From contig NZ_SACL01000007.1 in NCBI RefSeq assembly GCF_004005855.1, positions 186,001 to 250,000 on the forward strand: 64,000 nucleotides of DNA, in the 5' to 3' direction. Shown here piece by piece: positions 1 to 64,000 of the stretch. Origin of the DNA: Rhodovarius crocodyli (GTDB lineage Bacteria > Pseudomonadota > Alphaproteobacteria > Acetobacterales > Acetobacteraceae). The position numbers and the translations under genes are program-made. The notes beneath the pieces are model-generated. The model saw nothing but the letters and a program-made list of their open reading frames with translations, was not told the origin of the DNA and ran no database searches. The first letter of the stretch is position 1. Each line of letters opens with the position of its first letter.

Positions 1-28
1 TTCCGCCCCCGGAAGCATTCAGCCTGCC

Positions 29-1072
29 ATGTCGCGCACCCTGATTTCCGTCCTCATCCTGCTGGCCGTGCTGCTGGTGGTGTTCACCCTGGCCTCCGGC
101 GTGGTGCTGGTGGTCTTCGCGGGTGCCTTGCTGGCCGTCGGCATCCGGGGCCTAGCCTGCCCGCTGGCCCACCGCCTGGGCATCGGTGAGGGCTGGGGCG
201 TGGCACTCGTGTCGGTGCTCGCGCTGCTCATCATGGGGCTGGTGTTCTGGCTGGCGGCGGATGCGCTGACGGCCCAGGCCAACAGCTTCCGCCAGGAACT
301 GCCGGGGCTGATGGACAGCGTGCGGCGCAGCCTCTCGCAGTACAGCTGGGGGCAATGGGTCATCCAGCAGGTCGATCCGCGCCGGCTGATCCCGGATGAT
401 GCGGCCGCGGGCCAGGTGGCGAGCATCGCCGTGACCAGCCTGGGCGGCGTGCTGGGCGGCCTGGGCGACGTGGTGCTGATCGTGCTGCTCGGCCTGTACC
501 TCGCCTCCGACCCCGGCACCTATCGCCGCGCGGCGCTGCGGCTGGTCTCACCCGCTGCGCGCCCGCGCATGCTGGAACTGATGGATGAGGCAGGGCGCGT
601 GCTGCGCGGCTGGCTCGGCGGGCAGATGTTCGCGATGGCCGTGACGGGCGTGTTCATCGGCAGCGGCCTCTGGGCGCTGGGGGTGCCGCTGGCGGGTCTG
701 CTGGCCGTGATCGCCGCGATCTTCGGCTTCATTCCCTATATCGGGCCGATCATCTCCGTGGTGCCGGCCATCCTGGTGGCGCTGGGGCAGGACCCGTCCC
801 TGGTGCCCTGGGTGATCGGCCTGTTCGTGCTGTCGCAGAACATCGAGGGCAATATCCTGACGCCCATGGTGCAGAGCCGCACGGCGGATCTGTCGCCGGC
901 CTATCTGCTCGGCGCGCAGGCGCTGATGGGCAGCGGCTTCGGCCTGATCGGCGTGGTGCTGGCGGCGCCGCTGGCGGCGCTGGTGATGGTGGCGGTGAAG
1001 GTGGGCTATGTGGAGGGCTGGGTGGAAGCCCGCCCGCGTGAGGCCGCGCCGCCGCTGGTGATCAGGCAGTAG
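29..1072 (+). CDS. AI-2E family transporter (PerM/TqsA-like membrane protein)
   Basis: The 347-residue product is almost wholly hydrophobic. It has two N-terminal membrane segments (about residues 5-45), a third near 60-80, a polar periplasmic stretch (about 85-145) and a C-terminal membrane bundle (about 145-325). This layout, with the conserved FGFIPYIGPIIS and LSQNIEGNILTP segments near residues 230-280, is that of the AI-2E exporter/PerM family. Members export small molecules, but the substrate cannot be told from sequence. The stop lies 11 bp inside the convergent TVP38-like gene, so no terminator separates them. Confidence 0.9.
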   Translation: MSRTLISVLILLAVLLVVFTLASGVVLVVFAGALLAVGIRGLACPLAHRLGIGEGWGVALVSVLALLIMGLVFWLAADALTAQANSFRQELPGLMDSVRRSLSQYSWGQWVIQQVDPRRLIPDDAAAGQVASIAVTSLGGVLGGLGDVVLIVLLGLYLASDPGTYRRAALRLVSPAARPRMLELMDEAGRVLRGWLGGQMFAMAVTGVFIGSGLWALGVPLAGLLAVIAAIFGFIPYIGPIISVVPAILVALGQDPSLVPWVIGLFVLSQNIEGNILTPMVQSRTADLSPAYLLGAQALMGSGFGLIGVVLAAPLAALVMVAVKVGYVEGWVEARPREAAPPLVIRQ

Positions 1073-1739
1073 GGTCGGCGGGCTGCCGCCTGAACATCCA
1101 CAGCCCGATCACGGCGGAGACCACGAACAGCCCGCCCGCCACCGCGATCTGCCAGAAGCCGTCGACCCGCACGCCCTTGCCCAGCAGCGCGAAGATCAGC
1201 GTCTGCGGCAGGTAGCCGATGGCCGACCCCGCCAGGAACGGCCACAGCCCGATGGCCGCGAGCCCCGCCACCAGGTTCAGCGCCAGGTTGTTGCCCACCG
1301 GCAGCAGCCGCAGCGCCAGGGTGGCCGCGAAGGCATCGCGCCGCAGCCGGTCCACCATCGGCCGCAGCCGGGGGCCGAAACGCCCGTTGAGGCGGCGTTC
1401 CGCCCAGCCCCGCCCGACGGCACCCGCCCACAGATAGGCCAGCGCAGCCCCCAGCACCTGCGCGCCCAGCCCGAGCCCCGTGCCCAGCACCGCCCCGAAG
1501 GCATAGCCGCCCAGGAAGGCCACCGACTGCCGGGGCAGGCCCAGCGCCGTCGCGAGCCCGCCCGCGATCAGGAAGATCGCCTCACCCAGCAGGCCTTCGT
1601 CGCGGATGTAGCGGTCGACCCAGGCGGCGCCCTGGGCGGTGGCCGGCACCTCGGCCAGCAGGCGCAGCAGCAGCCCCGCCGCCGCCAGCCCGCCGGCCAT
1701 CACCAGCAGCTTCAGCAGCGAGGACCAGACGCGGTTCAT
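1062..1739 (-). CDS. TVP38/TMEM64 family (SNARE-associated/DedA-like) membrane protein
   Basis: The product has 225 residues with several membrane segments. A central G-rich stretch (SVAFLGGYAFGAVLGTGLGL) and a following arginine-rich cytoplasmic loop are typical of the VTT domain. Family members are linked to lipid scrambling or membrane homeostasis; no substrate is inferred here. The ATG at 1739 overlaps the stop of the upstream glycosyltransferase as ATGA, which implies translational coupling. A longer in-frame reading upstream is discarded because it would run through the glycosyltransferase. Confidence 0.85.
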   Translation of the reverse strand: MNRVWSSLLKLLVMAGGLAAAGLLLRLLAEVPATAQGAAWVDRYIRDEGLLGEAIFLIAGGLATALGLPRQSVAFLGGYAFGAVLGTGLGLGAQVLGAALAYLWAGAVGRGWAERRLNGRFGPRLRPMVDRLRRDAFAATLALRLLPVGNNLALNLVAGLAAIGLWPFLAGSAIGYLPQTLIFALLGKGVRVDGFWQIAVAGGLFVVSAVIGLWMFRRQPADPTA

Positions 1740-2458
1740 TCTCCCGAGCGCGCCTCGACCACCGGGCGCTTCCAGCGCCGCTGCAGCCACGCCACCCCGA
1801 TCAGGTCCATGAAGGCCACGGCCAGCCGGTCCAGCGTGCCGTAGTTGGAGACGCCGCGCGTGCGCGGGCGGTGGTTCACCGGCTCACTGACCACGCGCCC
1901 GCCCTGGCGCAGCACCAGCGCGGGCAGATAGCGGTGCATGTGGTCGAAATGCGGAAGCTCCAGGAACAGCGCGCGGGGGAACACCTTCAGCCCGCAACCC
2001 GTATCGGGTGTCGCGTCCCGCAGCAGCCGGGCACGCACGCGGTTGGCGATGCGGCTGGAAAAGCGCTTCACCGCCGTGTCCTTGCGGTTCACCCGGTGGC
2101 CGGCGATCAGGATGTCGCCGCCCTCCGCCTGGGCGCGGGCCAGCAGGCGGGGAATGTCGGCCGGGTCGTTCTGGCCGTCGCCGTCCAGCGTCGCGATCCA
2201 GGTGCCGCGGGCGGCCTTCACGCCGCTGACCACGGCGGCGGATTGGCCGCAGCTGTGCGCGTGGCGCAGCCAGCGCACGCCGCAGGCCGCCAGTTCCTGC
2301 TCCGTCGTGTCGGTGCTGCCGTCGTTCACGTACACAATTTCGTGAGGTGTATCCGCCAAGGCAGCCCTGATCTCCGCCACCAGGGGGGCGATGTTGGGGG
2401 CCTCGTTGCGGACGGGCACGACGACGGAAATGAGGGGCACGGCGGCCGGAGCGGTCAT
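1736..2458 (-). CDS. Glycosyltransferase family 2 (DPM1-like)
   Basis: The 240-residue GT-A enzyme begins with the nucleotide-sugar binding strand ISVVVPVRNEAPNI, followed by VYVNDGSTD and the metal-binding DGDGQNDP. This is the layout of dolichyl/polyprenyl-phosphate mannosyl- or glucosyltransferases. It probably transfers a sugar from a nucleotide sugar to a lipid carrier at the inner membrane face. The long C-terminal membrane domain of some homologues is absent. The start at 2458 (MTAPAAVPL) is preferred because upstream codons read through a less coding-like, lower-GC stretch. It is translationally coupled to the TVP38-like gene. Confidence 0.88.
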   Translation of the reverse strand: MTAPAAVPLISVVVPVRNEAPNIAPLVAEIRAALADTPHEIVYVNDGSTDTTEQELAACGVRWLRHAHSCGQSAAVVSGVKAARGTWIATLDGDGQNDPADIPRLLARAQAEGGDILIAGHRVNRKDTAVKRFSSRIANRVRARLLRDATPDTGCGLKVFPRALFLELPHFDHMHRYLPALVLRQGGRVVSEPVNHRPRTRGVSNYGTLDRLAVAFMDLIGVAWLQRRWKRPVVEARSGE

Positions 2459-2580
2459 GCGGGGGGCGGTAGCAGGCAACCGGGCGCTCCACAATCCGCC
2501 GCGCGCACCGTGCGGCCCTGCCGGTGATGCGCAGAACCACAGGATGCACAACAACGTGTTGATGCCTAATATGGCGCATC

Positions 2581-3657
2581 ATGCCTTTCGATGCGCGTTC
2601 TCCTGGCGATTCCACCCATTCCCTGCGGCCCGTGGCCTGGTGGCTGCTGGTGGTCGCGGGGCTGATCTGGGTCATGGTGGCGCTTGGCGGCGCCACCAGG
2701 CTGACCGGCTCCGGCCTGTCCATCATGGAATGGGCGCCGCTGCGCGGCATCCTGCCGCCGATGAGCGAGGCCGAGTGGCAGCGCCTGTACGATCTGTATC
2801 GCACCATCCCGCAATATCAGCTGGTGAACGCCGGTTTCGGCATCGAGGGCTTCAAGCAGATCTTCTGGCTGGAGTGGATCCACCGCTTCTGGGGGCGGAT
2901 GCTGGGCTTCGCCTATCTGCTGCCCTTCCTCTGGTTCTGGTGGCGCGGCGCCATTCCCCGCAGCCTGCTGCCGCGCATGGGGCTGCTGTTCGTGCTGGGC
3001 GGCGCGCAGGGGGGTATCGGCTGGTTCATGGTCGCCTCCGGCTTCGATGACGGCAGCACGGCCGTCTCGCCCTATCGGCTGGTGGCGCATCTCGGCATGG
3101 CCTTCCTGCTCTATGGCGTCATCGTCTGGACGGCCTTCGGGTTGCTGTGGCCCGCGGCCACCGCCCTGCCGCCGGCGGCGGAGGCGAAGCGCGGCTCCAT
3201 CCGTCGCCAGGTGGGCTGGGCCTTCGGCCTGTCGGTGGCGACCATGCTGGCGGGCGGCTTCGTCGCCGGCACCAAGGCGGGCTTCACCTACAATACCTTC
3301 CCGCTGATGGACGGGGCGCTGGTGCCTGACGGCTACGGCTCGATGACCCCGTTCTGGCACAACTTCACGCTGAATATCGGGGCGGTGCAGTTCAATCACC
3401 GGTTGCTCGCGACCTTGACGCTGCTGGCCGCGATCGGCGCCGGGGTTTCCGCCGCGAAGCGGCTTCCGGCGGGCCCCGTGCGGTTCGCGGTGCTCGGCCT
3501 GCTGGGGGCCGTGCTGCTGCAATACGCGCTGGGTGTGGCCACGCTGCTGCTGGTCGTGCCGGTCAGCCTGGGCACGCTGCACCAGGGCGTGGCCGTGCTG
3601 GTCCTGACCATGGGGCTGCTGGCCCTTCACCGGCTCCGGTCACCGCGCCATGGATGA
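2581..3657 (+). CDS. ctaA: Heme A synthase (COX15/CtaA family)
   Basis: The 358-residue polytopic membrane protein converts heme O to heme A for cytochrome c oxidase. Family signatures are visible: GGATRLTGSGLS after the first membrane helix and four likely heme-ligating histidines at residues 101 (WIHRFWGR), 170 (VAHLGMAF), 273 (FNHRLLAT) and 334 (TLHQGVAV). The length is normal for the alphaproteobacterial type with two related four-helix halves. The 3' end overlaps the downstream sensor kinase gene by 8 bp, although no functional link between the two is evident. Confidence 0.93.
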   Translation: MPFDARSPGDSTHSLRPVAWWLLVVAGLIWVMVALGGATRLTGSGLSIMEWAPLRGILPPMSEAEWQRLYDLYRTIPQYQLVNAGFGIEGFKQIFWLEWIHRFWGRMLGFAYLLPFLWFWWRGAIPRSLLPRMGLLFVLGGAQGGIGWFMVASGFDDGSTAVSPYRLVAHLGMAFLLYGVIVWTAFGLLWPAATALPPAAEAKRGSIRRQVGWAFGLSVATMLAGGFVAGTKAGFTYNTFPLMDGALVPDGYGSMTPFWHNFTLNIGAVQFNHRLLATLTLLAAIGAGVSAAKRLPAGPVRFAVLGLLGAVLLQYALGVATLLLVVPVSLGTLHQGVAVLVLTMGLLALHRLRSPRHG

Positions 3658-6600
3658 CGGGACGGAGCTTCCCGCGCCGCGCCCCACCGCGGCCCATGTG
3701 GCCGAGGTGATCCTGGAGGCGCTGCCCGTCGGCGTCATCGTCTGGGGGCCGGAGCGGCGGGCCCGCTACGTCAACGCCGCCTACAACCGCATCTACTCCG
3801 ACAGCCCCGTCCATCCCGGTGATCCGATGGAGCCCCGGCTCCAGGCCCGCGCGCAGGCCGGCGAGTTCGGCCCGGGCGAACCGGGCGATATCGTGCGTAA
3901 CATCCTCGACGACATGTCCAAGCCCGTGATGCTGGAGCGGCCGCGCCCCGACGGGCGCTGGGTGGCGGTGCGGCGCGCGCCGCTGCCCGATGGCGGGCAC
4001 GTCATCACCATTTCCGACCAGACGGAGCTGTACCAGGCCCGCCGCGACACCGCCCAGCACGCCGATACGCTGGACAAGATGCTGAATGGCATCCGGCACG
4101 GCATCGCGCTCTATCACGACGACGGCACGCTCATCGCCTCCAACCGGCTGGCGGCGGAGATGAGCGGCGTGCCGGCCGAGGTGATGGTGCCGGGCACGCC
4201 CTTCAGCGCCATCCGCCTGGCGCAGCTTGAGGCGGGCGAGTTCGGGCTGGAGGAGCAGCAGAAGCAGGAGTTCCTGGCCCGCCGTCCCGCCCAGCCCTGG
4301 CGCGGGCCCGAGCGTTACCGCCGCACCCGCCCGAACGGCCGCACCATCGAGATCACCACCGACCCCCTGCCCAGCGGGGGTTTCGTGCGGACCTATTCGG
4401 ACATCACGGACATCGTCGCCGCCCAGGATGAGCTCAGCCTGCAGGCGGATCGCATGCGCGTCATGCTGGACGGCATGCGCCACGGCCTGGCGCTGTTCGA
4501 CAATGCGGGGCGCGTGGTCGCGGCCAACCGGCTGGCGGCCGAGATGTGCGGCCTGGGCACCGACCAGTTCGTGCCCGGCGTCACGCTGCGCGAATTGTTC
4601 GCCCTGCAGGTGCAGACCGGGGAGTTCCCGGATTCCGAGGCGACGCGCCAGATGATCCAGCGCGTGGACACGGACTGGCATCTGGTGGTGGGCCGCTATG
4701 TCCGCCGCCGCCCGAACGGGCGCATCATCGAGGTGGTGAACGATCCGCTGCCCGATGGCGGCGTTCTGCGCACCTACACCGACATCACCGAGATCACCGA
4801 GGCCGAAACCCGCCTGAACGACCAGGCGCGGCTGATGAACACGATGCTGGAGGGGCTGCCGCAATCGGTGGTGCTGACCGATGCCAACGGCATCGTGCTG
4901 GCGGTGAACCGCAACGCCAACCGCATCGCGCGCATGAGCGAGGATGAGCTTCGCCCCGGTGTCAGCATCATCGACGTGCTGCGCACCCAGGCGGAGCGCG
5001 AGGGCTATGCCTCCGAGGAGGAGCGGCAGGCTTTCCTCGGCTTCAGCCTGCCCACGGCGCTGCAGCCCGGCCACTATGTGCGCCGGCGCGTCTGCGGCCA
5101 GGTGGTGGACGTGCTGGTGCAGCAGCTGGAAGGCGGCAACCTGCTGCGGGTCGTGACGGACATCACGGATCTGCAGAACGCCCAGGAACAGGCCCGGGCG
5201 CGCGCCAACCTGCTGCAGGCCATGCTGGAGAACATCCGCCACGGGCTGGTCCTGTACGGGCCCGACCGGCGGGTGCTGGCGGCCAACCGGCTGGCGGCGG
5301 AGCTGACGGGCGTGGCCGACCTGCACACCACGCCCGGCCGCAGCATCGAGGAAGTGCTGTCCCTGCAGCTCGCCGCCGGTGCCTTCGGCCCGCCCGAGAT
5401 CGGCCGCGCCCAGCATGACTGGCAGCTGGCGCTGGACCGCACCATGTCGCATGCGCACCAGCGCGTGTCGCCGGACGGGCGGCTGCTGGAAATCACCTCC
5501 GACCCCACGGCCGATGGCGGTTTCGTCGTCTCCATGACCGACAGCTCGCGCCTCGCGCGGGCTGAATCCGAGGCCAAGCGCCGCGCCGAGGTGCTGGGCG
5601 CGATGCTGGAGAACATCGGCCACGGCGTCTGCCTGTTCGATGGCGAGAACCGGCTGCTGGCCGCCAATGACGTGCTGCGCGACATGCTGCTGCTGGATGA
5701 GGCGCTGCTGCGCCCCGGCACGCATTTCCGCGACTATGTGATGGGGCTGCTCGCCAACGGGTCCTACGGCGTGGGGGCGGAGGCCGTGGAGGCCGCCCAG
5801 GAATACCTGGCGATGGACCGCCGCCAGCCCAGCCGCCGCCAGCGCCAGACCCCGCTCGGCCAGATCCTCGATGTCGTGAGCCAGCCGATCCCGAGCGGCG
5901 GCTTCGTGCTGACCTATACCGACGTGACCGAGGACCGCTCGGTGCGGGCCGAGCTGGAGCGCGCGCGCGACGCGGCCGAGCAGGCCAATGCCTCCAAATC
6001 CCGCTTCCTGGCCACCATGAGCCATGAGCTGCGCACGCCGCTGACGGCCGTGATCGGCTTCGCGGAGGCGCTGCAGCGCGACCCGGACGCGCCGCGCCGC
6101 GAGGAATACGTGGCCAGCATCCATGAGGCGGGCAAGCACCTGCTCTCCCTCATCAACGACATACTGGACCTGGCCAAGGCCGAGCAGGGAAGCCTGCCGG
6201 TGCAGGAGGGGCGGGTGGACCTGCGCGCCCTGCTGCAGGGCGTGGGCGGGGTGATGCGCGGCGAGGCCGAGCAGGCGGGGCTGCAGCTCAGCCTCCGCCT
6301 GCCGGCGCAGATGCCGGCGCTGCGGGGAGATGACCGGCGCCTGCGGCAGGTGCTGCTGAACCTGCTGGCCAATGCGGTGAAGTTCACCCCCTCGGGCGGG
6401 CGCGTGGTGCTGGGCGCGGAGCCGGTGGCGGATGGCGGCTGGGCCATCATCGTCGCGGATAGCGGCATCGGCATGCATGATGCCGACATCCCCCGCGCCT
6501 TCCAGCCCTTCCAGCAGCTGGATGACAGCCTGGCCCGGCGCTTCGAGGGCACGGGGCTCGGCCTGCCCCTGGCGCGGATGCTGACGGAGGCGCAGGGTGG

Positions 6601-6691
6601 CACCCTGACCTTGCACAGCAGGCGGGGAGAGGGCACCACCGCCCTCATCCGTTTCCCCGCCGACCGCGTGATACCGCCGGAGCCCGCATGA
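3650..6691 (+). CDS. Multi-PAS sensor histidine kinase
   Basis: The 1013-residue protein has no membrane segment, so it is probably a cytoplasmic sensor. Six tandem PAS-like units recur every 126-128 residues. Each later unit opens with a variant of MLxGxRHGLxLxDxxGRVLAANR, starting near residues 16, 144, 272, 399, 525 and 652. The phospho-accepting His is H792 in SHELRTPL. An HATPase domain follows (about 890-1005) with LLNLLANAVKFTP, DSGIGM and GTGLGLPLA boxes. There is no receiver domain and no response-regulator gene beside it. The stop overlaps tldD as ATGA. The signal sensed is unknown. Confidence 0.92.
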   Translation: MDDGTELPAPRPTAAHVAEVILEALPVGVIVWGPERRARYVNAAYNRIYSDSPVHPGDPMEPRLQARAQAGEFGPGEPGDIVRNILDDMSKPVMLERPRPDGRWVAVRRAPLPDGGHVITISDQTELYQARRDTAQHADTLDKMLNGIRHGIALYHDDGTLIASNRLAAEMSGVPAEVMVPGTPFSAIRLAQLEAGEFGLEEQQKQEFLARRPAQPWRGPERYRRTRPNGRTIEITTDPLPSGGFVRTYSDITDIVAAQDELSLQADRMRVMLDGMRHGLALFDNAGRVVAANRLAAEMCGLGTDQFVPGVTLRELFALQVQTGEFPDSEATRQMIQRVDTDWHLVVGRYVRRRPNGRIIEVVNDPLPDGGVLRTYTDITEITEAETRLNDQARLMNTMLEGLPQSVVLTDANGIVLAVNRNANRIARMSEDELRPGVSIIDVLRTQAEREGYASEEERQAFLGFSLPTALQPGHYVRRRVCGQVVDVLVQQLEGGNLLRVVTDITDLQNAQEQARARANLLQAMLENIRHGLVLYGPDRRVLAANRLAAELTGVADLHTTPGRSIEEVLSLQLAAGAFGPPEIGRAQHDWQLALDRTMSHAHQRVSPDGRLLEITSDPTADGGFVVSMTDSSRLARAESEAKRRAEVLGAMLENIGHGVCLFDGENRLLAANDVLRDMLLLDEALLRPGTHFRDYVMGLLANGSYGVGAEAVEAAQEYLAMDRRQPSRRQRQTPLGQILDVVSQPIPSGGFVLTYTDVTEDRSVRAELERARDAAEQANASKSRFLATMSHELRTPLTAVIGFAEALQRDPDAPRREEYVASIHEAGKHLLSLINDILDLAKAEQGSLPVQEGRVDLRALLQGVGGVMRGEAEQAGLQLSLRLPAQMPALRGDDRRLRQVLLNLLANAVKFTPSGGRVVLGAEPVADGGWAIIVADSGIGMHDADIPRAFQPFQQLDDSLARRFEGTGLGLPLARMLTEAQGGTLTLHSRRGEGTTALIRFPADRVIPPEPA

Positions 6692-8118
6692 CCGACGCGC
6701 TTGCCGCCACCGATGCCCTGTTCTTTTCCCAGCTGGACCGCGCGGCGGCCGAGGCGCGGGTCGCGGGCGCGCTCAAGGGCATGGAGGATGGCGAGCTGTT
6801 CCTGGAATACCGGGAAAGCGAGGCGATCAGCCTGGATGACGGGCGCATCCGCTCCGCCAGTTCCGACACCACCCAGGGTTTCGGCCTGCGCGCCGTGGCT
6901 GGCGAGGCCGCGGGCTATGCCCATGCCGGGGAGCTGAGCGAGGCCGCACTGGCCCGCGCGGCCGAGGCCGTGGCCCCGGTGCGCGGCGGCTATTCGGGCG
7001 AATGGGCGGCCGCACCCAGCCCCACCCAGTCGCGGCTCTATTCCCCGGTGAACCCGCTGGGCGAGATGGATTTTCCGGCCAAGACCGCCCTGCTGATGGA
7101 GCTCGACGCCTATGCCCGCGCGCGGGACAGCCGGGTGAAGCAGGTCAGCGCCTCGATCACGGGCGAATGGCAGGCCGTGCAGATCATGCGCGCGGATGGC
7201 GTGCGGGTGGCCGATCTGCGCCCGCTCGTGCGGCTCAGCGTGCAGGTGGTGGTGGAACAGGATGGCCGGCGCGAAAGCGGCGGGCACGGCACCGGCGGGC
7301 GCTTCGGCTATTCGCGCATCCTGTCGCGGGAGGTCTGGACCGGCGCGGTGGAGGAAGCCCTGCGCCAGGCGCTGGTGAACCTCGATGCGGTGCCCGCCCC
7401 GGCCGGGGAGATGGAGGTCGTGCTCGGCAATGGCTGGCCCGGCATCCTGCTGCATGAGGCGATCGGCCATGGCCTCGAAGGCGATTTCAACCGCAAGAAG
7501 ACCTCGGCCTTCGCGGGGCTGATGGGCCAGCGCATCGCGGCCCCCGGCGTGACGGTGGTGGATGACGGCACCATCCCCGACCGGCGCGGCAGCATCACCG
7601 TGGATGACGAGGGCACGCCCTCGGGCCGGACCGTGATGATCGAGGACGGCATCCTGACCGGCTTCATCCAGGACCGCCAGAACGCCCGGCTGATGGGGGT
7701 GGCGCCCACCGGCAACGGCCGCCGCCAGTCCCACGCCCACGCGCCCATGCCGCGCATGACCAACACCGTGATGCTGGGCGGCGCGCACAGCCCGGCCGAG
7801 ATCATCGCCAGCGTGAAGCGCGGCCTCTACGCCGTGAATTTCGGTGGCGGGCAGGTGGACATCACCAGCGGCAAGTTCGTGTTCTCGGGCTCCGAGGCGT
7901 ATCTGATCGAGGACGGCAGGATCGGCGCGCCGGTGAAGGGGGCCACGCTGATCGGCAACGGCCCCGATGCGCTGACTAAGGTGACCATGGTCGGCAATGA
8001 CAGCGCCATGGACCCCGGCATCGGCACCTGCGGCAAGCAGGGGCAGGGCGTGCCTGTGGGCGTCGGCCAGCCGACGCTGAAGATGGCGGGGCTGACGGTG
8101 GGTGGCACCGCGGTCTGA
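6688..8118 (+). CDS. tldD: Metalloprotease TldD
   Basis: The 476-residue protein belongs to the U62 peptidase family. TldD pairs with TldE/PmbA in a zinc-dependent heterodimer that degrades unfolded or modified peptides, matures microcin B17-type peptides and acts in CcdA turnover. The zinc-binding motif HEAIGHGLEGD begins at H256 (H256 and H260 are ligands), in the catalytic TldD-type form. The C-terminal GNDSAMDPGIGTCGKQGQ segment is also characteristic. No pmbA lies in this window. Translation is coupled to the upstream kinase by a 4-bp overlap. Confidence 0.95.
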   Translation: MTDALAATDALFFSQLDRAAAEARVAGALKGMEDGELFLEYRESEAISLDDGRIRSASSDTTQGFGLRAVAGEAAGYAHAGELSEAALARAAEAVAPVRGGYSGEWAAAPSPTQSRLYSPVNPLGEMDFPAKTALLMELDAYARARDSRVKQVSASITGEWQAVQIMRADGVRVADLRPLVRLSVQVVVEQDGRRESGGHGTGGRFGYSRILSREVWTGAVEEALRQALVNLDAVPAPAGEMEVVLGNGWPGILLHEAIGHGLEGDFNRKKTSAFAGLMGQRIAAPGVTVVDDGTIPDRRGSITVDDEGTPSGRTVMIEDGILTGFIQDRQNARLMGVAPTGNGRRQSHAHAPMPRMTNTVMLGGAHSPAEIIASVKRGLYAVNFGGGQVDITSGKFVFSGSEAYLIEDGRIGAPVKGATLIGNGPDALTKVTMVGNDSAMDPGIGTCGKQGQGVPVGVGQPTLKMAGLTVGGTAV

Positions 8119-8181
8119 CGCGGCCTCTTGCGCGTGGGCGCCGTCCGGTTCATGCCGGTCGCTTCTGACAGTTGACGGACT

Positions 8182-8736
8182 ATGCCGATGAACCTTTCCA
8201 CCCCCGCTTCCCGCACCCTGCTGCGGCAGACCGCCATGGTGCTGGGCGGCACGCTGCTGCTCTCCCTGTCCTCGCGCGTCGAGCTGCCCATGGTGCCCGT
8301 GCCCATGACCATGCAGACGCTGGCCGTGACCATGATCGGCGCGCTGTACGGCTGGCGCCTGGCCGCGGTGACGGTGCTGGCCTGGCTGGCGCAGGGCGCC
8401 GTCGGCCTGCCGGTGTTCGCCGGCGGGGTGGGCGGCATCGCCAAGCTGATCGGCCCGACGGCGGGCTACCTGTGGGGCTTCGTGCCGGCCGCCATGGCCA
8501 CGGGCTGGCTGGTGCGCCGCGCCGCCCCGGGCCATGCGCTGCTGCGCGGCTTCCTGGCGATGCTGGCGGGCAATGCGCTGTGCCTGATCCCGGGCTGGGC
8601 CTGGCTTGCCACCATGGCGGGTGCCGAGCGCGCCTTCATGCTGGGCGTGGCCCCCTTCCTGCTGGGCGCCGCCGTGAAGTCCGGCCTGGGTGCGGCTCTG
8701 CTGGGCGCGACCCGGGTGATGCCCCGCCAGGGCTGA
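8182..8736 (+). CDS. bioY: Biotin transporter BioY
   Basis: The 184-residue hydrophobic protein has about six membrane segments. It carries the BioY signatures VPVPMTMQTLAV near residues 36-47 and GPTAGYLWGFV near 92-102. BioY is the substrate-binding S component of biotin ECF transporters and in many alphaproteobacteria works with or without BioMN. No bioM or bioN gene is adjacent here. No BioR-type palindrome was found in the 63-bp upstream gap. A GC-rich stem-loop follows the stop. Confidence 0.93.
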   Translation: MPMNLSTPASRTLLRQTAMVLGGTLLLSLSSRVELPMVPVPMTMQTLAVTMIGALYGWRLAAVTVLAWLAQGAVGLPVFAGGVGGIAKLIGPTAGYLWGFVPAAMATGWLVRRAAPGHALLRGFLAMLAGNALCLIPGWAWLATMAGAERAFMLGVAPFLLGAAVKSGLGAALLGATRVMPRQG

Positions 8737-8741
8737 TCGAG

Positions 8742-8762
8742 GCGCCCCGGGCATCGGGGCGC
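8742..8762 (+). terminator. GC-rich stem-loop after bioY
   Basis: A perfect 8-bp stem (GCGCCCCG with CGGGGCGC, loop GGCAT) starts 6 bp after the bioY stop. There is no T-run, so it is either a weak intrinsic terminator or a 3'-end stabilising hairpin. Confidence 0.45.
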
Positions 8763-8834
8763 AACCAATCCGGGCTCCTCGCGTTTGTTCCGGTATCGGC
8801 AGGTCCGAACCTGAACAATCTGAGGAGCCCACAC

Positions 8835-9407
8835 ATGATCATGCAACGTCGCCAGATCGCGCGCTTCGCCGGCCTCGCCGCGGGTGCCGCGCTGTTGCCC
8901 GCCGCCTTCTCCAACCGCGCCCAGGCCGCCACCGCCGCCGAGATCGAGGCCGAGGTGAATGCCGCCGAGGCCCGCCTGCGCGCCATGGACAACGCGGCCC
9001 CGCTGTTCCGCCAGGCGCAGTCGGTGCTGATCTTCCCGCGCATCATCCAGGGCGGCTTCATCGTCGGCGGCCAGTTCGGTGAGGGCGCGCTGCGCCGCGG
9101 CGGCGCCACCCAGGGCTACTACAACATCGCCGGTGCGTCCTTCGGCCTACTGGCCGGCGCGCAGGTGGGTGGCCTGGCCATGTTCTTCATGAACGAGCAG
9201 GGGCTGCGCGCCCTGATGAATGCCGATGGCTGGGAAATCGGCACCGGCCCGTCCGTGGTGGTGCTGGACCACGGCGTGCAGGCAAACGTGACGGCCACCA
9301 CCCTGCGTGAGCCGGTCTATGCCATCACCTTCAGCCAGCAGGGCCTGATGGCGGCGCTGGCGCTGAACGGCACCAAGATCACGCGCATCAACCCGGCCCG
9401 CGCCTGA
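8835..9407 (+). CDS. SYLF/Ysc84 domain lipid-binding protein
   Basis: The 190-residue product starts with a signal peptide (about residues 1-30). The twin-arginine-like QRRQIARF followed by a hydrophobic stretch and NRAQA-A cleavage region suggests Tat or Sec export. The mature part matches the SYLF/YSC84 family, with VLIFPRIIQGGFIVGGQFGEG near residues 62-82 and a G-rich core. The family binds phosphoinositides in eukaryotes, but bacterial members have no settled role. The ATG at 8835 follows a clear TGAGGAG ribosome site at 8821. A longer upstream reading is only an open frame through bioY. Confidence 0.88.
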   Translation: MIMQRRQIARFAGLAAGAALLPAAFSNRAQAATAAEIEAEVNAAEARLRAMDNAAPLFRQAQSVLIFPRIIQGGFIVGGQFGEGALRRGGATQGYYNIAGASFGLLAGAQVGGLAMFFMNEQGLRALMNADGWEIGTGPSVVVLDHGVQANVTATTLREPVYAITFSQQGLMAALALNGTKITRINPARA

Positions 9408-9435
9408 TCCCAGCCGGGGCATATTGATGCGATTT

Positions 9436-9461
9436 GCGGCGGGGAAGCGATTCCCCGCCGC
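9436..9461 (+). terminator. Perfect 11-bp stem-loop between SYLF gene and binding-protein gene
   Basis: The arms GCGGCGGGGAA and TTCCCCGCCGC enclose a GCGA tetraloop, 29 bp after the SYLF stop. There is no T-tract. It is probably a terminator or mRNA-protecting hairpin for the upstream gene. Confidence 0.5.
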
Positions 9462-9516
9462 ATTGCGTCGTGGGCAGCCGATTGAATCGCCCGCGCAACA
9501 CCGGTGGGATGGCGCC

Positions 9517-11007
9517 ATGCGCGCGCTTCTCCTTTCAGGCCTGCTGGGCCTGGCCTCGCTGCCGGCTGTGGCCCAGCCCGCGCAGAACACGCTGCGCATC
9601 GGCATCTTCGAGGATTTCGACGTGCCGGACCCGGCGCTGTCGCGCACCTTCTCGGGCCTGCAGATCCTCTCGGCCATGTGCGACAAGCTGCTCGATGTCA
9701 CGCCGGACCTTCGCTATGTCGGCGCGGCGGCGGAAAGCTTCGCCTGGACGCCGGACGGGCGCGGCCTGGTGCTGAACCTGCGCCCCGGCATGCGTTTCCA
9801 GGACGGCGCGCCCTTCGACGCCGAGGCGGTGGCCTTCGGCATCAACCGGCATCTGACATTGCAGGGTTCCTTCCGGCGCGGGGAACTGCCGATGGTCACG
9901 GGCGTGACCGTGCTCGGCCCGCTGACCGCCCGCATCGACCTGAACGAGCCCTCCATCCCGCTGCTGTCCCTGCTGGTCACGCGGGCGGGGATGATGGTCT
10001 CTCCGCAAAGTGCCGAGCGCGGCAGCCCGGCCTGTTCCGGCCCCTACAGGCTGCGGGAGCGTGTGGCGCTGGACCGTGTGGTGCTGGAGCGCTGGCCCGG
10101 TCATTGGAACGCGGCCAACCATCATATCGAGCGCATCATCTATCGCCCCATCCCCGACGGGAACATCCGCCTGCAGAACCTGCGCGGCGGCGGGCTGGAC
10201 CTGATGGAGCGCGTTTCCGCCCCCGACCTGCCCACGGTGCGCGCCCAGCGCAATCTGCGCGTGGCCCAGGCGCTGGAGCTGGGTCACAGCTTCATCCGCT
10301 TCAACATCGCCAACGGCCCGGGCGCCGAGGGACCCTGGGCGCGCGATGCCCGGCTGCGCGCGGCGCTGGAGGCCAGCATCGACCGCGAGGCGCTGGTCAA
10401 CGTCGTGTTCAGCGGCGAGGCGGTGGCCGGCAACCAATGGGTGAACCCCGCCCACCCGCTCTATGCCTCGGCGCATCCGGTGCCGCGCCGGGATATCGCC
10501 CGTGCCCGCGCCCTGCTGGCCGAGGCCGGGCAGCCGCGCCCCACCCTGCGCCTGGCCGTGCCCAACCAGCCGGAACTGGTGCAGGCCGCGGAGGTCATCC
10601 AGTCCATGGCGGCGGAGGCCGGCATCCAGGTGCAGGTCCAGGCCATCGAGATCGGCGCCTATGTCCGCAACAACGTCACCGGCAATTTCGAGGCCGCGAT
10701 CGGCTTCTGGGGCGGGCGCACCGATGCGGACGGCAATGTCAGCTTCCACGTCACCTGCCGCGGTCCCAACAATGACGGGCGCTATTGCAGCGAGGAAGTC
10801 GAGGCCGCGCTGACCGCCGCCCGGCGCGAGGCCGAGGATGACGCCCGCCGCCCGCACTATGCCGCCGCCGCCGACCGCCTGCTGGCGGACCGCCCGAACC
10901 TGTGGCTGTGGCATCGCCGCAACTCCTGGGCCTTTACCAGCCGGCTTCAGGGGTTTACCGCCTATCCAGACGGAATCTTCCGCTACGCAGGGCTCCGATA
11001 CGACTGA
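9517..11007 (+). CDS. ABC transporter substrate-binding protein (SBP family 5, peptide/nickel type)
   Basis: The 496-residue periplasmic binding protein has an N-terminal signal peptide ending at PAVAQ-P (about residue 19). The family-5 fold shows as LVLNLRPGMRFQDGAPFDAE near residues 85-105 and a Tyr/Trp-rich C-terminus. Such proteins bind oligopeptides, opines or metal chelates for ABC importers. No permease or ATPase gene is adjacent. It overlaps the downstream D-amino-acid dehydrogenase by 1 bp (TGATG), suggesting that the bound ligand is amino-acid derived. The ATG at 9517 puts the signal peptide at the terminus; earlier in-frame TTG/ATG codons would add a non-secretory leader. Confidence 0.88.
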   Translation: MRALLLSGLLGLASLPAVAQPAQNTLRIGIFEDFDVPDPALSRTFSGLQILSAMCDKLLDVTPDLRYVGAAAESFAWTPDGRGLVLNLRPGMRFQDGAPFDAEAVAFGINRHLTLQGSFRRGELPMVTGVTVLGPLTARIDLNEPSIPLLSLLVTRAGMMVSPQSAERGSPACSGPYRLRERVALDRVVLERWPGHWNAANHHIERIIYRPIPDGNIRLQNLRGGGLDLMERVSAPDLPTVRAQRNLRVAQALELGHSFIRFNIANGPGAEGPWARDARLRAALEASIDREALVNVVFSGEAVAGNQWVNPAHPLYASAHPVPRRDIARARALLAEAGQPRPTLRLAVPNQPELVQAAEVIQSMAAEAGIQVQVQAIEIGAYVRNNVTGNFEAAIGFWGGRTDADGNVSFHVTCRGPNNDGRYCSEEVEAALTAARREAEDDARRPHYAAAADRLLADRPNLWLWHRRNSWAFTSRLQGFTAYPDGIFRYAGLRYD

Positions 11008-12251
11008 TGAAGATCTGCATCCTGGGCGCCGGGGTGGTGGGGCTGACCACCGCCTACATGCTGGCGCGCGAAGGTCATGAGGTTCAGGTGCTGGACGCCG
11101 AGGCGGGGCCGGGGCTCGGCACCAGCTACGGCAATGGCGCCCAGCTCTCCTACAGCTATGTCGCGCCCTTCGCGGCACCCGGCGTGGTGTCCAAGGTGCC
11201 GGGCTGGCTGATGGACCCCGACGGGCCCATGCGCATGCGGCCCGATTTCACCTGGAACCAGATCCGCTGGATGTACCGGTTCTGGCGCGCCTGCAACGCG
11301 ACGCAGAGCGACGCCACCACCGCCGCCCTGCTGCGCCTGGCCTTCCATGCCCGCGCCCAGGTGCATGAGCTGGTGGAGCGCGAGGGGCTTGATTTCGCCT
11401 ATAGCCGCGCCGGCAAGCTGGTCGTCTATCCCGATGCCGCGGGGCTGGAGGGGGCCAAGCGCCAGGTGGCCATGCAGGCCGCCTTCGGCAGCGAGCAGGA
11501 GGCGCTGGGCCGTGAGGAGTGCCTGTCGCGGGAACCCGCGCTGGCCAACATCGCCCACCGCATCGCGGGCGGCATCTGGACGCCGGGCGAGGATGCGGGC
11601 GACTGCCACCTGTTCTGCACCGGGCTCGACACGCTGCTGCGCGGGTCCAACTTCAACGTGGCCTTCCACTACGGCACGCGGGTCACGCAGCTGCTGACCG
11701 CCGGCGGCCGCGTGGTGGGGGCCGCCACCCCCAAGGGCGTGTTCGAGGCCGATGCCTTCGTGCTGTGCCTGGGCATGGGCGCGCGCGCGCTCGCGGGGCC
11801 CATCGGGATCGACCTGCCGATCTATCCGCTGAAGGGCTATTCCTACACGGTGCCGGCCCGCGACGGCGCGCCGCATGTCAGCATCACGGATTCCAAGGCC
11901 AAGGTGGTTTATGCGCGCCTCGGCGGCCGCCTGCGCATCGCCGGCATGGCCGATGTGGTGGGTGAGGATCGGCGCTTCGACAACCGCCGGCTGGATACCT
12001 TGCTGCGCCAGGCGCGCGAGGCCTTCCCGGATGCCGCCGACTGGAACGAGCTGCACCCCTGGACCGGCCTGCGGCCCGCCACCCCCACCGGCCTGCCCAT
12101 CATCGGCCGCAGCCGCCCCTGGTCCAACCTGGTGCTGAATGTGGGGCAGGGGGCGCTGGGCTTCACGCTGGGCATGGGCTGCGGCGCGCTGGTGGCCGAT
12201 ACGCTGGCCGGGCGGCCCATGGGGATCGCGGCGGGCGAGTTTTCGCCCTAA
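11007..12251 (+). CDS. dadA: FAD-dependent D-amino-acid dehydrogenase (DadA-like)
   Basis: The 414-residue DAO-fold oxidoreductase begins with the FAD-binding ILGAGVVGLTTAYMLA. It then shows SYGNGAQLSYSYVAP (typical of DadA) and a C-terminal GLRPATPTGLPIIGRS segment that closes the FAD site. It oxidatively deaminates D-amino acids to 2-oxo acids and feeds electrons to the respiratory chain. It is co-transcribed with the preceding binding protein, with a TGATG junction. Its stop shares bases with the convergent methyltransferase stop (CTAA at 12248-12251). Confidence 0.87.
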   Translation: MKICILGAGVVGLTTAYMLAREGHEVQVLDAEAGPGLGTSYGNGAQLSYSYVAPFAAPGVVSKVPGWLMDPDGPMRMRPDFTWNQIRWMYRFWRACNATQSDATTAALLRLAFHARAQVHELVEREGLDFAYSRAGKLVVYPDAAGLEGAKRQVAMQAAFGSEQEALGREECLSREPALANIAHRIAGGIWTPGEDAGDCHLFCTGLDTLLRGSNFNVAFHYGTRVTQLLTAGGRVVGAATPKGVFEADAFVLCLGMGARALAGPIGIDLPIYPLKGYSYTVPARDGAPHVSITDSKAKVVYARLGGRLRIAGMADVVGEDRRFDNRRLDTLLRQAREAFPDAADWNELHPWTGLRPATPTGLPIIGRSRPWSNLVLNVGQGALGFTLGMGCGALVADTLAGRPMGIAAGEFSP

Positions 12252-13096
12252 CCCGCCTTGCGGATGATCAGCCCGATCGACGTGGTGACGTAGCCCGCCA
12301 GCTCCAGCTTCAGGTGGCGGTCCACCGAATAGGGGGCCACGTCGATATGCTGGTCCATCTCCCCCTCGCCGGGGTTGAGGTTCAGCTCGATGGCGTGGCC
12401 CTGGGCGCGCAGCCCGGCCGCCAGCCCCTCGATATCGCGCCGGCGGAACAGCACGGTGCCGCCGCTCTCCAGTGTTTCCTCATCCGAGCGCACGTTGAAC
12501 TCGGTGGTGTGGATCGCGAGCCCCCCGGGCTTCAGGCAGTTCAGGCTGTTGCGGATGAAGGCGAGGCCCAGCTCGATGGAGCCCAGATGCTCCAGCGCGC
12601 AGGCTGACCAGGTGAAGTCATAGCCGCGGATGTCCGTGGGGATGGCGTTCATGTCCACCACCCGGTGGCGCACATGCTGGTCGAACAGATAGCCGGGGCA
12701 GATGTTGCGGTTGTTCAGCTGCGCGATGGCCGAGGCGTGCTGGCCGTTGGTCCAGCCCAGCTGGTCGGCCTCATCCTCACCCAGGTCGGTGGCCAGCACG
12801 TCGATGCCCATGCCGGCCAGCAGGGCCGGCAGCGGTTCCTGCCCCACGCCGAAGCCCACGCCACGGCGGCCCGGCCGCAGCATGCGCCCCTGTTCCAGCG
12901 CCGAGAGGATGAAGCAGAACTCCCACTGCTTGCGGTGCAGGCGCGGGGCCTCGCGGATCTGGCCGCACCAATGCGCGTAGTCGGGCTCGGCGAACTGGGC
13001 GGCCGTGCAGAGCTGGCTGACGGCGCGCGCCAGCGTGGGTTCGGGTGGCAAGGCGGCATCCCTGTGGCGTGGCGGGAAGTCTCCCATGCCTGCCAT
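12248..13096 (-). CDS. SAM-dependent methyltransferase, class I
   Basis: The 282-residue protein has the glycine-rich SAM loop GVGFGVGQEPLPALLA near residues 78-93 and a motif-II acid in VLATDLGEDEAD. DFTWSACALEHLG is motif IV-like, and LKPGGLAIHTTEF is the post-motif strand. The substrate is unknown. It lies directly downstream of the RTX gene on the same strand (17-bp gap), so the two may be co-transcribed. Starts at 13096 and 13087 are both possible and neither has a strong ribosome site. Confidence 0.82.
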   Translation of the reverse strand: MAGMGDFPPRHRDAALPPEPTLARAVSQLCTAAQFAEPDYAHWCGQIREAPRLHRKQWEFCFILSALEQGRMLRPGRRGVGFGVGQEPLPALLAGMGIDVLATDLGEDEADQLGWTNGQHASAIAQLNNRNICPGYLFDQHVRHRVVDMNAIPTDIRGYDFTWSACALEHLGSIELGLAFIRNSLNCLKPGGLAIHTTEFNVRSDEETLESGGTVLFRRRDIEGLAAGLRAQGHAIELNLNPGEGEMDQHIDVAPYSVDRHLKLELAGYVTTSIGLIIRKAG

Positions 13097-13112
13097 CGCA
13101 TGGGTAGGTGTT

Positions 13113-15317
13113 TCAGGCCAGGACGATGCCGCCTTCGATCCAACTCATCGTGTTCTGCCGGAATTCCATGCTCTCAGAGAAGCCGATGACGACCTGGACG
13201 CGGCTCTCGATGCCCTGGTCCAGCCGGCTGGTCCAATGGGCGAAGCCCTCGGCATCCGGGCCGCGGCCGAGCACGTTGTTGTAGAGCAGTGTCACGAACT
13301 GCTCATTGGTGGTGGCGCCGTATATGGCCTGGAACTCCGCGCTGTTCAGGAAGCCCGGGACGATGTCGTAGAGCGAGAGGCCGTCATCCATGCGGCCGCG
13401 CCAGGAGATAAGTCCGTATTCCTCCGGATGGCGGCCCAGGGTCGCCTGGTAGAGACGGGCGATGGAGGCGGCACCTTCGTCCTGGTCCCAGACGCTGGTC
13501 TGGATCTCGTTCTGGAAGCGGTTCGCGAACTCGGCGGATTCCGAGAACCGGGACAGGACGGTGCCGCGGGACATGCCGCTGTTCAGGGCATTGACCCAGG
13601 TGTTCAGGCTGGAGGTATCGGGGGCGCGGTTCAGCACATGGTTGAACAGGGCGGTGACGTAGCCGGTGTTGTCCAGACCGCCGTAGAGGCCGTTGAACTC
13701 GGGGCTGGCGGCGAAGGTATCGCCGATCTGCTGCATCGTCGTTCCCGATTGGCGAACACCCACCCAGTAGTTGAAGGTGTAAGGGTCTGCCGCTCGATGA
13801 AGTGCAGCCTCATACATCCTGGCGATCTGCATGGCGGGGTCGGTCGGGTCGCGGACCAGACGGCCGTCGATGAAGGTGATGTTCTCGACGTTCAGGAAGC
13901 TCGTCGCTTCTGCTCCGTTATCGTAGCTGCCCTGGAAGGCGGAAATGATCACGCCGGAGATGAGCTGGCTCGTGCCGTTGCTCATGGTCAAAGACCCCGC
14001 GTGCCGGGCGCCGCCGATCACCAGCGTGTCGATGCCGGACCCGCCGTCGACCGTATTGGCGCCGGAGCCGCCCGCAAGGATGTCTCTGCCGTAGCGGCCG
14101 AACAGGCTGTCATTGCCGGCACCGCCCAGCAGCACGTCGTCGCTTGTATAGCCGGAGGTCGCCTCGTCGGCGAAATCGCCGTAGAGCGTGTCGTCTCCGT
14201 CGCCGCCTTCCAGCCTGTCGCTGGTCCAGCGTCCGGTCAGCACATTGGCGCCGCCATCGCCGATCAGCCATCCCGACCCGGTCAGGTTCTCGATGTTGAG
14301 CAGCGTATCGAAGCCTGCGGCGCTGCGTTGGGGTGTCGTCACCCCGAGCCGGATCGGGGCTTCCGCGGCGCTGGTGATGATGACGGTGTCCGTGCCGTCG
14401 CCGCCATCCAGCACGTCGTCGCCGGCCGTCGTCCCGAGCACGTCGTCACCCGCGCCTCCGTGCAGTTCCGCACTCCTGATCCCTCTGATCATCGACAGGG
14501 TGCTGAGATCGTCGTTGCCGCTGCCGGCCGTCAACACCAGTCGCTCCGGGCCGCTCATGCTGCCCGCCGTGTAGTAGGCATCGACCGACAAGGTCACCTT
14601 CAGCCCCTCGGCCGTGGTCAGCGCCGTGTACCAGGGCTGGCCGGGGTAATAATTCAGGTACCGGATACTGACCTGGCTGGATGTCGCCAGATTGGCGACA
14701 AGCGTGTCGTATCCATCGCCCATGTTCAGCGAGAGCGTGCGGGCTGTGTTGTCCAGCATGACGAGATCGTCGCCGGCGCCCAGCGAGAACGAGCCCCCGG
14801 TCGCGGAGGCGATGTTCTGCATCAGCAGGGTGTCGTTGCCGCTGCCTGTCGTCAGGTTGAGCGTTTCGAAACCCGTGATGAGCGTGCCGCCCACGTCGAT
14901 CGTCGTCTGCGACAGGTCGATCAGCAGCGGTGCGCTGGTGGTCCAACTCCAGGTCAGGCTGTCATTGCCGCTGCCGCCGATCAGCGTATCGCGCCCGGCG
15001 GCGATGCCTACGACGATGTCGTCGCCCGGGCCGCCGTCGATCCGATCATCGCCGGCGCCCAGAAACGGGGCCGGGGAACTGTACTGCGAACTGTTGGGAT
15101 AGCGATCGGCGAATATGTCATTCCCCGAACCGCCCGTGAAATCGTAGCTTGCGTAGGTGAAGTACCAGGGGTTGACGGTATTGGCCGCCGTCTTCCAGGC
15201 AATGCCGCCGAAGGACTGCCACTCGCTGGTACTGTTATAAGTGAGGCCAACGGTCAGCGCACTGCCGTCGTAGATCAGCGTTTGTCCGCTGCTGGTCGGC
15301 TGTGCGGCGTAGGCCAT
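13113..15317 (-). CDS. RTX calcium-binding protein with DUF4214 domains
   Basis: The 734-residue protein has no Sec signal peptide. From about residue 55 to 435 it carries many GGxGxDxLx nonapeptide repeats (for example GGSGNDIFA, GAGDDRIDGGPGDD, GGAGDDVLG), the calcium-folded beta-roll of type I-secreted proteins. About residues 495-725 hold two DUF4214 units (ARMYEAALHRAADPYTFNYW and ARLYQATLGRHPEEYGLISW). This predicts a surface or extracellular adhesin or matrix protein secreted by an ABC-type system, but no secretion genes are adjacent. The ATG at 15317 follows GAGGGAGA. The upstream region is AT-rich and highly structured. Confidence 0.86.
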   Translation of the reverse strand: MAYAAQPTSSGQTLIYDGSALTVGLTYNSTSEWQSFGGIAWKTAANTVNPWYFTYASYDFTGGSGNDIFADRYPNSSQYSSPAPFLGAGDDRIDGGPGDDIVVGIAAGRDTLIGGSGNDSLTWSWTTSAPLLIDLSQTTIDVGGTLITGFETLNLTTGSGNDTLLMQNIASATGGSFSLGAGDDLVMLDNTARTLSLNMGDGYDTLVANLATSSQVSIRYLNYYPGQPWYTALTTAEGLKVTLSVDAYYTAGSMSGPERLVLTAGSGNDDLSTLSMIRGIRSAELHGGAGDDVLGTTAGDDVLDGGDGTDTVIITSAAEAPIRLGVTTPQRSAAGFDTLLNIENLTGSGWLIGDGGANVLTGRWTSDRLEGGDGDDTLYGDFADEATSGYTSDDVLLGGAGNDSLFGRYGRDILAGGSGANTVDGGSGIDTLVIGGARHAGSLTMSNGTSQLISGVIISAFQGSYDNGAEATSFLNVENITFIDGRLVRDPTDPAMQIARMYEAALHRAADPYTFNYWVGVRQSGTTMQQIGDTFAASPEFNGLYGGLDNTGYVTALFNHVLNRAPDTSSLNTWVNALNSGMSRGTVLSRFSESAEFANRFQNEIQTSVWDQDEGAASIARLYQATLGRHPEEYGLISWRGRMDDGLSLYDIVPGFLNSAEFQAIYGATTNEQFVTLLYNNVLGRGPDAEGFAHWTSRLDQGIESRVQVVIGFSESMEFRQNTMSWIEGGIVLA

Positions 15318-15338
15318 ATGCTCTCCCTCACTGTTTGG

Positions 15339-15453
15339 CTGATGAAAATCCGGCGACAGGAACGCGATTGCTGAACACAAACAAATCACAACCGATGGTT
15401 GTTTTTTTGTCCAATGATTATTTATGGATTATCGCCGGATTTATCTTCATCAG
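15339..15453. repeat. Nested inverted repeat in the RTX gene leader
   Basis: An 18-nt arm at 15339-15356 (CTGATGAAAATCCGGCGA) is matched in reverse complement at 15432-15453, interrupted only by a few extra bases (TCGCCGGATTT then TTCATCAG). Between them sits a perfect 6-bp hairpin followed by a T-run. The block is much more AT-rich than its surroundings and lies 22-136 bp upstream of the RTX start. It could be a small MITE-like insertion or a regulatory structure. Confidence 0.7.
15388..15408 (+). terminator. Intrinsic-terminator-like hairpin facing the + strand
   Basis: The arms ACAACC and GGTTGT (loop GAT) are followed by seven T residues at 15402-15408. Its polarity would stop + strand transcripts, yet genes on both sides are on the minus strand. 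It may block antisense transcription, or act as a dyad operator in the RTX promoter region. Confidence 0.45.
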
Positions 15454-15501
15454 TCCAGTCGGTGGGAAGATCATGAGCGCGTTACTGGGGCGCTTTGAGC
15501 C

Positions 15502-17085
15502 TCACCCCCGCCTGATCCCCCACGGAAACGGCGCGCATCCCTCCACCAGCCCCGTCAAATTGCTGCGATAGGCCGTGGGGATCCGGAACACCCCCAGCGG
15601 CACCGCCGGCACATCCACCGCCGTGATGCGCTGGATCTCATCGGCCAGGCGCACGCGCTCGGCCTCCGTCTCGGCCGCGAGCCAACGCTGGGTCAGGGCC
15701 TCCACCGGCTCGCTGCCATACCAGCCGAACCAGCCGGAGGTCCCCTGGCCGCGCACATAGCCGCTGGTGGCCGGGGTGGTGATGCCGATCGCCTGCCACC
15801 AGGTGTGGAAGATCGACCAGCCGCCGCGATCCGCGGGTTCACGGCTCGACCGGCGTTGCAGCACCGTGCCCCAGTCGGTCTCCACCAGCTCCACATTGAT
15901 CCCGATCTGCGTCAGCAGCGCCGCCGTGATCTGGCCCATGGGGCGGATGGTCGGGAAGTCGGCCGGGTTGATGATGACCGCCTTCTCGCCGGCATAGCCG
16001 CTTTCGCGCACCAGCTGCTTCGCCGCCTCGATGTTCGGATTGTCGGAGAAGCGGTTGTTTGCCGGCGGCGTGCCATAGGGCGTGCCGCAGGGCAGGAAGG
16101 AATGGCAGATGGTGTAGGAGGACGGGTCGCTGTTGGTGATGGCCGACATGTAGTCGGCCTGGCGCACCGCCGTCAGCACCGCCAGCCGCAGCTTGGGGTT
16201 GTTGAAGGGCGGGTGCAGCGCGTTGAAGCGGATGAGGCCCACATAGCCGTTCGGGTCGCCCTGGCCCACCGTGATGCCGCGCGTGCGGCGCAGGGTTGGC
16301 ACGGTGTCGGCCAGGGCCTGCTCCCACCAATCCACCTCGCCATTCTGCAGCGCGGCCAGCGCCGTCGCGCTGTCCGGGATGGCCTGCCACTCGAAGCGGT
16401 CGAAATGCGCCACCTTGCCGCCGGAGGTGCGCTCCGGCGCCTCCTGCCGCGGCACATAGTCGGCGAATTTGGCATAGGCGGCGCGCTGGCCGGCCATGAA
16501 CTCATTGGTCACGAAACGGTAGGGGCCGCTGCCCACCATTTCCGTCACCTGGCGGTTCGGGTCGGTGCTCGCGATGCGCTCGGGCATGATGAAGGGCACG
16601 TTGGTAGCGGGCTTGCCCAGCGCATACAGCATCAGCGGGAAGCGCTGCTTCAGCCGGATGGCCATCACCTTGTCGGACTTGGCCTGCCATTCGTTGACGG
16701 CGGCCATCAGCAGCTGGCCCAGCGCGTCGCGCGCGCCCCAGCGCTTCAGGCTGGCGATGCAGTCCACCGCGCGCACCGGCGTGCCGTCATGGAACTTCAG
16801 CCCGTCCCGCAGGGTGATCTCCCAGGTCAGCCCGTCCTGGGAGACGGTGTGCCCGGCCGCCATCTGGGGCAAGGGCTCGAAATTCGCGTTCAGCCCGTAC
16901 AGCGTGTCGAACACGGCATAGCCGTGGTTCTGCGTGCCGGCGGCGGTGGTGAAGATGGGGTCCAGCACGGTCAGCGCGGCCTGGGGCACCAGCTTCAGGG
17001 TGCGGGCGCGCTCGGTCTGCGACAGGGCAGGGGCCGGCATCAGGGCGGCGGCGGACATGCCCAATACGTTGCGGCGGGTGGTCAT
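15502..17085 (-). CDS. ABC transporter substrate-binding protein (SBP family 5)
   Basis: The 527-residue periplasmic binding protein starts MTTRRNVLGMSAAALMPAPA, a twin-arginine/Sec-type signal peptide ending near ALSQ. The mature part has the family-5 signatures LTWEITLRDGLKFHDGTPV and MVGSGPYRF. It probably binds a peptide or other amino-acid-derived ligand. No permease or ATPase gene accompanies it. The ATG at 17085 has a good ribosome site (AGGGAGAT) and begins the signal peptide, so longer upstream in-frame readings are rejected. Confidence 0.89.
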   Translation of the reverse strand: MTTRRNVLGMSAAALMPAPALSQTERARTLKLVPQAALTVLDPIFTTAAGTQNHGYAVFDTLYGLNANFEPLPQMAAGHTVSQDGLTWEITLRDGLKFHDGTPVRAVDCIASLKRWGARDALGQLLMAAVNEWQAKSDKVMAIRLKQRFPLMLYALGKPATNVPFIMPERIASTDPNRQVTEMVGSGPYRFVTNEFMAGQRAAYAKFADYVPRQEAPERTSGGKVAHFDRFEWQAIPDSATALAALQNGEVDWWEQALADTVPTLRRTRGITVGQGDPNGYVGLIRFNALHPPFNNPKLRLAVLTAVRQADYMSAITNSDPSSYTICHSFLPCGTPYGTPPANNRFSDNPNIEAAKQLVRESGYAGEKAVIINPADFPTIRPMGQITAALLTQIGINVELVETDWGTVLQRRSSREPADRGGWSIFHTWWQAIGITTPATSGYVRGQGTSGWFGWYGSEPVEALTQRWLAAETEAERVRLADEIQRITAVDVPAVPLGVFRIPTAYRSNLTGLVEGCAPFPWGIRRG

Positions 17086-17220
17086 CAACGGAATCTCCCT
17101 TGCTTGACCGCATGCTCCGCTTTCCGTGGCCGCCGGCGGAACGACCACTTGCTGCCGTGCAGCAAGGCCAGTTGCGCAAAGGCGCCCCCGCCGGCCCCGC
17201 GCACGGCTATCGTCCTCGGC

Positions 17221-17583
17221 ATGCCCCTGCACACCCATATCCCCGAACAGCCTGAAGGCGCCGAACTGCATGGCTTTCCGCGCGGCTTCACCGTGGTGGA
17301 AGGCGCCCCCGCCGTGCGCAACTGGCGCTACTACGGCAGCGAGGCCGAGGGCGCGCAGACCTTCTCGGGCGTGTGGGAATGCACGCCCGGCCGCTTCGCC
17401 TTCCGCTTCGAGCATTGGGAGTTCTTCCACATCCTCAGCGGCCGGCTGCGGCTGACGCCCGCGGGCGGGGCACCCCTGCTGCTCGGCCCCGGCGATGCGA
17501 TGGCCATGGAGCCGGGCTTCGCCGGGGAGTGGGAGGTGCTGGAGACGATGCGTAAGCACTATGTGACACGATATCGCCCCTGA
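17221..17583 (+). CDS. Cupin domain protein (EutQ-like, DUF861)
   Basis: The 120-residue single-domain cupin has the core FRFEHWEFFHILSGRLRLTP near residues 62-81 and LLLGPGDAMAMEPGFAGEWEV as the second cupin motif. This is the cupin_3 type found in ethanolamine- and ureidoglycolate-related proteins. The metal-binding histidine set is incomplete compared with catalytic cupins, so a binding or isomerase-like role is possible. It ends 6 bp before pgsA. The divergent binding-protein gene starts 135 bp away, leaving a shared promoter region. Confidence 0.75.
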   Translation: MPLHTHIPEQPEGAELHGFPRGFTVVEGAPAVRNWRYYGSEAEGAQTFSGVWECTPGRFAFRFEHWEFFHILSGRLRLTPAGGAPLLLGPGDAMAMEPGFAGEWEVLETMRKHYVTRYRP

Positions 17584-17588
17584 CACGG

Positions 17589-18221
17589 GTGGTGGCCCTC
17601 GCGCGGCTGCGCTATTCCGGTTCCGTGCTGTTGAGCCTGCCCAACCTGCTGACCATGTCCCGCATCGTGGCGATACCGCTGCTGGTGCTGCTGGTGCTGT
17701 TGCGCACCCCCTGGGGTGACATGGCCGCATGCCTGGTTTTCATCGCGGCCGGCATCACCGACTATTACGACGGCAAGATCGCGCGGGAGCGGGGCATCAT
17801 CTCCGGCTTCGGCGTCATGCTGGACCCCATCGCGGACAAGCTGCTGGTCGGTGCCTCGCTGATGGTGCTGGTCGGCTGTGACCGGTTGCCGGACCGCGCG
17901 CTGATCGCGGCCATCGTCATCATGCTGCGCGAAATCCTGGTGTCCGGCCTGCGGGAATACCTGGCCGGGCTGCGGGTGCGCATGCCGGTCACCAAGCTCG
18001 CGAAATGGAAGACCGGCTTCCAGATGGGCGCCCTGGGCGTGCTGCTGGCGGGCGATTCGGGGGCTTCGGTCATCGGGCTCGGCTTCCTGCCGATCTCCAT
18101 GATCGGGGAGGCGATGCTGTGGGTCGCGGCGGCGCTGACGCTGATTACCGGATGGGATTATTGGGTCTCGGGCTTGCGCCACGCCGCGGCCGACACAGAT
18201 CGTCATCGCAACCAGCCTTGA
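17589..18221 (+). CDS. pgsA: CDP-diacylglycerol--glycerol-3-phosphate 3-phosphatidyltransferase
   Basis: The roughly 200-residue inner-membrane enzyme makes phosphatidylglycerophosphate, the first step to phosphatidylglycerol and cardiolipin. The CDP-alcohol phosphotransferase motif is complete: D58-x2-D61-G62-x2-A65-R66-x8-G75-x3-D79-x3-D83. Start choice is uncertain. GTG at 17589 gives 210 residues, while GTG at 17625 would give the short N-terminus (VLLSLPNLLTMSRI) usual in the family. Neither has a strong ribosome site. It heads a run with a lipoprotein gene, moaD and moaE. Confidence 0.92.
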   Translation: MVALARLRYSGSVLLSLPNLLTMSRIVAIPLLVLLVLLRTPWGDMAACLVFIAAGITDYYDGKIARERGIISGFGVMLDPIADKLLVGASLMVLVGCDRLPDRALIAAIVIMLREILVSGLREYLAGLRVRMPVTKLAKWKTGFQMGALGVLLAGDSGASVIGLGFLPISMIGEAMLWVAAALTLITGWDYWVSGLRHAAADTDRHRNQP

Positions 18222-18261
18222 GCTTCCGCTCCGGGCGGCACATTCTTCCGGGATTGTCTGA

Positions 18262-18915
18262 ATGAGGCCCATGATGACGCGCACCAGCCACCTTGCGGCC
18301 CCCCTCGGGCTCGCCCTCGCCCTGGCGCTTTCCGCCTGCGCACCGGCGGACCGGGTGATCTCGGGCACCTTCGACAGCGTGGCGACCTTCGGCGGGCGCG
18401 TGGGCGCCCCCTGGGGCGGGTCCCGCCCCGCCAACATCGCGCCTGAGAGCCTGACGGCCGCCCGCGTGCGCCAGGGCGGCGGTGCCGGCGGCAGCGAGCA
18501 GCTGACCGAGGAGCCGGGCAATGTGTGGCCCGCCGCCGAAGGCCCGCGCGCCACGCTCGCCAACCCTGACGAGGCGCTGCGCGGCGTGCCCGCCTATCGC
18601 CCCGAGAGCGGCGTGGGCCCAGTGCAGGTGCCGACCGGCCGCCGCGGCAGCGGCGCGGCGCTGGAAACCCTGCCGGGCCAGCCGGCCCCCGCGCCGCAGG
18701 CCGCGCTCGGCACCACGCCAGAGCCGCGCCGCCCGCGCGCATCCTCTGTCATCGACACGCCCTCTGGCCCTGTCGTGACGGCGCCGTCCTCCGGCCGCGT
18801 CACCACCGGCACCGGCCCGGCCGGCGGTCCGTCCTCCACCGTGTTCAGCGACGGCAATGTCCGCGTGATCCAGCGCCCCGGCCAGCCGGCGGAGCAGGTC
18901 CTCACCCGCCCATGA
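18262..18915 (+). CDS. Predicted lipoprotein, Pro/Gly/Ala-rich, unknown function
   Basis: The product is about 217 residues. A type II signal peptide ends in the lipobox LSAC (cysteine near residue 29), predicting lipid anchoring. The rest is low-complexity, rich in Pro, Ala, Gly and Arg, with no recognisable domain; it is likely disordered and periplasmic. ATG codons at 18262, 18271 and 18274 are all possible starts. It is inserted between pgsA and moaD, and its stop overlaps the moaD start as ATGA. Confidence 0.7.
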   Translation: MRPMMTRTSHLAAPLGLALALALSACAPADRVISGTFDSVATFGGRVGAPWGGSRPANIAPESLTAARVRQGGGAGGSEQLTEEPGNVWPAAEGPRATLANPDEALRGVPAYRPESGVGPVQVPTGRRGSGAALETLPGQPAPAPQAALGTTPEPRRPRASSVIDTPSGPVVTAPSSGRVTTGTGPAGGPSSTVFSDGNVRVIQRPGQPAEQVLTRP

Positions 18916-19163
18916 AGCTGCTGTATTTCGCCTGGGTCCGGCAGAAGGTGGGGGTGGGCGAGGAACGCGTCTCCCCGCCGGCCGAGGTGCGTGACGTGGC
19001 GGGGCTGATGGCCTGGCTCGCGACGCGCAGCGCCGGCCATGCGGAAGCCTTCGCCAACCCGCGCCAGATCCGCGCGGCCGTGAACCAGGACTTCGCGGGG
19101 CCGGACGCGCTGGTCGCCGCCAATGACGAGGTGGCCTTCTTCCCGCCCGTCACCGGGGGCTGA
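18912..19163 (+). CDS. moaD: Molybdopterin synthase small subunit MoaD
   Basis: The 83-residue ubiquitin-fold protein ends in the required Gly-Gly (PPVTGG). The C-terminal glycine is thiocarboxylated and donates sulfur to precursor Z in the MoaD-MoaE synthase. FAWVRQKVGVGEERV near the N-terminus is typical. It lies 1 bp before moaE and overlaps the upstream lipoprotein gene by 4 bp. Molybdopterin made here is needed by the molybdenum hydroxylases encoded 12 kb further on. Confidence 0.93.
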   Translation: MKLLYFAWVRQKVGVGEERVSPPAEVRDVAGLMAWLATRSAGHAEAFANPRQIRAAVNQDFAGPDALVAANDEVAFFPPVTGG

Positions 19164-19164
19164 G

Positions 19165-19611
19165 ATGCCCACGGTGCGCGTGCAGGAAGCGCCCTTCGAT
19201 GCCGGCGCCGAGACGGCGGCGCTCTCGGCCGGGCGCACCGATGTGGGGGGCATCGCCAGCTTCATCGGCCTGTGCCGCGCCGATGACGGGCTGCAGGCCC
19301 TGGTGCTGGAACATTATCCGGGCATGACGGAGCGCGCGCTGGAAGGCATCGCCGACCAGGCCATGCGGCGCTGGCCGCTGACCGGCTGCACCGTCATCCA
19401 CCGCTACGGCCGTATCCTGCCGGGCCAGCCCATCGTGCTGGTGCTGGCGGCCAGCCGCCACCGCACGGCGGCGCTGGAGGCCTGCGCCTTCCTGATCGAC
19501 TGGCTCAAGACCGGCGCGCCCTTCTGGAAAAGCGAGGAATTCGCGGACGGCACCACCCGCTGGGTGGAGGCCAAGGCCGCGGACGACGCGGCCGCCGCCA
19601 AGTGGGGGTGA
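19165..19611 (+). CDS. moaE: Molybdopterin synthase large subunit MoaE
   Basis: The 148-residue catalytic subunit of molybdopterin synthase shows the family core: GGIASFIGLCRADDG, LVLEHYPGMTE, VIHRYGRILPGQPIVLV and AFLIDWLKTGAPFWKSE. The lysine in PFWKSE corresponds to the conserved active-site lysine. The ATG at 19165 lies just after the moaD stop. The 3' end overlaps the next membrane-protein gene by 10 bp. Confidence 0.95.
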   Translation: MPTVRVQEAPFDAGAETAALSAGRTDVGGIASFIGLCRADDGLQALVLEHYPGMTERALEGIADQAMRRWPLTGCTVIHRYGRILPGQPIVLVLAASRHRTAALEACAFLIDWLKTGAPFWKSEEFADGTTRWVEAKAADDAAAAKWG

Positions 19612-20921
19612 TCCTCGGCGCGCTGCTGCTGATCTGGCCGGCGCTGCTCAACGGCTATCCCATCCTGTTCAGCGATACCGGCGCCTTCCTGGCGCAGACC
19701 ATCGTGCCGCTGATGGTCTGGGACAAACCCTTCTTCTACGGGCCGTTCCTGCATCTGTTCCACTGGCGGATCACCCTGTGGGGGCCGCTGCTGGCGCAGG
19801 GGCTGATCGTGTCGCATCTGGTGTGGCTGGTGATGCGCTCGGTATGGCCTGCCGCGCGCTGGTGGGCGCATCCGGCCTTATGCGCCGCGCTGGCGTTGGG
19901 CACGTCTCTGCCCTGGGTGGTCAGCCTGCTGATGCCCGACATCTTCGCGTCCGTGCTGGTATTGTGCGTGTTCCTGCTGGGGTTCACGGCCCCGCGCGGC
20001 TGGCTGCTGGGCTGGCTGGTGCTGCTGGGCGGCTTCGCGGCGGCCGTGCATCTCTCGCACCTGCCGCTGGCGGGGGGGCTTATCCTGCTCGTCGCGCTGC
20101 TGGCCCGTCGCTGGGGCGCGCTGGCGCGGGCGGCCGCGCCTCTGCTGCTGGCGGTGGTGGCCTTGCTGGGCACCAATCTGGTCGGCAACGGGCGCCTGGC
20201 GCTTTCGCCCTATGGCAGCGTGTTTGCCCTGGCGCGGCTGGTGGCCGACGGGCCCGCCGCCCGCGTGATCGAGGAAGAATGCGCGGCCGGCCGTACCCTT
20301 CACCTGTGCGCCTGGGTCGGCCGCTTCCCGACCGATTCCGACGATTTCCTCTGGAGCGAGGATGGTCCGGTCTGGGCGCAGCGGCAGGACGGCGCACAGC
20401 CGGGCGGCCCCATTTCGCTCGCGCCCGAAGCCGGTGAGATCGTGGGGCTTACCCTGCGCCGCCATCCGCTGGAGGTCGCGCGGCTCGCGCTGGGCAATGC
20501 CGTGGCGCAGATGGGCAAGACGCGCATCGGTGACGCGCTGGTGCCCGACTGGCTGGACGACACGGTGGGGCTGCGCCTGCGCCAGGGCGATTTCCCGCCG
20601 GCCGAGCAGGAGAGGCTGCGCGCCTCGCTGCAGTTCCAGGGGCGGTTGAGCCCGCCCCTGGCCATGCTGCACCCCTGGGTGCTGGTGCTGGCCACGCCCT
20701 TCGCGCTGCTGGCCTGGTGGCGTGCGCACCGGTCCGGGGACCGGCTGCGGCTGGGGCTGGTGGTGTGCTGCCTGGCGGCGCTGCTGGGCAACGCCATCGT
20801 CACCGGTGCCCTGTCCAAGCCGCATCACCGCTACCAGGCACGGGTCATCTGGCTGCTGCCGCTGGCGGCCGTGCTGGGCTGGCAGCCGCCCAGGCCGGGC
20901 AGGGCCGTTCAGCCCGGTTGA
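19602..20921 (+). CDS. Polytopic membrane protein of unknown function
   Basis: The 439-residue product has roughly ten hydrophobic segments. A first loop with FSDTGAFL is followed by a long soluble loop (about residues 215-330) containing two cysteines (EEECAAGRTLHLCAW). The architecture recalls lipid-linked glycosyltransferases of the GT-C type, but no diagnostic motif is seen and the function is unassigned. The start is a GTG at 19602 inside the moaE 3' end; GTG 19608 is also possible. The soluble stretch sits in the C-terminal half, between membrane bundles. Confidence 0.75.
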   Translation: MGVILGALLLIWPALLNGYPILFSDTGAFLAQTIVPLMVWDKPFFYGPFLHLFHWRITLWGPLLAQGLIVSHLVWLVMRSVWPAARWWAHPALCAALALGTSLPWVVSLLMPDIFASVLVLCVFLLGFTAPRGWLLGWLVLLGGFAAAVHLSHLPLAGGLILLVALLARRWGALARAAAPLLLAVVALLGTNLVGNGRLALSPYGSVFALARLVADGPAARVIEEECAAGRTLHLCAWVGRFPTDSDDFLWSEDGPVWAQRQDGAQPGGPISLAPEAGEIVGLTLRRHPLEVARLALGNAVAQMGKTRIGDALVPDWLDDTVGLRLRQGDFPPAEQERLRASLQFQGRLSPPLAMLHPWVLVLATPFALLAWWRAHRSGDRLRLGLVVCCLAALLGNAIVTGALSKPHHRYQARVIWLLPLAAVLGWQPPRPGRAVQPG

Positions 20922-20952
20922 CCGGGGCGCGCCGTCGCGCTCACTTGCGGGC

Positions 20953-21792
20953 ATGGGACGAATCACAGGCAAGGCCCGCATCGCCGGCGTTTTCGGATGG
21001 CCCGTCAGCCATTCCCGCAGCCCGTTGCTGCATAACCACTGGCTGGGCCGCCATGGCATCGACGGCGCCTATATCCCGCTGCCGGCAGCCCCCGAGCGCT
21101 TCGAGCAGGCGGTGCGCGGGCTGATGGCCGCGGGCTTCGCCGGGGCCAACGTCACCATCCCGCACAAGGAGGCGGCCTATGCGCTGTGCGACGTGCGCGA
21201 TGCCGCCGCCGAGCGGGCAGGGGCGGTGAACACGCTGGTGTTCCGGGATGGCCGTATCTTCGGCAGCAACACCGACGGCTATGGCTTCATGGAGAACCTG
21301 CGCGCCCATGCCCCGATGTGGCGCCCCGCGAATGGGCCGGCCGTGCTGCTGGGCGCGGGTGGCGCCGCGCGCGCCATCGCCGCCGCCCTGCTGGATTCCG
21401 GTGTGCCCGAGCTCGTGCTGGTGAACCGCACCGCCGCCCGCGCCCAGGCCCTGGCCGATGCGCTGGGCGGGCCTGTGCGCGTGGCCACGCAGGCACCGCT
21501 CGCCTCCGCTGCCCTGCTGGTGAACACCACCAGCCTGGGCATGACGGGCCAGCCGCCGCTGGAGATCGACCTCTCGCCTTTGCCCGCCCATGCCGTGGTG
21601 GCGGATGCGGTCTATGTGCCGCTGGAAACCGCGCTGATCACCGCCGCACGCGCGCGGGGGCTGGCGGTGGTGCCGGGTCTCGGCATGCTGCTGCACCAGG
21701 CGCGGCCGGGTTTTCATGCGTGGTTCGGCGTGGATCCGCAGGTGGATGCGGCGCTGGAAGCCGCGGTCGCCGGGGATATTCCGCCGCGATGA
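20953..21792 (+). CDS. aroE: Shikimate dehydrogenase
   Basis: The 279-residue enzyme reduces 3-dehydroshikimate to shikimate with NADPH. Substrate-site motifs are present: SHSRSPLLHN, NVTIPHKE (catalytic Lys) and NTDGYG (catalytic Asp). So is the NADP-binding loop GAGGAARAI followed by NRTAARA. The stop overlaps a decoy ATG-AAG-ATC-TAA, after which the true coaE start follows. With coaE and dnaQ it forms an alphaproteobacterial housekeeping cluster. Confidence 0.95.
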   Translation: MGRITGKARIAGVFGWPVSHSRSPLLHNHWLGRHGIDGAYIPLPAAPERFEQAVRGLMAAGFAGANVTIPHKEAAYALCDVRDAAAERAGAVNTLVFRDGRIFGSNTDGYGFMENLRAHAPMWRPANGPAVLLGAGGAARAIAAALLDSGVPELVLVNRTAARAQALADALGGPVRVATQAPLASAALLVNTTSLGMTGQPPLEIDLSPLPAHAVVADAVYVPLETALITAARARGLAVVPGLGMLLHQARPGFHAWFGVDPQVDAALEAAVAGDIPPR

Positions 21793-21802
21793 AGATCTAA
21801 CG

Positions 21803-22402
21803 ATGAAGATTCTGGGCCTGACGGGCGGCATCGGCATGGGCAAGTCCACCGCCAGCCGCAGCTTTCGCCGCCGCGGCGTGCGCGTGTTCGACGCGGATGC
21901 CGCCGTGCACGAACTGCAGCGCAAGGGCGGCCGGGCCGTTCCGGCCATCGGCGCCGCCTTCCCCGATGCCGTCACCGACGGCGCCGTGAACCGCGAGGCC
22001 CTGCGCCGCGCCGTGCTGGGCAAGCCCGAGGCGCTGAAGGTGCTGGAACGCATCATCCACCCCATGGTGCGGCAGGAGCAGCGGCGCTTCCTGGCCCGGG
22101 CCCGGCGCGACGCCCAGCGCCTGGTCGTGCTCGACATCCCGCTGCTGTTCGAGACCCGGCGCGGCCATGAATTCGATGCGGTCGTCGTCGTCTCCGCCCC
22201 GGCCAGCGTCCAGCGCTGGCGCGTGCTGCGCCGCCCTGGCATGACGGAGGAGAGGCTGCGCGCGATTCTCGCCCGCCAGACGCCCGACGCCGAGAAGCGC
22301 CGCCGCGCCGATGTGGTGATCGAGACCGGCACCAGCCGCCACAACACCGACCGCGCGATCCGCCGCCTGGTCCGCCGCCTGAAAGGGGAGACGCGCGCAT
22401 GA
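21803..22402 (+). CDS. coaE: Dephospho-CoA kinase
   Basis: The 199-residue P-loop kinase phosphorylates the 3' hydroxyl of dephospho-CoA, the last step of CoA synthesis. Walker A is GLTGGIGMGKST (Met replaces the common Ser). DADAAVHEL and RIIHPMVR are family landmarks, and IPLLFETR is the lid-proximal segment. The true start is the second of two nearly identical ATGAAGAT starts (21789 and 21803); the first stops after three codons. The stop overlaps dnaQ as ATGA. Confidence 0.94.
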   Translation: MKILGLTGGIGMGKSTASRSFRRRGVRVFDADAAVHELQRKGGRAVPAIGAAFPDAVTDGAVNREALRRAVLGKPEALKVLERIIHPMVRQEQRRFLARARRDAQRLVVLDIPLLFETRRGHEFDAVVVVSAPASVQRWRVLRRPGMTEERLRAILARQTPDAEKRRRADVVIETGTSRHNTDRAIRRLVRRLKGETRA

Positions 22403-23079
22403 GCCGCGAGATCGTGCTGGACACGGAAACCACCGGCATCGAGACCCGCGAGGGCCACCGCGTGATCGAGATCGCGGCGATCGAGCTGTTCAACCTGCTG
22501 CCGACCGGCCGCTTCTATCACGTCACGATCAACCCCGAGCGCGACATCCCGGCGGACGCCACCCGCATCCATGGCTTCACCAACGCGGATGTCGAGAAGT
22601 CGCCCCTGTTCGCCGCCGTGGTCGATCCCTGGCTGGAATTCATGGGCGATGCGCCCATCATCGCCCACAACGCGCCCTTCGATTTCGGCCATCTGGACGC
22701 GGAGCTGAAGCGCCTCGGCCGGCCGCCGCTGAACCCGGCGCTGATGATCGACAGCCTGGCGCTGGCCAAGAAGCGCTTCCCCGGCATGCCCAACAGCCTG
22801 GACGCGCTGTGCCGGCGCTTCGACATCGACCTGTCCGAGCGCACGACCCACAACGCGCTGCTGGACGTGAAGCTGCTGGCCAAGGTCTATCTGGAGCTGC
22901 GCGGCGGCCGGCAGCCGGGCCTGGTGCTGACCAGCAACGCCTCAGGCGAGGTGCTGGTGACGGAGGAACGCAAGGAACGCTCCCTGCTGCCCATCCTGGT
23001 CCCGCCTGAGCGCGAGGAGGCCCACAAAGCCTTCCTGGCCAAGATCAAGGACCCGATCTGGCTGCGCGAGGCCGGCTGA
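22399..23079 (+). CDS. dnaQ: DNA polymerase III epsilon subunit (3'-5' exonuclease)
   Basis: The 226-residue proofreading exonuclease has Exo I DTETTG (residues 7-12), Exo II AHNAPFDFGHL and Exo III TTHNALLDVKLL, so all catalytic acids and the HxxxxD histidine are present. The length matches alphaproteobacterial DnaQ. The C-terminal tail after about residue 185 would bind the polymerase alpha subunit. It is translationally coupled to coaE by a 4-bp overlap. Confidence 0.95.
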   Translation: MSREIVLDTETTGIETREGHRVIEIAAIELFNLLPTGRFYHVTINPERDIPADATRIHGFTNADVEKSPLFAAVVDPWLEFMGDAPIIAHNAPFDFGHLDAELKRLGRPPLNPALMIDSLALAKKRFPGMPNSLDALCRRFDIDLSERTTHNALLDVKLLAKVYLELRGGRQPGLVLTSNASGEVLVTEERKERSLLPILVPPEREEAHKAFLAKIKDPIWLREAG

Positions 23080-23154
23080 CCCCCGCGCCATCCGGGGCAG
23101 CCATTCCTTTCCCGGGCTTGCGCGCGCGTCATTCCGGCAGCAAGAGGCAAAGCC

Positions 23155-24396
23155 ATGAGCGAGCTTCTTTCCCTGTCCAAGGACCGCATCCGTATCCTGC
23201 TGCTGGAAGGCATCAACGATACGGCCGTCTCCTTTTTCGAGCAGAACGGCTACGCCACCGTCACGCGCCTGAAGAAGGCGCTGGATGGTGAGGAGCTGAA
23301 GGAGGCGCTGAAGGGCGTCCATATCCTGGGCATCCGCTCCCGCACCCAGGTCACCGAGGAAGTGCTGGAGGCGGCGGACCGGCTGGTGGCCGTGGGCTGC
23401 TTCTGCATCGGCACCAACCAGGTCGACCTGAAGGCGGCGCGTGAGCGCGGCGTGGTGGTCTTCAACGCCCCCTTCTCCAACACCCGTTCGGTGGCGGAGC
23501 TGGTGATGGGCGAGGTCATCACCCTGCTGCGCGGCGTGTTCCCGAAATCGGTCGCCGCCCATGCCGGCGTCTGGTCCAAGACGGCGGACGGTTATCATGA
23601 GGTGCGCGGCCGCACGCTCGGCATCGTGGGCTATGGCAGCATCGGCAGCCAGCTGTCGGTGCTGGCCGAGGCCTTCGGCATGCGCGTGCTGTTCCACGAT
23701 ACCCAGGCCAAGCTGCCGCACGGCAATGCCAGCCGCTGCACCTCGCTGGATGAGCTGCTGATGTGGTCCGACATCGTGACCATGCATGTGCCGGAGACGC
23801 CCGCCACCATGGGCATGATCGGCGCCGACCAGTTCGCGAAGATGCGCCCCGGCGCCATCTTCATCAACAACGCCCGCGGCACGGTGGTGGACCTGCATGC
23901 CCTGGCCGATGCGCTCAAGAGCGGCCATCTGGCCGGCGCCGCGGTCGACGTGTTCCCCGAGGAGCCCGCCCGCAACGGCGACCCGTTCGAGACGCCCCTG
24001 CAGGGCATCGAGAACGTGATCCTGACGCCGCATATCGGCGGCAGCACCGAGGAAGCCCAGGCCCGCATCGGTGAGGAAGTGGCCGGCAAGCTCGTCGACT
24101 ACTCGGACACGGGTGCGACCATGGGTGCCGTGAACTTCCCGCAGGTGGCGCTGCCCCCGCAGGCGACCGGCGTGCGCTTCATGCATGTGCACCACAACGT
24201 CCCGGGCATCCTGAACGGCATCAACAACGTGTTCGCCAAGCGTGGCCTGAACATCGCCGGCCAGTACCTGCAGACCGACGGCGACGTGGGCTATGTGGTG
24301 GTGGATGCGGGTGCCACGCGGGACAGCCAGGCCATCCTGCAGGAACTGCGCGAACTGCCGGGTACGATGCGGGCGAGGCTGCTGTACGAGCGGTGA
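23155..24396 (+). CDS. serA: D-3-phosphoglycerate dehydrogenase
   Basis: The 413-residue enzyme starts serine synthesis by oxidising 3-phosphoglycerate. The Rossmann fold GIVGYGSIGSQLSVLA lies near residue 160. The catalytic triad is in NNARGTVVD (Arg), PEEPA (Glu) and TPHIGGSTEEAQ (His). A C-terminal ACT domain (about 338-413) suggests feedback control by serine. The size equals the E. coli form. An AGAGGCAAA ribosome site precedes the ATG. The gene ends against a structured repeat facing a convergent gene. Confidence 0.94.
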   Translation: MSELLSLSKDRIRILLLEGINDTAVSFFEQNGYATVTRLKKALDGEELKEALKGVHILGIRSRTQVTEEVLEAADRLVAVGCFCIGTNQVDLKAARERGVVVFNAPFSNTRSVAELVMGEVITLLRGVFPKSVAAHAGVWSKTADGYHEVRGRTLGIVGYGSIGSQLSVLAEAFGMRVLFHDTQAKLPHGNASRCTSLDELLMWSDIVTMHVPETPATMGMIGADQFAKMRPGAIFINNARGTVVDLHALADALKSGHLAGAAVDVFPEEPARNGDPFETPLQGIENVILTPHIGGSTEEAQARIGEEVAGKLVDYSDTGATMGAVNFPQVALPPQATGVRFMHVHHNVPGILNGINNVFAKRGLNIAGQYLQTDGDVGYVVVDAGATRDSQAILQELRELPGTMRARLLYER

Positions 24397-24406
24397 GGGT
24401 GCGCGC

Positions 24407-24567
24407 CGGGGCTTTGCCCCTGACCACCCCGCCAGGAGATAATATCTCCTGGACCTGATAGAAGTTTGGCGCCTCTGCTGAATAAGCGGGGCGCCAGTTT
24501 CATTATAATAATCAATGCTATCAGGGTTTTGTGCCAACTTCCCGGGGTCCAGGGGCAGAGCCCCTGG
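24407..24567. repeat. Modular structured repeat, copy 1
   Basis: Modules in order: hairpin GGGGC-TTT-GCCCC (24408-24420); a near-perfect palindrome with 10-bp arms CCAGGAGATA/TATCTCCTGG (24432-24452); a long hairpin whose 7-bp base is TGGCGCC/GGCGCCA (24467-24496); an AT-rich strand (TTTCATTATAATAATCAATG); and hairpin CCAGGGGC-AGA-GCCCCTGG (24549-24567). The same modules recur in opposite orientation at 39256-39472. It fills the gap between the convergent serA and glycosyltransferase genes, where it could act as a bidirectional terminator. Confidence 0.85.
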
Positions 24568-24574
24568 TGGGGGC

Positions 24575-26665
24575 TTACGGGGGTGACGCCCCCGTCAACA
24601 GCGCCTCCAGCGCCCAATCCTCCAACCCGACCAGCGCCGCGCCCCCGCCCCTCAGCCACGCCACGAAGCGCGCCACATCCTCGGGCTTCGCCAGGTCATA
24701 GCCGCTGCGCAGCATGGGCGTGGTGTCCCAGATGTGGTGCAGCAGCCTGGGCACGCCTTCGGTGGGCTTGCGCATCACGGCCTCGAACATCGCGAAGGGG
24801 TCCTCGCGCCAGCCGGTATAGCGTTCCAGGTGCAGCCGCCGGGCCATGGCCGGAATGCGCGCGCCGCTGGCGAAATGCCCGAAGGCATAGCCATGGCCGC
24901 GCCAATCCTCCTGCGCATGGCGCGCCATCAGCGCGGCATAGCGGTCGGTCAGGGCCCTGAGCGCCTCGTCGCGGATCGGCGCGAACAGGCCCGTGTGGCG
25001 CGACAGCCGGTCCGGCACCTGCGGGTCATAGCCCGAGAAATGGAACAGCTGCAGCGCCTGGCCGTCCACCTGCCAGAAATCGCCGTGCCGGGTCAGGCTG
25101 TGCTCGGACAGGTTCCAGTAGGCCAGGTTGAGGCCCGGGTGGCGCTCCACATGCAGCGCGCCGGTGAAGCCCGGCATCAGGTCCATGAACTTCTGGTCCA
25201 CGAACAGCCCTTCCTCGGGCATGGCCAGGCAGTTCAGCAGCAGATGGTCGGCCCACCAGTCCAGCAGGGCCAATGCCTCCGGCCGTGACGACGCGCCGAT
25301 GAAGCCCAGGTTGAAGGTGCCGGCGCGCATGATGGACAGGTCGGTGGGCGCCATGTGCCCCACGGCGGGGCGGCGCAGATGCGGCGTCAGCACCAGGGCG
25401 GCATCGCGCCACAGCCGCTCCGTCACCTCGTCCATGCGGGCCAGGGCCAGCATGTCGGGGTCCAGATACACCGCGCTGGCGAAGCCGCAGCGCCCCAGCA
25501 GCAGCCGCAGCAGATAGGGCTTCAGCGCCGTGCAGAATTCCAGGATCGAGTAGCGGAACGCGAAGCCCTGGAAATCCGGGATGCCGAGCTGCCCGGCCAG
25601 GATCACCTCCAGCCCCGCGGGCAGGTTCGGCGGCAGCTCTCGCTCGGCCAGGCACAGGATGAAGCGTGCCTCCGGGTGGTGCTCCGCCAGGCTGTCGCGC
25701 AGCGCCAGCACCTGCGCCATGTAGTTGGCCGAGGCGATGGTGCAGAAGGCCAGCGCACCTGTCTGGGCCGGGCGCAGCGGCAGGTCGGATTCGGCCGGCG
25801 AGCGCGCCTTGAGCAGCGCCGCCACCTGGCCATCGGCGGCATAGGCCCGGATCTCGCGCACCGCATCGCCATGGCCGGGGGCGAGTTCCAGCGCCGCGCC
25901 ATAGCTGGCCAGGGCTTCCTCGTGCCGGCCTTGGCGCTTCAGCGCGTGGCCCAGCTGCAGGCGGGCCTCGGCCATGCGCGGCGCCAGGGCCACGGCCTCG
26001 CGATAGGCGGCCTCGGCGGCGGGCAGGTCGCCGGCTTCCTTCTCGGCATGGCCGCGCTGGATCCAGAGGTCGGCATCCTGCGGCACCAGGGCCAGATACC
26101 GGGCATAGAAGGATGCGGCCTCGGCCCAGCGGCGGGCATCGCGCGCGGCATCGGCGGCGGCGATCAGGCGCGCGCCCTCGGAACCCCGCCGGGGCGGCAG
26201 GCGTCGGCCCTCGGCGATCAGCGCCTTCATGCGCTCGGCCTCATCGGCCGCGTCCTCCAGCCCCGGATCGGCGGCGCGCGCGGCCTCATAGGCGGCCAGC
26301 GAGCCCTCGGCATCGCCCATCAGCTTGCGCAGATGACCGAGGTTCAGGTGCAGGTCGGCGTCGCGCGGGGTCAGCTCCAGCGCCATGCCATAGCTGACGG
26401 CGGCGGCATCCAGGTCGCCGCTTTCCTTCTCGCAATGGCCGCGCTGCACCCAGATGGCGGCATCGCGCGGGTGGTCGGCCAGATGCACGGCATAGAAGGC
26501 GGCGGCATCCGCCCAGGCGCGATCCTGGCGCGCCTGTTGCGCGGCCTCCAGCGGCGGCAGGTCAGGCCGCACGGGCTGTGCCGGCGCGGGCGCTTCGGCC
26601 GGGCGGCGCATGCGCGCGAAGATGGCGGTCCAGGCTCGGTCCAATGGGGTTTCCCTTCCTGTCAC
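24575..26665 (-). CDS. TPR-repeat protein with C-terminal glycosyltransferase domain
   Basis: The product has 696 residues. The N-terminal 285 form two blocks of tetratricopeptide repeats (AIWVQRGHCEKESGDLDAAA and DLWIQRGHAEKEAGDLPAAE are near copies). From about residue 310 it is a GT-A glycosyltransferase-like domain with YLDPDMLAL as a DxD-type metal motif. It is probably a cytoplasmic enzyme modifying a polysaccharide or protein. The start is a GTG at 26665; ATG 26611 is an alternative. The last codons, encoding GASPP, fall in the GC-hairpin flank of the repeat. Confidence 0.82.
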   Translation of the reverse strand: MTGRETPLDRAWTAIFARMRRPAEAPAPAQPVRPDLPPLEAAQQARQDRAWADAAAFYAVHLADHPRDAAIWVQRGHCEKESGDLDAAAVSYGMALELTPRDADLHLNLGHLRKLMGDAEGSLAAYEAARAADPGLEDAADEAERMKALIAEGRRLPPRRGSEGARLIAAADAARDARRWAEAASFYARYLALVPQDADLWIQRGHAEKEAGDLPAAEAAYREAVALAPRMAEARLQLGHALKRQGRHEEALASYGAALELAPGHGDAVREIRAYAADGQVAALLKARSPAESDLPLRPAQTGALAFCTIASANYMAQVLALRDSLAEHHPEARFILCLAERELPPNLPAGLEVILAGQLGIPDFQGFAFRYSILEFCTALKPYLLRLLLGRCGFASAVYLDPDMLALARMDEVTERLWRDAALVLTPHLRRPAVGHMAPTDLSIMRAGTFNLGFIGASSRPEALALLDWWADHLLLNCLAMPEEGLFVDQKFMDLMPGFTGALHVERHPGLNLAYWNLSEHSLTRHGDFWQVDGQALQLFHFSGYDPQVPDRLSRHTGLFAPIRDEALRALTDRYAALMARHAQEDWRGHGYAFGHFASGARIPAMARRLHLERYTGWREDPFAMFEAVMRKPTEGVPRLLHHIWDTTPMLRSGYDLAKPEDVARFVAWLRGGGAALVGLEDWALEALLTGASPP

Positions 26666-26698
26666 CAGCGTAATGGAAGGGCGCCCGGGCCGGAAGGC

Positions 26699-27844
26699 TC
26701 ACGCCGGCCGCAGCGGCAGGGCGGTGAGGGAGCGGAAAGTCGGCGAATGCGCCCATTGCAGGGGGCCGTCCGGCAGTTTCGCCTGTTCCAGCAAGGGCAG
26801 CACCACCGGCAGGAAGTGCCCGGCGATGCTGCGCGCCAGCGCCGCACCCGCGCAGAAGTGAATGCCGTGCCCCAGCGCCATGTGCCGGCCGGGCTTGCGG
26901 GTGATGTCGAATTCCTCGGGCCGGTCGAAAGCGCGCTCATCGCGGTTGGCGCTGCCATAGAGCAGCATGATCTTGCTGCCGGCAGGCATGGTCACGCCGT
27001 GCATCTCGGTATCCTCCAGCAGCAGGCGTGCGAAACGCTGGGCCGGGGTCTCGTAGCGCAGCGCCTCCTCGATGGCCTGGGGCAGCAGGGCAGGGGCCTC
27101 CCGCAGCAGCCGGGCCTGGGCGGGGTTGCGCATGAATGCCAGGCAGGCATTGGCCAGGAAGCTCGACGTGCTCTCGAACCCCGCGCCGAACACCGCGCGC
27201 GCCATCCAGACCGTGCTTTCCGGCTCCAGATCCATGGCCAGCAGGGCGCTGATCATGTCCTCGCCGGGGTTGTCGCGGCGCTTCTCGACCTGGGCTGCGG
27301 TCAGGCGGAACATCTCGGCCTGGGCGGCCTCGCCTTCGGGCGTGCGGGCGCGCGTCACGGGGTCCCGGAACAGGGAGATGTCGAGCAGGCGCTTGAACTC
27401 CGCGAGGTCCGCCCCCTCCAGCCCCAGCAACTGCGCCATGATGGCGCCCGAGAGCGGGGAGGTGACATCCCGCACCAGGTCGAAGGGCGCTTGGCGGCCG
27501 TGCAGCAGGCGGGCCACCGTCTCGGCGATGAAGGCTTCCTCCTTCGCGACCTGGCGGCGGTTGAAGGCCTCGTTCACCAGGCCGCGCAATTCGCCATGGC
27601 GCGGCGGGTCCACGCTGCCCACCGTGCGGCCCAGCTTGGCGCGGCTGTCGTCGATCACGTTGCCGCCGGTGTTGGAAAAGCGCGGAACACTGTGCAGTGC
27701 GCTGAAAACATCGGCATGCCGGGACAGCACGAAGCATTTCGCCCCCTCGGACCAGTAGACCGGGTGGCTATCCCGCAGCACCCGATAGAAGGGATAAGGG
27801 TCCGCGTGGACGGCGAAATCGAAGGGGTCGAAGCTGAACGACAT
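26699..27844 (-). CDS. Cytochrome P450
   Basis: The 381-residue soluble bacterial P450 has I-helix GAGFESTSS (AGxET-like), K-helix ExxR in EEALRYETP, and the heme-thiolate loop ALGHGIHFCAGAALAR with the cysteine near residue 331. It hydroxylates an unknown small substrate using ferredoxin partners not encoded here. Starts at 27844 (MSFSFDPF) and 27868 are both possible. Each lies in a CATG palindrome shared with the divergent dehydrogenase, so the two genes touch or overlap at their 5' ends. Confidence 0.9.
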   Translation of the reverse strand: MSFSFDPFDFAVHADPYPFYRVLRDSHPVYWSEGAKCFVLSRHADVFSALHSVPRFSNTGGNVIDDSRAKLGRTVGSVDPPRHGELRGLVNEAFNRRQVAKEEAFIAETVARLLHGRQAPFDLVRDVTSPLSGAIMAQLLGLEGADLAEFKRLLDISLFRDPVTRARTPEGEAAQAEMFRLTAAQVEKRRDNPGEDMISALLAMDLEPESTVWMARAVFGAGFESTSSFLANACLAFMRNPAQARLLREAPALLPQAIEEALRYETPAQRFARLLLEDTEMHGVTMPAGSKIMLLYGSANRDERAFDRPEEFDITRKPGRHMALGHGIHFCAGAALARSIAGHFLPVVLPLLEQAKLPDGPLQWAHSPTFRSLTALPLRPA

Positions 27845-28745
27845 GGCGGACAAGCGTAACGGTATCATGGTGCTGGCAACCAGCGAGGAGACGCGGCGGA
27901 TCGCGGCCTCCCTGCGGGAGATGGGCGATTATCCGGTCTGGCTGCACGGGGATGAGGCACCGCTGGAGGATGTCTCCTGCCTGGTCGCCTTCCGGCCCCA
28001 GGCGGGGCTGATGAGCAGCCTGCCGAACCTGACCCTGGTGCACGGCACCGGCGCCGGGGTGGACGGCATCCTGATGGCGCCCGACCTGCCGGACGTGCCG
28101 ATCGGCCGCGTGATCGCCGAGGAAGTCTCCAAGCCCATGACGCATCACGTGCTGCATGCCGTGCTGCGCCACCTGCGCCAGGGCGAGGCCTTCGCGGCGC
28201 TTCAGCGCAAGAGTGAATGGAACCGGCTGCTGACGCGCGACTACGCGACCTTCCCGGTGGCGGTGCTGGGCACCGGCGCGCTGGGCGGGGCGGTGATCGA
28301 GGCGTTGAACTTCCTGGGCATTCCCGCGCGCGGCTGGTCCCGTTCGTCGGGCACCACGCTGGAGGAAGTGCTGACCGGCGCGATGGCCGTGGTCATCCTG
28401 TTGCCCGCCACCCCGGCGACCAAGGGCGTGCTGGGCACGCGGGAGCTGGCGCTGCTGGCCGACGACGCGGCCGTGATCTCGGTCGGCCGCGGCGGCCAGG
28501 TGGAGGAGGAGGCCCTGCTGGCCGAGCTCGATGCCGGGCGGCTGTCTGCCTATCTGGACGTGTTCGCGAAGGAGCCGCTGCCGGCCGACAGCCGCTTCTG
28601 GCAGCATCCCCGCGTGGTGCTGACGCCGCATATCGCGGCCGCCCCCAGCGCGCCGGCCGTGGCGCGCTGCGTGCTGGAAAGCATGGAGCGGGTGGCGCGG
28701 GGCGAGCCGCCGGTCTTCGCGGTGGATCGCGCGAAGGGCTACTAG
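27843..28745 (+). CDS. D-isomer-specific 2-hydroxyacid dehydrogenase (GhrA-like)
   Basis: The 300-residue enzyme reduces 2-oxo acids such as glyoxylate or hydroxypyruvate with NAD(P)H. The Rossmann motif is [13 protein letters not shown] near residue 140. The catalytic residues are Arg in [11 protein letters not shown], Glu in FAKEPLP and His in LTPHIAAAP. Start 27843 overlaps the divergent P450 start; ATG 27867 (MVLATSEET) would leave a 22-bp gap. The stop TAG forms a CTAG palindrome with the stop of the convergent chemoreceptor gene. Confidence 0.87.
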
Positions 28746-30088
28746 GCCGCCCTGACCTCCGCCAGGAACTCGCCCACCGAGGCCTGAAGCGCCGCGCTGT
28801 GTCCCGACAGCGCGGTGGCCGCGTCGCGCACCGTATCGGCGGCCTCTGCCGCGCCCTGGGCCGTGCCGCTCAGCGCGTTCATGTCGGCCACCACGCGGCT
28901 GGTGCCCTGGGCCACCTGCTCGGCGCTGCGCGCGATCTCCTGGGTGGCGGCGCGCTGCTGCTCCACCGCGGCCGCGATGGCGCCCGACGCCTCGCCCACC
29001 TCATGCACGATGTCGCCCAGGCTGCGGATGGCGTCGATGGTGGCCTGGGTGGCATCGCGGATGGCCGAGACCTGGCTCACGATGTCCTCGGTCGCGCGGC
29101 CGGTCTGGGTGGCCAGCTGCTTCACCTCGCTGGCGACGACCGCGAAGCCCTTGCCGGCCTCTCCGGCGCGGGCGGCCTCGATGGTGGCGTTGAGCGCGAG
29201 CAGGTTGGTCTGGCCCGCGATGTCCGTGATCATCCGCACCACGTCACCGATCCGCCCGGCGCGCTCGGACAGGGTGCTGATCGCGCCGTCGGTCTGCGCC
29301 GCCGTATCGCTGGCGCGGCGGGCCACATCGGCGGTGCGCGCCACCTGGGCCGTGATCTCGCTGATGGAGGCCAGGAGCTCCTGCACGGCGGAGGCCACGC
29401 TGTTCACATTCTCCGCCGCCTCGGCCGAGGTGCGGGCGGCACTTTCGGTGCCGCCGCGGGTGGTGGCCACCACCCCGGCCATGGTGCCGGCCTGCTGGTG
29501 GACGGAGCCCGCCGTCTCGACCAGCGCGCCCACCACCCCCTGCACCTTGCCCTCGAAGCTGGCGGTGAGTTCCGTCAGGCGCCGGTCGTAGCTGGCCTTG
29601 TTCTCGTCGAGGTAGGTGGAGATGGCGATGTCCATGTCGAGCATGATCGCCTGGTTCAGCGCCCGCATCAGCCGGGCGGTGCGGTCCTGCGCCGCGCCAG
29701 GGTTCAGCCGGCTGGAATAGAGGCGCGTCGCGACATCGTACAACGCCGAGGCGACCTTGCCGTAGCCCCCGATATACCAGCGCGGGTCCAGGCCGATGCG
29801 GCTGTGCGTGGCCCCGATACGCCGGACGGAGGTGTAGTAGGCCTCGTCGAAATTGCCCGAGAACAGCCGCGCCCAATGCTGCTTCTGATGATCCTTCGCG
29901 TGGTTCATCATCGCGGGGTTCTTGAAGTAGGCGCTGAGGACCGGGTGCTTGGCCACATCGGCGTAGAAGGCATCGAGGATGCCGTCGATGTGGCGCGCCA
30001 GCACGGGCTGGAAGGCCCGCAGCGTGGCACTCGTCTCCTGGTCAATGCCGAGGCCGTAGAGGCGCTCCTGAAGCGAGTTCTGGCTCAT
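28742..30088 (-). CDS. Globin-coupled methyl-accepting chemotaxis protein
   Basis: The soluble chemoreceptor has 448 residues. The N-terminal 170 match the protoglobin sensor, with [20 protein letters not shown] and [20 protein letters not shown] (heme-pocket region). About residues 180-448 are the methyl-accepting signalling domain, with the hairpin tip [29 protein letters not shown]. No membrane segment is present. It probably senses oxygen or another gaseous ligand and signals to CheA/CheW. ATG 30088 is preferred over GTG 30097 because AAGGTG lies at the right distance. No other chemotaxis genes are nearby. Confidence 0.93.
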
Positions 30089-30182
30089 CGGGATCACCTT
30101 TTTGTTCCAAGGCGGAAATGAACCCGTGTTGGTTAATCAGCGGTGGACGGCGCCAGAAAAAATCCGCGCCGCCTGATCCGCA

Positions 30183-32435
30183 TCAACTTCCAGATGCTTG
30201 CTGGAGCATGGAGCGCAGCCGCGCGGGCGTGACCGGCAATTGCGCGATATTGATTCGATATTGAATCGCATTCTCAATGGCCGATGCAATAGCCGCGCCG
30301 GCCGCCGTGATGCCGCCCTCGCCCGCGCCCTTCACGCCCAGCGGGTTGATCGGGCTCGGCGCGTCCTCCAGCACCAGGGATTCGACCATCGGCACCTCAT
30401 TCAGCGTGGGCATCAGGTAGTCGGCGAAGCTGGCCGATAGGGGCTGCCCGTCCTCACTGTAGATGAACTCCTCGAACAGGGCCCCGCCGATGCCCTGGGC
30501 CGCGCCGCCATGAATCTGGCCTTCGACCAGCATGGGGTTCACGGAGCGGCCGACGTCAAACGCCACGACGAAGCGTTCGACCACCATGCCGAAGGTCTCG
30601 GCATCCACCCGCACCACGGCCAGGTGCACGCCGTAGGGATAGGTCATGTGGTCGGTGGTGAAGCTGGCTTCCGCCGTCAGGGCGGGGGTGCCGTCATCCG
30701 CTGCGCAGGCGGCCGCGAGCTCACCGAGCGGGATGCCGCAACCATCCAGCGTGATCGAAGCCCGATCGCCCTGCAGCAGCTGCGCGGCCTTGGCCAGCAG
30801 GCGTTCCTTCAGCTTCTCGGCGGCCATGGTCACGGCCGCCCCCGTCATCACCGTGACGCGGGAGGCGAATGCCCCCATGCCGCGCGCGATGCGGTCGGTC
30901 TGCCCATGCACCACCGTGCAGTCCGTATGCGCGACGCCGAGGACGGAGGCCGCGACCTGCGCCATCACCGTCTCGACCCCCTGGCCGACCGAGGCCGCAC
31001 CCGTGACGATCTCCACCGCGCCGGTGGCGGCGATGGTGATGATCACGTCGTCAAACGGGCCGAGGCCGCTTTTCTCGACGAAATAGGCGAGGCCGAGCCC
31101 GACCTTCTCACCCGCCGCGCGGCGGGCCGCGAGTGTCGCTTCGAGGGCCGGCAGATCCACCCCGGCTTCGAGCTTCGCGAGCAGCCCGGCGAAATCGGCG
31201 CTGTCGTACACCACCTCGGTGCCCAGCGCGTCCAGCCCGCGCCTGAACGGGATCTGCTCGGCCGGGATCAGGTTGCGGCGGCGGATCTCGACCCGGTCGA
31301 GCCCGAGCCGGTCCGCCACGTGGTCCATCAGCCTTTCGCGCACGAAGGTGCCTTCATAGCGCCCGGGCGCGCGATAGGTGCCGGCCGGGGTCTTGTTCGT
31401 CAGGCGGATATGGCCGGTGGCCGCGAAGGCCGGCACGCGGTAGGGGCCGGGCAGCATCCCCGCCGTCAGGTCCGTGACGGTCGAGGCATGGGTGCGCACA
31501 TAGCCGCCCTGATCGACGAAGAACTCATCCTCGATGCCGAGCACCACGCCGTTCGCGTCCACCGCCGCGCGCAGCCGGTGCAGCTGATCGCGGGAGTGGT
31601 TGGCCGCCAGCAAGTGTTCCTTGCGGTCCTCGATCCATTTCACCGGGCGCTTCAACCGAAGCGCCGCAAGGCAGGCCAGCACATCTTCCGGGTACACCTC
31701 GCCCCGGATGCCGAAGCCGCCGCCGACATGGCCTTCGAACAGGTGGAACTGTTCGGGCGGCAGGGACAGCATCTTGGCGATGGCCAGCCGGTTCGCATGC
31801 GGTACCTTGGACGCGCCGTGCATTTCCAGCCGGTTCAGATCGGCGTTCCAATAGCCGATGGCCCCGCGCGTCTCCATCGGCACGCCGGTGTGCCGGCCGA
31901 CACCCAGTTCCAGCTCGAACACATGGGCGGCGGCGGCGAAGGCGGCCGGCAGGTCGCCGTAGGATTTGCGCACCACCCCGGCTTCCGTCGTCAGGCCCGG
32001 GGCGAACTCTCCAGGGCTCTGCACGGCGGTCATCACCGGGTCCAGCTCCTCGATATCGGCGAAGACCAGCTCCGCCGCGTCCTCGGCGGCGTAGGGGCTG
32101 TCGGCGATGACGATGGCCACCGGTTCGCCGACGTAGCGCACCATCCCCTGGGCCAGGATGGGCTGGCGATAGTCACCCAGGCCCGGGATGCGCATCTGCC
32201 GGAAGTCGATGGGCGGGATCTCCGCCACATCGGCCCCGGTCCAGACCGCGACCACGCCGGGGCTGTCCAGCGCGTCGGCCGTGTCGATCTCCAGGATGCG
32301 GCCATGGGCGATGGGCGAGCGCACCACCCGCATGTGCAGCTCACCGGGGAAGCGGATATCGGCGGCGAAGCGACCCTGGCCGCGCAGCAGCGGCGGGTCT
32401 TCCAGCCGCGTTACGCTGCGGCCGATTCCGCCCAT
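30183..32435 (-). CDS. Xanthine-dehydrogenase-family molybdopterin-binding subunit (CoxL-type), second copy
   Basis: The 750-residue catalytic subunit of a molybdenum hydroxylase holds the molybdopterin cytosine dinucleotide cofactor. The substrate-access segment is VPMETRGAIGYW, the cofactor loop EGHVGGGFGIRGEVYPED, and the catalytic Glu lies in GVKGAGEGGITAAG near the C-terminus. The CO-dehydrogenase VAYRCSFR loop is absent, so CO is not the substrate. It overlaps the 2Fe-2S gene by 25 bp. Together with the paralogous subunit upstream it may share one 2Fe-2S and one FAD partner. Confidence 0.9.
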   Translation of the reverse strand: MGGIGRSVTRLEDPPLLRGQGRFAADIRFPGELHMRVVRSPIAHGRILEIDTADALDSPGVVAVWTGADVAEIPPIDFRQMRIPGLGDYRQPILAQGMVRYVGEPVAIVIADSPYAAEDAAELVFADIEELDPVMTAVQSPGEFAPGLTTEAGVVRKSYGDLPAAFAAAAHVFELELGVGRHTGVPMETRGAIGYWNADLNRLEMHGASKVPHANRLAIAKMLSLPPEQFHLFEGHVGGGFGIRGEVYPEDVLACLAALRLKRPVKWIEDRKEHLLAANHSRDQLHRLRAAVDANGVVLGIEDEFFVDQGGYVRTHASTVTDLTAGMLPGPYRVPAFAATGHIRLTNKTPAGTYRAPGRYEGTFVRERLMDHVADRLGLDRVEIRRRNLIPAEQIPFRRGLDALGTEVVYDSADFAGLLAKLEAGVDLPALEATLAARRAAGEKVGLGLAYFVEKSGLGPFDDVIITIAATGAVEIVTGAASVGQGVETVMAQVAASVLGVAHTDCTVVHGQTDRIARGMGAFASRVTVMTGAAVTMAAEKLKERLLAKAAQLLQGDRASITLDGCGIPLGELAAACAADDGTPALTAEASFTTDHMTYPYGVHLAVVRVDAETFGMVVERFVVAFDVGRSVNPMLVEGQIHGGAAQGIGGALFEEFIYSEDGQPLSASFADYLMPTLNEVPMVESLVLEDAPSPINPLGVKGAGEGGITAAGAAIASAIENAIQYRINIAQLPVTPARLRSMLQQASGS

Positions 32436-32911
32436 TTGCCCATCTCCTTCGCGGCGGCCGTCACGGCGCGCACGATGTTGGTGTAGCCCGTGCAGCGGCA
32501 CAGGTTGGAGGACAGGACATGGCGCAGCCGTTCCTCCGTGACGGGTTCGGGCTGTTCCAGCATCCAGGTCGCCAGCATCAGGAAACCCGGCGTGCAGAAG
32601 CCGCATTGCAGCCCGTGCTTCTCCCAGAAGGCGCGCTGCAGCGGGCTGAGCGTGTCGCCGTCGGCCAGCCCTTCGACGGTGCGGATTTCCGCCCCTTCGG
32701 CCTGGATGCCGAACATCAGGCAGGAACGCACGGGCGCGCCGTTCACGATGATGGTGCAGGCCCCGCACACCCCGTGCTCGCAGCCCAGATGGGTACCGGT
32801 GAGGTGCAACTCCTCCCGCAGCATGTCGGCCAGCGACATGCGGGGCACCACATCGGCCTCGACCTTCTGGCCGTTCACGGTGCAGCACACCGTGACTTTC
32901 GGCTCGCTCAT
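32411..32911 (-). CDS. (2Fe-2S)-binding subunit of molybdenum hydroxylase (CoxS-type)
   Basis: The 166-residue electron-transfer subunit has both expected clusters. A plant-ferredoxin-type site uses C44, C49, C52 and C64 (LGCEHGVCGACT), and a C-terminal four-helix site uses C103, C106, C138 and C140 (LQCGFC and NLCRC). It passes electrons from the molybdenum centre to the FAD subunit. It sits between two catalytic-subunit genes, overlapping one by ATGA and the other by 25 bp, so all three are probably translated from one mRNA. Confidence 0.95.
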   Translation of the reverse strand: MSEPKVTVCCTVNGQKVEADVVPRMSLADMLREELHLTGTHLGCEHGVCGACTIIVNGAPVRSCLMFGIQAEGAEIRTVEGLADGDTLSPLQRAFWEKHGLQCGFCTPGFLMLATWMLEQPEPVTEERLRHVLSSNLCRCTGYTNIVRAVTAAAKEMGKWAESAAA

Positions 32912-35250
32912 GGGGATGTCTCCTGGGCTGCGCGGATCGCGGCGCGCACGCGCTGCGGGGTCGCGGGCATTTCGAACAGCTGCACGCCGAAGGGTTGCAG
33001 CGCGTCGCAGATGGCGTTGATGACGGCGGCGGGGGCCGCGATGGAGCCGCCTTCGCCCACGCCCTTGGCCTGCAGCACCGTGGCGCCGGTCAGGGTCGCG
33101 AGGTGATGCACCTCGATATCCGGCACCTCGGCCATGGTGGGGGGGATGAAATCCGCGAAGCTGCCGGTCAGGATATTGCCGTCGGCGTCGTAGATGATTT
33201 CTTCCAGCAGCGCGTTGCCGATGCCCTGGGCGACACCGCCCTGCACCTGGCCGTCCACGATCATCGGGTTGATCAGCCGGCCGGCATCCTCGACCACGAT
33301 GTAGCGCAGGATGCGCGTGTTGCCGGTTTCGGCGTCCACCTCCACCACCGCCACATGGCAGGCGTTGGAGAAGGTGCCCTCCGGGTCGTAGGTCGCGGCC
33401 TCGTTCAGGTCGTAGCCGATCTTTTCGCTGATCGGGCCCGCCGAGTGGTAGACGGTGCGCGCGATGGTATCGAGGCTGATGGAAGCCCCGCCGGGGATCA
33501 GCGCCATGCCGGCTTCCAGGCGCACCTGGCTTTCCTCACCCTGCAGCAGCACGGCGGCCGCGCGCTTCAGCTTCTGCGCCAGCTTGCCGGCCGCCAGCTT
33601 GCTGGCCCCGCCCGCAATCACCAGCGACCGGCTGGCGAAGGTGCCCCAGCCATAGGGCGTGCGGTCGGTGTCGCCATGGATGATACGGATGCGCTGCACA
33701 TCCACCCCCACTTCCTCGGCGATGATCTGCGCGAGGGTGGTGCGCAGCCCCTGCCCATGCGGGGAGGCACCGATCCGCGCCTCCACCTCGCCCGAGGGGG
33801 TCATGCAGATTTCCACCCGCTCATAGCCGGGGGTGATTTCCATGCTGCGCGCGGCGAAGGCGGGGGTGCCGTAGCCCGTGCGCTCGTTGATCACGGAAAA
33901 CCCGATGCCGAGATAGCGGCCCTGCTCGCGCGCGGCCTGCTGGCGGGCGCGGAAACCGGGGAGGTCCGCGACCTCCACCGCCTTTTCCATGGTCTCCAGG
34001 TAGCTTGCCTCATCGAGCACCATGTTGGTCGGCGTGCGATGGGGAAAGACGGTGACGAGGTTGCGGCGGCGGATCTCGATGGGGTCGATGTTCAGCCGCT
34101 TCGCCGCGACCTCCATCAGCCGTTCCAGCGCGAAGCTGACCACGGGCCGCGACACGCCGCGATAGGGCGCCATGACGGCGGTGTTGGTGGTGATGCCGCG
34201 CGCGTGGGTGCCGTATTCGGCGACCTTGTAGGGCCCGGCGTATTCCGCCAGCGCCATCAGCGGCTCCACCCCGCAGGTGGTCGGGTAGCAGGAGAAGGCG
34301 CCGATATTGGCCAATATCTCCACATCCAGGCCGCGCATCACGCCCTGCCCGTCAAAGGCGCCGCGCACGATGTGATGCTGGTCGCGCGAATGGGCGGAGG
34401 CGATCAGGTTCTCGCGCCGGTCCTCGATCCAGGCGACCTCGGTGCGGTATTTCCGGGCCAGCCAGACCAGCAGCACATATTCGGGGAACAGCGACATCTT
34501 CTGCCCGAAGCCGCCGCCGACATCGGGGGCGACCACGCGCAGATCGGCTTCGGGCATGCCGATGCAATCCGCGATGCCGGTGCGCAGCATATGCGGCATC
34601 TGCACCGAGGCATGCAGGCTGACGCGGCCCGATGCCTTGTCGAAGCTGGCGGCACCCCCGCGCGTTTCCATCGGCGAAGCGTTCTGCCGGCGGGAACGGA
34701 CGTCGATCTCGACGATGGTGCTCTCGGCCAGCACGGCGTCGAGGCCCGGGGTGCGGATGCGCCCCTCCACGATGGTGTTGGTGGGCGCCATGGGGTGGAC
34801 CACGGGCGCGCCGGGGCCGGCCGCGCTGTCCAGGTCCACCACCGCCTGCTCGGGCTCGATGTCCAGGAACACCGCATCCGCGATGTCCTCGGCCTCGCGC
34901 TGGGTGGGGGCGACCACCGCGACCACGGGCTGGCCCACATAGTGCACGCGGTCACGCGGCAGGATGGGCTGCTCGATCGCCACATAGTTGAAGCGGCCGA
35001 GGCGCGGGACGATGGGCTTCAGCGCCGCCACGTCCCCGCCCGTGATGACCAGCACGCCGCGCGGCAGGTCGGGCTTCTCGATACCCCTGATGACGCCGGC
35101 CGCGACCGGGCTGCGCACGAAGACCACGGCGCGGGAGCCCACGGCGATGTCGGCCACGAAGCGGCCCTCGCCGCGCACCAGGGCGGGGTCTTCCAGGCGG
35201 GGGATGTTCCGCCCGATCCAGTTCATCGGCTCGTCAGGCAACCCGGCCAT
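32908..35250 (-). CDS. Xanthine-dehydrogenase-family molybdopterin-binding subunit (CoxL-type), first copy
   Basis: The 780-residue catalytic subunit is paralogous to the one downstream. Both begin with an IGRxxxRLEDPxLxRGxGRF segment. Here the motifs are SPMETRGGAASF, APDVGGGFGQKMSLFPEYVL and the catalytic-Glu loop AKGVGEGGSIAAPAA. There is no CO-dehydrogenase cysteine loop. The probable role is hydroxylation of an aromatic or N-heterocyclic compound with water as oxygen source. The start at 35250 overlaps the FAD gene stop (TGATG); MNWIGRN at 35226 is an alternative start. Confidence 0.91.
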   Translation of the reverse strand: MAGLPDEPMNWIGRNIPRLEDPALVRGEGRFVADIAVGSRAVVFVRSPVAAGVIRGIEKPDLPRGVLVITGGDVAALKPIVPRLGRFNYVAIEQPILPRDRVHYVGQPVVAVVAPTQREAEDIADAVFLDIEPEQAVVDLDSAAGPGAPVVHPMAPTNTIVEGRIRTPGLDAVLAESTIVEIDVRSRRQNASPMETRGGAASFDKASGRVSLHASVQMPHMLRTGIADCIGMPEADLRVVAPDVGGGFGQKMSLFPEYVLLVWLARKYRTEVAWIEDRRENLIASAHSRDQHHIVRGAFDGQGVMRGLDVEILANIGAFSCYPTTCGVEPLMALAEYAGPYKVAEYGTHARGITTNTAVMAPYRGVSRPVVSFALERLMEVAAKRLNIDPIEIRRRNLVTVFPHRTPTNMVLDEASYLETMEKAVEVADLPGFRARQQAAREQGRYLGIGFSVINERTGYGTPAFAARSMEITPGYERVEICMTPSGEVEARIGASPHGQGLRTTLAQIIAEEVGVDVQRIRIIHGDTDRTPYGWGTFASRSLVIAGGASKLAAGKLAQKLKRAAAVLLQGEESQVRLEAGMALIPGGASISLDTIARTVYHSAGPISEKIGYDLNEAATYDPEGTFSNACHVAVVEVDAETGNTRILRYIVVEDAGRLINPMIVDGQVQGGVAQGIGNALLEEIIYDADGNILTGSFADFIPPTMAEVPDIEVHHLATLTGATVLQAKGVGEGGSIAAPAAVINAICDALQPFGVQLFEMPATPQRVRAAIRAAQETSP

Positions 35251-36104
35251 CAGGCGAAGGCCTGCACCAGGGCGCGGCGGATCATCGCCTTCACCAGGTC
35301 CTGCCGGTATTCGCCGCTGGCGTGGATGTCGCCGTCGGGGTCGGTCGCGGCGGCCCCCGCCGCGCCGGCCGCGGCGAACAGGGCAGGGGAGGGCGCCTGG
35401 CCCAGCAGCGCCGCCACCGCCTCGGGCGAGGTGACGGGGGTGGAGGCGATGCCGCCCAGCCCGACCCGGGCCTCGCGGATCACCCCGCCCTCGACCCGGC
35501 AGGCGACGACCGCCATGGCCAGGGCGAAATCCCCGGCGCGGCGGGCGTATTCGGCGAAGCCGCAATGCCAGTCGGGGCCGAACAGCGGCAGGCGGATCTC
35601 GGCCAGCAGCTCATCGGGGCGCAGGGCGGTGGTGAAGATGGTCTGGAAGAAGTCGGCGGCGGGGATGCTGCGGCGGCCGGTGGCGGATTCGGCCACCAGC
35701 TCGGCCTCCAGGCCCCGCGTCACGCAGCACCATTCGCTGGCCGGGTCGGCGTGGGAGACGCTGCCGCCCCAGCTGCCGCGGCTGCGGATGGGGGTGTGGG
35801 CGATGTTGGCCGCCACACGCGCCAGCAGCGTGCCGAGCGGGCCGGCGGTGACGGGCTTCTCGAAGGTCGCGTGGCGGGTGCGGGCGCCGATCACCAGCTG
35901 GCCCGCTTCCTCGCGCACGCCGTCGAGGCCGGGGACGGCGTTGATGTCGATGAGGATGGGCGGGCGGGCCAGCCGGAAGTTCATCGCCGGCACCAGGGAC
36001 TGGCCGCCCGCGATGATCTTCGCCTCCTCCCCGTGTTCCGCCAGCAGGGCCAGGGCCTCGGCGCGGGTCTCGGGGCGGTGATAGGCGAAGGCGGCGGGCT
36101 TCAT
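35250..36104 (-). CDS. FAD-binding subunit of molybdenum hydroxylase (CoxM-type)
   Basis: The 284-residue flavoprotein has the CoxM/CutM signatures. KIIAGGQSLVPAMNFR (residues about 29-44) binds the FAD pyrophosphate, and HTPIRSRGSWGGSVSHADPASE covers the second FAD segment. It accepts electrons from the 2Fe-2S subunit and passes them to an acceptor. It is the first enzyme gene of the minus-strand run, 68 bp after the XRE-cupin regulator. The C-terminal CO_deh_flav_C part is present. Confidence 0.93.
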   Translation of the reverse strand: MKPAAFAYHRPETRAEALALLAEHGEEAKIIAGGQSLVPAMNFRLARPPILIDINAVPGLDGVREEAGQLVIGARTRHATFEKPVTAGPLGTLLARVAANIAHTPIRSRGSWGGSVSHADPASEWCCVTRGLEAELVAESATGRRSIPAADFFQTIFTTALRPDELLAEIRLPLFGPDWHCGFAEYARRAGDFALAMAVVACRVEGGVIREARVGLGGIASTPVTSPEAVAALLGQAPSPALFAAAGAAGAAATDPDGDIHASGEYRQDLVKAMIRRALVQAFA

Positions 36105-36171
36105 GCTGGCACCTTTAGCGAGGCTTGAGTGATTTGAGTATGATTAAATCATCCGGCCGCGCAAGCCCTGT

Positions 36172-36762
36172 TCATGCCTTGCGCAGATTGATCCAGAGCG
36201 TGCGCACCCGCTTCTTGCCGGTATTGGTGAAGCGGTGCGGGTGGGGCGAGGGGTAGGAGATCAGGTCGCCCGGGTTCAGCACATGGGTGCGGTCGTTCAC
36301 CACCACCTCCAGGCTGCCGTCCAGCACGACGCCGTATTCATAGCCCTCATGCCCGGCGGGGGTGGGGGCGTTGCTGGTGCCGGGCTCATACTCGTTCAGC
36401 GCCACCTCGACCCCGCGCAGGCGGTCCTGCTTCAGGATGCGGCGGCGCACGCCGGGCTCGGTCTCGATCACCTGCTGGCCGTCGGCGCGGGAGACGATGT
36501 CCTCCTCCGGCAGGGAGGAACGGTCCAGCAGCTCGCTCATCTGTGCGCCCAGCGCCGAGGCGATGACCACCAGCGTGCCGATCGAGGGGCCCGTCTTGCC
36601 GCGTTCCAGCAGCGACAGCATGGAGGGGCTGAGGCCGGTGCGCTCGGCCAGGCTCTGCAGGGTCAGGCCCTTCTCGGTGCGCAGGGCGCGGATGTTCTGC
36701 CCGATGGTGGACAGCACGCCGGCCGTCTTTTCCATCACACGCTGTTCGTCCAACTGCTCCAC
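36172..36762 (-). CDS. XRE-family regulator with C-terminal cupin sensor
   Basis: The roughly 196-residue regulator has an N-terminal helix-turn-helix (about 22-76: LQSLAERTGLSPSMLSLLERGKTGPS read in part). A cupin domain (about 115-196) contains the EGYEYGVVLDGSLEVVV and YPSPHPHRF motifs, expected to bind a small effector or metal. GTG 36762 is chosen because AGGGGG lies 6 bp upstream; ATG 36735 is possible. It sits between the hydroxylase operon and the divergent cupin-cyclase operon, so it probably controls both. Confidence 0.87.
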   Translation of the reverse strand: MEQLDEQRVMEKTAGVLSTIGQNIRALRTEKGLTLQSLAERTGLSPSMLSLLERGKTGPSIGTLVVIASALGAQMSELLDRSSLPEEDIVSRADGQQVIETEPGVRRRILKQDRLRGVEVALNEYEPGTSNAPTPAGHEGYEYGVVLDGSLEVVVNDRTHVLNPGDLISYPSPHPHRFTNTGKKRVRTLWINLRKA

Positions 36763-36896
36763 CGCGAACCCCCTGGAACTGGCCCGGCGAGAGGGCCGGG
36801 CTTCATGCAGGCTCAAGCGATGGCCTGCCTGGCTTCCATGCCACAGCGGCCCGGAAGTCGCCAGCGTGACGCGATCTTCGCGACTATGCGGAGCGA

Positions 36897-36936
36897 TTTC
36901 AATCAAACTAACGCCTTGCTTCAATGAAATTCAAAC
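36897..36936. promoter_or_regulatory. Phased TTCAA repeats in the divergent promoter region
   Basis: TTCAA occurs at 36898, 36920 and 36930, that is 22 and 10 bp apart, close to whole helical turns. The stretch is a locally AT-rich island in the 265-bp gap between the XRE-cupin regulator and the divergent cupin gene. It is a candidate operator for that regulator, by position only. Confidence 0.4.
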
Positions 36937-37027
36937 GATAGGCTTTCAGTGCTACTCAAGCGCCCCCAGGCCCCTGCCGGATGATGATGCCGGTAAGCCG
37001 CCCCGATTGGCAAAGGACAGGAATGGC

Positions 37028-37417
37028 ATGACAGGCAAGGCAGATGAGGTGCAGGTGATCACGCTGGATGCGAATTGCCCCGAACTGCCGCTTGTCGAGG
37101 CAGGCGGGCGCGCCGTCGCCCTGGTCTGGCCGGGCACGGGCGCCACGCTGCGCTCCATGCACCATTTCGCGCTGGAGGCAGGCGGGCGCACCGTGCAGCA
37201 GCGCCACCCCGGCGAGGCGGTCTATTTCGTGAAATCCGGCAGCGGCAGCGTGACCGACCCCGAGGCCGGAACCGACCCGCTCATCACCGGGTCCATGATC
37301 CTGGTCGAGCCCGGCACGGCCTATGTCTTCACCGCCGGCGAGGAAGGGATGGAGCTGCTGGGCGGCCCCGCCCCGCATGACCCCGCGCTGTATGCCCATC
37401 TGACCAAGGCGGCCTGA
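37028..37417 (+). CDS. Cupin domain protein, first of pair
   Basis: The 129-residue single cupin contains SMHHFALEAGGRTVQQRHPGEAVYFVKSGSGSV, with metal-ligand-type histidines and Glu in the first motif (near residues 46-70). LVEPGTAYVFTAGEEGMEL is the second motif. Function is unknown; small cupins in such clusters can be dioxygenases, isomerases or binding proteins. An AAAGGACAGGA ribosome site precedes the ATG. It is followed after 2 bp by a second cupin gene, then cyclase and CoxG-like genes, all apparently in one operon. Confidence 0.8.
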   Translation: MTGKADEVQVITLDANCPELPLVEAGGRAVALVWPGTGATLRSMHHFALEAGGRTVQQRHPGEAVYFVKSGSGSVTDPEAGTDPLITGSMILVEPGTAYVFTAGEEGMELLGGPAPHDPALYAHLTKAA

Positions 37418-37419
37418 CC

Positions 37420-37800
37420 ATGGCGATCAAGATCTTCCACCGCGACACCCCCAGCATGCGGCTGCCGCTCATCTCCAAGGATGCGCGTTTCGTGATCTGG
37501 CTGGGTGAGGGCGCCGAGACCGCCAACATGAACTACGTGCTCATGGAGCCCGGCGAGCAGAACGTGCCGCACATCCACGCCGAATCCGAGGACACGATCT
37601 TCGTCCTCGAAGGCGAGGGCACGGTGCGCGACCACGACCGCGGCACGGAGCTGCCCTTCCGCGCGGGCCAGGCCATCCATGTGCCGGTGGGCCGCAAGCA
37701 CGCCGTCTATGCCGACAAGGGCGTCAGCACGATCAGCGTCGGCGGGCCCTGCCCCGCCGATAAAGGCCTGCTGCGCGCCGCTGGCATTTTAAAGGATTGA
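37420..37800 (+). CDS. Cupin domain protein, second of pair
   Basis: The 126-residue cupin has a complete first motif, NVPHIHAESEDTIFVLEGEG (two His and Glu available as metal ligands), and a second motif, FRAGQAIHVPVGRKHAVYA, with the final histidine. It is therefore a better candidate for a metal-dependent enzyme than its neighbour. It sits between the first cupin and the cyclase-family gene with gaps of 2 and 4 bp. A role in the same aromatic or heterocyclic pathway is an inference from position. Confidence 0.84.
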   Translation: MAIKIFHRDTPSMRLPLISKDARFVIWLGEGAETANMNYVLMEPGEQNVPHIHAESEDTIFVLEGEGTVRDHDRGTELPFRAGQAIHVPVGRKHAVYADKGVSTISVGGPCPADKGLLRAAGILKD

Positions 37801-37804
37801 TCCG

Positions 37805-38659
37805 ATGAAAATCACCGACCTGACGCATCTGATGAACGTGCACACCCCCGGCTGGGTGGGGTATGCCGAGAACAAGATGTACTACGCGCAGAACCTGCAG
37901 ACGAAGCGCATCGTCGCCCAGCGCGTGGACATGGCGCTGCATTGCGGCACCCACATCGACGGCGCCATGCACGGCACCGACGGCATGGGTGACATGGCCA
38001 GCTACCCGATGGACTTCCTGGTCGGCCCCGGCGCCGTGGTGGATATCAGCCAGCACATGGACGACTGGGCGCTGATCACGCCCGAGATGCTGGAGAGCGC
38101 CCCGGTCGAGATCAAGGAAGGCGACATCCTGATCCTGCACACCGGCTGGCATCGGTACTGGGAAGGCCAGCCGCAGCAGGACCTGGTGCGCTACTTCTGC
38201 ATGCACCCCGGCCCCGGCATGGCCATGCTGGACTGGATGCTGAAGAAGAAGATCAAGTGGTTCGGCATGGACACCGGTTCCTGCGACCACTCCATGAACA
38301 CCTCCATCCGCTACATGCGCCCCGACCTCGCGGCGCAGTTCGAGAAGAAGGTGGGCATGAGCTGCTCGGAGTATTTCGGCACCTTCGAGTACAAGCACAA
38401 CAAGTCGGGCCGCATCGTGCGGGACGACGTGTTCCCCTTCCACTCCATCGCCTTCCAGGAAGGGCTGATCCATGCCGAGAACATCGGCGGCGACATCGAG
38501 ATGATGCTGAACAAGCGCTGCATCATCGGTGCCTTCCCCTGGCGGTATGAGGGGCTGGAAGCCTCGCCCTGCCGCATCCTGTGCATGGAAGACGCGGGCG
38601 AGAGCGTGGAGGCCGTGGGCGACGTGGCGAAGGCCATCTTCAACCGCTCCGGCCGCTAG
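37805..38659 (+). CDS. Cyclase-family hydrolase (PF04199; kynurenine formamidase/isatin hydrolase-like)
   Basis: The 284-residue metal-dependent hydrolase has the family motif HCGTHIDGAMH (H46, H50, D52, H56), which binds Mn or Zn in kynurenine formamidases and isatin hydrolases. KEGDILILHTGWHRYWEG and WFGMDTGSCDHS match later family blocks. Members open cyclic amides or lactams or cleave formamides. Next to molybdenum hydroxylases it suggests ring hydroxylation followed by hydrolytic ring opening. The substrate is unknown. Confidence 0.87.
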   Translation: MKITDLTHLMNVHTPGWVGYAENKMYYAQNLQTKRIVAQRVDMALHCGTHIDGAMHGTDGMGDMASYPMDFLVGPGAVVDISQHMDDWALITPEMLESAPVEIKEGDILILHTGWHRYWEGQPQQDLVRYFCMHPGPGMAMLDWMLKKKIKWFGMDTGSCDHSMNTSIRYMRPDLAAQFEKKVGMSCSEYFGTFEYKHNKSGRIVRDDVFPFHSIAFQEGLIHAENIGGDIEMMLNKRCIIGAFPWRYEGLEASPCRILCMEDAGESVEAVGDVAKAIFNRSGR

Positions 38660-38661
38660 GC

Positions 38662-39219
38662 ATGAAGGTCGAGCAGCGCTTCACCGTCGCGCGGCCGATC
38701 GGGGATGTCTGGGCCTTCTTCCACGACATCCCGGCCGTGGCGTCCTGCCTGCCCGGCGCCGAGATGACCGGGGAGAAATCCCCGGGCGTCTATACCGGCA
38801 AGGTTTCCCTCAAGCTCGGGCCGTTCGGCGCCAGCTTCGAGGGTGAGGCCGCCGTCGCCTTCGACGAGGCCGCCCGCACCGGCCATGTCGAGGGCAAGGG
38901 CGTGGACAAGCGCGGCGGCAGCCGCAGCAAGATGGTGGTGGATTTCGCGCTGACCGAACCCGCCCCCGGCAACACCGAGGTCGCGGTGGATGCCGACGTG
39001 ACACTCTCGGGCGCCATTGCCCAGTTCGGCCGCACCGGCATCATCCAGGAGACAGCCAACATCCTGGTGGGTGAGTTCGTGCGGAACCTGGAAGCGAAGC
39101 TGGCCCCGGCCGAGGCCGCGCCGCCGCCGGCCGCACCCGCGCCGGCCCAGGGCGTCAGCGTGATGCGGCTGGGGTGGATGGTGCTGAAAAGCTGGGTGGC
39201 GAGGCTGTTCGGCAGGTGA
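38662..39219 (+). CDS. CoxG-like SRPBCC family protein
   Basis: The 185-residue protein starts with a helix-grip fold (MKVEQRFTVARPIGDVWAFF, then CLPGAEMTG and GFxGxxSLKLGPFGASFEG-like strands) typical of the carbon monoxide dehydrogenase subunit G family. After about residue 150 comes an Ala/Pro linker and a hydrophobic C-terminal tail that may anchor it to the membrane. CoxG proteins recruit molybdenum hydroxylases to the membrane or the respiratory chain, consistent with the CoxLMS-type genes nearby. It is the last gene of the plus-strand operon. Confidence 0.88.
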   Translation: MKVEQRFTVARPIGDVWAFFHDIPAVASCLPGAEMTGEKSPGVYTGKVSLKLGPFGASFEGEAAVAFDEAARTGHVEGKGVDKRGGSRSKMVVDFALTEPAPGNTEVAVDADVTLSGAIAQFGRTGIIQETANILVGEFVRNLEAKLAPAEAAPPPAAPAPAQGVSVMRLGWMVLKSWVARLFGR

Positions 39220-39255
39220 GGGCGGTGACCGGGGGCATTGCCCCCTGAACCCCCA

Positions 39256-39472
39256 CCAAGGGGCTCTGCCCCTTGGATCCCCGCCAGGACCGTAGCGGCC
39301 CTGGACCCCGGGGAGTTGGCATCAAGCCTTTGAAGCATTGATTTTTATAATGAAACTGGCGCCCCACCTGCGAAGGTAAGGCGCCAAACTCTTATCAGGT
39401 CCAGGAGATATTATCTCCTGGCGGGGGTGCCGGGGGCAGAGCCCCTGGCCGGGTTCAGGGGCAAAGCCCCTG
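39256..39472. repeat. Modular structured repeat, copy 2 (inverted relative to copy 1)
   Basis: Read on the minus strand it repeats the module order of copy 1. Modules are a GGGGC-TTT-GCCCC hairpin (39456-39472 region), the CCAGGAGATA palindrome (39401-39421), the TGGCGCC hairpin (39357-39386), the AT-rich strand and an AGA-loop hairpin (39256-39276, 9-bp stem). An extra GC hairpin and about 25 bp are inserted in the flanks. The loop of the TGGCGCC hairpin differs from copy 1 but can still pair internally. It lies between the convergent coxG-like and gcvP genes. Confidence 0.85.
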
Positions 39473-39475
39473 CAT

Positions 39476-42352
<2,877 letters not shown>

Positions 42353-42372
42353 CACCATCCCTCCCGCTGAGA

Positions 42373-42744
42373 TCAGAGGCTGTCGACGAAGGCCTGGTAG
42401 CCAGCCTCGTCCAGCAGATCATCCGGCAGGCCGCCGGACAGTTCGACCTTGAAGAACCAGCCCTCGCCGGTCGGTTCGGCATTGATGGTGCCGGGGTTGT
42501 CCACCAGCGCGTCGTTCACCGCGACCACCTTGCCCGCGACCGGGGCATAGACGTCGGAAGCCGCCTTCACGCTCTCGACCACCGCGACCGCCTCGCCGGG
42601 GGTCACGTCACGGCCCACATCGGGCAGTTCCACGAACACCACGTCACCCAGCGCGGTCTGCGCGTGGTCGGTGATGCCGACGGTGGCGACGCCGCCCTCG
42701 ACGCGGATCCATTCGTGGTCCTTGGAAAACTTCATCTCGGCCAT
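42373..42744 (-). CDS. gcvH: Glycine cleavage system H protein
   Basis: The 123-residue lipoyl carrier shuttles the aminomethyl group between P, T and L proteins. The lipoylated lysine is K60 in [14 protein letters not shown]. The N-terminus [14 protein letters not shown] and the E/D-rich surface are typical. The start at 42744 follows AGGAGC. It is separated by 14 bp from gcvT and 20 bp from gcvP and is controlled by the riboswitch upstream of gcvT. Confidence 0.96.
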
Positions 42745-42758
42745 GGCTTGCTCCTGTC

Positions 42759-43859
42759 TCAGCGGGCGTAGCGGCGGGGGTGGAAAGGGGTGGGGGCGAC
42801 GCGGGCGGGAAGAAACTTCCCGCGCACCTGCAACTGCAGTGCGCTGCCATCATCGGCATGCTGGCGAACGACATAGCCCATTGCCACTGGGCCATTCACT
42901 GAAGGACCGAAGCCACCGGACGTAATTAGTCCAATGACTTCGCCATTAGGGGCGTGAATGGGCGTGTGAGAGCGGGCAGGCTGTCGTCCTTCAGGAAGGA
43001 TGCCGACGCGTAACCTCTTCGGCCCGTTATCCAGTTCGCCGCGAATGCGGTCAGCGCCTGGGAAATCCCAGGCCATCCGCCGGCGCTTACCCATGGACCA
43101 GACCAAATTTGCTTCGACCGGCGAAATGGCAGCATCGATGTCGTTGCCGTACAGGCACAGCCCGGCCTCCAGGCGCAGGCTGTCGCGCGCGCCGAGCCCG
43201 GCGGGCTGCACGCCGGGCAGGCCCAGCAGCGTCTTGGCGAAGGCCTCGGCTGCCTCGGCGGGGACCGAGATCTCCACCCCATCCTCACCGGTGTAGCCGC
43301 TGCGGGAGATAATGAGCGGCAGCCCCTGCCACACGCCTTCCCACACGCCCATGAAGGAAAGGGCCGCGATCTCGGGGATCAGCGTGGCGATGCCGGCCAC
43401 GGCCGCCGGCCCCTGCAGCGCGATCAGCGCGCGGTCGGGCAGGGGGCGCAGCGACACGCCGGCCGGCAGCACGCTTTCGATCAGCGGCAGGTCGATGTGC
43501 TTGCGGCTGGCATTCACCACCAGGAACAGCCGCCCGCCGGTATTGGCGACCATGAAATCATCCACGATGCCGCCATCGGCGTTCAGCAGCAGGCCATAGC
43601 GCTGGCGGCCCGGCTTCAGCGACTGCACGTCGGCCGGCGTCAGCTTCTCGAGCGCGGCGGCCGCCCCTTCGCCCACGAGTTCCGCCTGGCCCATGTGGGA
43701 GACATCGAACAGCCCGGCCTCGGCGCGGGTGTGCAGGTGTTCGGTCATGATGCCGGCGGGGTACTGCACGGGCATGGAATAGCCCGCGAAGGGCACCATC
43801 CGCCCGCCGAGTTCACCGTGAAGCTTCGCCAGGGGCGTTTCGAGCAAGGTATCGGTCAC
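42759..43859 (-). CDS. gcvT: Glycine cleavage system T protein (aminomethyltransferase)
   Basis: The 366-residue tetrahydrofolate-dependent aminomethyltransferase releases ammonia and makes methylene-THF. Landmarks are [46 protein letters not shown] (folate site) and [20 protein letters not shown]. The start is GTG at 43859 with GGAGG just upstream; the apparent ATG two bases further up is out of frame. A tandem glycine riboswitch precedes it. The long upstream open frame crosses the riboswitch and is rejected. Confidence 0.95.
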
Positions 43860-43900
43860 GCATCCTCCGGCCGCGAAGTGCGGCTGTTGGGTTTCGTGAC

Positions 43901-44095
43901 CCCCCTCTGTCCCGGTACCTGAGAGATTCGCGCAGGCTGTGCCCGCACTTACTCCTTCGGTGCCGGCTGCCTCTCGGCGCCGGGCTTTCCAGAGTTCCCT
44001 GCCCACGCGGCCCTTTTGCCTGAGCGGTTCCGGGGGCCGGTTGCGCCTTCGGCGGGGCGACTCGCGGGCCGCCCTCTCTCCCGCGTGGGATACGG
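43901..44095 (-). promoter_or_regulatory. Tandem glycine riboswitch upstream of gcvT
   Basis: Read on the minus strand, two gcvT-motif aptamers follow one another. The first has GGGAGAGAGGG..., CCGAAGGCGCAA and CGCTCAGGCAAAAGG. The short linker GGGAACTCTGGAAAG follows. The second has CACCGAAGGAGTAAG and GAATCTCTCAGGTACCGGG then ACAGAGGGG. These are the conserved glycine-pocket and linker elements of Rfam RF00504. Glycine binding normally turns the glycine cleavage operon on. The second aptamer ends about 40 bp before the GTG of gcvT. Confidence 0.95.
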
Positions 44096-44260
44096 GTGGG
44101 TTCCGCATACAGGGCGGGCGTTGGCGGTGCAATGGCCATGAACGGCGTGATGCATACAACCACGCACGCAAATCATTGCCCGATTCAACTCTATTCGTTA
44201 AACAAGTCTTAAATGTGAGACGTTCCGGGGTTGCAACTCCCGGTGGCGGGGGTGTTTTCC

Positions 44261-45070
44261 ATGATGCGTCAGGCGCTTGCCGTGCTGGGATTGGGCCTGC
44301 TGTTGGGCAGCGCCCTGGCGCGCCCCGCCGCCGCGCAATGGCCCCAGCCCGAGGGCGGCGGCCAGATCATCCTGCAGATGGCCCCCTATTGGGCCAACCA
44401 GGACGGCTTCGACAGCCGCGGCAACCGGGTGCCGGGCCGGGGTTCCGTCACGCGCCTCGATATCTCTCCTTATTGGGAGCACGGCCTGACGCAGCGCTGG
44501 ACGGTGGGCTTCGCACCGCGCCTGCAGGCCAGCTGGATGGACCAGGGCTCTGCCCGGCATGAGGGTTTCGGCCTGGCCGATGCCTCGATCTTCGCGCGCT
44601 ACACCGTGTATCGCGGCGACTTCAACGTGCTGGCGGTGCAGGGCACCGTGGTCACGCCGGGCGTGGGCGGGCGGCACAACACCTATATCGCCGATCCGCA
44701 CCCCAGCTTCGAGGCGCGGGTGCTGTACGGCCACAGCGTGGAGCTGCCGCGCGGCATGTCGGCCTTCGGCTCTGTCGCCGGCGCCTATCGCTTCCGCCCC
44801 GGCAGCGCGGCCGATGAGCTGCGCGCCGATGTCACGCTGGGTGTCCGCCCGCTGCCCGACTGGATGGTGATGGCGCAGTATTTCGGCACCTATGGCCTGC
44901 GCAACAACGGCCCCAACGGGCCGGATTACGCGATCCATCGCGCGCAGTTCTCGATCGTGCATGACCTGAACGCCCGGCACAGCATCCAGCTGGGCTATAT
45001 GCGTGAGCTCGCGGGACGCCGCGTCTCCCTCGGCCAGGCGGTGATGGCCGCCTGGTGGTACCGCTACTGA
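44261..45070 (+). CDS. Exported beta-barrel-like protein (outer-membrane protein candidate)
   Basis: The roughly 269-residue product starts with a Sec signal peptide (MMRQALAVLGLGLLLGSALA) cleaved near PAAAQ-W. The rest alternates polar and aromatic residues with many Tyr/Trp-rich strands. It ends in AWWYRY, an aromatic C-terminal residue as in outer-membrane barrels. No specific family is assigned; a transporter or porin-like role is possible. ATG 44261 and 44264 are equivalent starts. It is divergent from the gcv operon and precedes a 305-bp non-coding region. Confidence 0.75.
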   Translation: MMRQALAVLGLGLLLGSALARPAAAQWPQPEGGGQIILQMAPYWANQDGFDSRGNRVPGRGSVTRLDISPYWEHGLTQRWTVGFAPRLQASWMDQGSARHEGFGLADASIFARYTVYRGDFNVLAVQGTVVTPGVGGRHNTYIADPHPSFEARVLYGHSVELPRGMSAFGSVAGAYRFRPGSAADELRADVTLGVRPLPDWMVMAQYFGTYGLRNNGPNGPDYAIHRAQFSIVHDLNARHSIQLGYMRELAGRRVSLGQAVMAAWWYRY

Positions 45071-45074
45071 CGCG

Positions 45075-45300
45075 ATGACGGACGCCGGGGGGGTGCCCCG
45101 GTGCCGTATCGTCGAGGGAGGGAGGGAGGTTTCCCCGGAGGGTAGGTGCAGCCCGCGCGCCTTCGCCAGGAAGGTAGGAGGACGTCGGCGCGCGGGCGAC
45201 AGGCAGCCGGTAGTACGCTGCCATCCGGGGTTGGTAGGCCACGGGAGAGTGCCCTGTGGTGAGAACATCTCTACGCCCCCCACCGGTGGCTGTGTGCGTC
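45075..45300. ncRNA. Hairpin-rich non-coding region, candidate structured RNA
   Basis: The 305 bp between the barrel-like gene and the aldolase gene hold no convincing reading frame. They form a chain of stems: CCGGGG/CCCCGG (45085-45101); a perfect 11-bp GCCCGCGCGCC stem (45151-45161 with 45187-45197); GGCAGC/GCTGCC (45202-45222); and CCACGGG with CCCTGTGG (45239-45259). GGTAGG or GGTAGT occurs four times (45141, 45173, 45209, 45233), mostly in loops or between stems. The strand is undecided; no known riboswitch class was recognised. Confidence 0.5.
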
Positions 45301-45375
45301 CTAATGTGACGAAGCGTGAACCGCCTTTCGGCGCCCAATCTTGCGGTATCGCCGGGCCCGTGCAGGATGCGCCGC

Positions 45376-46161
45376 ATGGCACATGCATTCGAAGCCCCCG
45401 CACCCGCGCTGCTGCGCAACTCCGAGCTCGACAGCGCCGCGGTGCGCCAGGCGCGCATCGACCTCGCCGCCTGCTTCCGCATGGCCGCGAAGCTCGGCAT
45501 GCACGAAGGCATCTGCAACCATTTCTCGGCCATGGTGCCGGGGCGCGACGACCTGATGCTGGTCAACCCCTATGGCTACGCCTTCGCGGAGATGACGGCC
45601 TCCCGCCTGCTCATCACCGACCTGGAGGGCCGGGTGGTCGCGGGCCAGGGCGTGCCGGAGGCCACGGCCTTCTACATCCATGCCCGGCTGCACCTGAACA
45701 ACCCGCGCGCCAAGGCCGCCTTCCACACCCACATGCCCTACGCGACCTCTCTGGCGATGCTCGAGGGCCCGCCGCTGGTCTGGGCCGGGCAGACCGCGCT
45801 GAAGTTCTATGGCCGCACCGTGGTGGACGAGAACTACAACGGCCTGGCGCTGGACAATGCCGAGGGCGACCGCATCGCGGCCTCCATGGGTGACGCCGAT
45901 ATCGTGTTCATGAAGAACCACGGCGTGATGGTGGTGGGCCCTTCCGTCGCCGAGGCCTGGGACGACCTGTATTACCTGGAGCGCGCGGCGCAGGCCCAGT
46001 GCCTGGCCATGAGCACCGGCCGCCAGCTGAAGCCCGTGCCCGCCGAGCTGGCCCGCAAGACCTATGAGCAGATGCGTGAAGGCGACCGCGAGAGCGCGGC
46101 CCTGCATCTGGAGAGCATCAAGCGCCAGCTGATGGCCGAGGCGCCTGAATTCGCCGAGTAA
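45376..46161 (+). CDS. Class II aldolase/adducin domain protein
   Basis: The 261-residue AraD/FucA-fold enzyme has GICNHFSAMVPGRDD as the substrate-phosphate-type loop. The metal-binding histidines are in FHTHMPYATS and a later MKNHGVMVVG. Members cleave or epimerise sugar phosphates or decarboxylate hydroxy acids. Substrate is unknown. ATG 45376 with AGGA upstream is chosen; ATG 45367 is possible. It is followed after 28 bp by a Bug-type solute receptor, suggesting uptake and breakdown of the same organic acid or sugar acid. Confidence 0.85.
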   Translation: MAHAFEAPAPALLRNSELDSAAVRQARIDLAACFRMAAKLGMHEGICNHFSAMVPGRDDLMLVNPYGYAFAEMTASRLLITDLEGRVVAGQGVPEATAFYIHARLHLNNPRAKAAFHTHMPYATSLAMLEGPPLVWAGQTALKFYGRTVVDENYNGLALDNAEGDRIAASMGDADIVFMKNHGVMVVGPSVAEAWDDLYYLERAAQAQCLAMSTGRQLKPVPAELARKTYEQMREGDRESAALHLESIKRQLMAEAPEFAE

Positions 46162-46189
46162 ACATCCCCCGCCGGGGAGGGAGTGAATC

Positions 46190-47146
46190 ATGACCTGTGT
46201 GAGTCGCCGCCTGCTGGGCGGCGCTGTCCTGGCGCTCGCCGCGCCGGCCGTCCGCGCGCAGTCGCGGCCCGTCAGAATCGTCGTGCCCTACGCGCCCGGC
46301 GGTCAGTCGGACACCGTGGTGCGGCTGATCCAGCCCAAGATGAGCGAGGCCCTGGGCCAGACCATCGTGGTGGAGAACCGGCCGGGCGGCGGCGGCACCA
46401 TCGGGGCGTCGGCCGTCGTGGCCTCGCCGGCCGACGGCACGACGCTGCTGTTCGAGAGCTACGGCTTCATCACCCAGCCGCTGATCCAGACCAGCCTGAC
46501 CTATGACCACGAGCACGCCTTCATGGCGATCGGCCAGGCGGTGGAGCTGCCCTATGTGCTGGTGGTGAAGGCCGCTTTCCCGGCCAATGACCTCGCGGGC
46601 TACATCAATGAGGCCAAGCGGCAGAACGGCATTCCGTTCGGCTCGCCGGGCATCGGCTCCATCGGGCATCTGGCCGGCGCCCTGCTCGCGCATCGCGCGG
46701 GCGTGCAACTGGAACACATCCCCTATCGCGGCGGCACCGAGGCCGCGCGCGACATCGTGGGCGGCAATCTCGACAGCGCCATTTCCTCGGCCAATTCCCT
46801 GCGGCCGCTTGTGGTCGAGGGCAAGGCCAAGGGCATCGCGCTGACCAGCGGCACGCGCCGCGGCACGCTGTCCAACCTGCCGACCATCGCGGAATCGGGC
46901 TTCCCCGGCTTCGACTTCACCAGCTGGAACGGCATGTTCGCCCCGGCCGGCACCCCCGCCCCGGTGATCGCGCGGATGAACGAGGCCATGCGCGCCGCGA
47001 CCAGCGACCCCGGCGTGCGGGAACGCCTGGCGGCCAGCGGCAACGATCCGGTTTCCGGTTCCGCCGAGCAGTTCGCGGCCCTGGTGGCGCGCGACCGCGA
47101 GACGGTGCGCAACCTGGTGCGCGAGACGCGGCTGCAACTGCAATAG
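46190..47146 (+). CDS. Bug-family tripartite tricarboxylate transporter substrate receptor
   Basis: The 318-residue periplasmic protein has a signal peptide ending near PAVRAQ-S. It shows the Bug signatures RIVVPYAPGGQSDTVVR, VENRPGGGGTIGA and the LPTIAESGFPGFD segment. It binds carboxylated metabolites for TctAB-type transporters. No tctA or tctB gene is adjacent. A strong GGGGAGGGA ribosome site precedes the ATG. It is probably co-transcribed with the preceding class II aldolase. Confidence 0.92.
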   Translation: MTCVSRRLLGGAVLALAAPAVRAQSRPVRIVVPYAPGGQSDTVVRLIQPKMSEALGQTIVVENRPGGGGTIGASAVVASPADGTTLLFESYGFITQPLIQTSLTYDHEHAFMAIGQAVELPYVLVVKAAFPANDLAGYINEAKRQNGIPFGSPGIGSIGHLAGALLAHRAGVQLEHIPYRGGTEAARDIVGGNLDSAISSANSLRPLVVEGKAKGIALTSGTRRGTLSNLPTIAESGFPGFDFTSWNGMFAPAGTPAPVIARMNEAMRAATSDPGVRERLAASGNDPVSGSAEQFAALVARDRETVRNLVRETRLQLQ

Positions 47147-47150
47147 CACT

Positions 47151-47750
47151 CTAAGCCGGCGGCATGCCCTGGGCTGCCGCCGCCATGGCGGCGTCCGGCA
47201 CCGTCAGCAGGTCGCCGCCGGCATTCGCCACCGCCATGGAGGCCTGGGCCAGCGCGACCGTCCCGGCACCCCGCGCCGCGGCCCGGATCGCGGCCGCATA
47301 GCCCTCGGTATCGCCCGCGCGGAACCGCGCCCAGGCGCCGGGCACCAGCCGCAACTCCCATTCCTTTCCGGCCGGCGCATGGGCCGCGAACAGGGCGCGC
47401 GTCGGCTCCAGCGTCGTGTCGACCGCGCACAGCACCAGAAGGCGGCCGGGGCGCGCCATGGCCTGGCGGGCCAGCGCCGCGTCGGCACGCCAGGCGGGCA
47501 GGGGCAACGGGTCATCGACGGCGGGGCCCAGCGTCGAGCAGGTCAGCAGCAATGCACGCGCGCCCGGCGCCAGCCGGGCCAGCTCGGCGCGGGTTTCGGC
47601 CAGGATGGCGGGCGTGGCGCCCCCCGCCGCCTCGGCCTCGGCCAGCAGGTCCGCCCGCACGGCGTGGCGCAGCGTGAGGCCGTGGCGCGCCGCCGCCGGT
47701 TCGAAGAGCGGGATGTTGCTGGCGGCGCTGTGCAGGCAGGCGATGGTCAT
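47151..47750 (-). CDS. Asp/Glu/hydantoin racemase-family protein
   Basis: The 199-residue protein resembles the aspartate/glutamate/hydantoin racemase superfamily. An N-terminal strand with CLHSAASN is followed by LLTCSTLGPAVDD (first catalytic cysteine-type motif). In the second half VLCAVDTT occurs but not a classical second-cysteine CT motif, so racemase activity is uncertain. ATG 47750 is chosen (47765 possible). It converges on the Bug receptor gene with a 4-bp gap and is divergent from the MFS gene. Confidence 0.65.
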   Translation of the reverse strand: MTIACLHSAASNIPLFEPAAARHGLTLRHAVRADLLAEAEAAGGATPAILAETRAELARLAPGARALLLTCSTLGPAVDDPLPLPAWRADAALARQAMARPGRLLVLCAVDTTLEPTRALFAAHAPAGKEWELRLVPGAWARFRAGDTEGYAAAIRAAARGAGTVALAQASMAVANAGGDLLTVPDAAMAAAAQGMPPA

Positions 47751-47868
47751 GCGCCAGCGTCGCATGGGCCATGCCGAAGGGCCATCGGGGTTGAAGCCGC
47801 CCCCGGCCGCATGCCACACCCGGCCCATGTTCCGCCGCCTCGCCCCTTCTGCCCGCAAGCTCTGAGCG

Positions 47869-49029
47869 ATGTCGGCCGTCATGACCCAAGCGGCGCCGCG
47901 CGGCGTCTGGCTGTTCGTCGCCGCTGCCACCTGCGCCTTCGGCGGCGTGTGGATGAGCGTGCCTCTCGCCTCCGTGCTGCTGGCCGAACGCGGGGAGGCC
48001 CCGGCGCTGGTCGGGCTCTATGCCGCCTCGGTCTGGGTCACGGCGCTGTGCTCGGCGCCCTTCACGCCCTGGATCGCGGGGCGCGCGGGCGGTGCGGTCA
48101 GGCTGCACCGGGCCTCGGGCTTCGTCTGCGCCATGGCGATGCTGGGGCTGGCCACCGACCCTGCCTTGCCCTTCTGGTTCCTGCTGGGGCCGGTGCTGGG
48201 GGCATCATCCTGCCTCACCTGGACCACCTCGGACGCGGTGGTGGGCGCCATGGCGCCGGCGGGCCGCGAGGGGCGGTTCCTGGGCATCTACCAGACTTTC
48301 GTCTCCGCCGCGATCGGCGGCGGGCCGGCCATGCTGTGGCTGACGGGCGTGCGGACCGAGGCCTTCGCGGCGGCGGCCTGCATCATCCTGGTCGGCACGC
48401 TGCTGACCCTGCCGGTCAGCGAGCCCCAGGGCGCGGTGCCCCGCCGCATGCGCGTGTCCATCCCGCGCCTGCGCCCGGTGGCGCTGATGATGATGGCCCC
48501 CGCCGGGGCCGCGATGATGTGCGGGTCGCTGGAAGGTGTCGCGGGGGCGGTGTTTCCAGTGCAGGCGCTGGGCCTCGGCATGTCGGCCGCCGCGGCGGCC
48601 AGCATCGTTGTGGCCACCGGCTTCGGCAATGTGCTGGCACAATTCCCGGTGGGCTGGTTCGCGGACCGTTTCGGCACGCATCGTGCCCTGCTGGCCTGTG
48701 CGGTGCTGGTGGCGGTGGGGGCGCTGCTGTGGCCGGTGCTGGCGCCCGGGCAGTGGGTGTGGCCGCTGCTGTCGGTGTGGGGCGGTGCGGCGGGTGCCAT
48801 CTATACGCTGGGCATGGTGCGGGCGGTGCAGCGCTTCGCGGGGCCCGCGCGGGCCATGGGCATGGCGGGGCTGAACACCGCCTATCTGACCGGGGGCGCG
48901 ATCGGGGCGCCGCTGGGCGGGCTGGTGCTGCAGGCGATGCCGGGGGCGGGGCTGTCGGTGGCGCTGGCGGTGCTGGCGCTCTCGGCGGGGCTGGGGCTGA
49001 GCCTGGCCGCGCTCAGGCGCGGGGGCTGA
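47869..49029 (+). CDS. MFS transporter
   Basis: The 386-residue protein has about twelve membrane segments. The first half shows FTPWIAGRAGGAVRLHR where the MFS loop 2-3 motif is expected. The second half has the better preserved counterpart GWFADRFGTHRALL. Substrate is unknown and no drug-export signature is evident. The gene ends 17 bp inside the convergent gluQRS gene. It shares a 118-bp divergent upstream region with the racemase-like gene. Confidence 0.87.
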   Translation: MSAVMTQAAPRGVWLFVAAATCAFGGVWMSVPLASVLLAERGEAPALVGLYAASVWVTALCSAPFTPWIAGRAGGAVRLHRASGFVCAMAMLGLATDPALPFWFLLGPVLGASSCLTWTTSDAVVGAMAPAGREGRFLGIYQTFVSAAIGGGPAMLWLTGVRTEAFAAAACIILVGTLLTLPVSEPQGAVPRRMRVSIPRLRPVALMMMAPAGAAMMCGSLEGVAGAVFPVQALGLGMSAAAAASIVVATGFGNVLAQFPVGWFADRFGTHRALLACAVLVAVGALLWPVLAPGQWVWPLLSVWGGAAGAIYTLGMVRAVQRFAGPARAMGMAGLNTAYLTGGAIGAPLGGLVLQAMPGAGLSVALAVLALSAGLGLSLAALRRGG

Positions 49030-49831
49030 AGGGCGGCAGTGCCGCGATCACGGCCTCGGCCGTCATGCCGGCCGCGCGCATGTCCCGCAGGGCGGGCGCG
49101 CCGTCGCGCTTGGCCAGGCGCTTGCCGTCGGGCCCCAGCAGCAGCGGGTGATGCTCATATGCCGGTTCCGGCAGGCCGAGCCGGGCCTGGAGCAGCCGAT
49201 GGATGTCGGTGGCGGGCAGCAGATCCTCGCCGCGCGTGACCAGATCCACCCCTTGGGCCGCGTCGTCGCAGACCACGCACAGGTGATAGGACAGCCCCGC
49301 ATCCTTGCGGGCCAGCACCACATCGCCATGCGCCATGGGGTCGCAGCGCAGCCTGCCGCGCGCGCGGTCGATGAAGGTCAGCGGCGGCAGCCCGTCCAGG
49401 GCGCGCGCCACGTCCAGCCGCCAGGCATGCGGGTGCCCGGCCGCGATGCGACGCTCGCGCTCGGCGGCGGGCAGCCCCCGGCAGGTGCCCGGATACACGG
49501 CACCCGACGGCCCCTGCGGCGCGCCACCGGCCGCGGCGATATCCGCCCGGGTGCAGAAGCAGGGATAGAGGAAGGGGCTCAGCTGGCGAAGCGCCGCGCG
49601 ATGCCCGGCCGCATGTTCCGTCTGCACCCGCACCGGTTCCTCCCAGCGCAGGCCGAGCCAGGCGAGGTCCTCCGTGATCCAGGCCGCGTATTCGGGGCGG
49701 CAGCGGGTGGTGTCGATATCCTCCAGCCGCAGCAGGAAGCGATCCCCGCGCGCGGCCGCGAACAGGGCCGAGTAGGCATGGCCCAGGTGCAGGGCGCCGG
49801 TGGGGCTGGGGGCGAAGCGGGTGGTGGTCAC
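49013..49831 (-). CDS. gluQRS: Glutamyl-Q tRNA(Asp) synthetase
   Basis: The 272-residue paralogue of the glutamyl-tRNA synthetase catalytic domain lacks the anticodon-binding domain. It attaches glutamate to queuosine in tRNA-Asp. The HIGH-like site is PSPTGALHLGHAYS and the KMSKS-like site GKRLAKRDG. A zinc-type cysteine cluster (PCFCTRAD with a later GTCRG) is retained. The start overlaps the stop of the upstream RHH-like gene as ATGA. Confidence 0.93.
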   Translation of the reverse strand: MTTTRFAPSPTGALHLGHAYSALFAAARGDRFLLRLEDIDTTRCRPEYAAWITEDLAWLGLRWEEPVRVQTEHAAGHRAALRQLSPFLYPCFCTRADIAAAGGAPQGPSGAVYPGTCRGLPAAERERRIAAGHPHAWRLDVARALDGLPPLTFIDRARGRLRCDPMAHGDVVLARKDAGLSYHLCVVCDDAAQGVDLVTRGEDLLPATDIHRLLQARLGLPEPAYEHHPLLLGPDGKRLAKRDGAPALRDMRAAGMTAEAVIAALPPFSPRA

Positions 49832-50172
49832 GGCTCCCGCTTGTCGGCGGGCGGCAGCAGGCGGCCGTGCTTGATCAGCAGCTCCACCAGCGCCTCGGTC
49901 AGCAGTTCCTCCATCTTCTGGCCGCGCTGGGCGGCCAGCTGCTTCAGGTTGTTGCGCAGGCCCGAGGGCACGCGGAAGAACAGCTGCGCGTCCTTGGCGC
50001 CCGACAGCGCCTGCTCCACCGTCTCGGCCACATAGCCCGCGGCGCCGGCCACCTGGCGGCCGCCGCGCATCGCGGCCTCTCCCACCACATATCCGGCCGA
50101 GAGCAGCCGATCGAGCACGCGCTGGAAGATGGCTTCCTCGGTGGGGTTTTCGGGCGGGGGCGTCTTGGCCAT
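49828..50172 (-). CDS. Small RHH-like hypothetical protein
   Basis: The 114-residue protein has a polar N-terminus. Its C-terminal part reads FFRVPSGLRNNLKQLAAQRG followed by a helix QKMEELLTEALVELLIKHGR, a pattern suggestive of a ribbon-helix-helix DNA-binding fold. It is translationally coupled to gluQRS. The start at 50172 faces an unusually AT-rich, dyad-rich 109-bp gap shared with a divergent gene, which would suit an autoregulatory operator. Function is not established. Confidence 0.7.
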   Translation of the reverse strand: MAKTPPPENPTEEAIFQRVLDRLLSAGYVVGEAAMRGGRQVAGAAGYVAETVEQALSGAKDAQLFFRVPSGLRNNLKQLAAQRGQKMEELLTEALVELLIKHGRLLPPADKREP

Positions 50173-50186
50173 GCGGGGTTCCTGAA

Positions 50187-50243
50187 TTGCTATCAAGATT
50201 GCTTGCAATCGAATGATCCGATAGCTATCAATCTAGCTAGCAA
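50187..50243. promoter_or_regulatory. AT-rich dyad cluster between divergent genes
   Basis: The outer arms TTGCTATCAAGATTG (50187-50201) and CAATCTAGCTAGCAA (50229-50243) match in reverse complement at 12 of 15 positions. Inside lie GATTGC-TT-GCAATC (50197-50210) and the perfect palindrome GATAGCTATC (50220-50229). The composition stands out from the surrounding sequence. It is probably an operator region for the RHH-like protein, the DUF1232 gene or both. Confidence 0.6.
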
Positions 50244-50281
50244 CCCAGCCGTGCCGCAAGCCGGCTTCCGACAGGAACGCC

Positions 50282-50650
50282 ATGGACCAGTCCTTCGACC
50301 CCCGAATCGCCCTCGAAGCCCCGGTTGAACCGCCGAAGGAGGAGGATTTCATGTCCCGCCTGCGCAGCGGCATGCGCCGCATCGGCGGGCCGGCCGTGCT
50401 GCAGCTGCTGCAGCTATGGGTGGCCGCCCGCGCCAACGGCACGCCGCTGACGATGAAGGCGGCGCTCTGGGGCGCGCTCGGCTATTTCGTCATGCCGATG
50501 GACGCCGTGCCCGACGCCATCCCGCTGGCGGGCTTCGGTGACGACGTGGCCGTGATCGCGGCGGCGCTCGCGCTCGCGCACCGCGCCATCTCGCCCGAGG
50601 TGCAGGCCCGCGCGGCGGAATTGTTCAGCCGCCTGTTCAGCCGGGCCTGA
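50282..50650 (+). CDS. DUF1232 (YkvA-like) membrane-associated protein
   Basis: The 122-residue protein has the DUF1232 core GALGYFVMPMDAVPDAIPLAGFGDDVAVIAAALA (read in parts, residues about 62-97). The PxDxxPDxxPxxGxxDD-type motif is characteristic. The family is of unknown function and membrane-associated. It is divergent from the RHH-like gene across the dyad cluster. The next gene, an XRE-cupin regulator, starts 50 bp after its stop. Confidence 0.86.
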   Translation: MDQSFDPRIALEAPVEPPKEEDFMSRLRSGMRRIGGPAVLQLLQLWVAARANGTPLTMKAALWGALGYFVMPMDAVPDAIPLAGFGDDVAVIAAALALAHRAISPEVQARAAELFSRLFSRA

Positions 50651-50700
50651 CGGGCAAGGCGGCGCTTCGCGCGGCTTCGCGAATCGCGCTACCCAGGGGC

Positions 50701-51270
50701 ATGCCCGCCACGACCCTCGGCCCCCGCGTGAAGGCCATGCGCCTGCGCCAGGGCCTGACGCTGGAAACCCTGGCCCAGCGTACAGGCCTGACCCGCTCCT
50801 TCCTCTCGAAGGTGGAGCGGTCGGCAACGACCCCCTCCATCACCACCGCGCTGAAGCTCGCCTCCGCCTTCGGTATCGGGGTGGGGCAGCTGCTGGGGGA
50901 AGCCACGGACCTGCATGCCGTTTCCGTGCTGCGCATGGCCGACCGCCGCTCCTTCATGGGCGGCGGGCCGGACGATTACACGCCCCTGGCCCCGGGCCGG
51001 CCGCTGAAGGCGATGGAGCCCTTTCTCGTCACGCCGCCGCTGGAGTTCCGCGAGGGACCGCTCGGCCGGCATTCCGGCGATGAATTCATGCTGGTCCTGA
51101 AGGGGCGGGTGGAGCTTTCATTCGATGGCCGCTCCATCGTGCTGGAGGCCGGGGACACCGCCTATTTCGATGCCTCCCTGCCGCATCGCAGCCGCAGCCT
51201 GGGCAGCCGCCCGGCCGAGGTACTGACAGTGATCGCTACTCCGCCTTCTGAGACACCAGAAGAAAGTTAA
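50701..51270 (+). CDS. XRE-family regulator with C-terminal cupin sensor
   Basis: The 189-residue regulator has an N-terminal helix-turn-helix (about residues 18-60, LETLAQRTGLTRSFLSKVER). A C-terminal cupin (about 110-180) contains GRHSGDEFMLVLKGRVELSF and DTAYFDASLPHRSRS. It is the second regulator of this architecture in the window. It lies directly upstream of a class II aldolase and a Bug receptor on the same strand and is a plausible ligand-responsive controller of that uptake and catabolic pair. Confidence 0.89.
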   Translation: MPATTLGPRVKAMRLRQGLTLETLAQRTGLTRSFLSKVERSATTPSITTALKLASAFGIGVGQLLGEATDLHAVSVLRMADRRSFMGGGPDDYTPLAPGRPLKAMEPFLVTPPLEFREGPLGRHSGDEFMLVLKGRVELSFDGRSIVLEAGDTAYFDASLPHRSRSLGSRPAEVLTVIATPPSETPEES

Positions 51271-51325
51271 TGACACTTTGTGTCCTGAACGCTATACCTG
51301 CCTTCAGCGATCTGGAGGTGGGGCA

Positions 51326-52114
51326 ATGGATGGCGATGCGGTGGTGCGGCCAAAGGAGGCCTATCACGCCAAGGCGGAAGCGGATTTCCGCCGCAACCTC
51401 GGCATTCCCGACTGGACCGTGCGTCAGCGCCTCGCGCTCGCTTGCCGGATTCTCTCGATGGAAGGGCACGGCTCGGGCCTCGCGGGGCAGCTGACCGCGC
51501 GCGGGCCGGAGCCCGGCACCTACTACACCATGCGTTTCGGGTTGGGGCTGGACGAGATCACGGCCACCAACCTGCTGCTGGTCGATGACGACCTGAAGGT
51601 CCTGCAGGGGGAGGGCATGCCCAACCCCTCCAACCGTTTCCATCTGTGGATCTACCGAGCGCGGCCGCAGGTGAACTGCATCGTGCACACCCATCCGCCG
51701 CAGGTGTCTGCCCTGTCCATGATCGGCGTGCCGCTGAAGCCCAGCCACATGGACACTTCCATGTTCTACGAGGATTGCGCCTGGCTGCCGGAATGGCCGG
51801 GCGTGCCGATCGGCGACGAGGAAGGCCGGCTGATCAGCGAGGCGCTGGGCGAAAACCGTTCCATCCTGCTGGCCCATCACGGGTTGCTGACGGCCACGAC
51901 CAACATCGAGGAAAGCGCCGTGCTGGCGCTGTTCATGGAACGCTGCGCCGGGTTGCAGCTGCGGGCCATGGCGGCGGGCACCATCCGCGACCTGCCACCC
52001 GAGGTGGCGCGCGAGGCCCATGACTATCGCCTGAAGCCCAAGCCGGTGCAGGCGACCTTCTTCTACCACGCCCGCGCCGCCATGCGCGCGGGCCATGCCG
52101 AAGCCCTGGGCTGA
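51326..52114 (+). CDS. Class II aldolase/adducin domain protein
   Basis: The 262-residue AraD-fold enzyme contains MEGHGSGLAGQLTARGPEPG near the N-terminus. The metal-site histidines are in CIVHTHPPQVS and LLAHHGLLTATT. It belongs to a subfamily distinct from the class II aldolase at 45376. The ATG follows a strong TGGAGGTGGGG ribosome site. Situated between an XRE-cupin regulator and a Bug receptor, it probably acts on a sugar acid or hydroxy acid taken up by that receptor. Confidence 0.88.
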   Translation: MDGDAVVRPKEAYHAKAEADFRRNLGIPDWTVRQRLALACRILSMEGHGSGLAGQLTARGPEPGTYYTMRFGLGLDEITATNLLLVDDDLKVLQGEGMPNPSNRFHLWIYRARPQVNCIVHTHPPQVSALSMIGVPLKPSHMDTSMFYEDCAWLPEWPGVPIGDEEGRLISEALGENRSILLAHHGLLTATTNIEESAVLALFMERCAGLQLRAMAAGTIRDLPPEVAREAHDYRLKPKPVQATFFYHARAAMRAGHAEALG

Positions 52115-52200
52115 ATCGCCCCAACACGAAGGACCGGGGCGCCCGTGGGGGGACGTTCCGGCCATGACGCCAGCCGCGCGGCGACATTCGGGAGACACCG

Positions 52201-53163
52201 ATGCGTCGACGTCATCTGCTTCTCGCGCCGCTATGCGCGCCCCTGCCGGCCAAGGCTCAGAGCTGGCCGAGCCAGAGCATCACCTTCATGGTGCCGAACG
52301 GCGCCGGAGGCACGACCGACCTGGCCGCGCGGCTGGCCGCCGCCGGCATGGCCACGCGCCTGGACGGCAAACCCGTGGTGGTCGAGAACCGCCCGGGCGG
52401 CGACGGCGCCATCGCCATCCGCGCCACCCTGCGCGCGCGGGACGGCCATACCTTCGTCTGCGCCTATTCCGGCTATGTGGTGGGCACGCCGCATCTCAGC
52501 GCCGATCTCGGCTATGATGTGCTGAAGGACCTGATCCCGGTGGGGCAGATGATGGACGCGCCGCATGCGGTAATGGTCCATCCCTCCGTGCCCGCCAACA
52601 CGCTGGCGGAGCTGACGGCCTGGATCCGCGCCAATCCCGGCCAAGTGAATTACGGCTCCACCGGCACCGGCAGCGTGCAGCATCTGGGTACGGAGCTGTA
52701 CCGGCAGCTCGCGGGCGGGCTGGACATGACACATGTGTCCTACCGCGCCGTGGGCACTGCCCTGCAGGATCTGCTGGCGGGCCGGATCCAGCTGTTCATC
52801 ACCAGTATCGCCCCGGCGGCCGGGCTGGCGCGGGATGGGCGGCTGAAGGCATTGGCCGTGACCTCGCCCAGCCGGGCGGCGGTGCTGCCCGGTGTGCCGA
52901 GCGCGGTCGAAGCCGGGATGCCCGCGCTGGATGTCGTCACCTGGGTGGGCCTCTATGCCCCGGCCGGCACGCCCGATGCGGTGGTGGCCCGTACCGCCGC
53001 CGCCTTGCAGGCTGCGCTGGCCGAACCCGACACGATCCGCCGCATGGCGGAGCAGGGTGCCACCCCAGGCACGGGCGGGCCCGCGGAGCTGGCCAGGCGG
53101 ACCAGGGATGAATACGCGCTGTGGGGAAGGGTGATCCGGGAAGGGAACATCAAGGCGGATTGA
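52201..53163 (+). CDS. Bug-family tripartite tricarboxylate transporter substrate receptor
   Basis: The 320-residue periplasmic receptor has a signal peptide MRRRHLLLAPLCAPLPAKAQ. The Bug motifs are ITFMVPNGAGGTTDLAARL and VENRPGGDGAIAI. Carboxylates are the usual ligands. No TctA/TctB membrane genes are adjacent. It follows the class II aldolase by 86 bp and converges on a terminator that ends the opposite aminotransferase operon. Confidence 0.92.
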   Translation: MRRRHLLLAPLCAPLPAKAQSWPSQSITFMVPNGAGGTTDLAARLAAAGMATRLDGKPVVVENRPGGDGAIAIRATLRARDGHTFVCAYSGYVVGTPHLSADLGYDVLKDLIPVGQMMDAPHAVMVHPSVPANTLAELTAWIRANPGQVNYGSTGTGSVQHLGTELYRQLAGGLDMTHVSYRAVGTALQDLLAGRIQLFITSIAPAAGLARDGRLKALAVTSPSRAAVLPGVPSAVEAGMPALDVVTWVGLYAPAGTPDAVVARTAAALQAALAEPDTIRRMAEQGATPGTGGPAELARRTRDEYALWGRVIREGNIKAD

Positions 53164-53184
53164 AGGGCGCCCGCCACGGTGTGC

Positions 53185-53218
53185 AAAAAAGGCGCCCCGC
53201 CTAACCGGCCAGGGCGCC
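53185..53218 (-). terminator. Intrinsic terminator of the aminotransferase operon
   Basis: On the minus strand the arms GGCGCCC and GGGCGCC (7 bp, at 53212-53218 and 53191-53197) are followed by six T residues (53185-53190), 35 bp after the aminotransferase stop. This is the clearest rho-independent terminator serving a gene in the window. Confidence 0.85.
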
Positions 53219-53252
53219 CATTCTCATCTGCCGCAACCGATTTGATCTCTGC

Positions 53253-54386
53253 TCACAGCCCCCGCAGGGCGTTGCACACCTGCTCGATCTGCGCCTCGGT
53301 CAGCTCCGGGTACAGCGGCAGGCTGAACACTTCCTGCGACGCGCGGCTGGTTTCCGCGCAGGCGGCCGGGCCCAGCGCCGTGCGTCCGGCATAGGCCGAC
53401 TGCTCATGCACCGGCACCGGGTAATGGATGCCCGTGCCCACGCCCTGCGCCTTCAGCGCCGCCATGATCGCGGTGCGCTCGGGCGAGCGCAGCACATACT
53501 GGTGGAACACATGCTCCACCCCCTCGGCGCGCGCGGGCGGCGTCAGGGAAGTGCCGGCGAGTGCGGCGTCGTAATGCGCCGCGATCTCGCGCCGGCGGGC
53601 GTTGTTGGCGTCCAGCCGCGGCAGCTTGGCCCGCAGGATGGCGGCCTGCACCTCGTCCAGCCGGCTGTTCACGCCGACCAGGGAGGAGATGTAGCGCTCC
53701 CGCCAGCCGTACTGCCGGATCGCGCCGATGCGGTCGGCCAGCTCATGGTCGGCGGTGGACAGCACGCCGCCATCGCCCAGCGCGCCCAGGTTCTTGGTGG
53801 GGTACAGGCTGTAGGCCGCGGCATAGCCGATGGTGCCGATCATCCGGCCGTCATGCCGGGCGCCATGGGCCTGGGCGCAATCCTCGATCAGCGGCACGCC
53901 CGCCTTCGCGCAGGCGGCCAGCATCGGCGTCAGGTCGCAGGGGTGGCCGTAGATATGCACCGCGATGACGGCGCGGATCGGCGGGATGCCCGGCGGGGGG
54001 TCGTCCAGCACGGCCGCCAGCTCATCGGGGTCCATGCAATAGGTGTCGGGGTCGATGTCGAGCAGCAGGGGCGTCGCCCCCGCCATCTCGATCGCGGCGA
54101 CCGTCGCGACGGCGGTGTGGGAAACGGTGACGACCGTCGAGCCCTCACCGATGCCCATGCCGCGCAGGATCAGCGCGATGGCGTCCGTGCCGTTCGCGCA
54201 GCCCACGGCGCGCTGGCCCTCGCCCAGCCACTGGGCGTATTCGCGCTCGAAGGCCGCACCTTCCTGCCCCAGGATATACCAGCCGGAGGACAGCGCGCGC
54301 GCGACGGCGGCGTCGATCTCCTCCTTCTGCGCGCGGTAGCCCGCGCCGGGGTCGGCCTGCGGGATCATGGTTACCGTGGCGTTCAT
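53253..54386 (-). CDS. DegT/DnrJ/EryC1/StrS family sugar aminotransferase
   Basis: The 377-residue PLP-dependent enzyme probably aminates a nucleotide-linked 3- or 4-keto sugar. The PLP lysine is K198 in SLYPTKNLGALGDGG. The Asp that binds the pyridine nitrogen lies in LIEDCAQAHGA, and CANGTDAI is the phosphate-binding part. It lies 12 bp downstream of the epimerase gene. The pair probably makes an amino sugar for surface polysaccharide. Its expression may depend on the promoter next to the G31 tract. Confidence 0.91.
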   Translation of the reverse strand: MNATVTMIPQADPGAGYRAQKEEIDAAVARALSSGWYILGQEGAAFEREYAQWLGEGQRAVGCANGTDAIALILRGMGIGEGSTVVTVSHTAVATVAAIEMAGATPLLLDIDPDTYCMDPDELAAVLDDPPPGIPPIRAVIAVHIYGHPCDLTPMLAACAKAGVPLIEDCAQAHGARHDGRMIGTIGYAAAYSLYPTKNLGALGDGGVLSTADHELADRIGAIRQYGWRERYISSLVGVNSRLDEVQAAILRAKLPRLDANNARRREIAAHYDAALAGTSLTPPARAEGVEHVFHQYVLRSPERTAIMAALKAQGVGTGIHYPVPVHEQSAYAGRTALGPAACAETSRASQEVFSLPLYPELTEAQIEQVCNALRGL

Positions 54387-54398
54387 GTCCTCATTTCC

Positions 54399-55388
54399 TC
54401 ACAGGTAGTCGGGCAGGCGTTCACGATACCAGTCGAGCGTCAGGCGCAAACCCTCGTCGAGGGAAATCCTGGGGGCCCAGCCGGTTGCCTTGCGGAAGGC
54501 ATGGTCGTCCGCGTGGTAGCTGCCGATGTCGATCGGCGCGCGGTCGGCGGGGAATTCCTTGGTGCCGAAACTGCCCTGGCCGCCATTGGCCGCGATCACA
54601 CGCTCGGCCAGTTCCAGCAAGGAAACCGGGGGCGCGCCGCCCAGGTTGAAGACCTGGCCGTTCACCCCTTCCTGGTCCGCGCATTCGGCGGCGATCAGGA
54701 AGGCCTCGGTCACGTCGTCCACATAGGCCAGGTCGCGCAGCTGGGCGCCGCCCCATACCTCGAAGGGCTCATTCTCCAGCAGGCGGCGCACCCAGATGCC
54801 CAGGAAGGTCTGCTTGGCGTCGCGGATGCGCAGGCGCGGGCCATAGCAGTTGGTCAGGCGCAGGGAGACGACCGGGCGGTGCAGCACGCGGCTTTCCAGC
54901 AACCAGTACTGCTCGCCCGCCCATTTGGACACGCCGTTGGCATCGGGCGGGTTCACCGGGTGCATCTCGTTCACCGGCAGGTACAGCGGGCGGCCGTAGA
55001 ACTGGCGGGTGGAGGCATGGACGACGCGCGCGGCCGGCGCCGCCTCACGCATCACCTGGATCAGCCGTACCTGGGAGACGGCGTTGATGTTGATGTCCGC
55101 CACCGGGTCCTTCTGCCCGCCCATGTGGCTGGTCTGGGCTGCCAGGTTGAACAGCACCTCCGTGCCCTTGCACAGGGAATGCAGCTCCATGTCCCGCAGG
55201 TCGCCGCGCACCAGCATCACGCCCGCGCCGTCCAGGTTGCGCGGGTTGGCGCCGCCTTCCTCGAACATGGCGTCGATGGCGGTGACGCGGGCACCGAGCC
55301 CGGCCAGCGCATGGCACAGGTTGGCGCCGAGGAAACCGGCACCGCCGGTGACCACGACACGACGGTTCTTCCACCAGGCGGCGTTCAT
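54399..55388 (-). CDS. NAD-dependent epimerase/dehydratase (extended SDR)
   Basis: The 329-residue nucleotide-sugar enzyme has the NAD-binding loop VVVTGGAGFLGANL (residues 11-24). The later blocks LRLTNCYGPRLRIRDAKQTF and WGGAQLRDLAYVDDV are typical of extended SDRs. The usual YxxxK is N151-GVS-K155, so the catalytic tyrosine position is Asn; S126 and T127 are present. This is either a subfamily trait or a changed mechanism. It is the first gene of a two-gene operon whose upstream region contains a 31-base G/C homopolymer. Confidence 0.88.
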   Translation of the reverse strand: MNAAWWKNRRVVVTGGAGFLGANLCHALAGLGARVTAIDAMFEEGGANPRNLDGAGVMLVRGDLRDMELHSLCKGTEVLFNLAAQTSHMGGQKDPVADININAVSQVRLIQVMREAAPAARVVHASTRQFYGRPLYLPVNEMHPVNPPDANGVSKWAGEQYWLLESRVLHRPVVSLRLTNCYGPRLRIRDAKQTFLGIWVRRLLENEPFEVWGGAQLRDLAYVDDVTEAFLIAAECADQEGVNGQVFNLGGAPPVSLLELAERVIAANGGQGSFGTKEFPADRAPIDIGSYHADDHAFRKATGWAPRISLDEGLRLTLDWYRERLPDYL

Positions 55389-55522
55389 GAACGCGTCCCT
55401 TTTGCGGAATGGATGAAGGAAATGTCAGGCATGGGCATCACCGGGCTTTAGCACTGTCACGCTCGGCCAGGAATGCGGCATGGCTGGGGTGCGATGATGG
55501 CCTTTTGGTGGGGGATGTGGAT

Positions 55523-55553
<31 letters not shown>

Positions 55554-55600
55554 CGGCTGGGGCAGGGCCCCTGACTGGGGCGCGGGGCAAGGCCCCGGCC

Positions 55601-56593
55601 TTACCGTTCCAGCCTCACCCCCGTTTGCGCCACGATCTGCCGGTACTTGGCCACTTCCTGCACCATGAAGTCGCGCGTCGTCTCGGGCGAGTTCTCGCCG
55701 GGCCAGATGGTCACGCCCGCCTGCAGGAAGCGTTCGGCCAGCGCGGGCTCGGCCACGGCGGCGACTACGGCGCGGTTCAGCCGCTCCACCAGCGGGCGGG
55801 GCATGCCGGGCGGGCCGATGATCATGTTCCAGGTCGTCATCTCGAAGCCGGGCAGGGCGCCCTCGGCCAGGGAAGGCAGTTCAGGAAAGCTCGGGAAGCG
55901 TTCGCGGCTGGTCACGGCCAGGCCGCGCACCATGTCGCCGCGGATCTGGGCGGCGGCGCTCGCCAGCACGGCGATGCCGAACTGGCCTTCGCCCTGGTGG
56001 ATGGCCGTCAGCATCAGCCCGCCCGAGCGGTACGGCACATGGGTGAAGCGGGTGCCGAGCTGGGCCGCCAGCATCTCGACGGCCAGATGCGGGATGGAGC
56101 CGACGCCCGAGGTCGCATAGGCGATCTCCTCCGGCCGGGAGGCGCGCAGGCGCGCGATGGCGGCGGTCGCATCCGCCGCCGGGAAGCGCGGATTGGCGAT
56201 CAGCACCAGCGGCGCCGTGCCGATCATGGCGATATGGGTGAAGTCGTTCACCGGGTCGAAATTGGTGCCGCCCTGCAGCGCGGCCGGCGCGATGGCGTGG
56301 GAGGACACCTCGACCAGCATCAGCGTGTGCCCGTCCGGTGCCTGGCGGCGCAGCCAGTCCGACGCCACGGTGCCAGAGGCGCCGGGCCGGTTTTCCACCA
56401 CCATGCGGGTGCCGGCGCCGATGTGATGGGCGAATCGTTCCGAGACGAGGCGGGAGGCGATGTCCGTGGACCCGCCGGGGGCATAGCCCGTGACGAGGGT
56501 GATGGGCCGGTCCGTCAGGTTCTGGGCCTGGCTGGGCTGGGACATGAGCGCGGCCGCGCATAGCGCGAGCCCCGCGGTAAGGGCGCGTAGCAT
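55601..56593 (-). CDS. Bug-family tripartite tricarboxylate transporter substrate receptor
   Basis: The 330-residue periplasmic receptor has a signal peptide ending MSQPSQAQ-N. The Bug signatures are ITLVTGYAPGGSTDIASRL and VENRPGASGTVAS. It is the third receptor of this class in the window and, again, lacks adjacent TctAB genes. ATG 56593 is preferred (GGAGG 8 bp upstream); an earlier ATG at 56608 lies before that site. It is divergent from the hemin operon. Confidence 0.92.
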   Translation of the reverse strand: MLRALTAGLALCAAALMSQPSQAQNLTDRPITLVTGYAPGGSTDIASRLVSERFAHHIGAGTRMVVENRPGASGTVASDWLRRQAPDGHTLMLVEVSSHAIAPAALQGGTNFDPVNDFTHIAMIGTAPLVLIANPRFPAADATAAIARLRASRPEEIAYATSGVGSIPHLAVEMLAAQLGTRFTHVPYRSGGLMLTAIHQGEGQFGIAVLASAAAQIRGDMVRGLAVTSRERFPSFPELPSLAEGALPGFEMTTWNMIIGPPGMPRPLVERLNRAVVAAVAEPALAERFLQAGVTIWPGENSPETTRDFMVQEVAKYRQIVAQTGVRLER

Positions 56594-56661
56594 CGGGACA
56601 TCCTCCATGTGTTTTGTTGGATGGCATTGTCGTGAGGGCGGGGCGCTTCGGCAAGCGGAGA

Positions 56662-56689
56662 TGCGAATCGCTATTGCGAGTCATTCGCA
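56662..56689 (+). promoter_or_regulatory. Fur-type iron box upstream of hemP
   Basis: TGCGAGT-C-ATTCGCA (56675-56689) is a 7-1-7 dyad with one mismatch. A further TGCGAAT at 56662 forms a perfect 7-bp inverted repeat with ATTCGCA at 56683. It ends 21 bp before the hemP ATG. This resembles iron-regulator (Fur-like) operators in front of hemin uptake genes and predicts iron repression. Confidence 0.65.
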
Positions 56690-56709
56690 TTCGCGTTAGG
56701 AATCCGCCC

Positions 56710-56910
56710 ATGGAACACGAACCCGCCCGACCGATCACGACGCGCCTTTCCCTGGCAGCTTCCAGGGTGCCGGCCTCCGTCGTCCGCCCGCTCCTCCGCC
56801 TCGATGCGGAGGTGCTCTTCCGCGCCGGACCGGAGGTGGAGATCCTCCACGCCGGTGAGGTGTACAGGCTGCGCCGCACGCGGCTCGGCAAGCTGATCCT
56901 GACCAAGTAG
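56710..56910 (+). CDS. hemP: Hemin uptake protein HemP
   Basis: The 66-residue protein has the HemP signature at its C-terminus: ILHAGEVYRLRRTRLGKLILTK (shown here across residues 45-66). HemP genes open hemin-transport operons, and HemP/HmuP acts as a regulator or accessory of hemin uptake in other proteobacteria. The ATG at 56710 follows the Fur-type dyad closely, so the transcript start probably overlaps the operator. Confidence 0.88.
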   Translation: MEHEPARPITTRLSLAASRVPASVVRPLLRLDAEVLFRAGPEVEILHAGEVYRLRRTRLGKLILTK

Positions 56911-56916
56911 CGCCCG

Positions 56917-57264
56917 ATGCGCCCCGGACGTCGCCCGCAGCGCGGGCAGGCGGCGGCCATGCCGTCGGCCTGCCTGATCGCGCCCCTGATGGCGGGCGGG
57001 CTGATGCTCGCCGCGCTGCAGCTGGCAGCGCCCGCCGGCCATGCCGGCCTGGCGCTGGAGCATCTGCTGGCCGGCGCCGCCCCCGACCGAGGGGCACCCC
57101 GCGCCCTCGGGCATTTCGCCTTTCCTCTTCCGGACGGGGCCCTTCTTCGCGAGGGCCCCGCCCAGAGCGGCGCGGCGGCCATGGTGTCCTCCTCCCCAGT
57201 CCCTCCCTACTGGGCCCTTGAGACCATGACCGCCGACGCTGCCGCCTCCTCACTCCAGCCCTGA
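56917..57264 (+). CDS. Hypothetical small protein between hemP and hmuS (doubtful)
   Basis: This is an open frame of 115 codons starting 7 bp after hemP. The predicted product has one hydrophobic stretch (about residues 20-45, LIAPLMAGGLMLAALQLAAP) followed by low-complexity Pro/Ala sequence. No family is recognised. A perfect 8-bp stem (GGGGCCCT at 57136 with AGGGCCCC at 57152) lies within it. The segment may instead be a structured leader before hmuS. If the frame is not real, the 368 bp hold only that hairpin. Confidence 0.4.
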   Translation: MRPGRRPQRGQAAAMPSACLIAPLMAGGLMLAALQLAAPAGHAGLALEHLLAGAAPDRGAPRALGHFAFPLPDGALLREGPAQSGAAAMVSSSPVPPYWALETMTADAAASSLQP

Positions 57265-57278
57265 AACAAGGCCCCCGC

Positions 57279-58319
57279 ATGACCAGTCCCGCCGACCTGC
57301 GCCAACGCCATGCCGAGCTCGCGGCCGGCCCACGGCCACCGCGCGCGCGGGAGGCGGCGAAGCTGCTGGCCACCACGGAGGCCGCGCTGCTCGCCAGCGG
57401 CGCGCTGGGGGATGTGACGCCGCTGCGCCCCGAATGGGGCGCGCTGGTGGGCGGGTTCCGCGCCCTGGGCCGCGTCATGGCGCTGACCCGCAACGAGCAC
57501 GCGGTGCATGAGCGCTATGGCCGCTTCGAGGATGTCTCGACCGGGCCGGGCCATATCCTGGTGCTGGGGCCCGACATCGACCTGCGCATGTTCCCCGGCC
57601 GCTGGGCGCACGCCTTCGCGCTGGCCGGGCAGCGCCGCTCCATCCAGATCTTCGGGGCGGATGGAGAGGCCGTGTTCAAGCTCTATGCCGGCGAGGAGAC
57701 CGATCGCCCGGCCTGGGCGCGGCTGGTGCAGGAATTCGCGGCCATGCCGGACAGCGCGCCGCCCCTGGCGCCGGTCCCGGCCGAGCCGCCCGCCGCCGAC
57801 GGGCTGGTGGATGCGAAGGCCCTGCGCGAGGACTGGCTGGCGCTGAAGGACACGCACGACTTCTTCCCGCTGCTGCGCCGGCACAAGGCCAGCCGCCGCC
57901 AGGCCTTCCGCCTGGCCGGCGAGGATCTGGCCATGCCGCTGGAGCCCGGCGCGGCCTCGGCCCTGCTCGAAGCGGCCTCCGTATCGGGCACGCCCATCAT
58001 GTGCTTCGTGGGCAATCGCGGGAACATCCAGATCCACACCGGCCCGGTGGCCAAGCTGCTGCGCACCGGCCCCTGGTTCAACGTGCTGGACCCCGACTTC
58101 AACCTGCACCTGAACGAGGCCGGCATCGCCGAGGCCTGGCGCGTGGTGAAGCCCACCGAGGACGGCGCCGTGACCAGCATCGAGCTGCTGGACGAGACAG
58201 GCGAGGTGATCGCCCTGTTCTTCGGCGCCCGCAAGCCGGGCCAGCCGGAGCTGCAGGCCTGGCGCGAGATCGTGGGCGATGTCGCGCATCGCCACGCGCT
58301 TTCGCCCGTGGTGGCGTGA
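57279..58319 (+). CDS. hmuS: Hemin-degrading factor HmuS/ChuS
   Basis: The 346-residue cytoplasmic heme-handling protein is built of two similar halves. The halves are marked by LGRVMALTRNEHAVHERYGRFEDV and VSGTPIMCFVGNRGNIQIHTGPV with WFNVLDPDFNLHLNEAGIAEAW. ChuS/HmuS proteins bind heme delivered by the ABC importer and degrade or store it. It is followed immediately by hmuT (TGATG junction), and the whole run hmuS-T-U-V is one operon. Confidence 0.9.
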   Translation: MTSPADLRQRHAELAAGPRPPRAREAAKLLATTEAALLASGALGDVTPLRPEWGALVGGFRALGRVMALTRNEHAVHERYGRFEDVSTGPGHILVLGPDIDLRMFPGRWAHAFALAGQRRSIQIFGADGEAVFKLYAGEETDRPAWARLVQEFAAMPDSAPPLAPVPAEPPAADGLVDAKALREDWLALKDTHDFFPLLRRHKASRRQAFRLAGEDLAMPLEPGAASALLEAASVSGTPIMCFVGNRGNIQIHTGPVAKLLRTGPWFNVLDPDFNLHLNEAGIAEAWRVVKPTEDGAVTSIELLDETGEVIALFFGARKPGQPELQAWREIVGDVAHRHALSPVVA

Positions 58320-59194
58320 TGCTGCGCCGGGCGCTGCTCGCCACCCCCTTCCTGGCGGCGCCCGCCGCCGCCATGACCGGCGCACGCGTCGTGGTCGCGG
58401 GCGGCGGCGTGGCCGAGATCATCTGCGCGCTGGGCTGCCGGGATGCGTTGGTGGGGGCGGACAGCACCTGCCTGTTCCCCTCCGCGCTGACGCGGCTGCC
58501 GCAGCTGGGCTATCTGCGCGCGCTTTCGGCCGAGGGCGTGCTGTCGCTGCGGCCGGAGATCCTGCTGCTGGCCCATGATGCCGGGCCCGCGCCGGTGGTG
58601 GCGCAGCTGGCCGCGGCAGCCGGCCCCCGCCTGCGCCAGGTGCCGCGCATCGAGAATGAGGAGAGTCTGTCCGCCGCCATCGCCGTGGTGGCGGAGGCGC
58701 TGAACGAGCAGGCCGCCGGCACGCGCCTGGCGGGGACCATCGCGGAGGATTTCCGCGCCCTGGCCGCCATGCGCCCCGCGGGCCCCGGCCCGCGCGTGAT
58801 GCTGCTGCTGGGCGGCGGCAACGGCGCGCCCATGGCCGCCGGCGCCAGAACGGCCGCCGACGCCATGTTCCGCCTGGCCGGTCTGCGCAACGCCATGACG
58901 GGCTATGACAATTACCGCCCCGTCTCGGCCGAGGCCGCGCTGGCCGCCAACCCGGACTGGATCGTCGCGCCCAGCCATGTGCTGGACAATGTGGGCGGGG
59001 CCGATGCGCTGCTGGCCTCACCGGCGCTGGCCATGCTGCCCGCCGCGCGGGCGAAGCGGCTCTATACCGCCGACAGCGCCTATATGCTGGGTTTCGGCCC
59101 GCGCACGGCCCATGCCGCGCGCGACATGGCGACGGCCATCCATACCCACCCGCTGCCCGCCTTGCCGGACCGCCCCTGGCTGCACGATTCATGA
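58319..59194 (+). CDS. hmuT: Hemin ABC transporter substrate-binding protein
   Basis: The 291-residue periplasmic class III binding protein has a short signal peptide ending PAAAM. RVVVAGGGVAEIICALGCRDALVGADSTC is the family N-terminal block. It captures heme and passes it to HmuUV. ATG 58319 overlaps the hmuS stop by 1 bp, and the stop overlaps hmuU by 4 bp. The expected TonB-dependent outer-membrane receptor is not in the window. Confidence 0.91.
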   Translation: MLRRALLATPFLAAPAAAMTGARVVVAGGGVAEIICALGCRDALVGADSTCLFPSALTRLPQLGYLRALSAEGVLSLRPEILLLAHDAGPAPVVAQLAAAAGPRLRQVPRIENEESLSAAIAVVAEALNEQAAGTRLAGTIAEDFRALAAMRPAGPGPRVMLLLGGGNGAPMAAGARTAADAMFRLAGLRNAMTGYDNYRPVSAEAALAANPDWIVAPSHVLDNVGGADALLASPALAMLPAARAKRLYTADSAYMLGFGPRTAHAARDMATAIHTHPLPALPDRPWLHDS

Positions 59195-60243
59195 GCGCGC
59201 GCACCGGGGTGATGCCGATGCCCCGCCGGCTGTCCCTGGCCATGGCGCTGGGGCTGCTGGTGCTGGGCACGGGGCTCGTCTTTATGCTGACCATGGCGGT
59301 GGGGGCGGTGCGCATTCCGCCCGCCACGCTGCTGGCGGCGCTGCTGGACCCGGCGGCGGAAACGCTGGAGGCCGGCATCGTCTGGAACCTGCGCCTGCCG
59401 CGCACGCTGCTGGCGGGGCTGGTCGGCGCGGTGCTGGGGCTGTCGGGGGCGGTGATGCAGGGGCTGTTCCGCAACCCGCTGGCAGACCCCGGGCTGCTCG
59501 GCGTTTCGGCCGGCGGCGCGCTGGGCGCCGTGGGCATGATCGTGGTGGGGCTGGCGCTGATCCCGTCGCCGTTGCGCCCCTATGCGGTGGCCGGGGCGGC
59601 CTTCCTGGCGGCGCTGGCGGCCACGGTGGTGGTGCTGCGGCTGGCGACGGTGGGGGGGCGGGTGCATGTCGCCTCCATGCTGCTGGCCGGCATCGTGATG
59701 AATGCCTTCGCGGCCGCCGGCACCTCGGCCTTCGTCTTCGCGGCGTCGGACATGCAGCTGCGGGACGTGATGTTCTGGACCATGGGCAGTTTCTCCGGCG
59801 CCAGCTGGGGCCGGCTGGGTGCGGCCGTCGTGGCGGCGCTGCCGCTGCTGGCCGCCGCCCCCTTCCTGGCGCGCGGCCTGGACGCGCTGATCCTGGGTGA
59901 GCGCGAGGCGCTGACGCTCGGCATCGGGCTGGAGGCGATGAAGCGGCTGGCGGTGCTGATGGTGGCGCTGGCCGTGGGTGGTGCCGTGGCGGCGGCGGGC
60001 ATGATCGGCTTCGTCGGCATCATCGCGCCGCATCTGGTGCGGCTGGCGGGCGGGTCGCGCCACCGCTGGGTGCTGCCGGCGGCGGCGCTGACCGGCGCCA
60101 TGCTGATGATGGCGGCCGACGCTTTCGCACGCGTCGCTGTCTCCCCGGCGGAACTGCCGATCGGGCTCGTCTCGGCGCTGCTCGGCGCGCCGATGTTTCT
60201 GTGGCTGTTGCTGCGCCAGCGCGCGGCACTGGAGGGTGCATGA
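59191..60243 (+). CDS. hmuU: Hemin ABC transporter permease (FecCD family)
   Basis: The 350-residue inner-membrane permease has about ten membrane segments. The FecCD signatures are LRLPRTLLAGLVGAVLGLSGAVMQGLFRNPLADPGLLG (read in part, residues about 68-105) and the cytoplasmic coupling helix near GMIGFVGIIAPHLVR. It forms the heme channel with HmuV. Overlaps of 4 bp with hmuT and hmuV indicate coupled translation. Confidence 0.94.
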   Translation: MSARTGVMPMPRRLSLAMALGLLVLGTGLVFMLTMAVGAVRIPPATLLAALLDPAAETLEAGIVWNLRLPRTLLAGLVGAVLGLSGAVMQGLFRNPLADPGLLGVSAGGALGAVGMIVVGLALIPSPLRPYAVAGAAFLAALAATVVVLRLATVGGRVHVASMLLAGIVMNAFAAAGTSAFVFAASDMQLRDVMFWTMGSFSGASWGRLGAAVVAALPLLAAAPFLARGLDALILGEREALTLGIGLEAMKRLAVLMVALAVGGAVAAAGMIGFVGIIAPHLVRLAGGSRHRWVLPAAALTGAMLMMAADAFARVAVSPAELPIGLVSALLGAPMFLWLLLRQRAALEGA

Positions 60244-61016
60244 TCGAGGTGGAGGAGCTGCGGGTGAACCGCGGCGGCAGGCTGGTGCTCGATATCCCGG
60301 AGCTGCACGTCTCTCCGGGCCGGGTGCTGGGCATATTGGGCTCCAACGGCGCGGGGAAATCCACGCTGCTGTCGGCCATGGCGGGTGAGATGCGGCCGGG
60401 GGAGGGCGAGGTGCGCTTCGGCGGCCGGGCCATCCAGTCCTGGCGGCCGCCGGAGCTGGCGCGGCACCGCGCGGTCCTGCCGCAGGTGAGCCCGCTGGGC
60501 CTGCCGCTGTCGGTGACGGAGGTGGTGGCGCTGGGCCGCATCCCCTGGGCCGGCATCGAGGACCGCGAACAGCATTGGGACGCGATCGCCGAGGGGCTGG
60601 CCGTGGCCTCGGCCGCGCATCTGGCGCGCCGGCCCTATGGCGCGCTGTCGGGCGGCGAGCAGCAGCGGGTGCAGCTGGCCCGCGTGCTGGCGCAGCTGCA
60701 TGGCGCCGTGCCGAGAGAGACGGCGCTGATGCTGGACGAGCCGACGGCGAGCCTCGATCTGCCGCATCAGCACGCCATCCTGGCCGCCGCGCGCTGCCGC
60801 GCGATGGAGGGGGCGGCGGTGATGCTGGTGCTGCACGATGTGGGCCTGGCCGCGCGGTACTGCGACGAGGTGCTGCTGCTGGCCCAGGGCAGGGTGGTGG
60901 CCCATGGCCCGGCCCCCCTGGTGCTGACGGAGGAAGCGATCAGCCGCGCCTATGGCATGGCCGTGCGGCGGCTGCATGACCCGCAGGGGCGGGAAGTGGT
61001 GTTCGTGCCGGCCTAG
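60240..61016 (+). CDS. hmuV: Hemin ABC transporter ATP-binding protein
   Basis: The 258-residue ATPase has Walker A GSNGAGKST, Q-loop VLPQVSPLG, signature LSGGEQQRV, Walker B ALMLDEPTASLD and H-loop LVLHDVG. It powers HmuU. ATG 60240 is used because it overlaps the hmuU stop as ATGA and gives the normal N-terminus (MIEVEEL). The stop TAG forms a CTAG palindrome with the stop of the convergent YdcF gene. Confidence 0.95.
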   Translation: MIEVEELRVNRGGRLVLDIPELHVSPGRVLGILGSNGAGKSTLLSAMAGEMRPGEGEVRFGGRAIQSWRPPELARHRAVLPQVSPLGLPLSVTEVVALGRIPWAGIEDREQHWDAIAEGLAVASAAHLARRPYGALSGGEQQRVQLARVLAQLHGAVPRETALMLDEPTASLDLPHQHAILAAARCRAMEGAAVMLVLHDVGLAARYCDEVLLLAQGRVVAHGPAPLVLTEEAISRAYGMAVRRLHDPQGREVVFVPA

Positions 61017-61816
61017 GGGGCCGGAAACAACGCGTCCGTCCGCCCCAGCAACCGGTAGGCCACCAGCCCCGTGAACTCCCGCAGCGCCCATTCGGCCTGG
61101 CTCAGCCTTTGGCCGAAGGGCGTGTCGAAGGCGGACATGCTGGTGGTGCCCGTGCTGTAGTTCACGGGCCAGGCCACGATGCCGGTCCAGCCCGCGCGCC
61201 GGAACACGCCCATGGAACGCGGCATGTGGCTGGCGGAGGTGATCAGCAGCCAGGTCTCGCCCGGCTGCGGGCGCGCCAGGGCCAGGCTGGCCACCGCGTT
61301 CTCATGGGTGTTGCGGGCCGTCGTCTCGTACAGCACGCGCGGGCCGGAAAGGCCCAGCCCCTCGAAGATCAGCCTGGCCGCGCCCGATTCCGTCAGCTCC
61401 CCGCCCAGCGGGTTGGGGGCGCCGCCGGTGAACAGGATGCGCGCCTGCGGATAGCGGCGGGAAAGCGCCACGGCCTCCGTCATGCGTTCCGCCGCGCCGT
61501 TCAGGGCGGGCAGGCCGCGGGCCGCGGTCAGCTCCACATCCACCGCGCCGCCCAGCACCACCACGCCGTCCACGCGGGCGGGTGGCTCGGCGGGGCGGGC
61601 GAAGCGGTCCTCCAGCGGCCAGGTCAGCCAGGTGGCCAGCGGGGTGGCGGCGATGGCGACGAACCAGCCCAGCCCCAGCAGCGCGGGCCAGCGCCCCCAG
61701 CGGCGGCCGCGCCACAGCAGGGCCATGCCCAGCACCGCCAACACCAGCGCCAGGGTGTTGGGGCGCGCCACGGCCCAGAAGGCCTTGGAGAGGTAGAACA
61801 GGGCGTCGTTCAGCAT
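61013..61816 (-). CDS. YdcF/ElyC family protein (DUF218)
   Basis: The 267-residue protein has two N-terminal membrane segments (about 15-55). A DUF218 domain follows with GVVVLGGAVDVELTAARG, YPQARILFTGGAPNP, YETTARNTHENAVAS and LITSASHMPRSMGVFRRAGW. Members such as ElyC affect cell-envelope polysaccharide biogenesis, but the reaction is not established. It lies downstream of the GT39-like glycosyltransferase on the same strand (40-bp gap), which fits an envelope role. Confidence 0.9.
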   Translation of the reverse strand: MLNDALFYLSKAFWAVARPNTLALVLAVLGMALLWRGRRWGRWPALLGLGWFVAIAATPLATWLTWPLEDRFARPAEPPARVDGVVVLGGAVDVELTAARGLPALNGAAERMTEAVALSRRYPQARILFTGGAPNPLGGELTESGAARLIFEGLGLSGPRVLYETTARNTHENAVASLALARPQPGETWLLITSASHMPRSMGVFRRAGWTGIVAWPVNYSTGTTSMSAFDTPFGQRLSQAEWALREFTGLVAYRLLGRTDALFPAP

Positions 61817-61856
61817 GGCGCTATCCTGCCGCGGCTTTGTGGCCGGATGAGGGTGG

Positions 61857-63449
61857 CTACTCGGTCGCGGGGGCTGCCGGGGCTGCGGGTGCCGGTGCAG
61901 GTGCCGGTGCCGGCGCAGGCGCAGGCGCAGGCGCAGGCGCAGGTGCCGGCGCGGCCTCCGGCGCCTTCAGCCGCCACAGCTCGATGCGGTTGCGGTTGTC
62001 GTCGAAGATGTAGGCCAGTTCATAACCGGCATCGATCGCCGTCGCCACGGCCTGCGCCGCGCCGGGGCGCATCGCATCCCAATTCGTGCGGTCCACCACG
62101 ATGAAGCGCGGCTTCAGGTCCAGGATGCGCTGCACCTCGCCATCGGTCGAACTGTCCGCCAGCCGTGCGAAATTGCCGGTCAGGTGGACGGGGAAGGGAA
62201 AGCGCGTGGGAATGCCCGCGCGCGCCAGGAAATAGACCACGGGCTGGTAGTTGGGCACGAAGATAGGCTCACCGGGCGGCAGTTCCTCGGCGATCATGGC
62301 GCTGATGCGGGCGGCGGTGTCGGGCTCGAACAGGCGCTCACCGTTCCACAGCCGGGGGGCGGCCTCCATCTTCCAGGGCGCCAGCGTCACGAAGCCCACG
62401 ACGAGGGCCAGTGCCAGCTTCTCGCGCCCCACGGCCAGGCGCTGCACCAGTGCCAGCGCGCCGGCGGCGGCCAGCAGCGACAGCGGCGGCAGCCACAGCA
62501 GGAAATAGTGGTGGAAGAAGTGCTTGGGCCCCGCCACGGCCAGGGTGGTGGCCGCGAACCAGGCCAGCCCCAGCAGCACCAGGGACCAGCGACGAGAGGC
62601 GATCAGCGCGATCACCGCCAGCGCGAAGGGCCACATCCAGGTGACCACGGCGCTCAGGCTGTGCCAGCCGGCCTCGGCCAGGGTGGCGCCGCTGCCGGAG
62701 TAGCGGAAGGGCGCGTAGAAGCTGCCGTCCAGATAGGCGTCGAGCTCACCCTTCAGCAGATAGGCGATGCCGAACAGGATGGTGGGCAGCGCGCACAGCC
62801 CGGCATAGGCGCCGGCGAAGGCCAGCAGCCGGCGGAAGGGCAGGGCGCGCCGCCACAGCGCGGGGCCGACCAGCACCAGGAAGGCCAGGCAGCCCTCGGC
62901 GGCCGCCACCGGCTTGATCAGCAGGGCGATGCCGATCAGCAGGCCCATGGCGATCAGCGCGGCCCAGCCCGGCGCGCGGAAATGGCTGAGTGCCACGGCC
63001 ATGGCGGCGGTGGTGAAGGGGGCGAACAGGATCTCGGTGTTCACCGGCAGCCCGCCCAGCACCAGCGTCTGCCCGGCATAGATCAGGGCCGCCGCGTAAC
63101 CCAGGGCCGGCGCCCCGCCCGCCGCGCGCACCGCGGCGAACAGGCCCCAGCCCGTGGCCGAGACCGCGACGACGCCCAGCATGCGGATGGAAAACAGGCT
63201 CTCGCCCATGATGCCCATGGCGACGGTGAACAGGGCGGGCGCGCCGATCGGGTGCATGTCCCACACCGCCACCAGCGGCCAGCCGCCATGCAGCCATTCG
63301 CGCGCCTGCAGTAGGTACAGGCTTTCGTCCCAGTCCATCACGCTGGGCGGAAAGCCCATCAGGCGCAGCAGGAACACGATGCCCGGCAGCAGCGCGAGGG
63401 CTGCCCACCAGAAGGGGCTGATGGGGTCTTTGTCGTTGGCGAGAGTCAC
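61857..63449 (-). CDS. GT39/ArnT-like membrane glycosyltransferase with Ala-Pro repeat tail
   Basis: The roughly 530-residue polytopic protein has the first-loop acidic motif MDWDESLYLLQAREWL typical of polyprenyl-phosphate-sugar-dependent transferases, followed by about ten membrane segments. About residues 385-495 form a periplasmic domain. The last 33 residues are alternating Ala-Pro encoded by hexanucleotide repeats. GTG 63449 is preferred because it has an AGGCGG-type ribosome site. ATG 63521 would overlap the dyads at 63505-63535 and add 24 residues. Sugar and acceptor are unknown. Confidence 0.83.
   Translation of the reverse strand: MTLANDKDPISPFWWAALALLPGIVFLLRLMGFPPSVMDWDESLYLLQAREWLHGGWPLVAVWDMHPIGAPALFTVAMGIMGESLFSIRMLGVVAVSATGWGLFAAVRAAGGAPALGYAAALIYAGQTLVLGGLPVNTEILFAPFTTAAMAVALSHFRAPGWAALIAMGLLIGIALLIKPVAAAEGCLAFLVLVGPALWRRALPFRRLLAFAGAYAGLCALPTILFGIAYLLKGELDAYLDGSFYAPFRYSGSGATLAEAGWHSLSAVVTWMWPFALAVIALIASRRWSLVLLGLAWFAATTLAVAGPKHFFHHYFLLWLPPLSLLAAAGALALVQRLAVGREKLALALVVGFVTLAPWKMEAAPRLWNGERLFEPDTAARISAMIAEELPPGEPIFVPNYQPVVYFLARAGIPTRFPFPVHLTGNFARLADSSTDGEVQRILDLKPRFIVVDRTNWDAMRPGAAQAVATAIDAGYELAYIFDDNRNRIELWRLKAPEAAPAPAPAPAPAPAPAPAPAPAPAAPAAPATE
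61888..61952. repeat. Hexanucleotide tandem repeat (GGCGCA)n
   Basis: Five perfect GGCGCA units (61912-61941) are flanked by diverged GGTGCC/GGTGCA/GGCGCA units. They encode the Ala-Pro tail of the GT39-like protein. Units of six bases keep the frame, so copy-number change would only alter tail length. Confidence 0.85.
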
Positions 63450-63504
63450 AGCCGCCTCATGATCCCATGCGCGCAAGCGGGCAAGTCCCGGAGTTTGTGC
63501 CACC

Positions 63505-63535
63505 GTTACGTCATGTAACATTAACGGTCCGTTAA
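63505..63535. promoter_or_regulatory. Two adjacent dyads upstream of the GT39-like gene
   Basis: GTTAC-GTCAT-GTAAC (63505-63519) is followed directly by the perfect 7-1-7 palindrome TTAACGG-T-CCGTTAA (63521-63535). They lie in the 152-bp divergent gap between the GT39-like gene and the choice-of-anchor I gene and are likely operator or promoter elements. Confidence 0.55.
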
Positions 63536-63601
63536 CCGTCCCGCCCAAGACGCAGACCGCGTGACAAAGCATCCATGCCCCAAACTTTCACCGGGGTTGT
63601 C

Positions 63602-64000
63602 ATGTCAGTCACATCCACGTCGAACTACACCGTCAACAACGGCACGCTGGCCGGCGGCGCCGCGGGCGGGGCCGAGGTCTCGACCTATGACGCCGCGCGC
63701 GGCCTCATCTACATCCTGGGCCCGAACGGCGTGGACGCGCTGCATGCCTCCAACGGCACGCTCGCCTTCTCCATCCCGAAGTCGGCCATCCTGGCCCCGG
63801 GCGGCGGCGGCTCGCTGAGCCTGGGCACGGCCAATTCCGTTGCCATCAACGGCAACAACCTGGCCATCGCCATCGACGGCGCGACGCCGGGCACCAGCGG
63901 CTATGTCGCGGTGTTCACGGTGGACGGTGCCGGCACCGCCGCCACCTGGCGCGCCACCGCCCAGGTCGGCGCCGTGCCTGACATGATCACCTTCACCGCC
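63602..64000 (+). CDS. Choice-of-anchor I domain protein (partial, cut by window end)
   Basis: The frame opens at ATG 63602 and stays open for 133 codons to the window edge. The visible part, AEVSTYDAARGLIYILGPNG, LGTANSVAINGNNLAIAIDG, GYVAVFTVD and VGAVPDMITFTA, matches the start of the beta-propeller-like choice-of-anchor I domain found in secreted or surface bacterial proteins, some linked to phosphatase or nuclease modules. No signal peptide is seen at the N-terminus (MSVTSTSNYTVNNG), which would fit type I secretion. The remainder lies outside the window. Confidence 0.8.
   Translation, partial: MSVTSTSNYTVNNGTLAGGAAGGAEVSTYDAARGLIYILGPNGVDALHASNGTLAFSIPKSAILAPGGGGSLSLGTANSVAINGNNLAIAIDGATPGTSGYVAVFTVDGAGTAATWRATAQVGAVPDMITFTA

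Follow-up and report, generated by a model that had tools for sequence, protein, structure and literature searches.

A mosaic, REP/BIME-like hairpin array at gene ends of Rhodovarius crocodyli, probably a bidirectional terminator or insulator

The stretch of Rhodovarius crocodyli DNA analysed here (64,000 nt, in the following called the window) carries two copies of a composite hairpin array that belongs to a family with 75 or more sites genome-wide in this species. With moderate confidence, the array is read from its sequence, fold and position as a REP/BIME-like mosaic located at gene ends that probably works as a bidirectional terminator or insulator and would have spread and been homogenised; it probably marks or helps form RNA 3' ends. 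According to the mechanism proposed, the element would act as RNA: transcripts entering from either side would fold the far arm into hairpins, these would halt the polymerase or shield the 3' end, and convergent transcripts would be kept from entering the opposite gene; the copies would have spread and would later have been homogenised within a species through module exchange between copies. High-GC bacteria have fewer classical U-tract terminators, and how their convergent genes stay separated is poorly understood; a recurrent, structure-conserved array with exchanged cores offers dozens of natural replicates for termination, RNA stability and antisense interference, and it indicates that REP-like behaviour occurs without a REP transposase.

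The sequence-only reading had described two copies of a smaller unit. Both copies were recovered, with all of the described modules in place and both 16-nt loops matching as written; the total of two has to be replaced by the number given above, and the unit was drawn too small, as further GC hairpins flank the core. The two cores lie in opposite orientations (copy 1, 24427-24574, +; copy 2, 39277-39426, -), and the left-end hairpin sequence CCAGGAGATAATATCTCCTGG, up to three mismatches allowed, did not occur in 100 shuffles of the window. The parts are the following:

24408-24420, + strand: copy 1, left outer GC hairpin, loop TTT, 11 nt past the stop of gene 23155-24396 (+; serA-like by eye)
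24427-24574, + strand: copy 1, core element, covariance-model match of 151 bits
24432-24452, + strand: copy 1, left-end hairpin of type A, CCAGGAGATAATATCTCCTGG, from the sequence
24454-24461, + strand: copy 1, arm CCTGATAG, which complements CTATCAGG at 24518-24525
24467-24496, + strand: copy 1, central stem-loop TGGCGCC ... GGCGCCA with an inner helix within the 16-nt loop, from folding and covariation
24497-24516, + strand: copy 1, AT-rich tract 3' of the central stem, from the sequence
24549-24567, + strand: copy 1, right GC hairpin, loop AGA, the usual right-end hairpin being absent immediately upstream of it
24577-24595, + strand: copy 1, right outer GC hairpin ACGGGGG...CCCCCGT, overlapping the final codons of the called convergent gene 24575-26644 (-)
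39231-39245, - strand: copy 2, outer GC hairpin, 11 nt past the stop of gene 38662-39219 (+)
39256-39276, - strand: copy 2, inner GC hairpin CCAAGGGGC-TCT-GCCCCTTGG, from the sequence
39277-39426, - strand: copy 2, core element, covariance-model match of 176 bits
39284-39304, - strand: copy 2, right-end hairpin, inside GTCCAGGGCCGCTACGGTCCTGGCGGG of the minus strand, from the sequence
39357-39386, - strand: copy 2, central stem-loop with inner helix, at the top of a terminator-like scan of 20000-39999 with 14 pairs
39401-39421, - strand: copy 2, left-end hairpin of type A, from the sequence
39433-39445, - strand: copy 2, inner GC hairpin (loop AGA on the + strand), from the sequence
39456-39472, - strand: copy 2, outer GC hairpin; the stop of gene 39476-42358 (-; read by eye as gcvP) is 3 nt away
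55559-55600, - strand: third site, half visible, two GC hairpins past the stop of gene 55601-56608 (-), adjoining a poly-G run

Copy 2 extends in total from 39231 to 39472 and possesses the right-end hairpin (39284-39304) that was lost in copy 1. The location of both copies between convergent genes was confirmed with codon-model gene calls: copy 1 is flanked by a gene end at 24396 and the called end of the convergent gene at 24575, copy 2 by gene ends at 39219 and 39476. The outer hairpin of copy 1 (24575-24595) codes for the final codons of the called convergent gene; therefore, the element overlaps coding sequence at this place. At the equivalent of the third site (55559-55600), a full element is present in the sister species (genome G002). 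The poly-G run next to this site (31 G at 55523-55553) and another one of more than 20 G beside the element at locus L064 are both found where an element arm would be expected, and are probably sequencing or assembly artefacts at strong hairpins.

The whole array reaches about 250 bases and is symmetric: usually one or two outer GC hairpins and an end hairpin are followed by the central stem-loop with its AT-rich strand, after which the hairpins are mirrored again. From 5' to 3', the core reads CCCCGCC-hairpin-ACC, TGATAxxAG, TTTGGCGCC, a variable stem-loop, GGCGCCA, the AT-rich strand, TATCAGG, GGCGCCAACTCCCCGG and GGTCC-hairpin-CGGGG. In standard copies the inverted arms CCCCGCCAGGA-N10-CCTGGACC are common to both ends, i.e. 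terminal inverted repeats of the MITE kind are present. Variants of the left end hairpin include CCAGGAGATA-A-TATCTCCTGG and CCAAAGGCC-GAAA-GGCCTTTGG, those of the right one CCAGGGCCG-CTA-CGGTCCTGG, CCAGGACCG-AGCA-CGGTCCTGG, CCAGGACAC-ACT-GTGTCCTGG and CCAGGAAAC-TGA-GTTTCCTGG. Flanking GC hairpins of the type GGGGC-NNN-GCCCC were found at least once in 107 of 109 gene-end arms of 15-130 nt (with a looser pattern, two in 71, one in 35 and three in 1 of 107 arms). A second core, family 2, occupies the identical slot at 7 of 11 inspected R. crocodyli hairpin sites without a family-1 core (L125, L131, L133, L138, L139, L148, L149); it has a long central stem with compensatory changes. At L141 and L146, behind AAGGGGCNCTGCCCCTTGG, the inner GC hairpin switches at one common point into TCTTTCTTT, and a transposase-like reading frame (by eye) is located downstream of this switch at L146; insertion sequences are known to target REPs, and one may target the inner GC hairpin here.

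The minimum of 75 sites in the R. crocodyli genome, fetched together with their flanks, is composed of 64 right-end sites and 11 additional left-end sites. The right-end pattern gave 64 genome matches (control 0), the left palindrome with up to two mismatches 62 forward and 61 reverse matches (reversed control 0); the latter correspond to about 61 sites and not to double this number because the sequence is near-palindromic. A DNA search of the genome, in which the best 40 of 103 candidates were scored, yielded 44 matches, 40 of them with E <= 3e-21. Both standard ends are kept in 52 of the 75 sites, with an end-to-end spacing of 79-151 bp (mostly 139-144 or 146-151), and most of the remaining sites have variant end hairpins; L107 consists of a right end alone, and L112 (copy 1), L113, L117 and L122 are without a recognisable right hairpin. 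Public plasmids and phages, a set from which records close to R. crocodyli may be absent, gave no DNA match to the element.

The supposition drawn from the loops of two copies, that the fold and not the letters is conserved, was borne out by covariation in the inner loop, the feet of the outer hairpins and the alignment of the core. A covariance model trained on 29 R. crocodyli copies and run over 100 of 122 fetched sources gave 103 matches (72 in R. crocodyli and 31 in the sister species). In the alignment of these 103 sequences, which was fitted to the structure and is thus biased towards it, and in which kinship among copies inflates the counts, two-sided changes occurred in 24 of 31 pairs across the two species, 92.5% of 3148 cells paired versus 84.1% (sd 0.3) after shuffling, pairing fell to 32-53% when the partner was slid by 1-3 columns, and the covariation score was 0.279 versus 0.131 (sd 0.005) for shuffles. 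Tests independent of the alignment, i.e. arm swapping in the inner stem-loop and the pairing of outer-hairpin feet, agree with conservation of the fold. The loop covariation extends well past the two window copies: 75 distinct loops (77 found, one spurious and one duplicate removed, two reoriented) had a mean fold of -18.76 kcal/mol versus -17.16 (sd 0.23) with swapped arms, and none of 500 arm-swap shuffles was as good. For the GCTGG-type loops (n=11, including copy 1) the same test lacked significance, 97 of 500 shuffles doing equally well; for the other loops none of 500 shuffles was as good in R. crocodyli and one of 500 in the sister species. In the feet of the inner GC hairpins (four positions), 344 of 396 cells pair in R. 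crocodyli (175 expected) and 207 of 252 in the sister species (106 expected); in the outer feet of R. crocodyli it is 234 of 408 (164 expected). RNAalifold on the 29 R. crocodyli copies alone detected almost no covariation (1 of 30 pairs), which emerged once divergent R. crocodyli copies and the sister species entered the alignment. The wobble cells are distributed with opposite polarity (G.U versus A.C: 82 versus 1 in the right end hairpin, 5 versus 21 in the left one, 149 versus 83 in the central stem), so that the wobble of each end hairpin stays G.U when read outward from the core; this fits RNA or single-stranded DNA as the conserved form, and inheritance from few founders could contribute. 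Rfam 15 gave no match at the elements of the window at gathering score, and a search of 7 loci up to E = 1 just five sub-threshold miRNA/CRISPR matches.

With regard to the neighbouring genes, the predicted tendency of the copies to lie between convergent genes was upheld (41 of 73 placeable sites): the 75 sites comprise 41 convergent, 31 tandem and one divergent junction (a lone right end), one contig edge and one overlap with a gene call, and the 61 junctions of the window 9 convergent (two of which hold the copies), 9 divergent and 43 tandem ones. At tandem sites the element has the orientation of the genes in 14 cases and the opposite one in 17, i.e. no preference. In complete elements the distance from core to gene end has a median of 53 nt (86 sides; 40-65 nt in 68 of them), that from core to gene start of 171 nt (17 sides; 40-65 nt in none), and the nearest hairpin begins at a median of 6 nt past the stop codon (15 nt or less in 91 of 107). 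The family thus shows what is typical of REP/BIME in the broad sense: many palindromic extragenic copies, a position downstream of genes, rare divergent sites and conservation of fold over sequence. REPs of Escherichia coli at 15 nt or less from a stop codon are described in PMC12306157 as able to stall ribosomes; by analogy, an influence of the element on translation would be a further possibility. Six of the nine convergent junctions of the window overlap or are within 4 nt of closure; three are wider, two of these carry the copies, and the third (53163-53253) holds a different hairpin-like sequence.

A family-wide DNA search (299 genomes, two candidates scored per genome) gave matches at E <= 0.001 in 8 of 299 genomes including R. 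crocodyli, the sole other strong one being the sister species; within the genome collection, Rhodovarius lipocyclicus (NCBI: Roseomonadaceae, Acetobacterales) was the one named species in which the exact right end was found. The inner GC hairpin pattern was found 161 times in R. crocodyli (control 3), 143 times in the sister species (control 1) and 1-14 times in seven further congeners; the left palindrome, at one mismatch, occurred 57 times forward and 55 times reverse in R. crocodyli and in none of 8 congeners. Forty loci of the sister species fetched by the hairpin pattern comprised 25 convergent and 12 tandem junctions, two positions within gene calls and one contig edge, and several of them consisted of single hairpins only. 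The array layout of this species equals that of R. crocodyli, the end hairpins differ, and at least three cores occupy the slot: family 1, family 2 with a long central stem of the type GAAAGTTTGGGG...CCCCAAACTTTC (19 bp), and family 3, TTGAAAAAAGGCCGGAGGGGAC-ATC-GTCCCCTCCGGCCTTTTTCAA, in which A-tract, GC stem and T-tract are arranged as in a bidirectional intrinsic terminator. Such terminator-type cores are seated in the slots of L186, L191, L211 and the ortholog of the left gene of L068. The sister species also has the inner GC hairpin amplified as a 32-bp tandem repeat of up to three units (L166, L249, G002:C20:10006-10082).

Four junctions with both flanks conserved contained the element in both species with different end hairpins, three of which (L048/L182, L114/L188, L076/L207) were drawn from loci preselected for elements, the fourth (gcvP, L096/L166) being fetched through its protein; at L076/L207 the left outer hairpins are nearly letter-identical and the left end hairpin is different. 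The gcvP end of seven other congeners showed no such element (two GC hairpins in G003 and one hairpin in G008, the gene being found in part in G004 and G008), and serA orthologs in other genomes provided no comparable junction. To avoid choosing gene ends on the side of the sister species, 20 convergent junctions of R. crocodyli were searched in its genome, with 30 matches among the best 40 candidates scored. Only one junction, L083, was matched as a whole: the full element of R. crocodyli stands there opposite a 37-nt gap with one hairpin in the sister species. The other 29 matches are orthologous gene ends of the sister species; an element was recognised at 10 of them by the pattern and at another 3 by eye. 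The 10 exceed the 6.5% expected as a rough upper bound if 143 elements with two ends each are spread over an assumed 4400 genes (p = 9e-6). The cores at these 13 ends were, by eye, family 1 in 6 cases, family 2 in 4, a bidirectional terminator in one and others in two. Among the 16 ends without the element, some have an ordinary terminator (L091L, L058L, L098R, by eye) and some a single GC hairpin, and four, at which no terminator is visible, overlap or almost touch the neighbouring gene. As different cores are present at orthologous gene ends, the gene-end address tends to be conserved between the species while the core may change. A reading of the element junctions as synteny breakpoints was dropped: among 20 such junctions both sides could be placed in the sister species for 11, one of them syntenic, versus 11 placed and 6 syntenic among 20 element-free controls (convergent 2 of 6, tandem 4 of 5), with the best 40 candidates scored in each search so that unplaced sides may be misses (Fisher p 0.06 against all controls, 0.51 against convergent ones). 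Three genomes of another genus, g4 (L037, L038, L039, L045, L046, L047), contain the right-end half only, the middle being different and sometimes inverted; compensatory stem changes are seen there (GCCC/GGGT, GCAC/GTGT, GCGC/GCGT), and on their sequence these halves are a distant relative of the element.

The claim of a dispersed family holds good, the copies being scattered over the genome at gene 3' ends. One copy deserves attention with respect to spread: a single IMG/VR contig with the exact right end (5201 bp identical to R. crocodyli locus L097; L097/L267) has the element flanked by the genes of a major head protein (phrog_3437, 1e-64) on one side and of a tail protein (phrog_394, 6e-46; tail tubular phrog_9239, 2e-12) on the other. 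The location in a prophage-like contig makes an insertion into acquired DNA likely. Phage T7 has a terminator at the corresponding position. In five related phage records, the interval following the capsid gene contains a hairpin with T-run in Vibrio phage 1.179.O and measures 12-15 nt in HTVC010P, Hodr and Dunaliella viridis virus SI2; in MT838907 no hairpin with T-run was seen. As one case, the prophage copy would support spread into acquired DNA as well as a terminator role.

A bidirectional terminator role is plausible in view of the position of the array, the terminator-type core of the sister species and this prophage copy. A T-rich tail (at least 5 T in 8 nt) follows 3' of the central stem on the + strand of the element in 41 of 49 cases and on the - strand in 3 of 49; the one-sided tail and the even orientation at tandem sites argue against a plain U-dependent terminator. 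The terminator-like consensus scan of 20 kb (20000-39999) found 9 sites versus 7.0 (sd 2.6) in shuffles, i.e. no excess. Termination assisted by Rho at stable hairpins, which PMC2817692 reports for the REPs of E. coli, would match the even orientation better than release at a U-tract. As a more tentative extension, for which we would claim somewhat less than even confidence, the arrays might be gene-end cassettes: a covarying hairpin frame would be tied to particular stop codons, and the cores (family 1, family 2, bidirectional terminator) would have replaced one another at the same site as species diverged, through gene conversion or site-specific exchange; 3'-end signals would in this way evolve as interchangeable parts.

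Several features could also be accounted for by a MITE-like non-autonomous transposon, with the end hairpins as transposase binding sites and the gene-end siting as tolerated insertion or a target preference for GC hairpins, namely the inverted arms at both ends, the clustering of the 52 complete cores at 139-144 and 146-151 bp, the prophage-like copy L097/L267 with its likely insertion into acquired DNA, and the full element at L083 opposite the single hairpin in the 37-nt gap of the sister species. This explanation is nevertheless unlikely. A REP-type (Y1) transposase, which the sequence-only reading had proposed to look for, was not found: PF01797 (Y1/RAYT) gave 0 matches in the R. crocodyli genome (99.5% complete, 48 contigs) in a search that was positive in 5 of 14 genomes including E. 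coli. The two recognised ends lie within about 150 bp of each other, and hence no gene-bearing version was seen among sites with both ends recognised; target-site duplications were not seen by eye in the fetched R. crocodyli copies, and no clean insertion appeared among the compared junctions, most occupied junctions not being comparable as empty and filled owing to the different gene order of the sister species. Furthermore, insertion alone would leave unexplained that the arrays start a few nt past stop codons, tandem gaps included, and that alternative cores are present at the same gene ends.

A supercoil-related DNA role has been proposed for the BIMEs of E. coli. Accordingly, the array might be a structure acting at the DNA level (a site for gyrase or a nucleoid protein, or a cruciform) where convergent transcription accumulates positive supercoils: the sites have a convergent bias, the long imperfect palindrome could extrude, and E. 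coli BIMEs bind gyrase and IHF according to PMC2817692. As 31 of 73 sites are tandem with the element abutting the stop codon there too, and as the G.U polarity and the terminator-type core of the sister species point to RNA, this is regarded as improbable. A slightly lower probability still is given to functionless repeats, spread and homogenised by recombination and retained at gene ends as harmless; the species-specific homogenisation is consistent with them (the left palindrome of R. crocodyli occurring, at one mismatch, in 0 of 8 congeners), whereas the occupation of identical gene ends by differing cores speaks against them, as do the compensatory changes that two species show in the inner helix, the end hairpins and the outer GC hairpins.

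The preferred reading, a terminator- or insulator-like gene-end element, places the array next to the REP/BIME repeats, with which it shares many palindromic copies, inverted pairs, a mosaic build, a position in tandem and convergent gaps near stop codons and GT pairing in stems, as far as these are described in PMC3733652, PMC2817692 and PMC12306157. In the RepRanger account (PMC12306157), the alphaproteobacterium Lichenicola cladoniae is listed with 1,369 REPs under a generic palindrome definition; CGTC repeats are given as absent from Acetobacteraceae in PMC3733652. Unlike REP/BIME, the present element has neither a GTAG tag nor a Y1/RAYT gene (among 146 outer GC hairpins in gene-end arms, GTAG was found near 0 and CGTC near 3), and it is a longer composite (up to about 250 bp) with swappable central cores. 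It is, then, an element of a known kind in its REP/BIME position, palindromy, GT pairing and mosaic build, for which the tag and transposase tests fail. REPINs consist of a spacer flanked by two inverted hairpin ends, an arrangement also seen here; in contrast to REPINs with a RAYT, PF01797 was not found and the spacer contains a covarying stem-loop, and membership of the RAYT/REPIN system was abandoned since the genome is without a PF01797 match. Bidirectional intrinsic terminators likewise lie between convergent stop codons, and the core slot of the sister species can be an A-tract/GC-stem/T-tract terminator, but the family-1 core is T-rich on one strand only and set in a repeated multi-hairpin array. 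Bacterial MITEs of the ERIC, NEMIS and Correia type measure 100-250 bp and have terminal inverted arms and dozens of copies; the present family agrees in these respects and differs in that no parent element was recognised, no target duplication was seen and the gene-end siting is strict. Integron attC sites, brought to mind by GTT/AAC motifs near the stems, were rejected, as by eye the boxes do not match the attC consensus. A description of the element itself was not found in the open-licence literature on REPs, bidirectional terminators, Alphaproteobacteria/Acetobacteraceae and Rhodovarius. Apart from the element, the window contains on its - strand (43905-44093) tandem glycine riboswitch aptamers (Rfam RF00504, 60.5 and 51.7 bits) with apparent gcv genes downstream.
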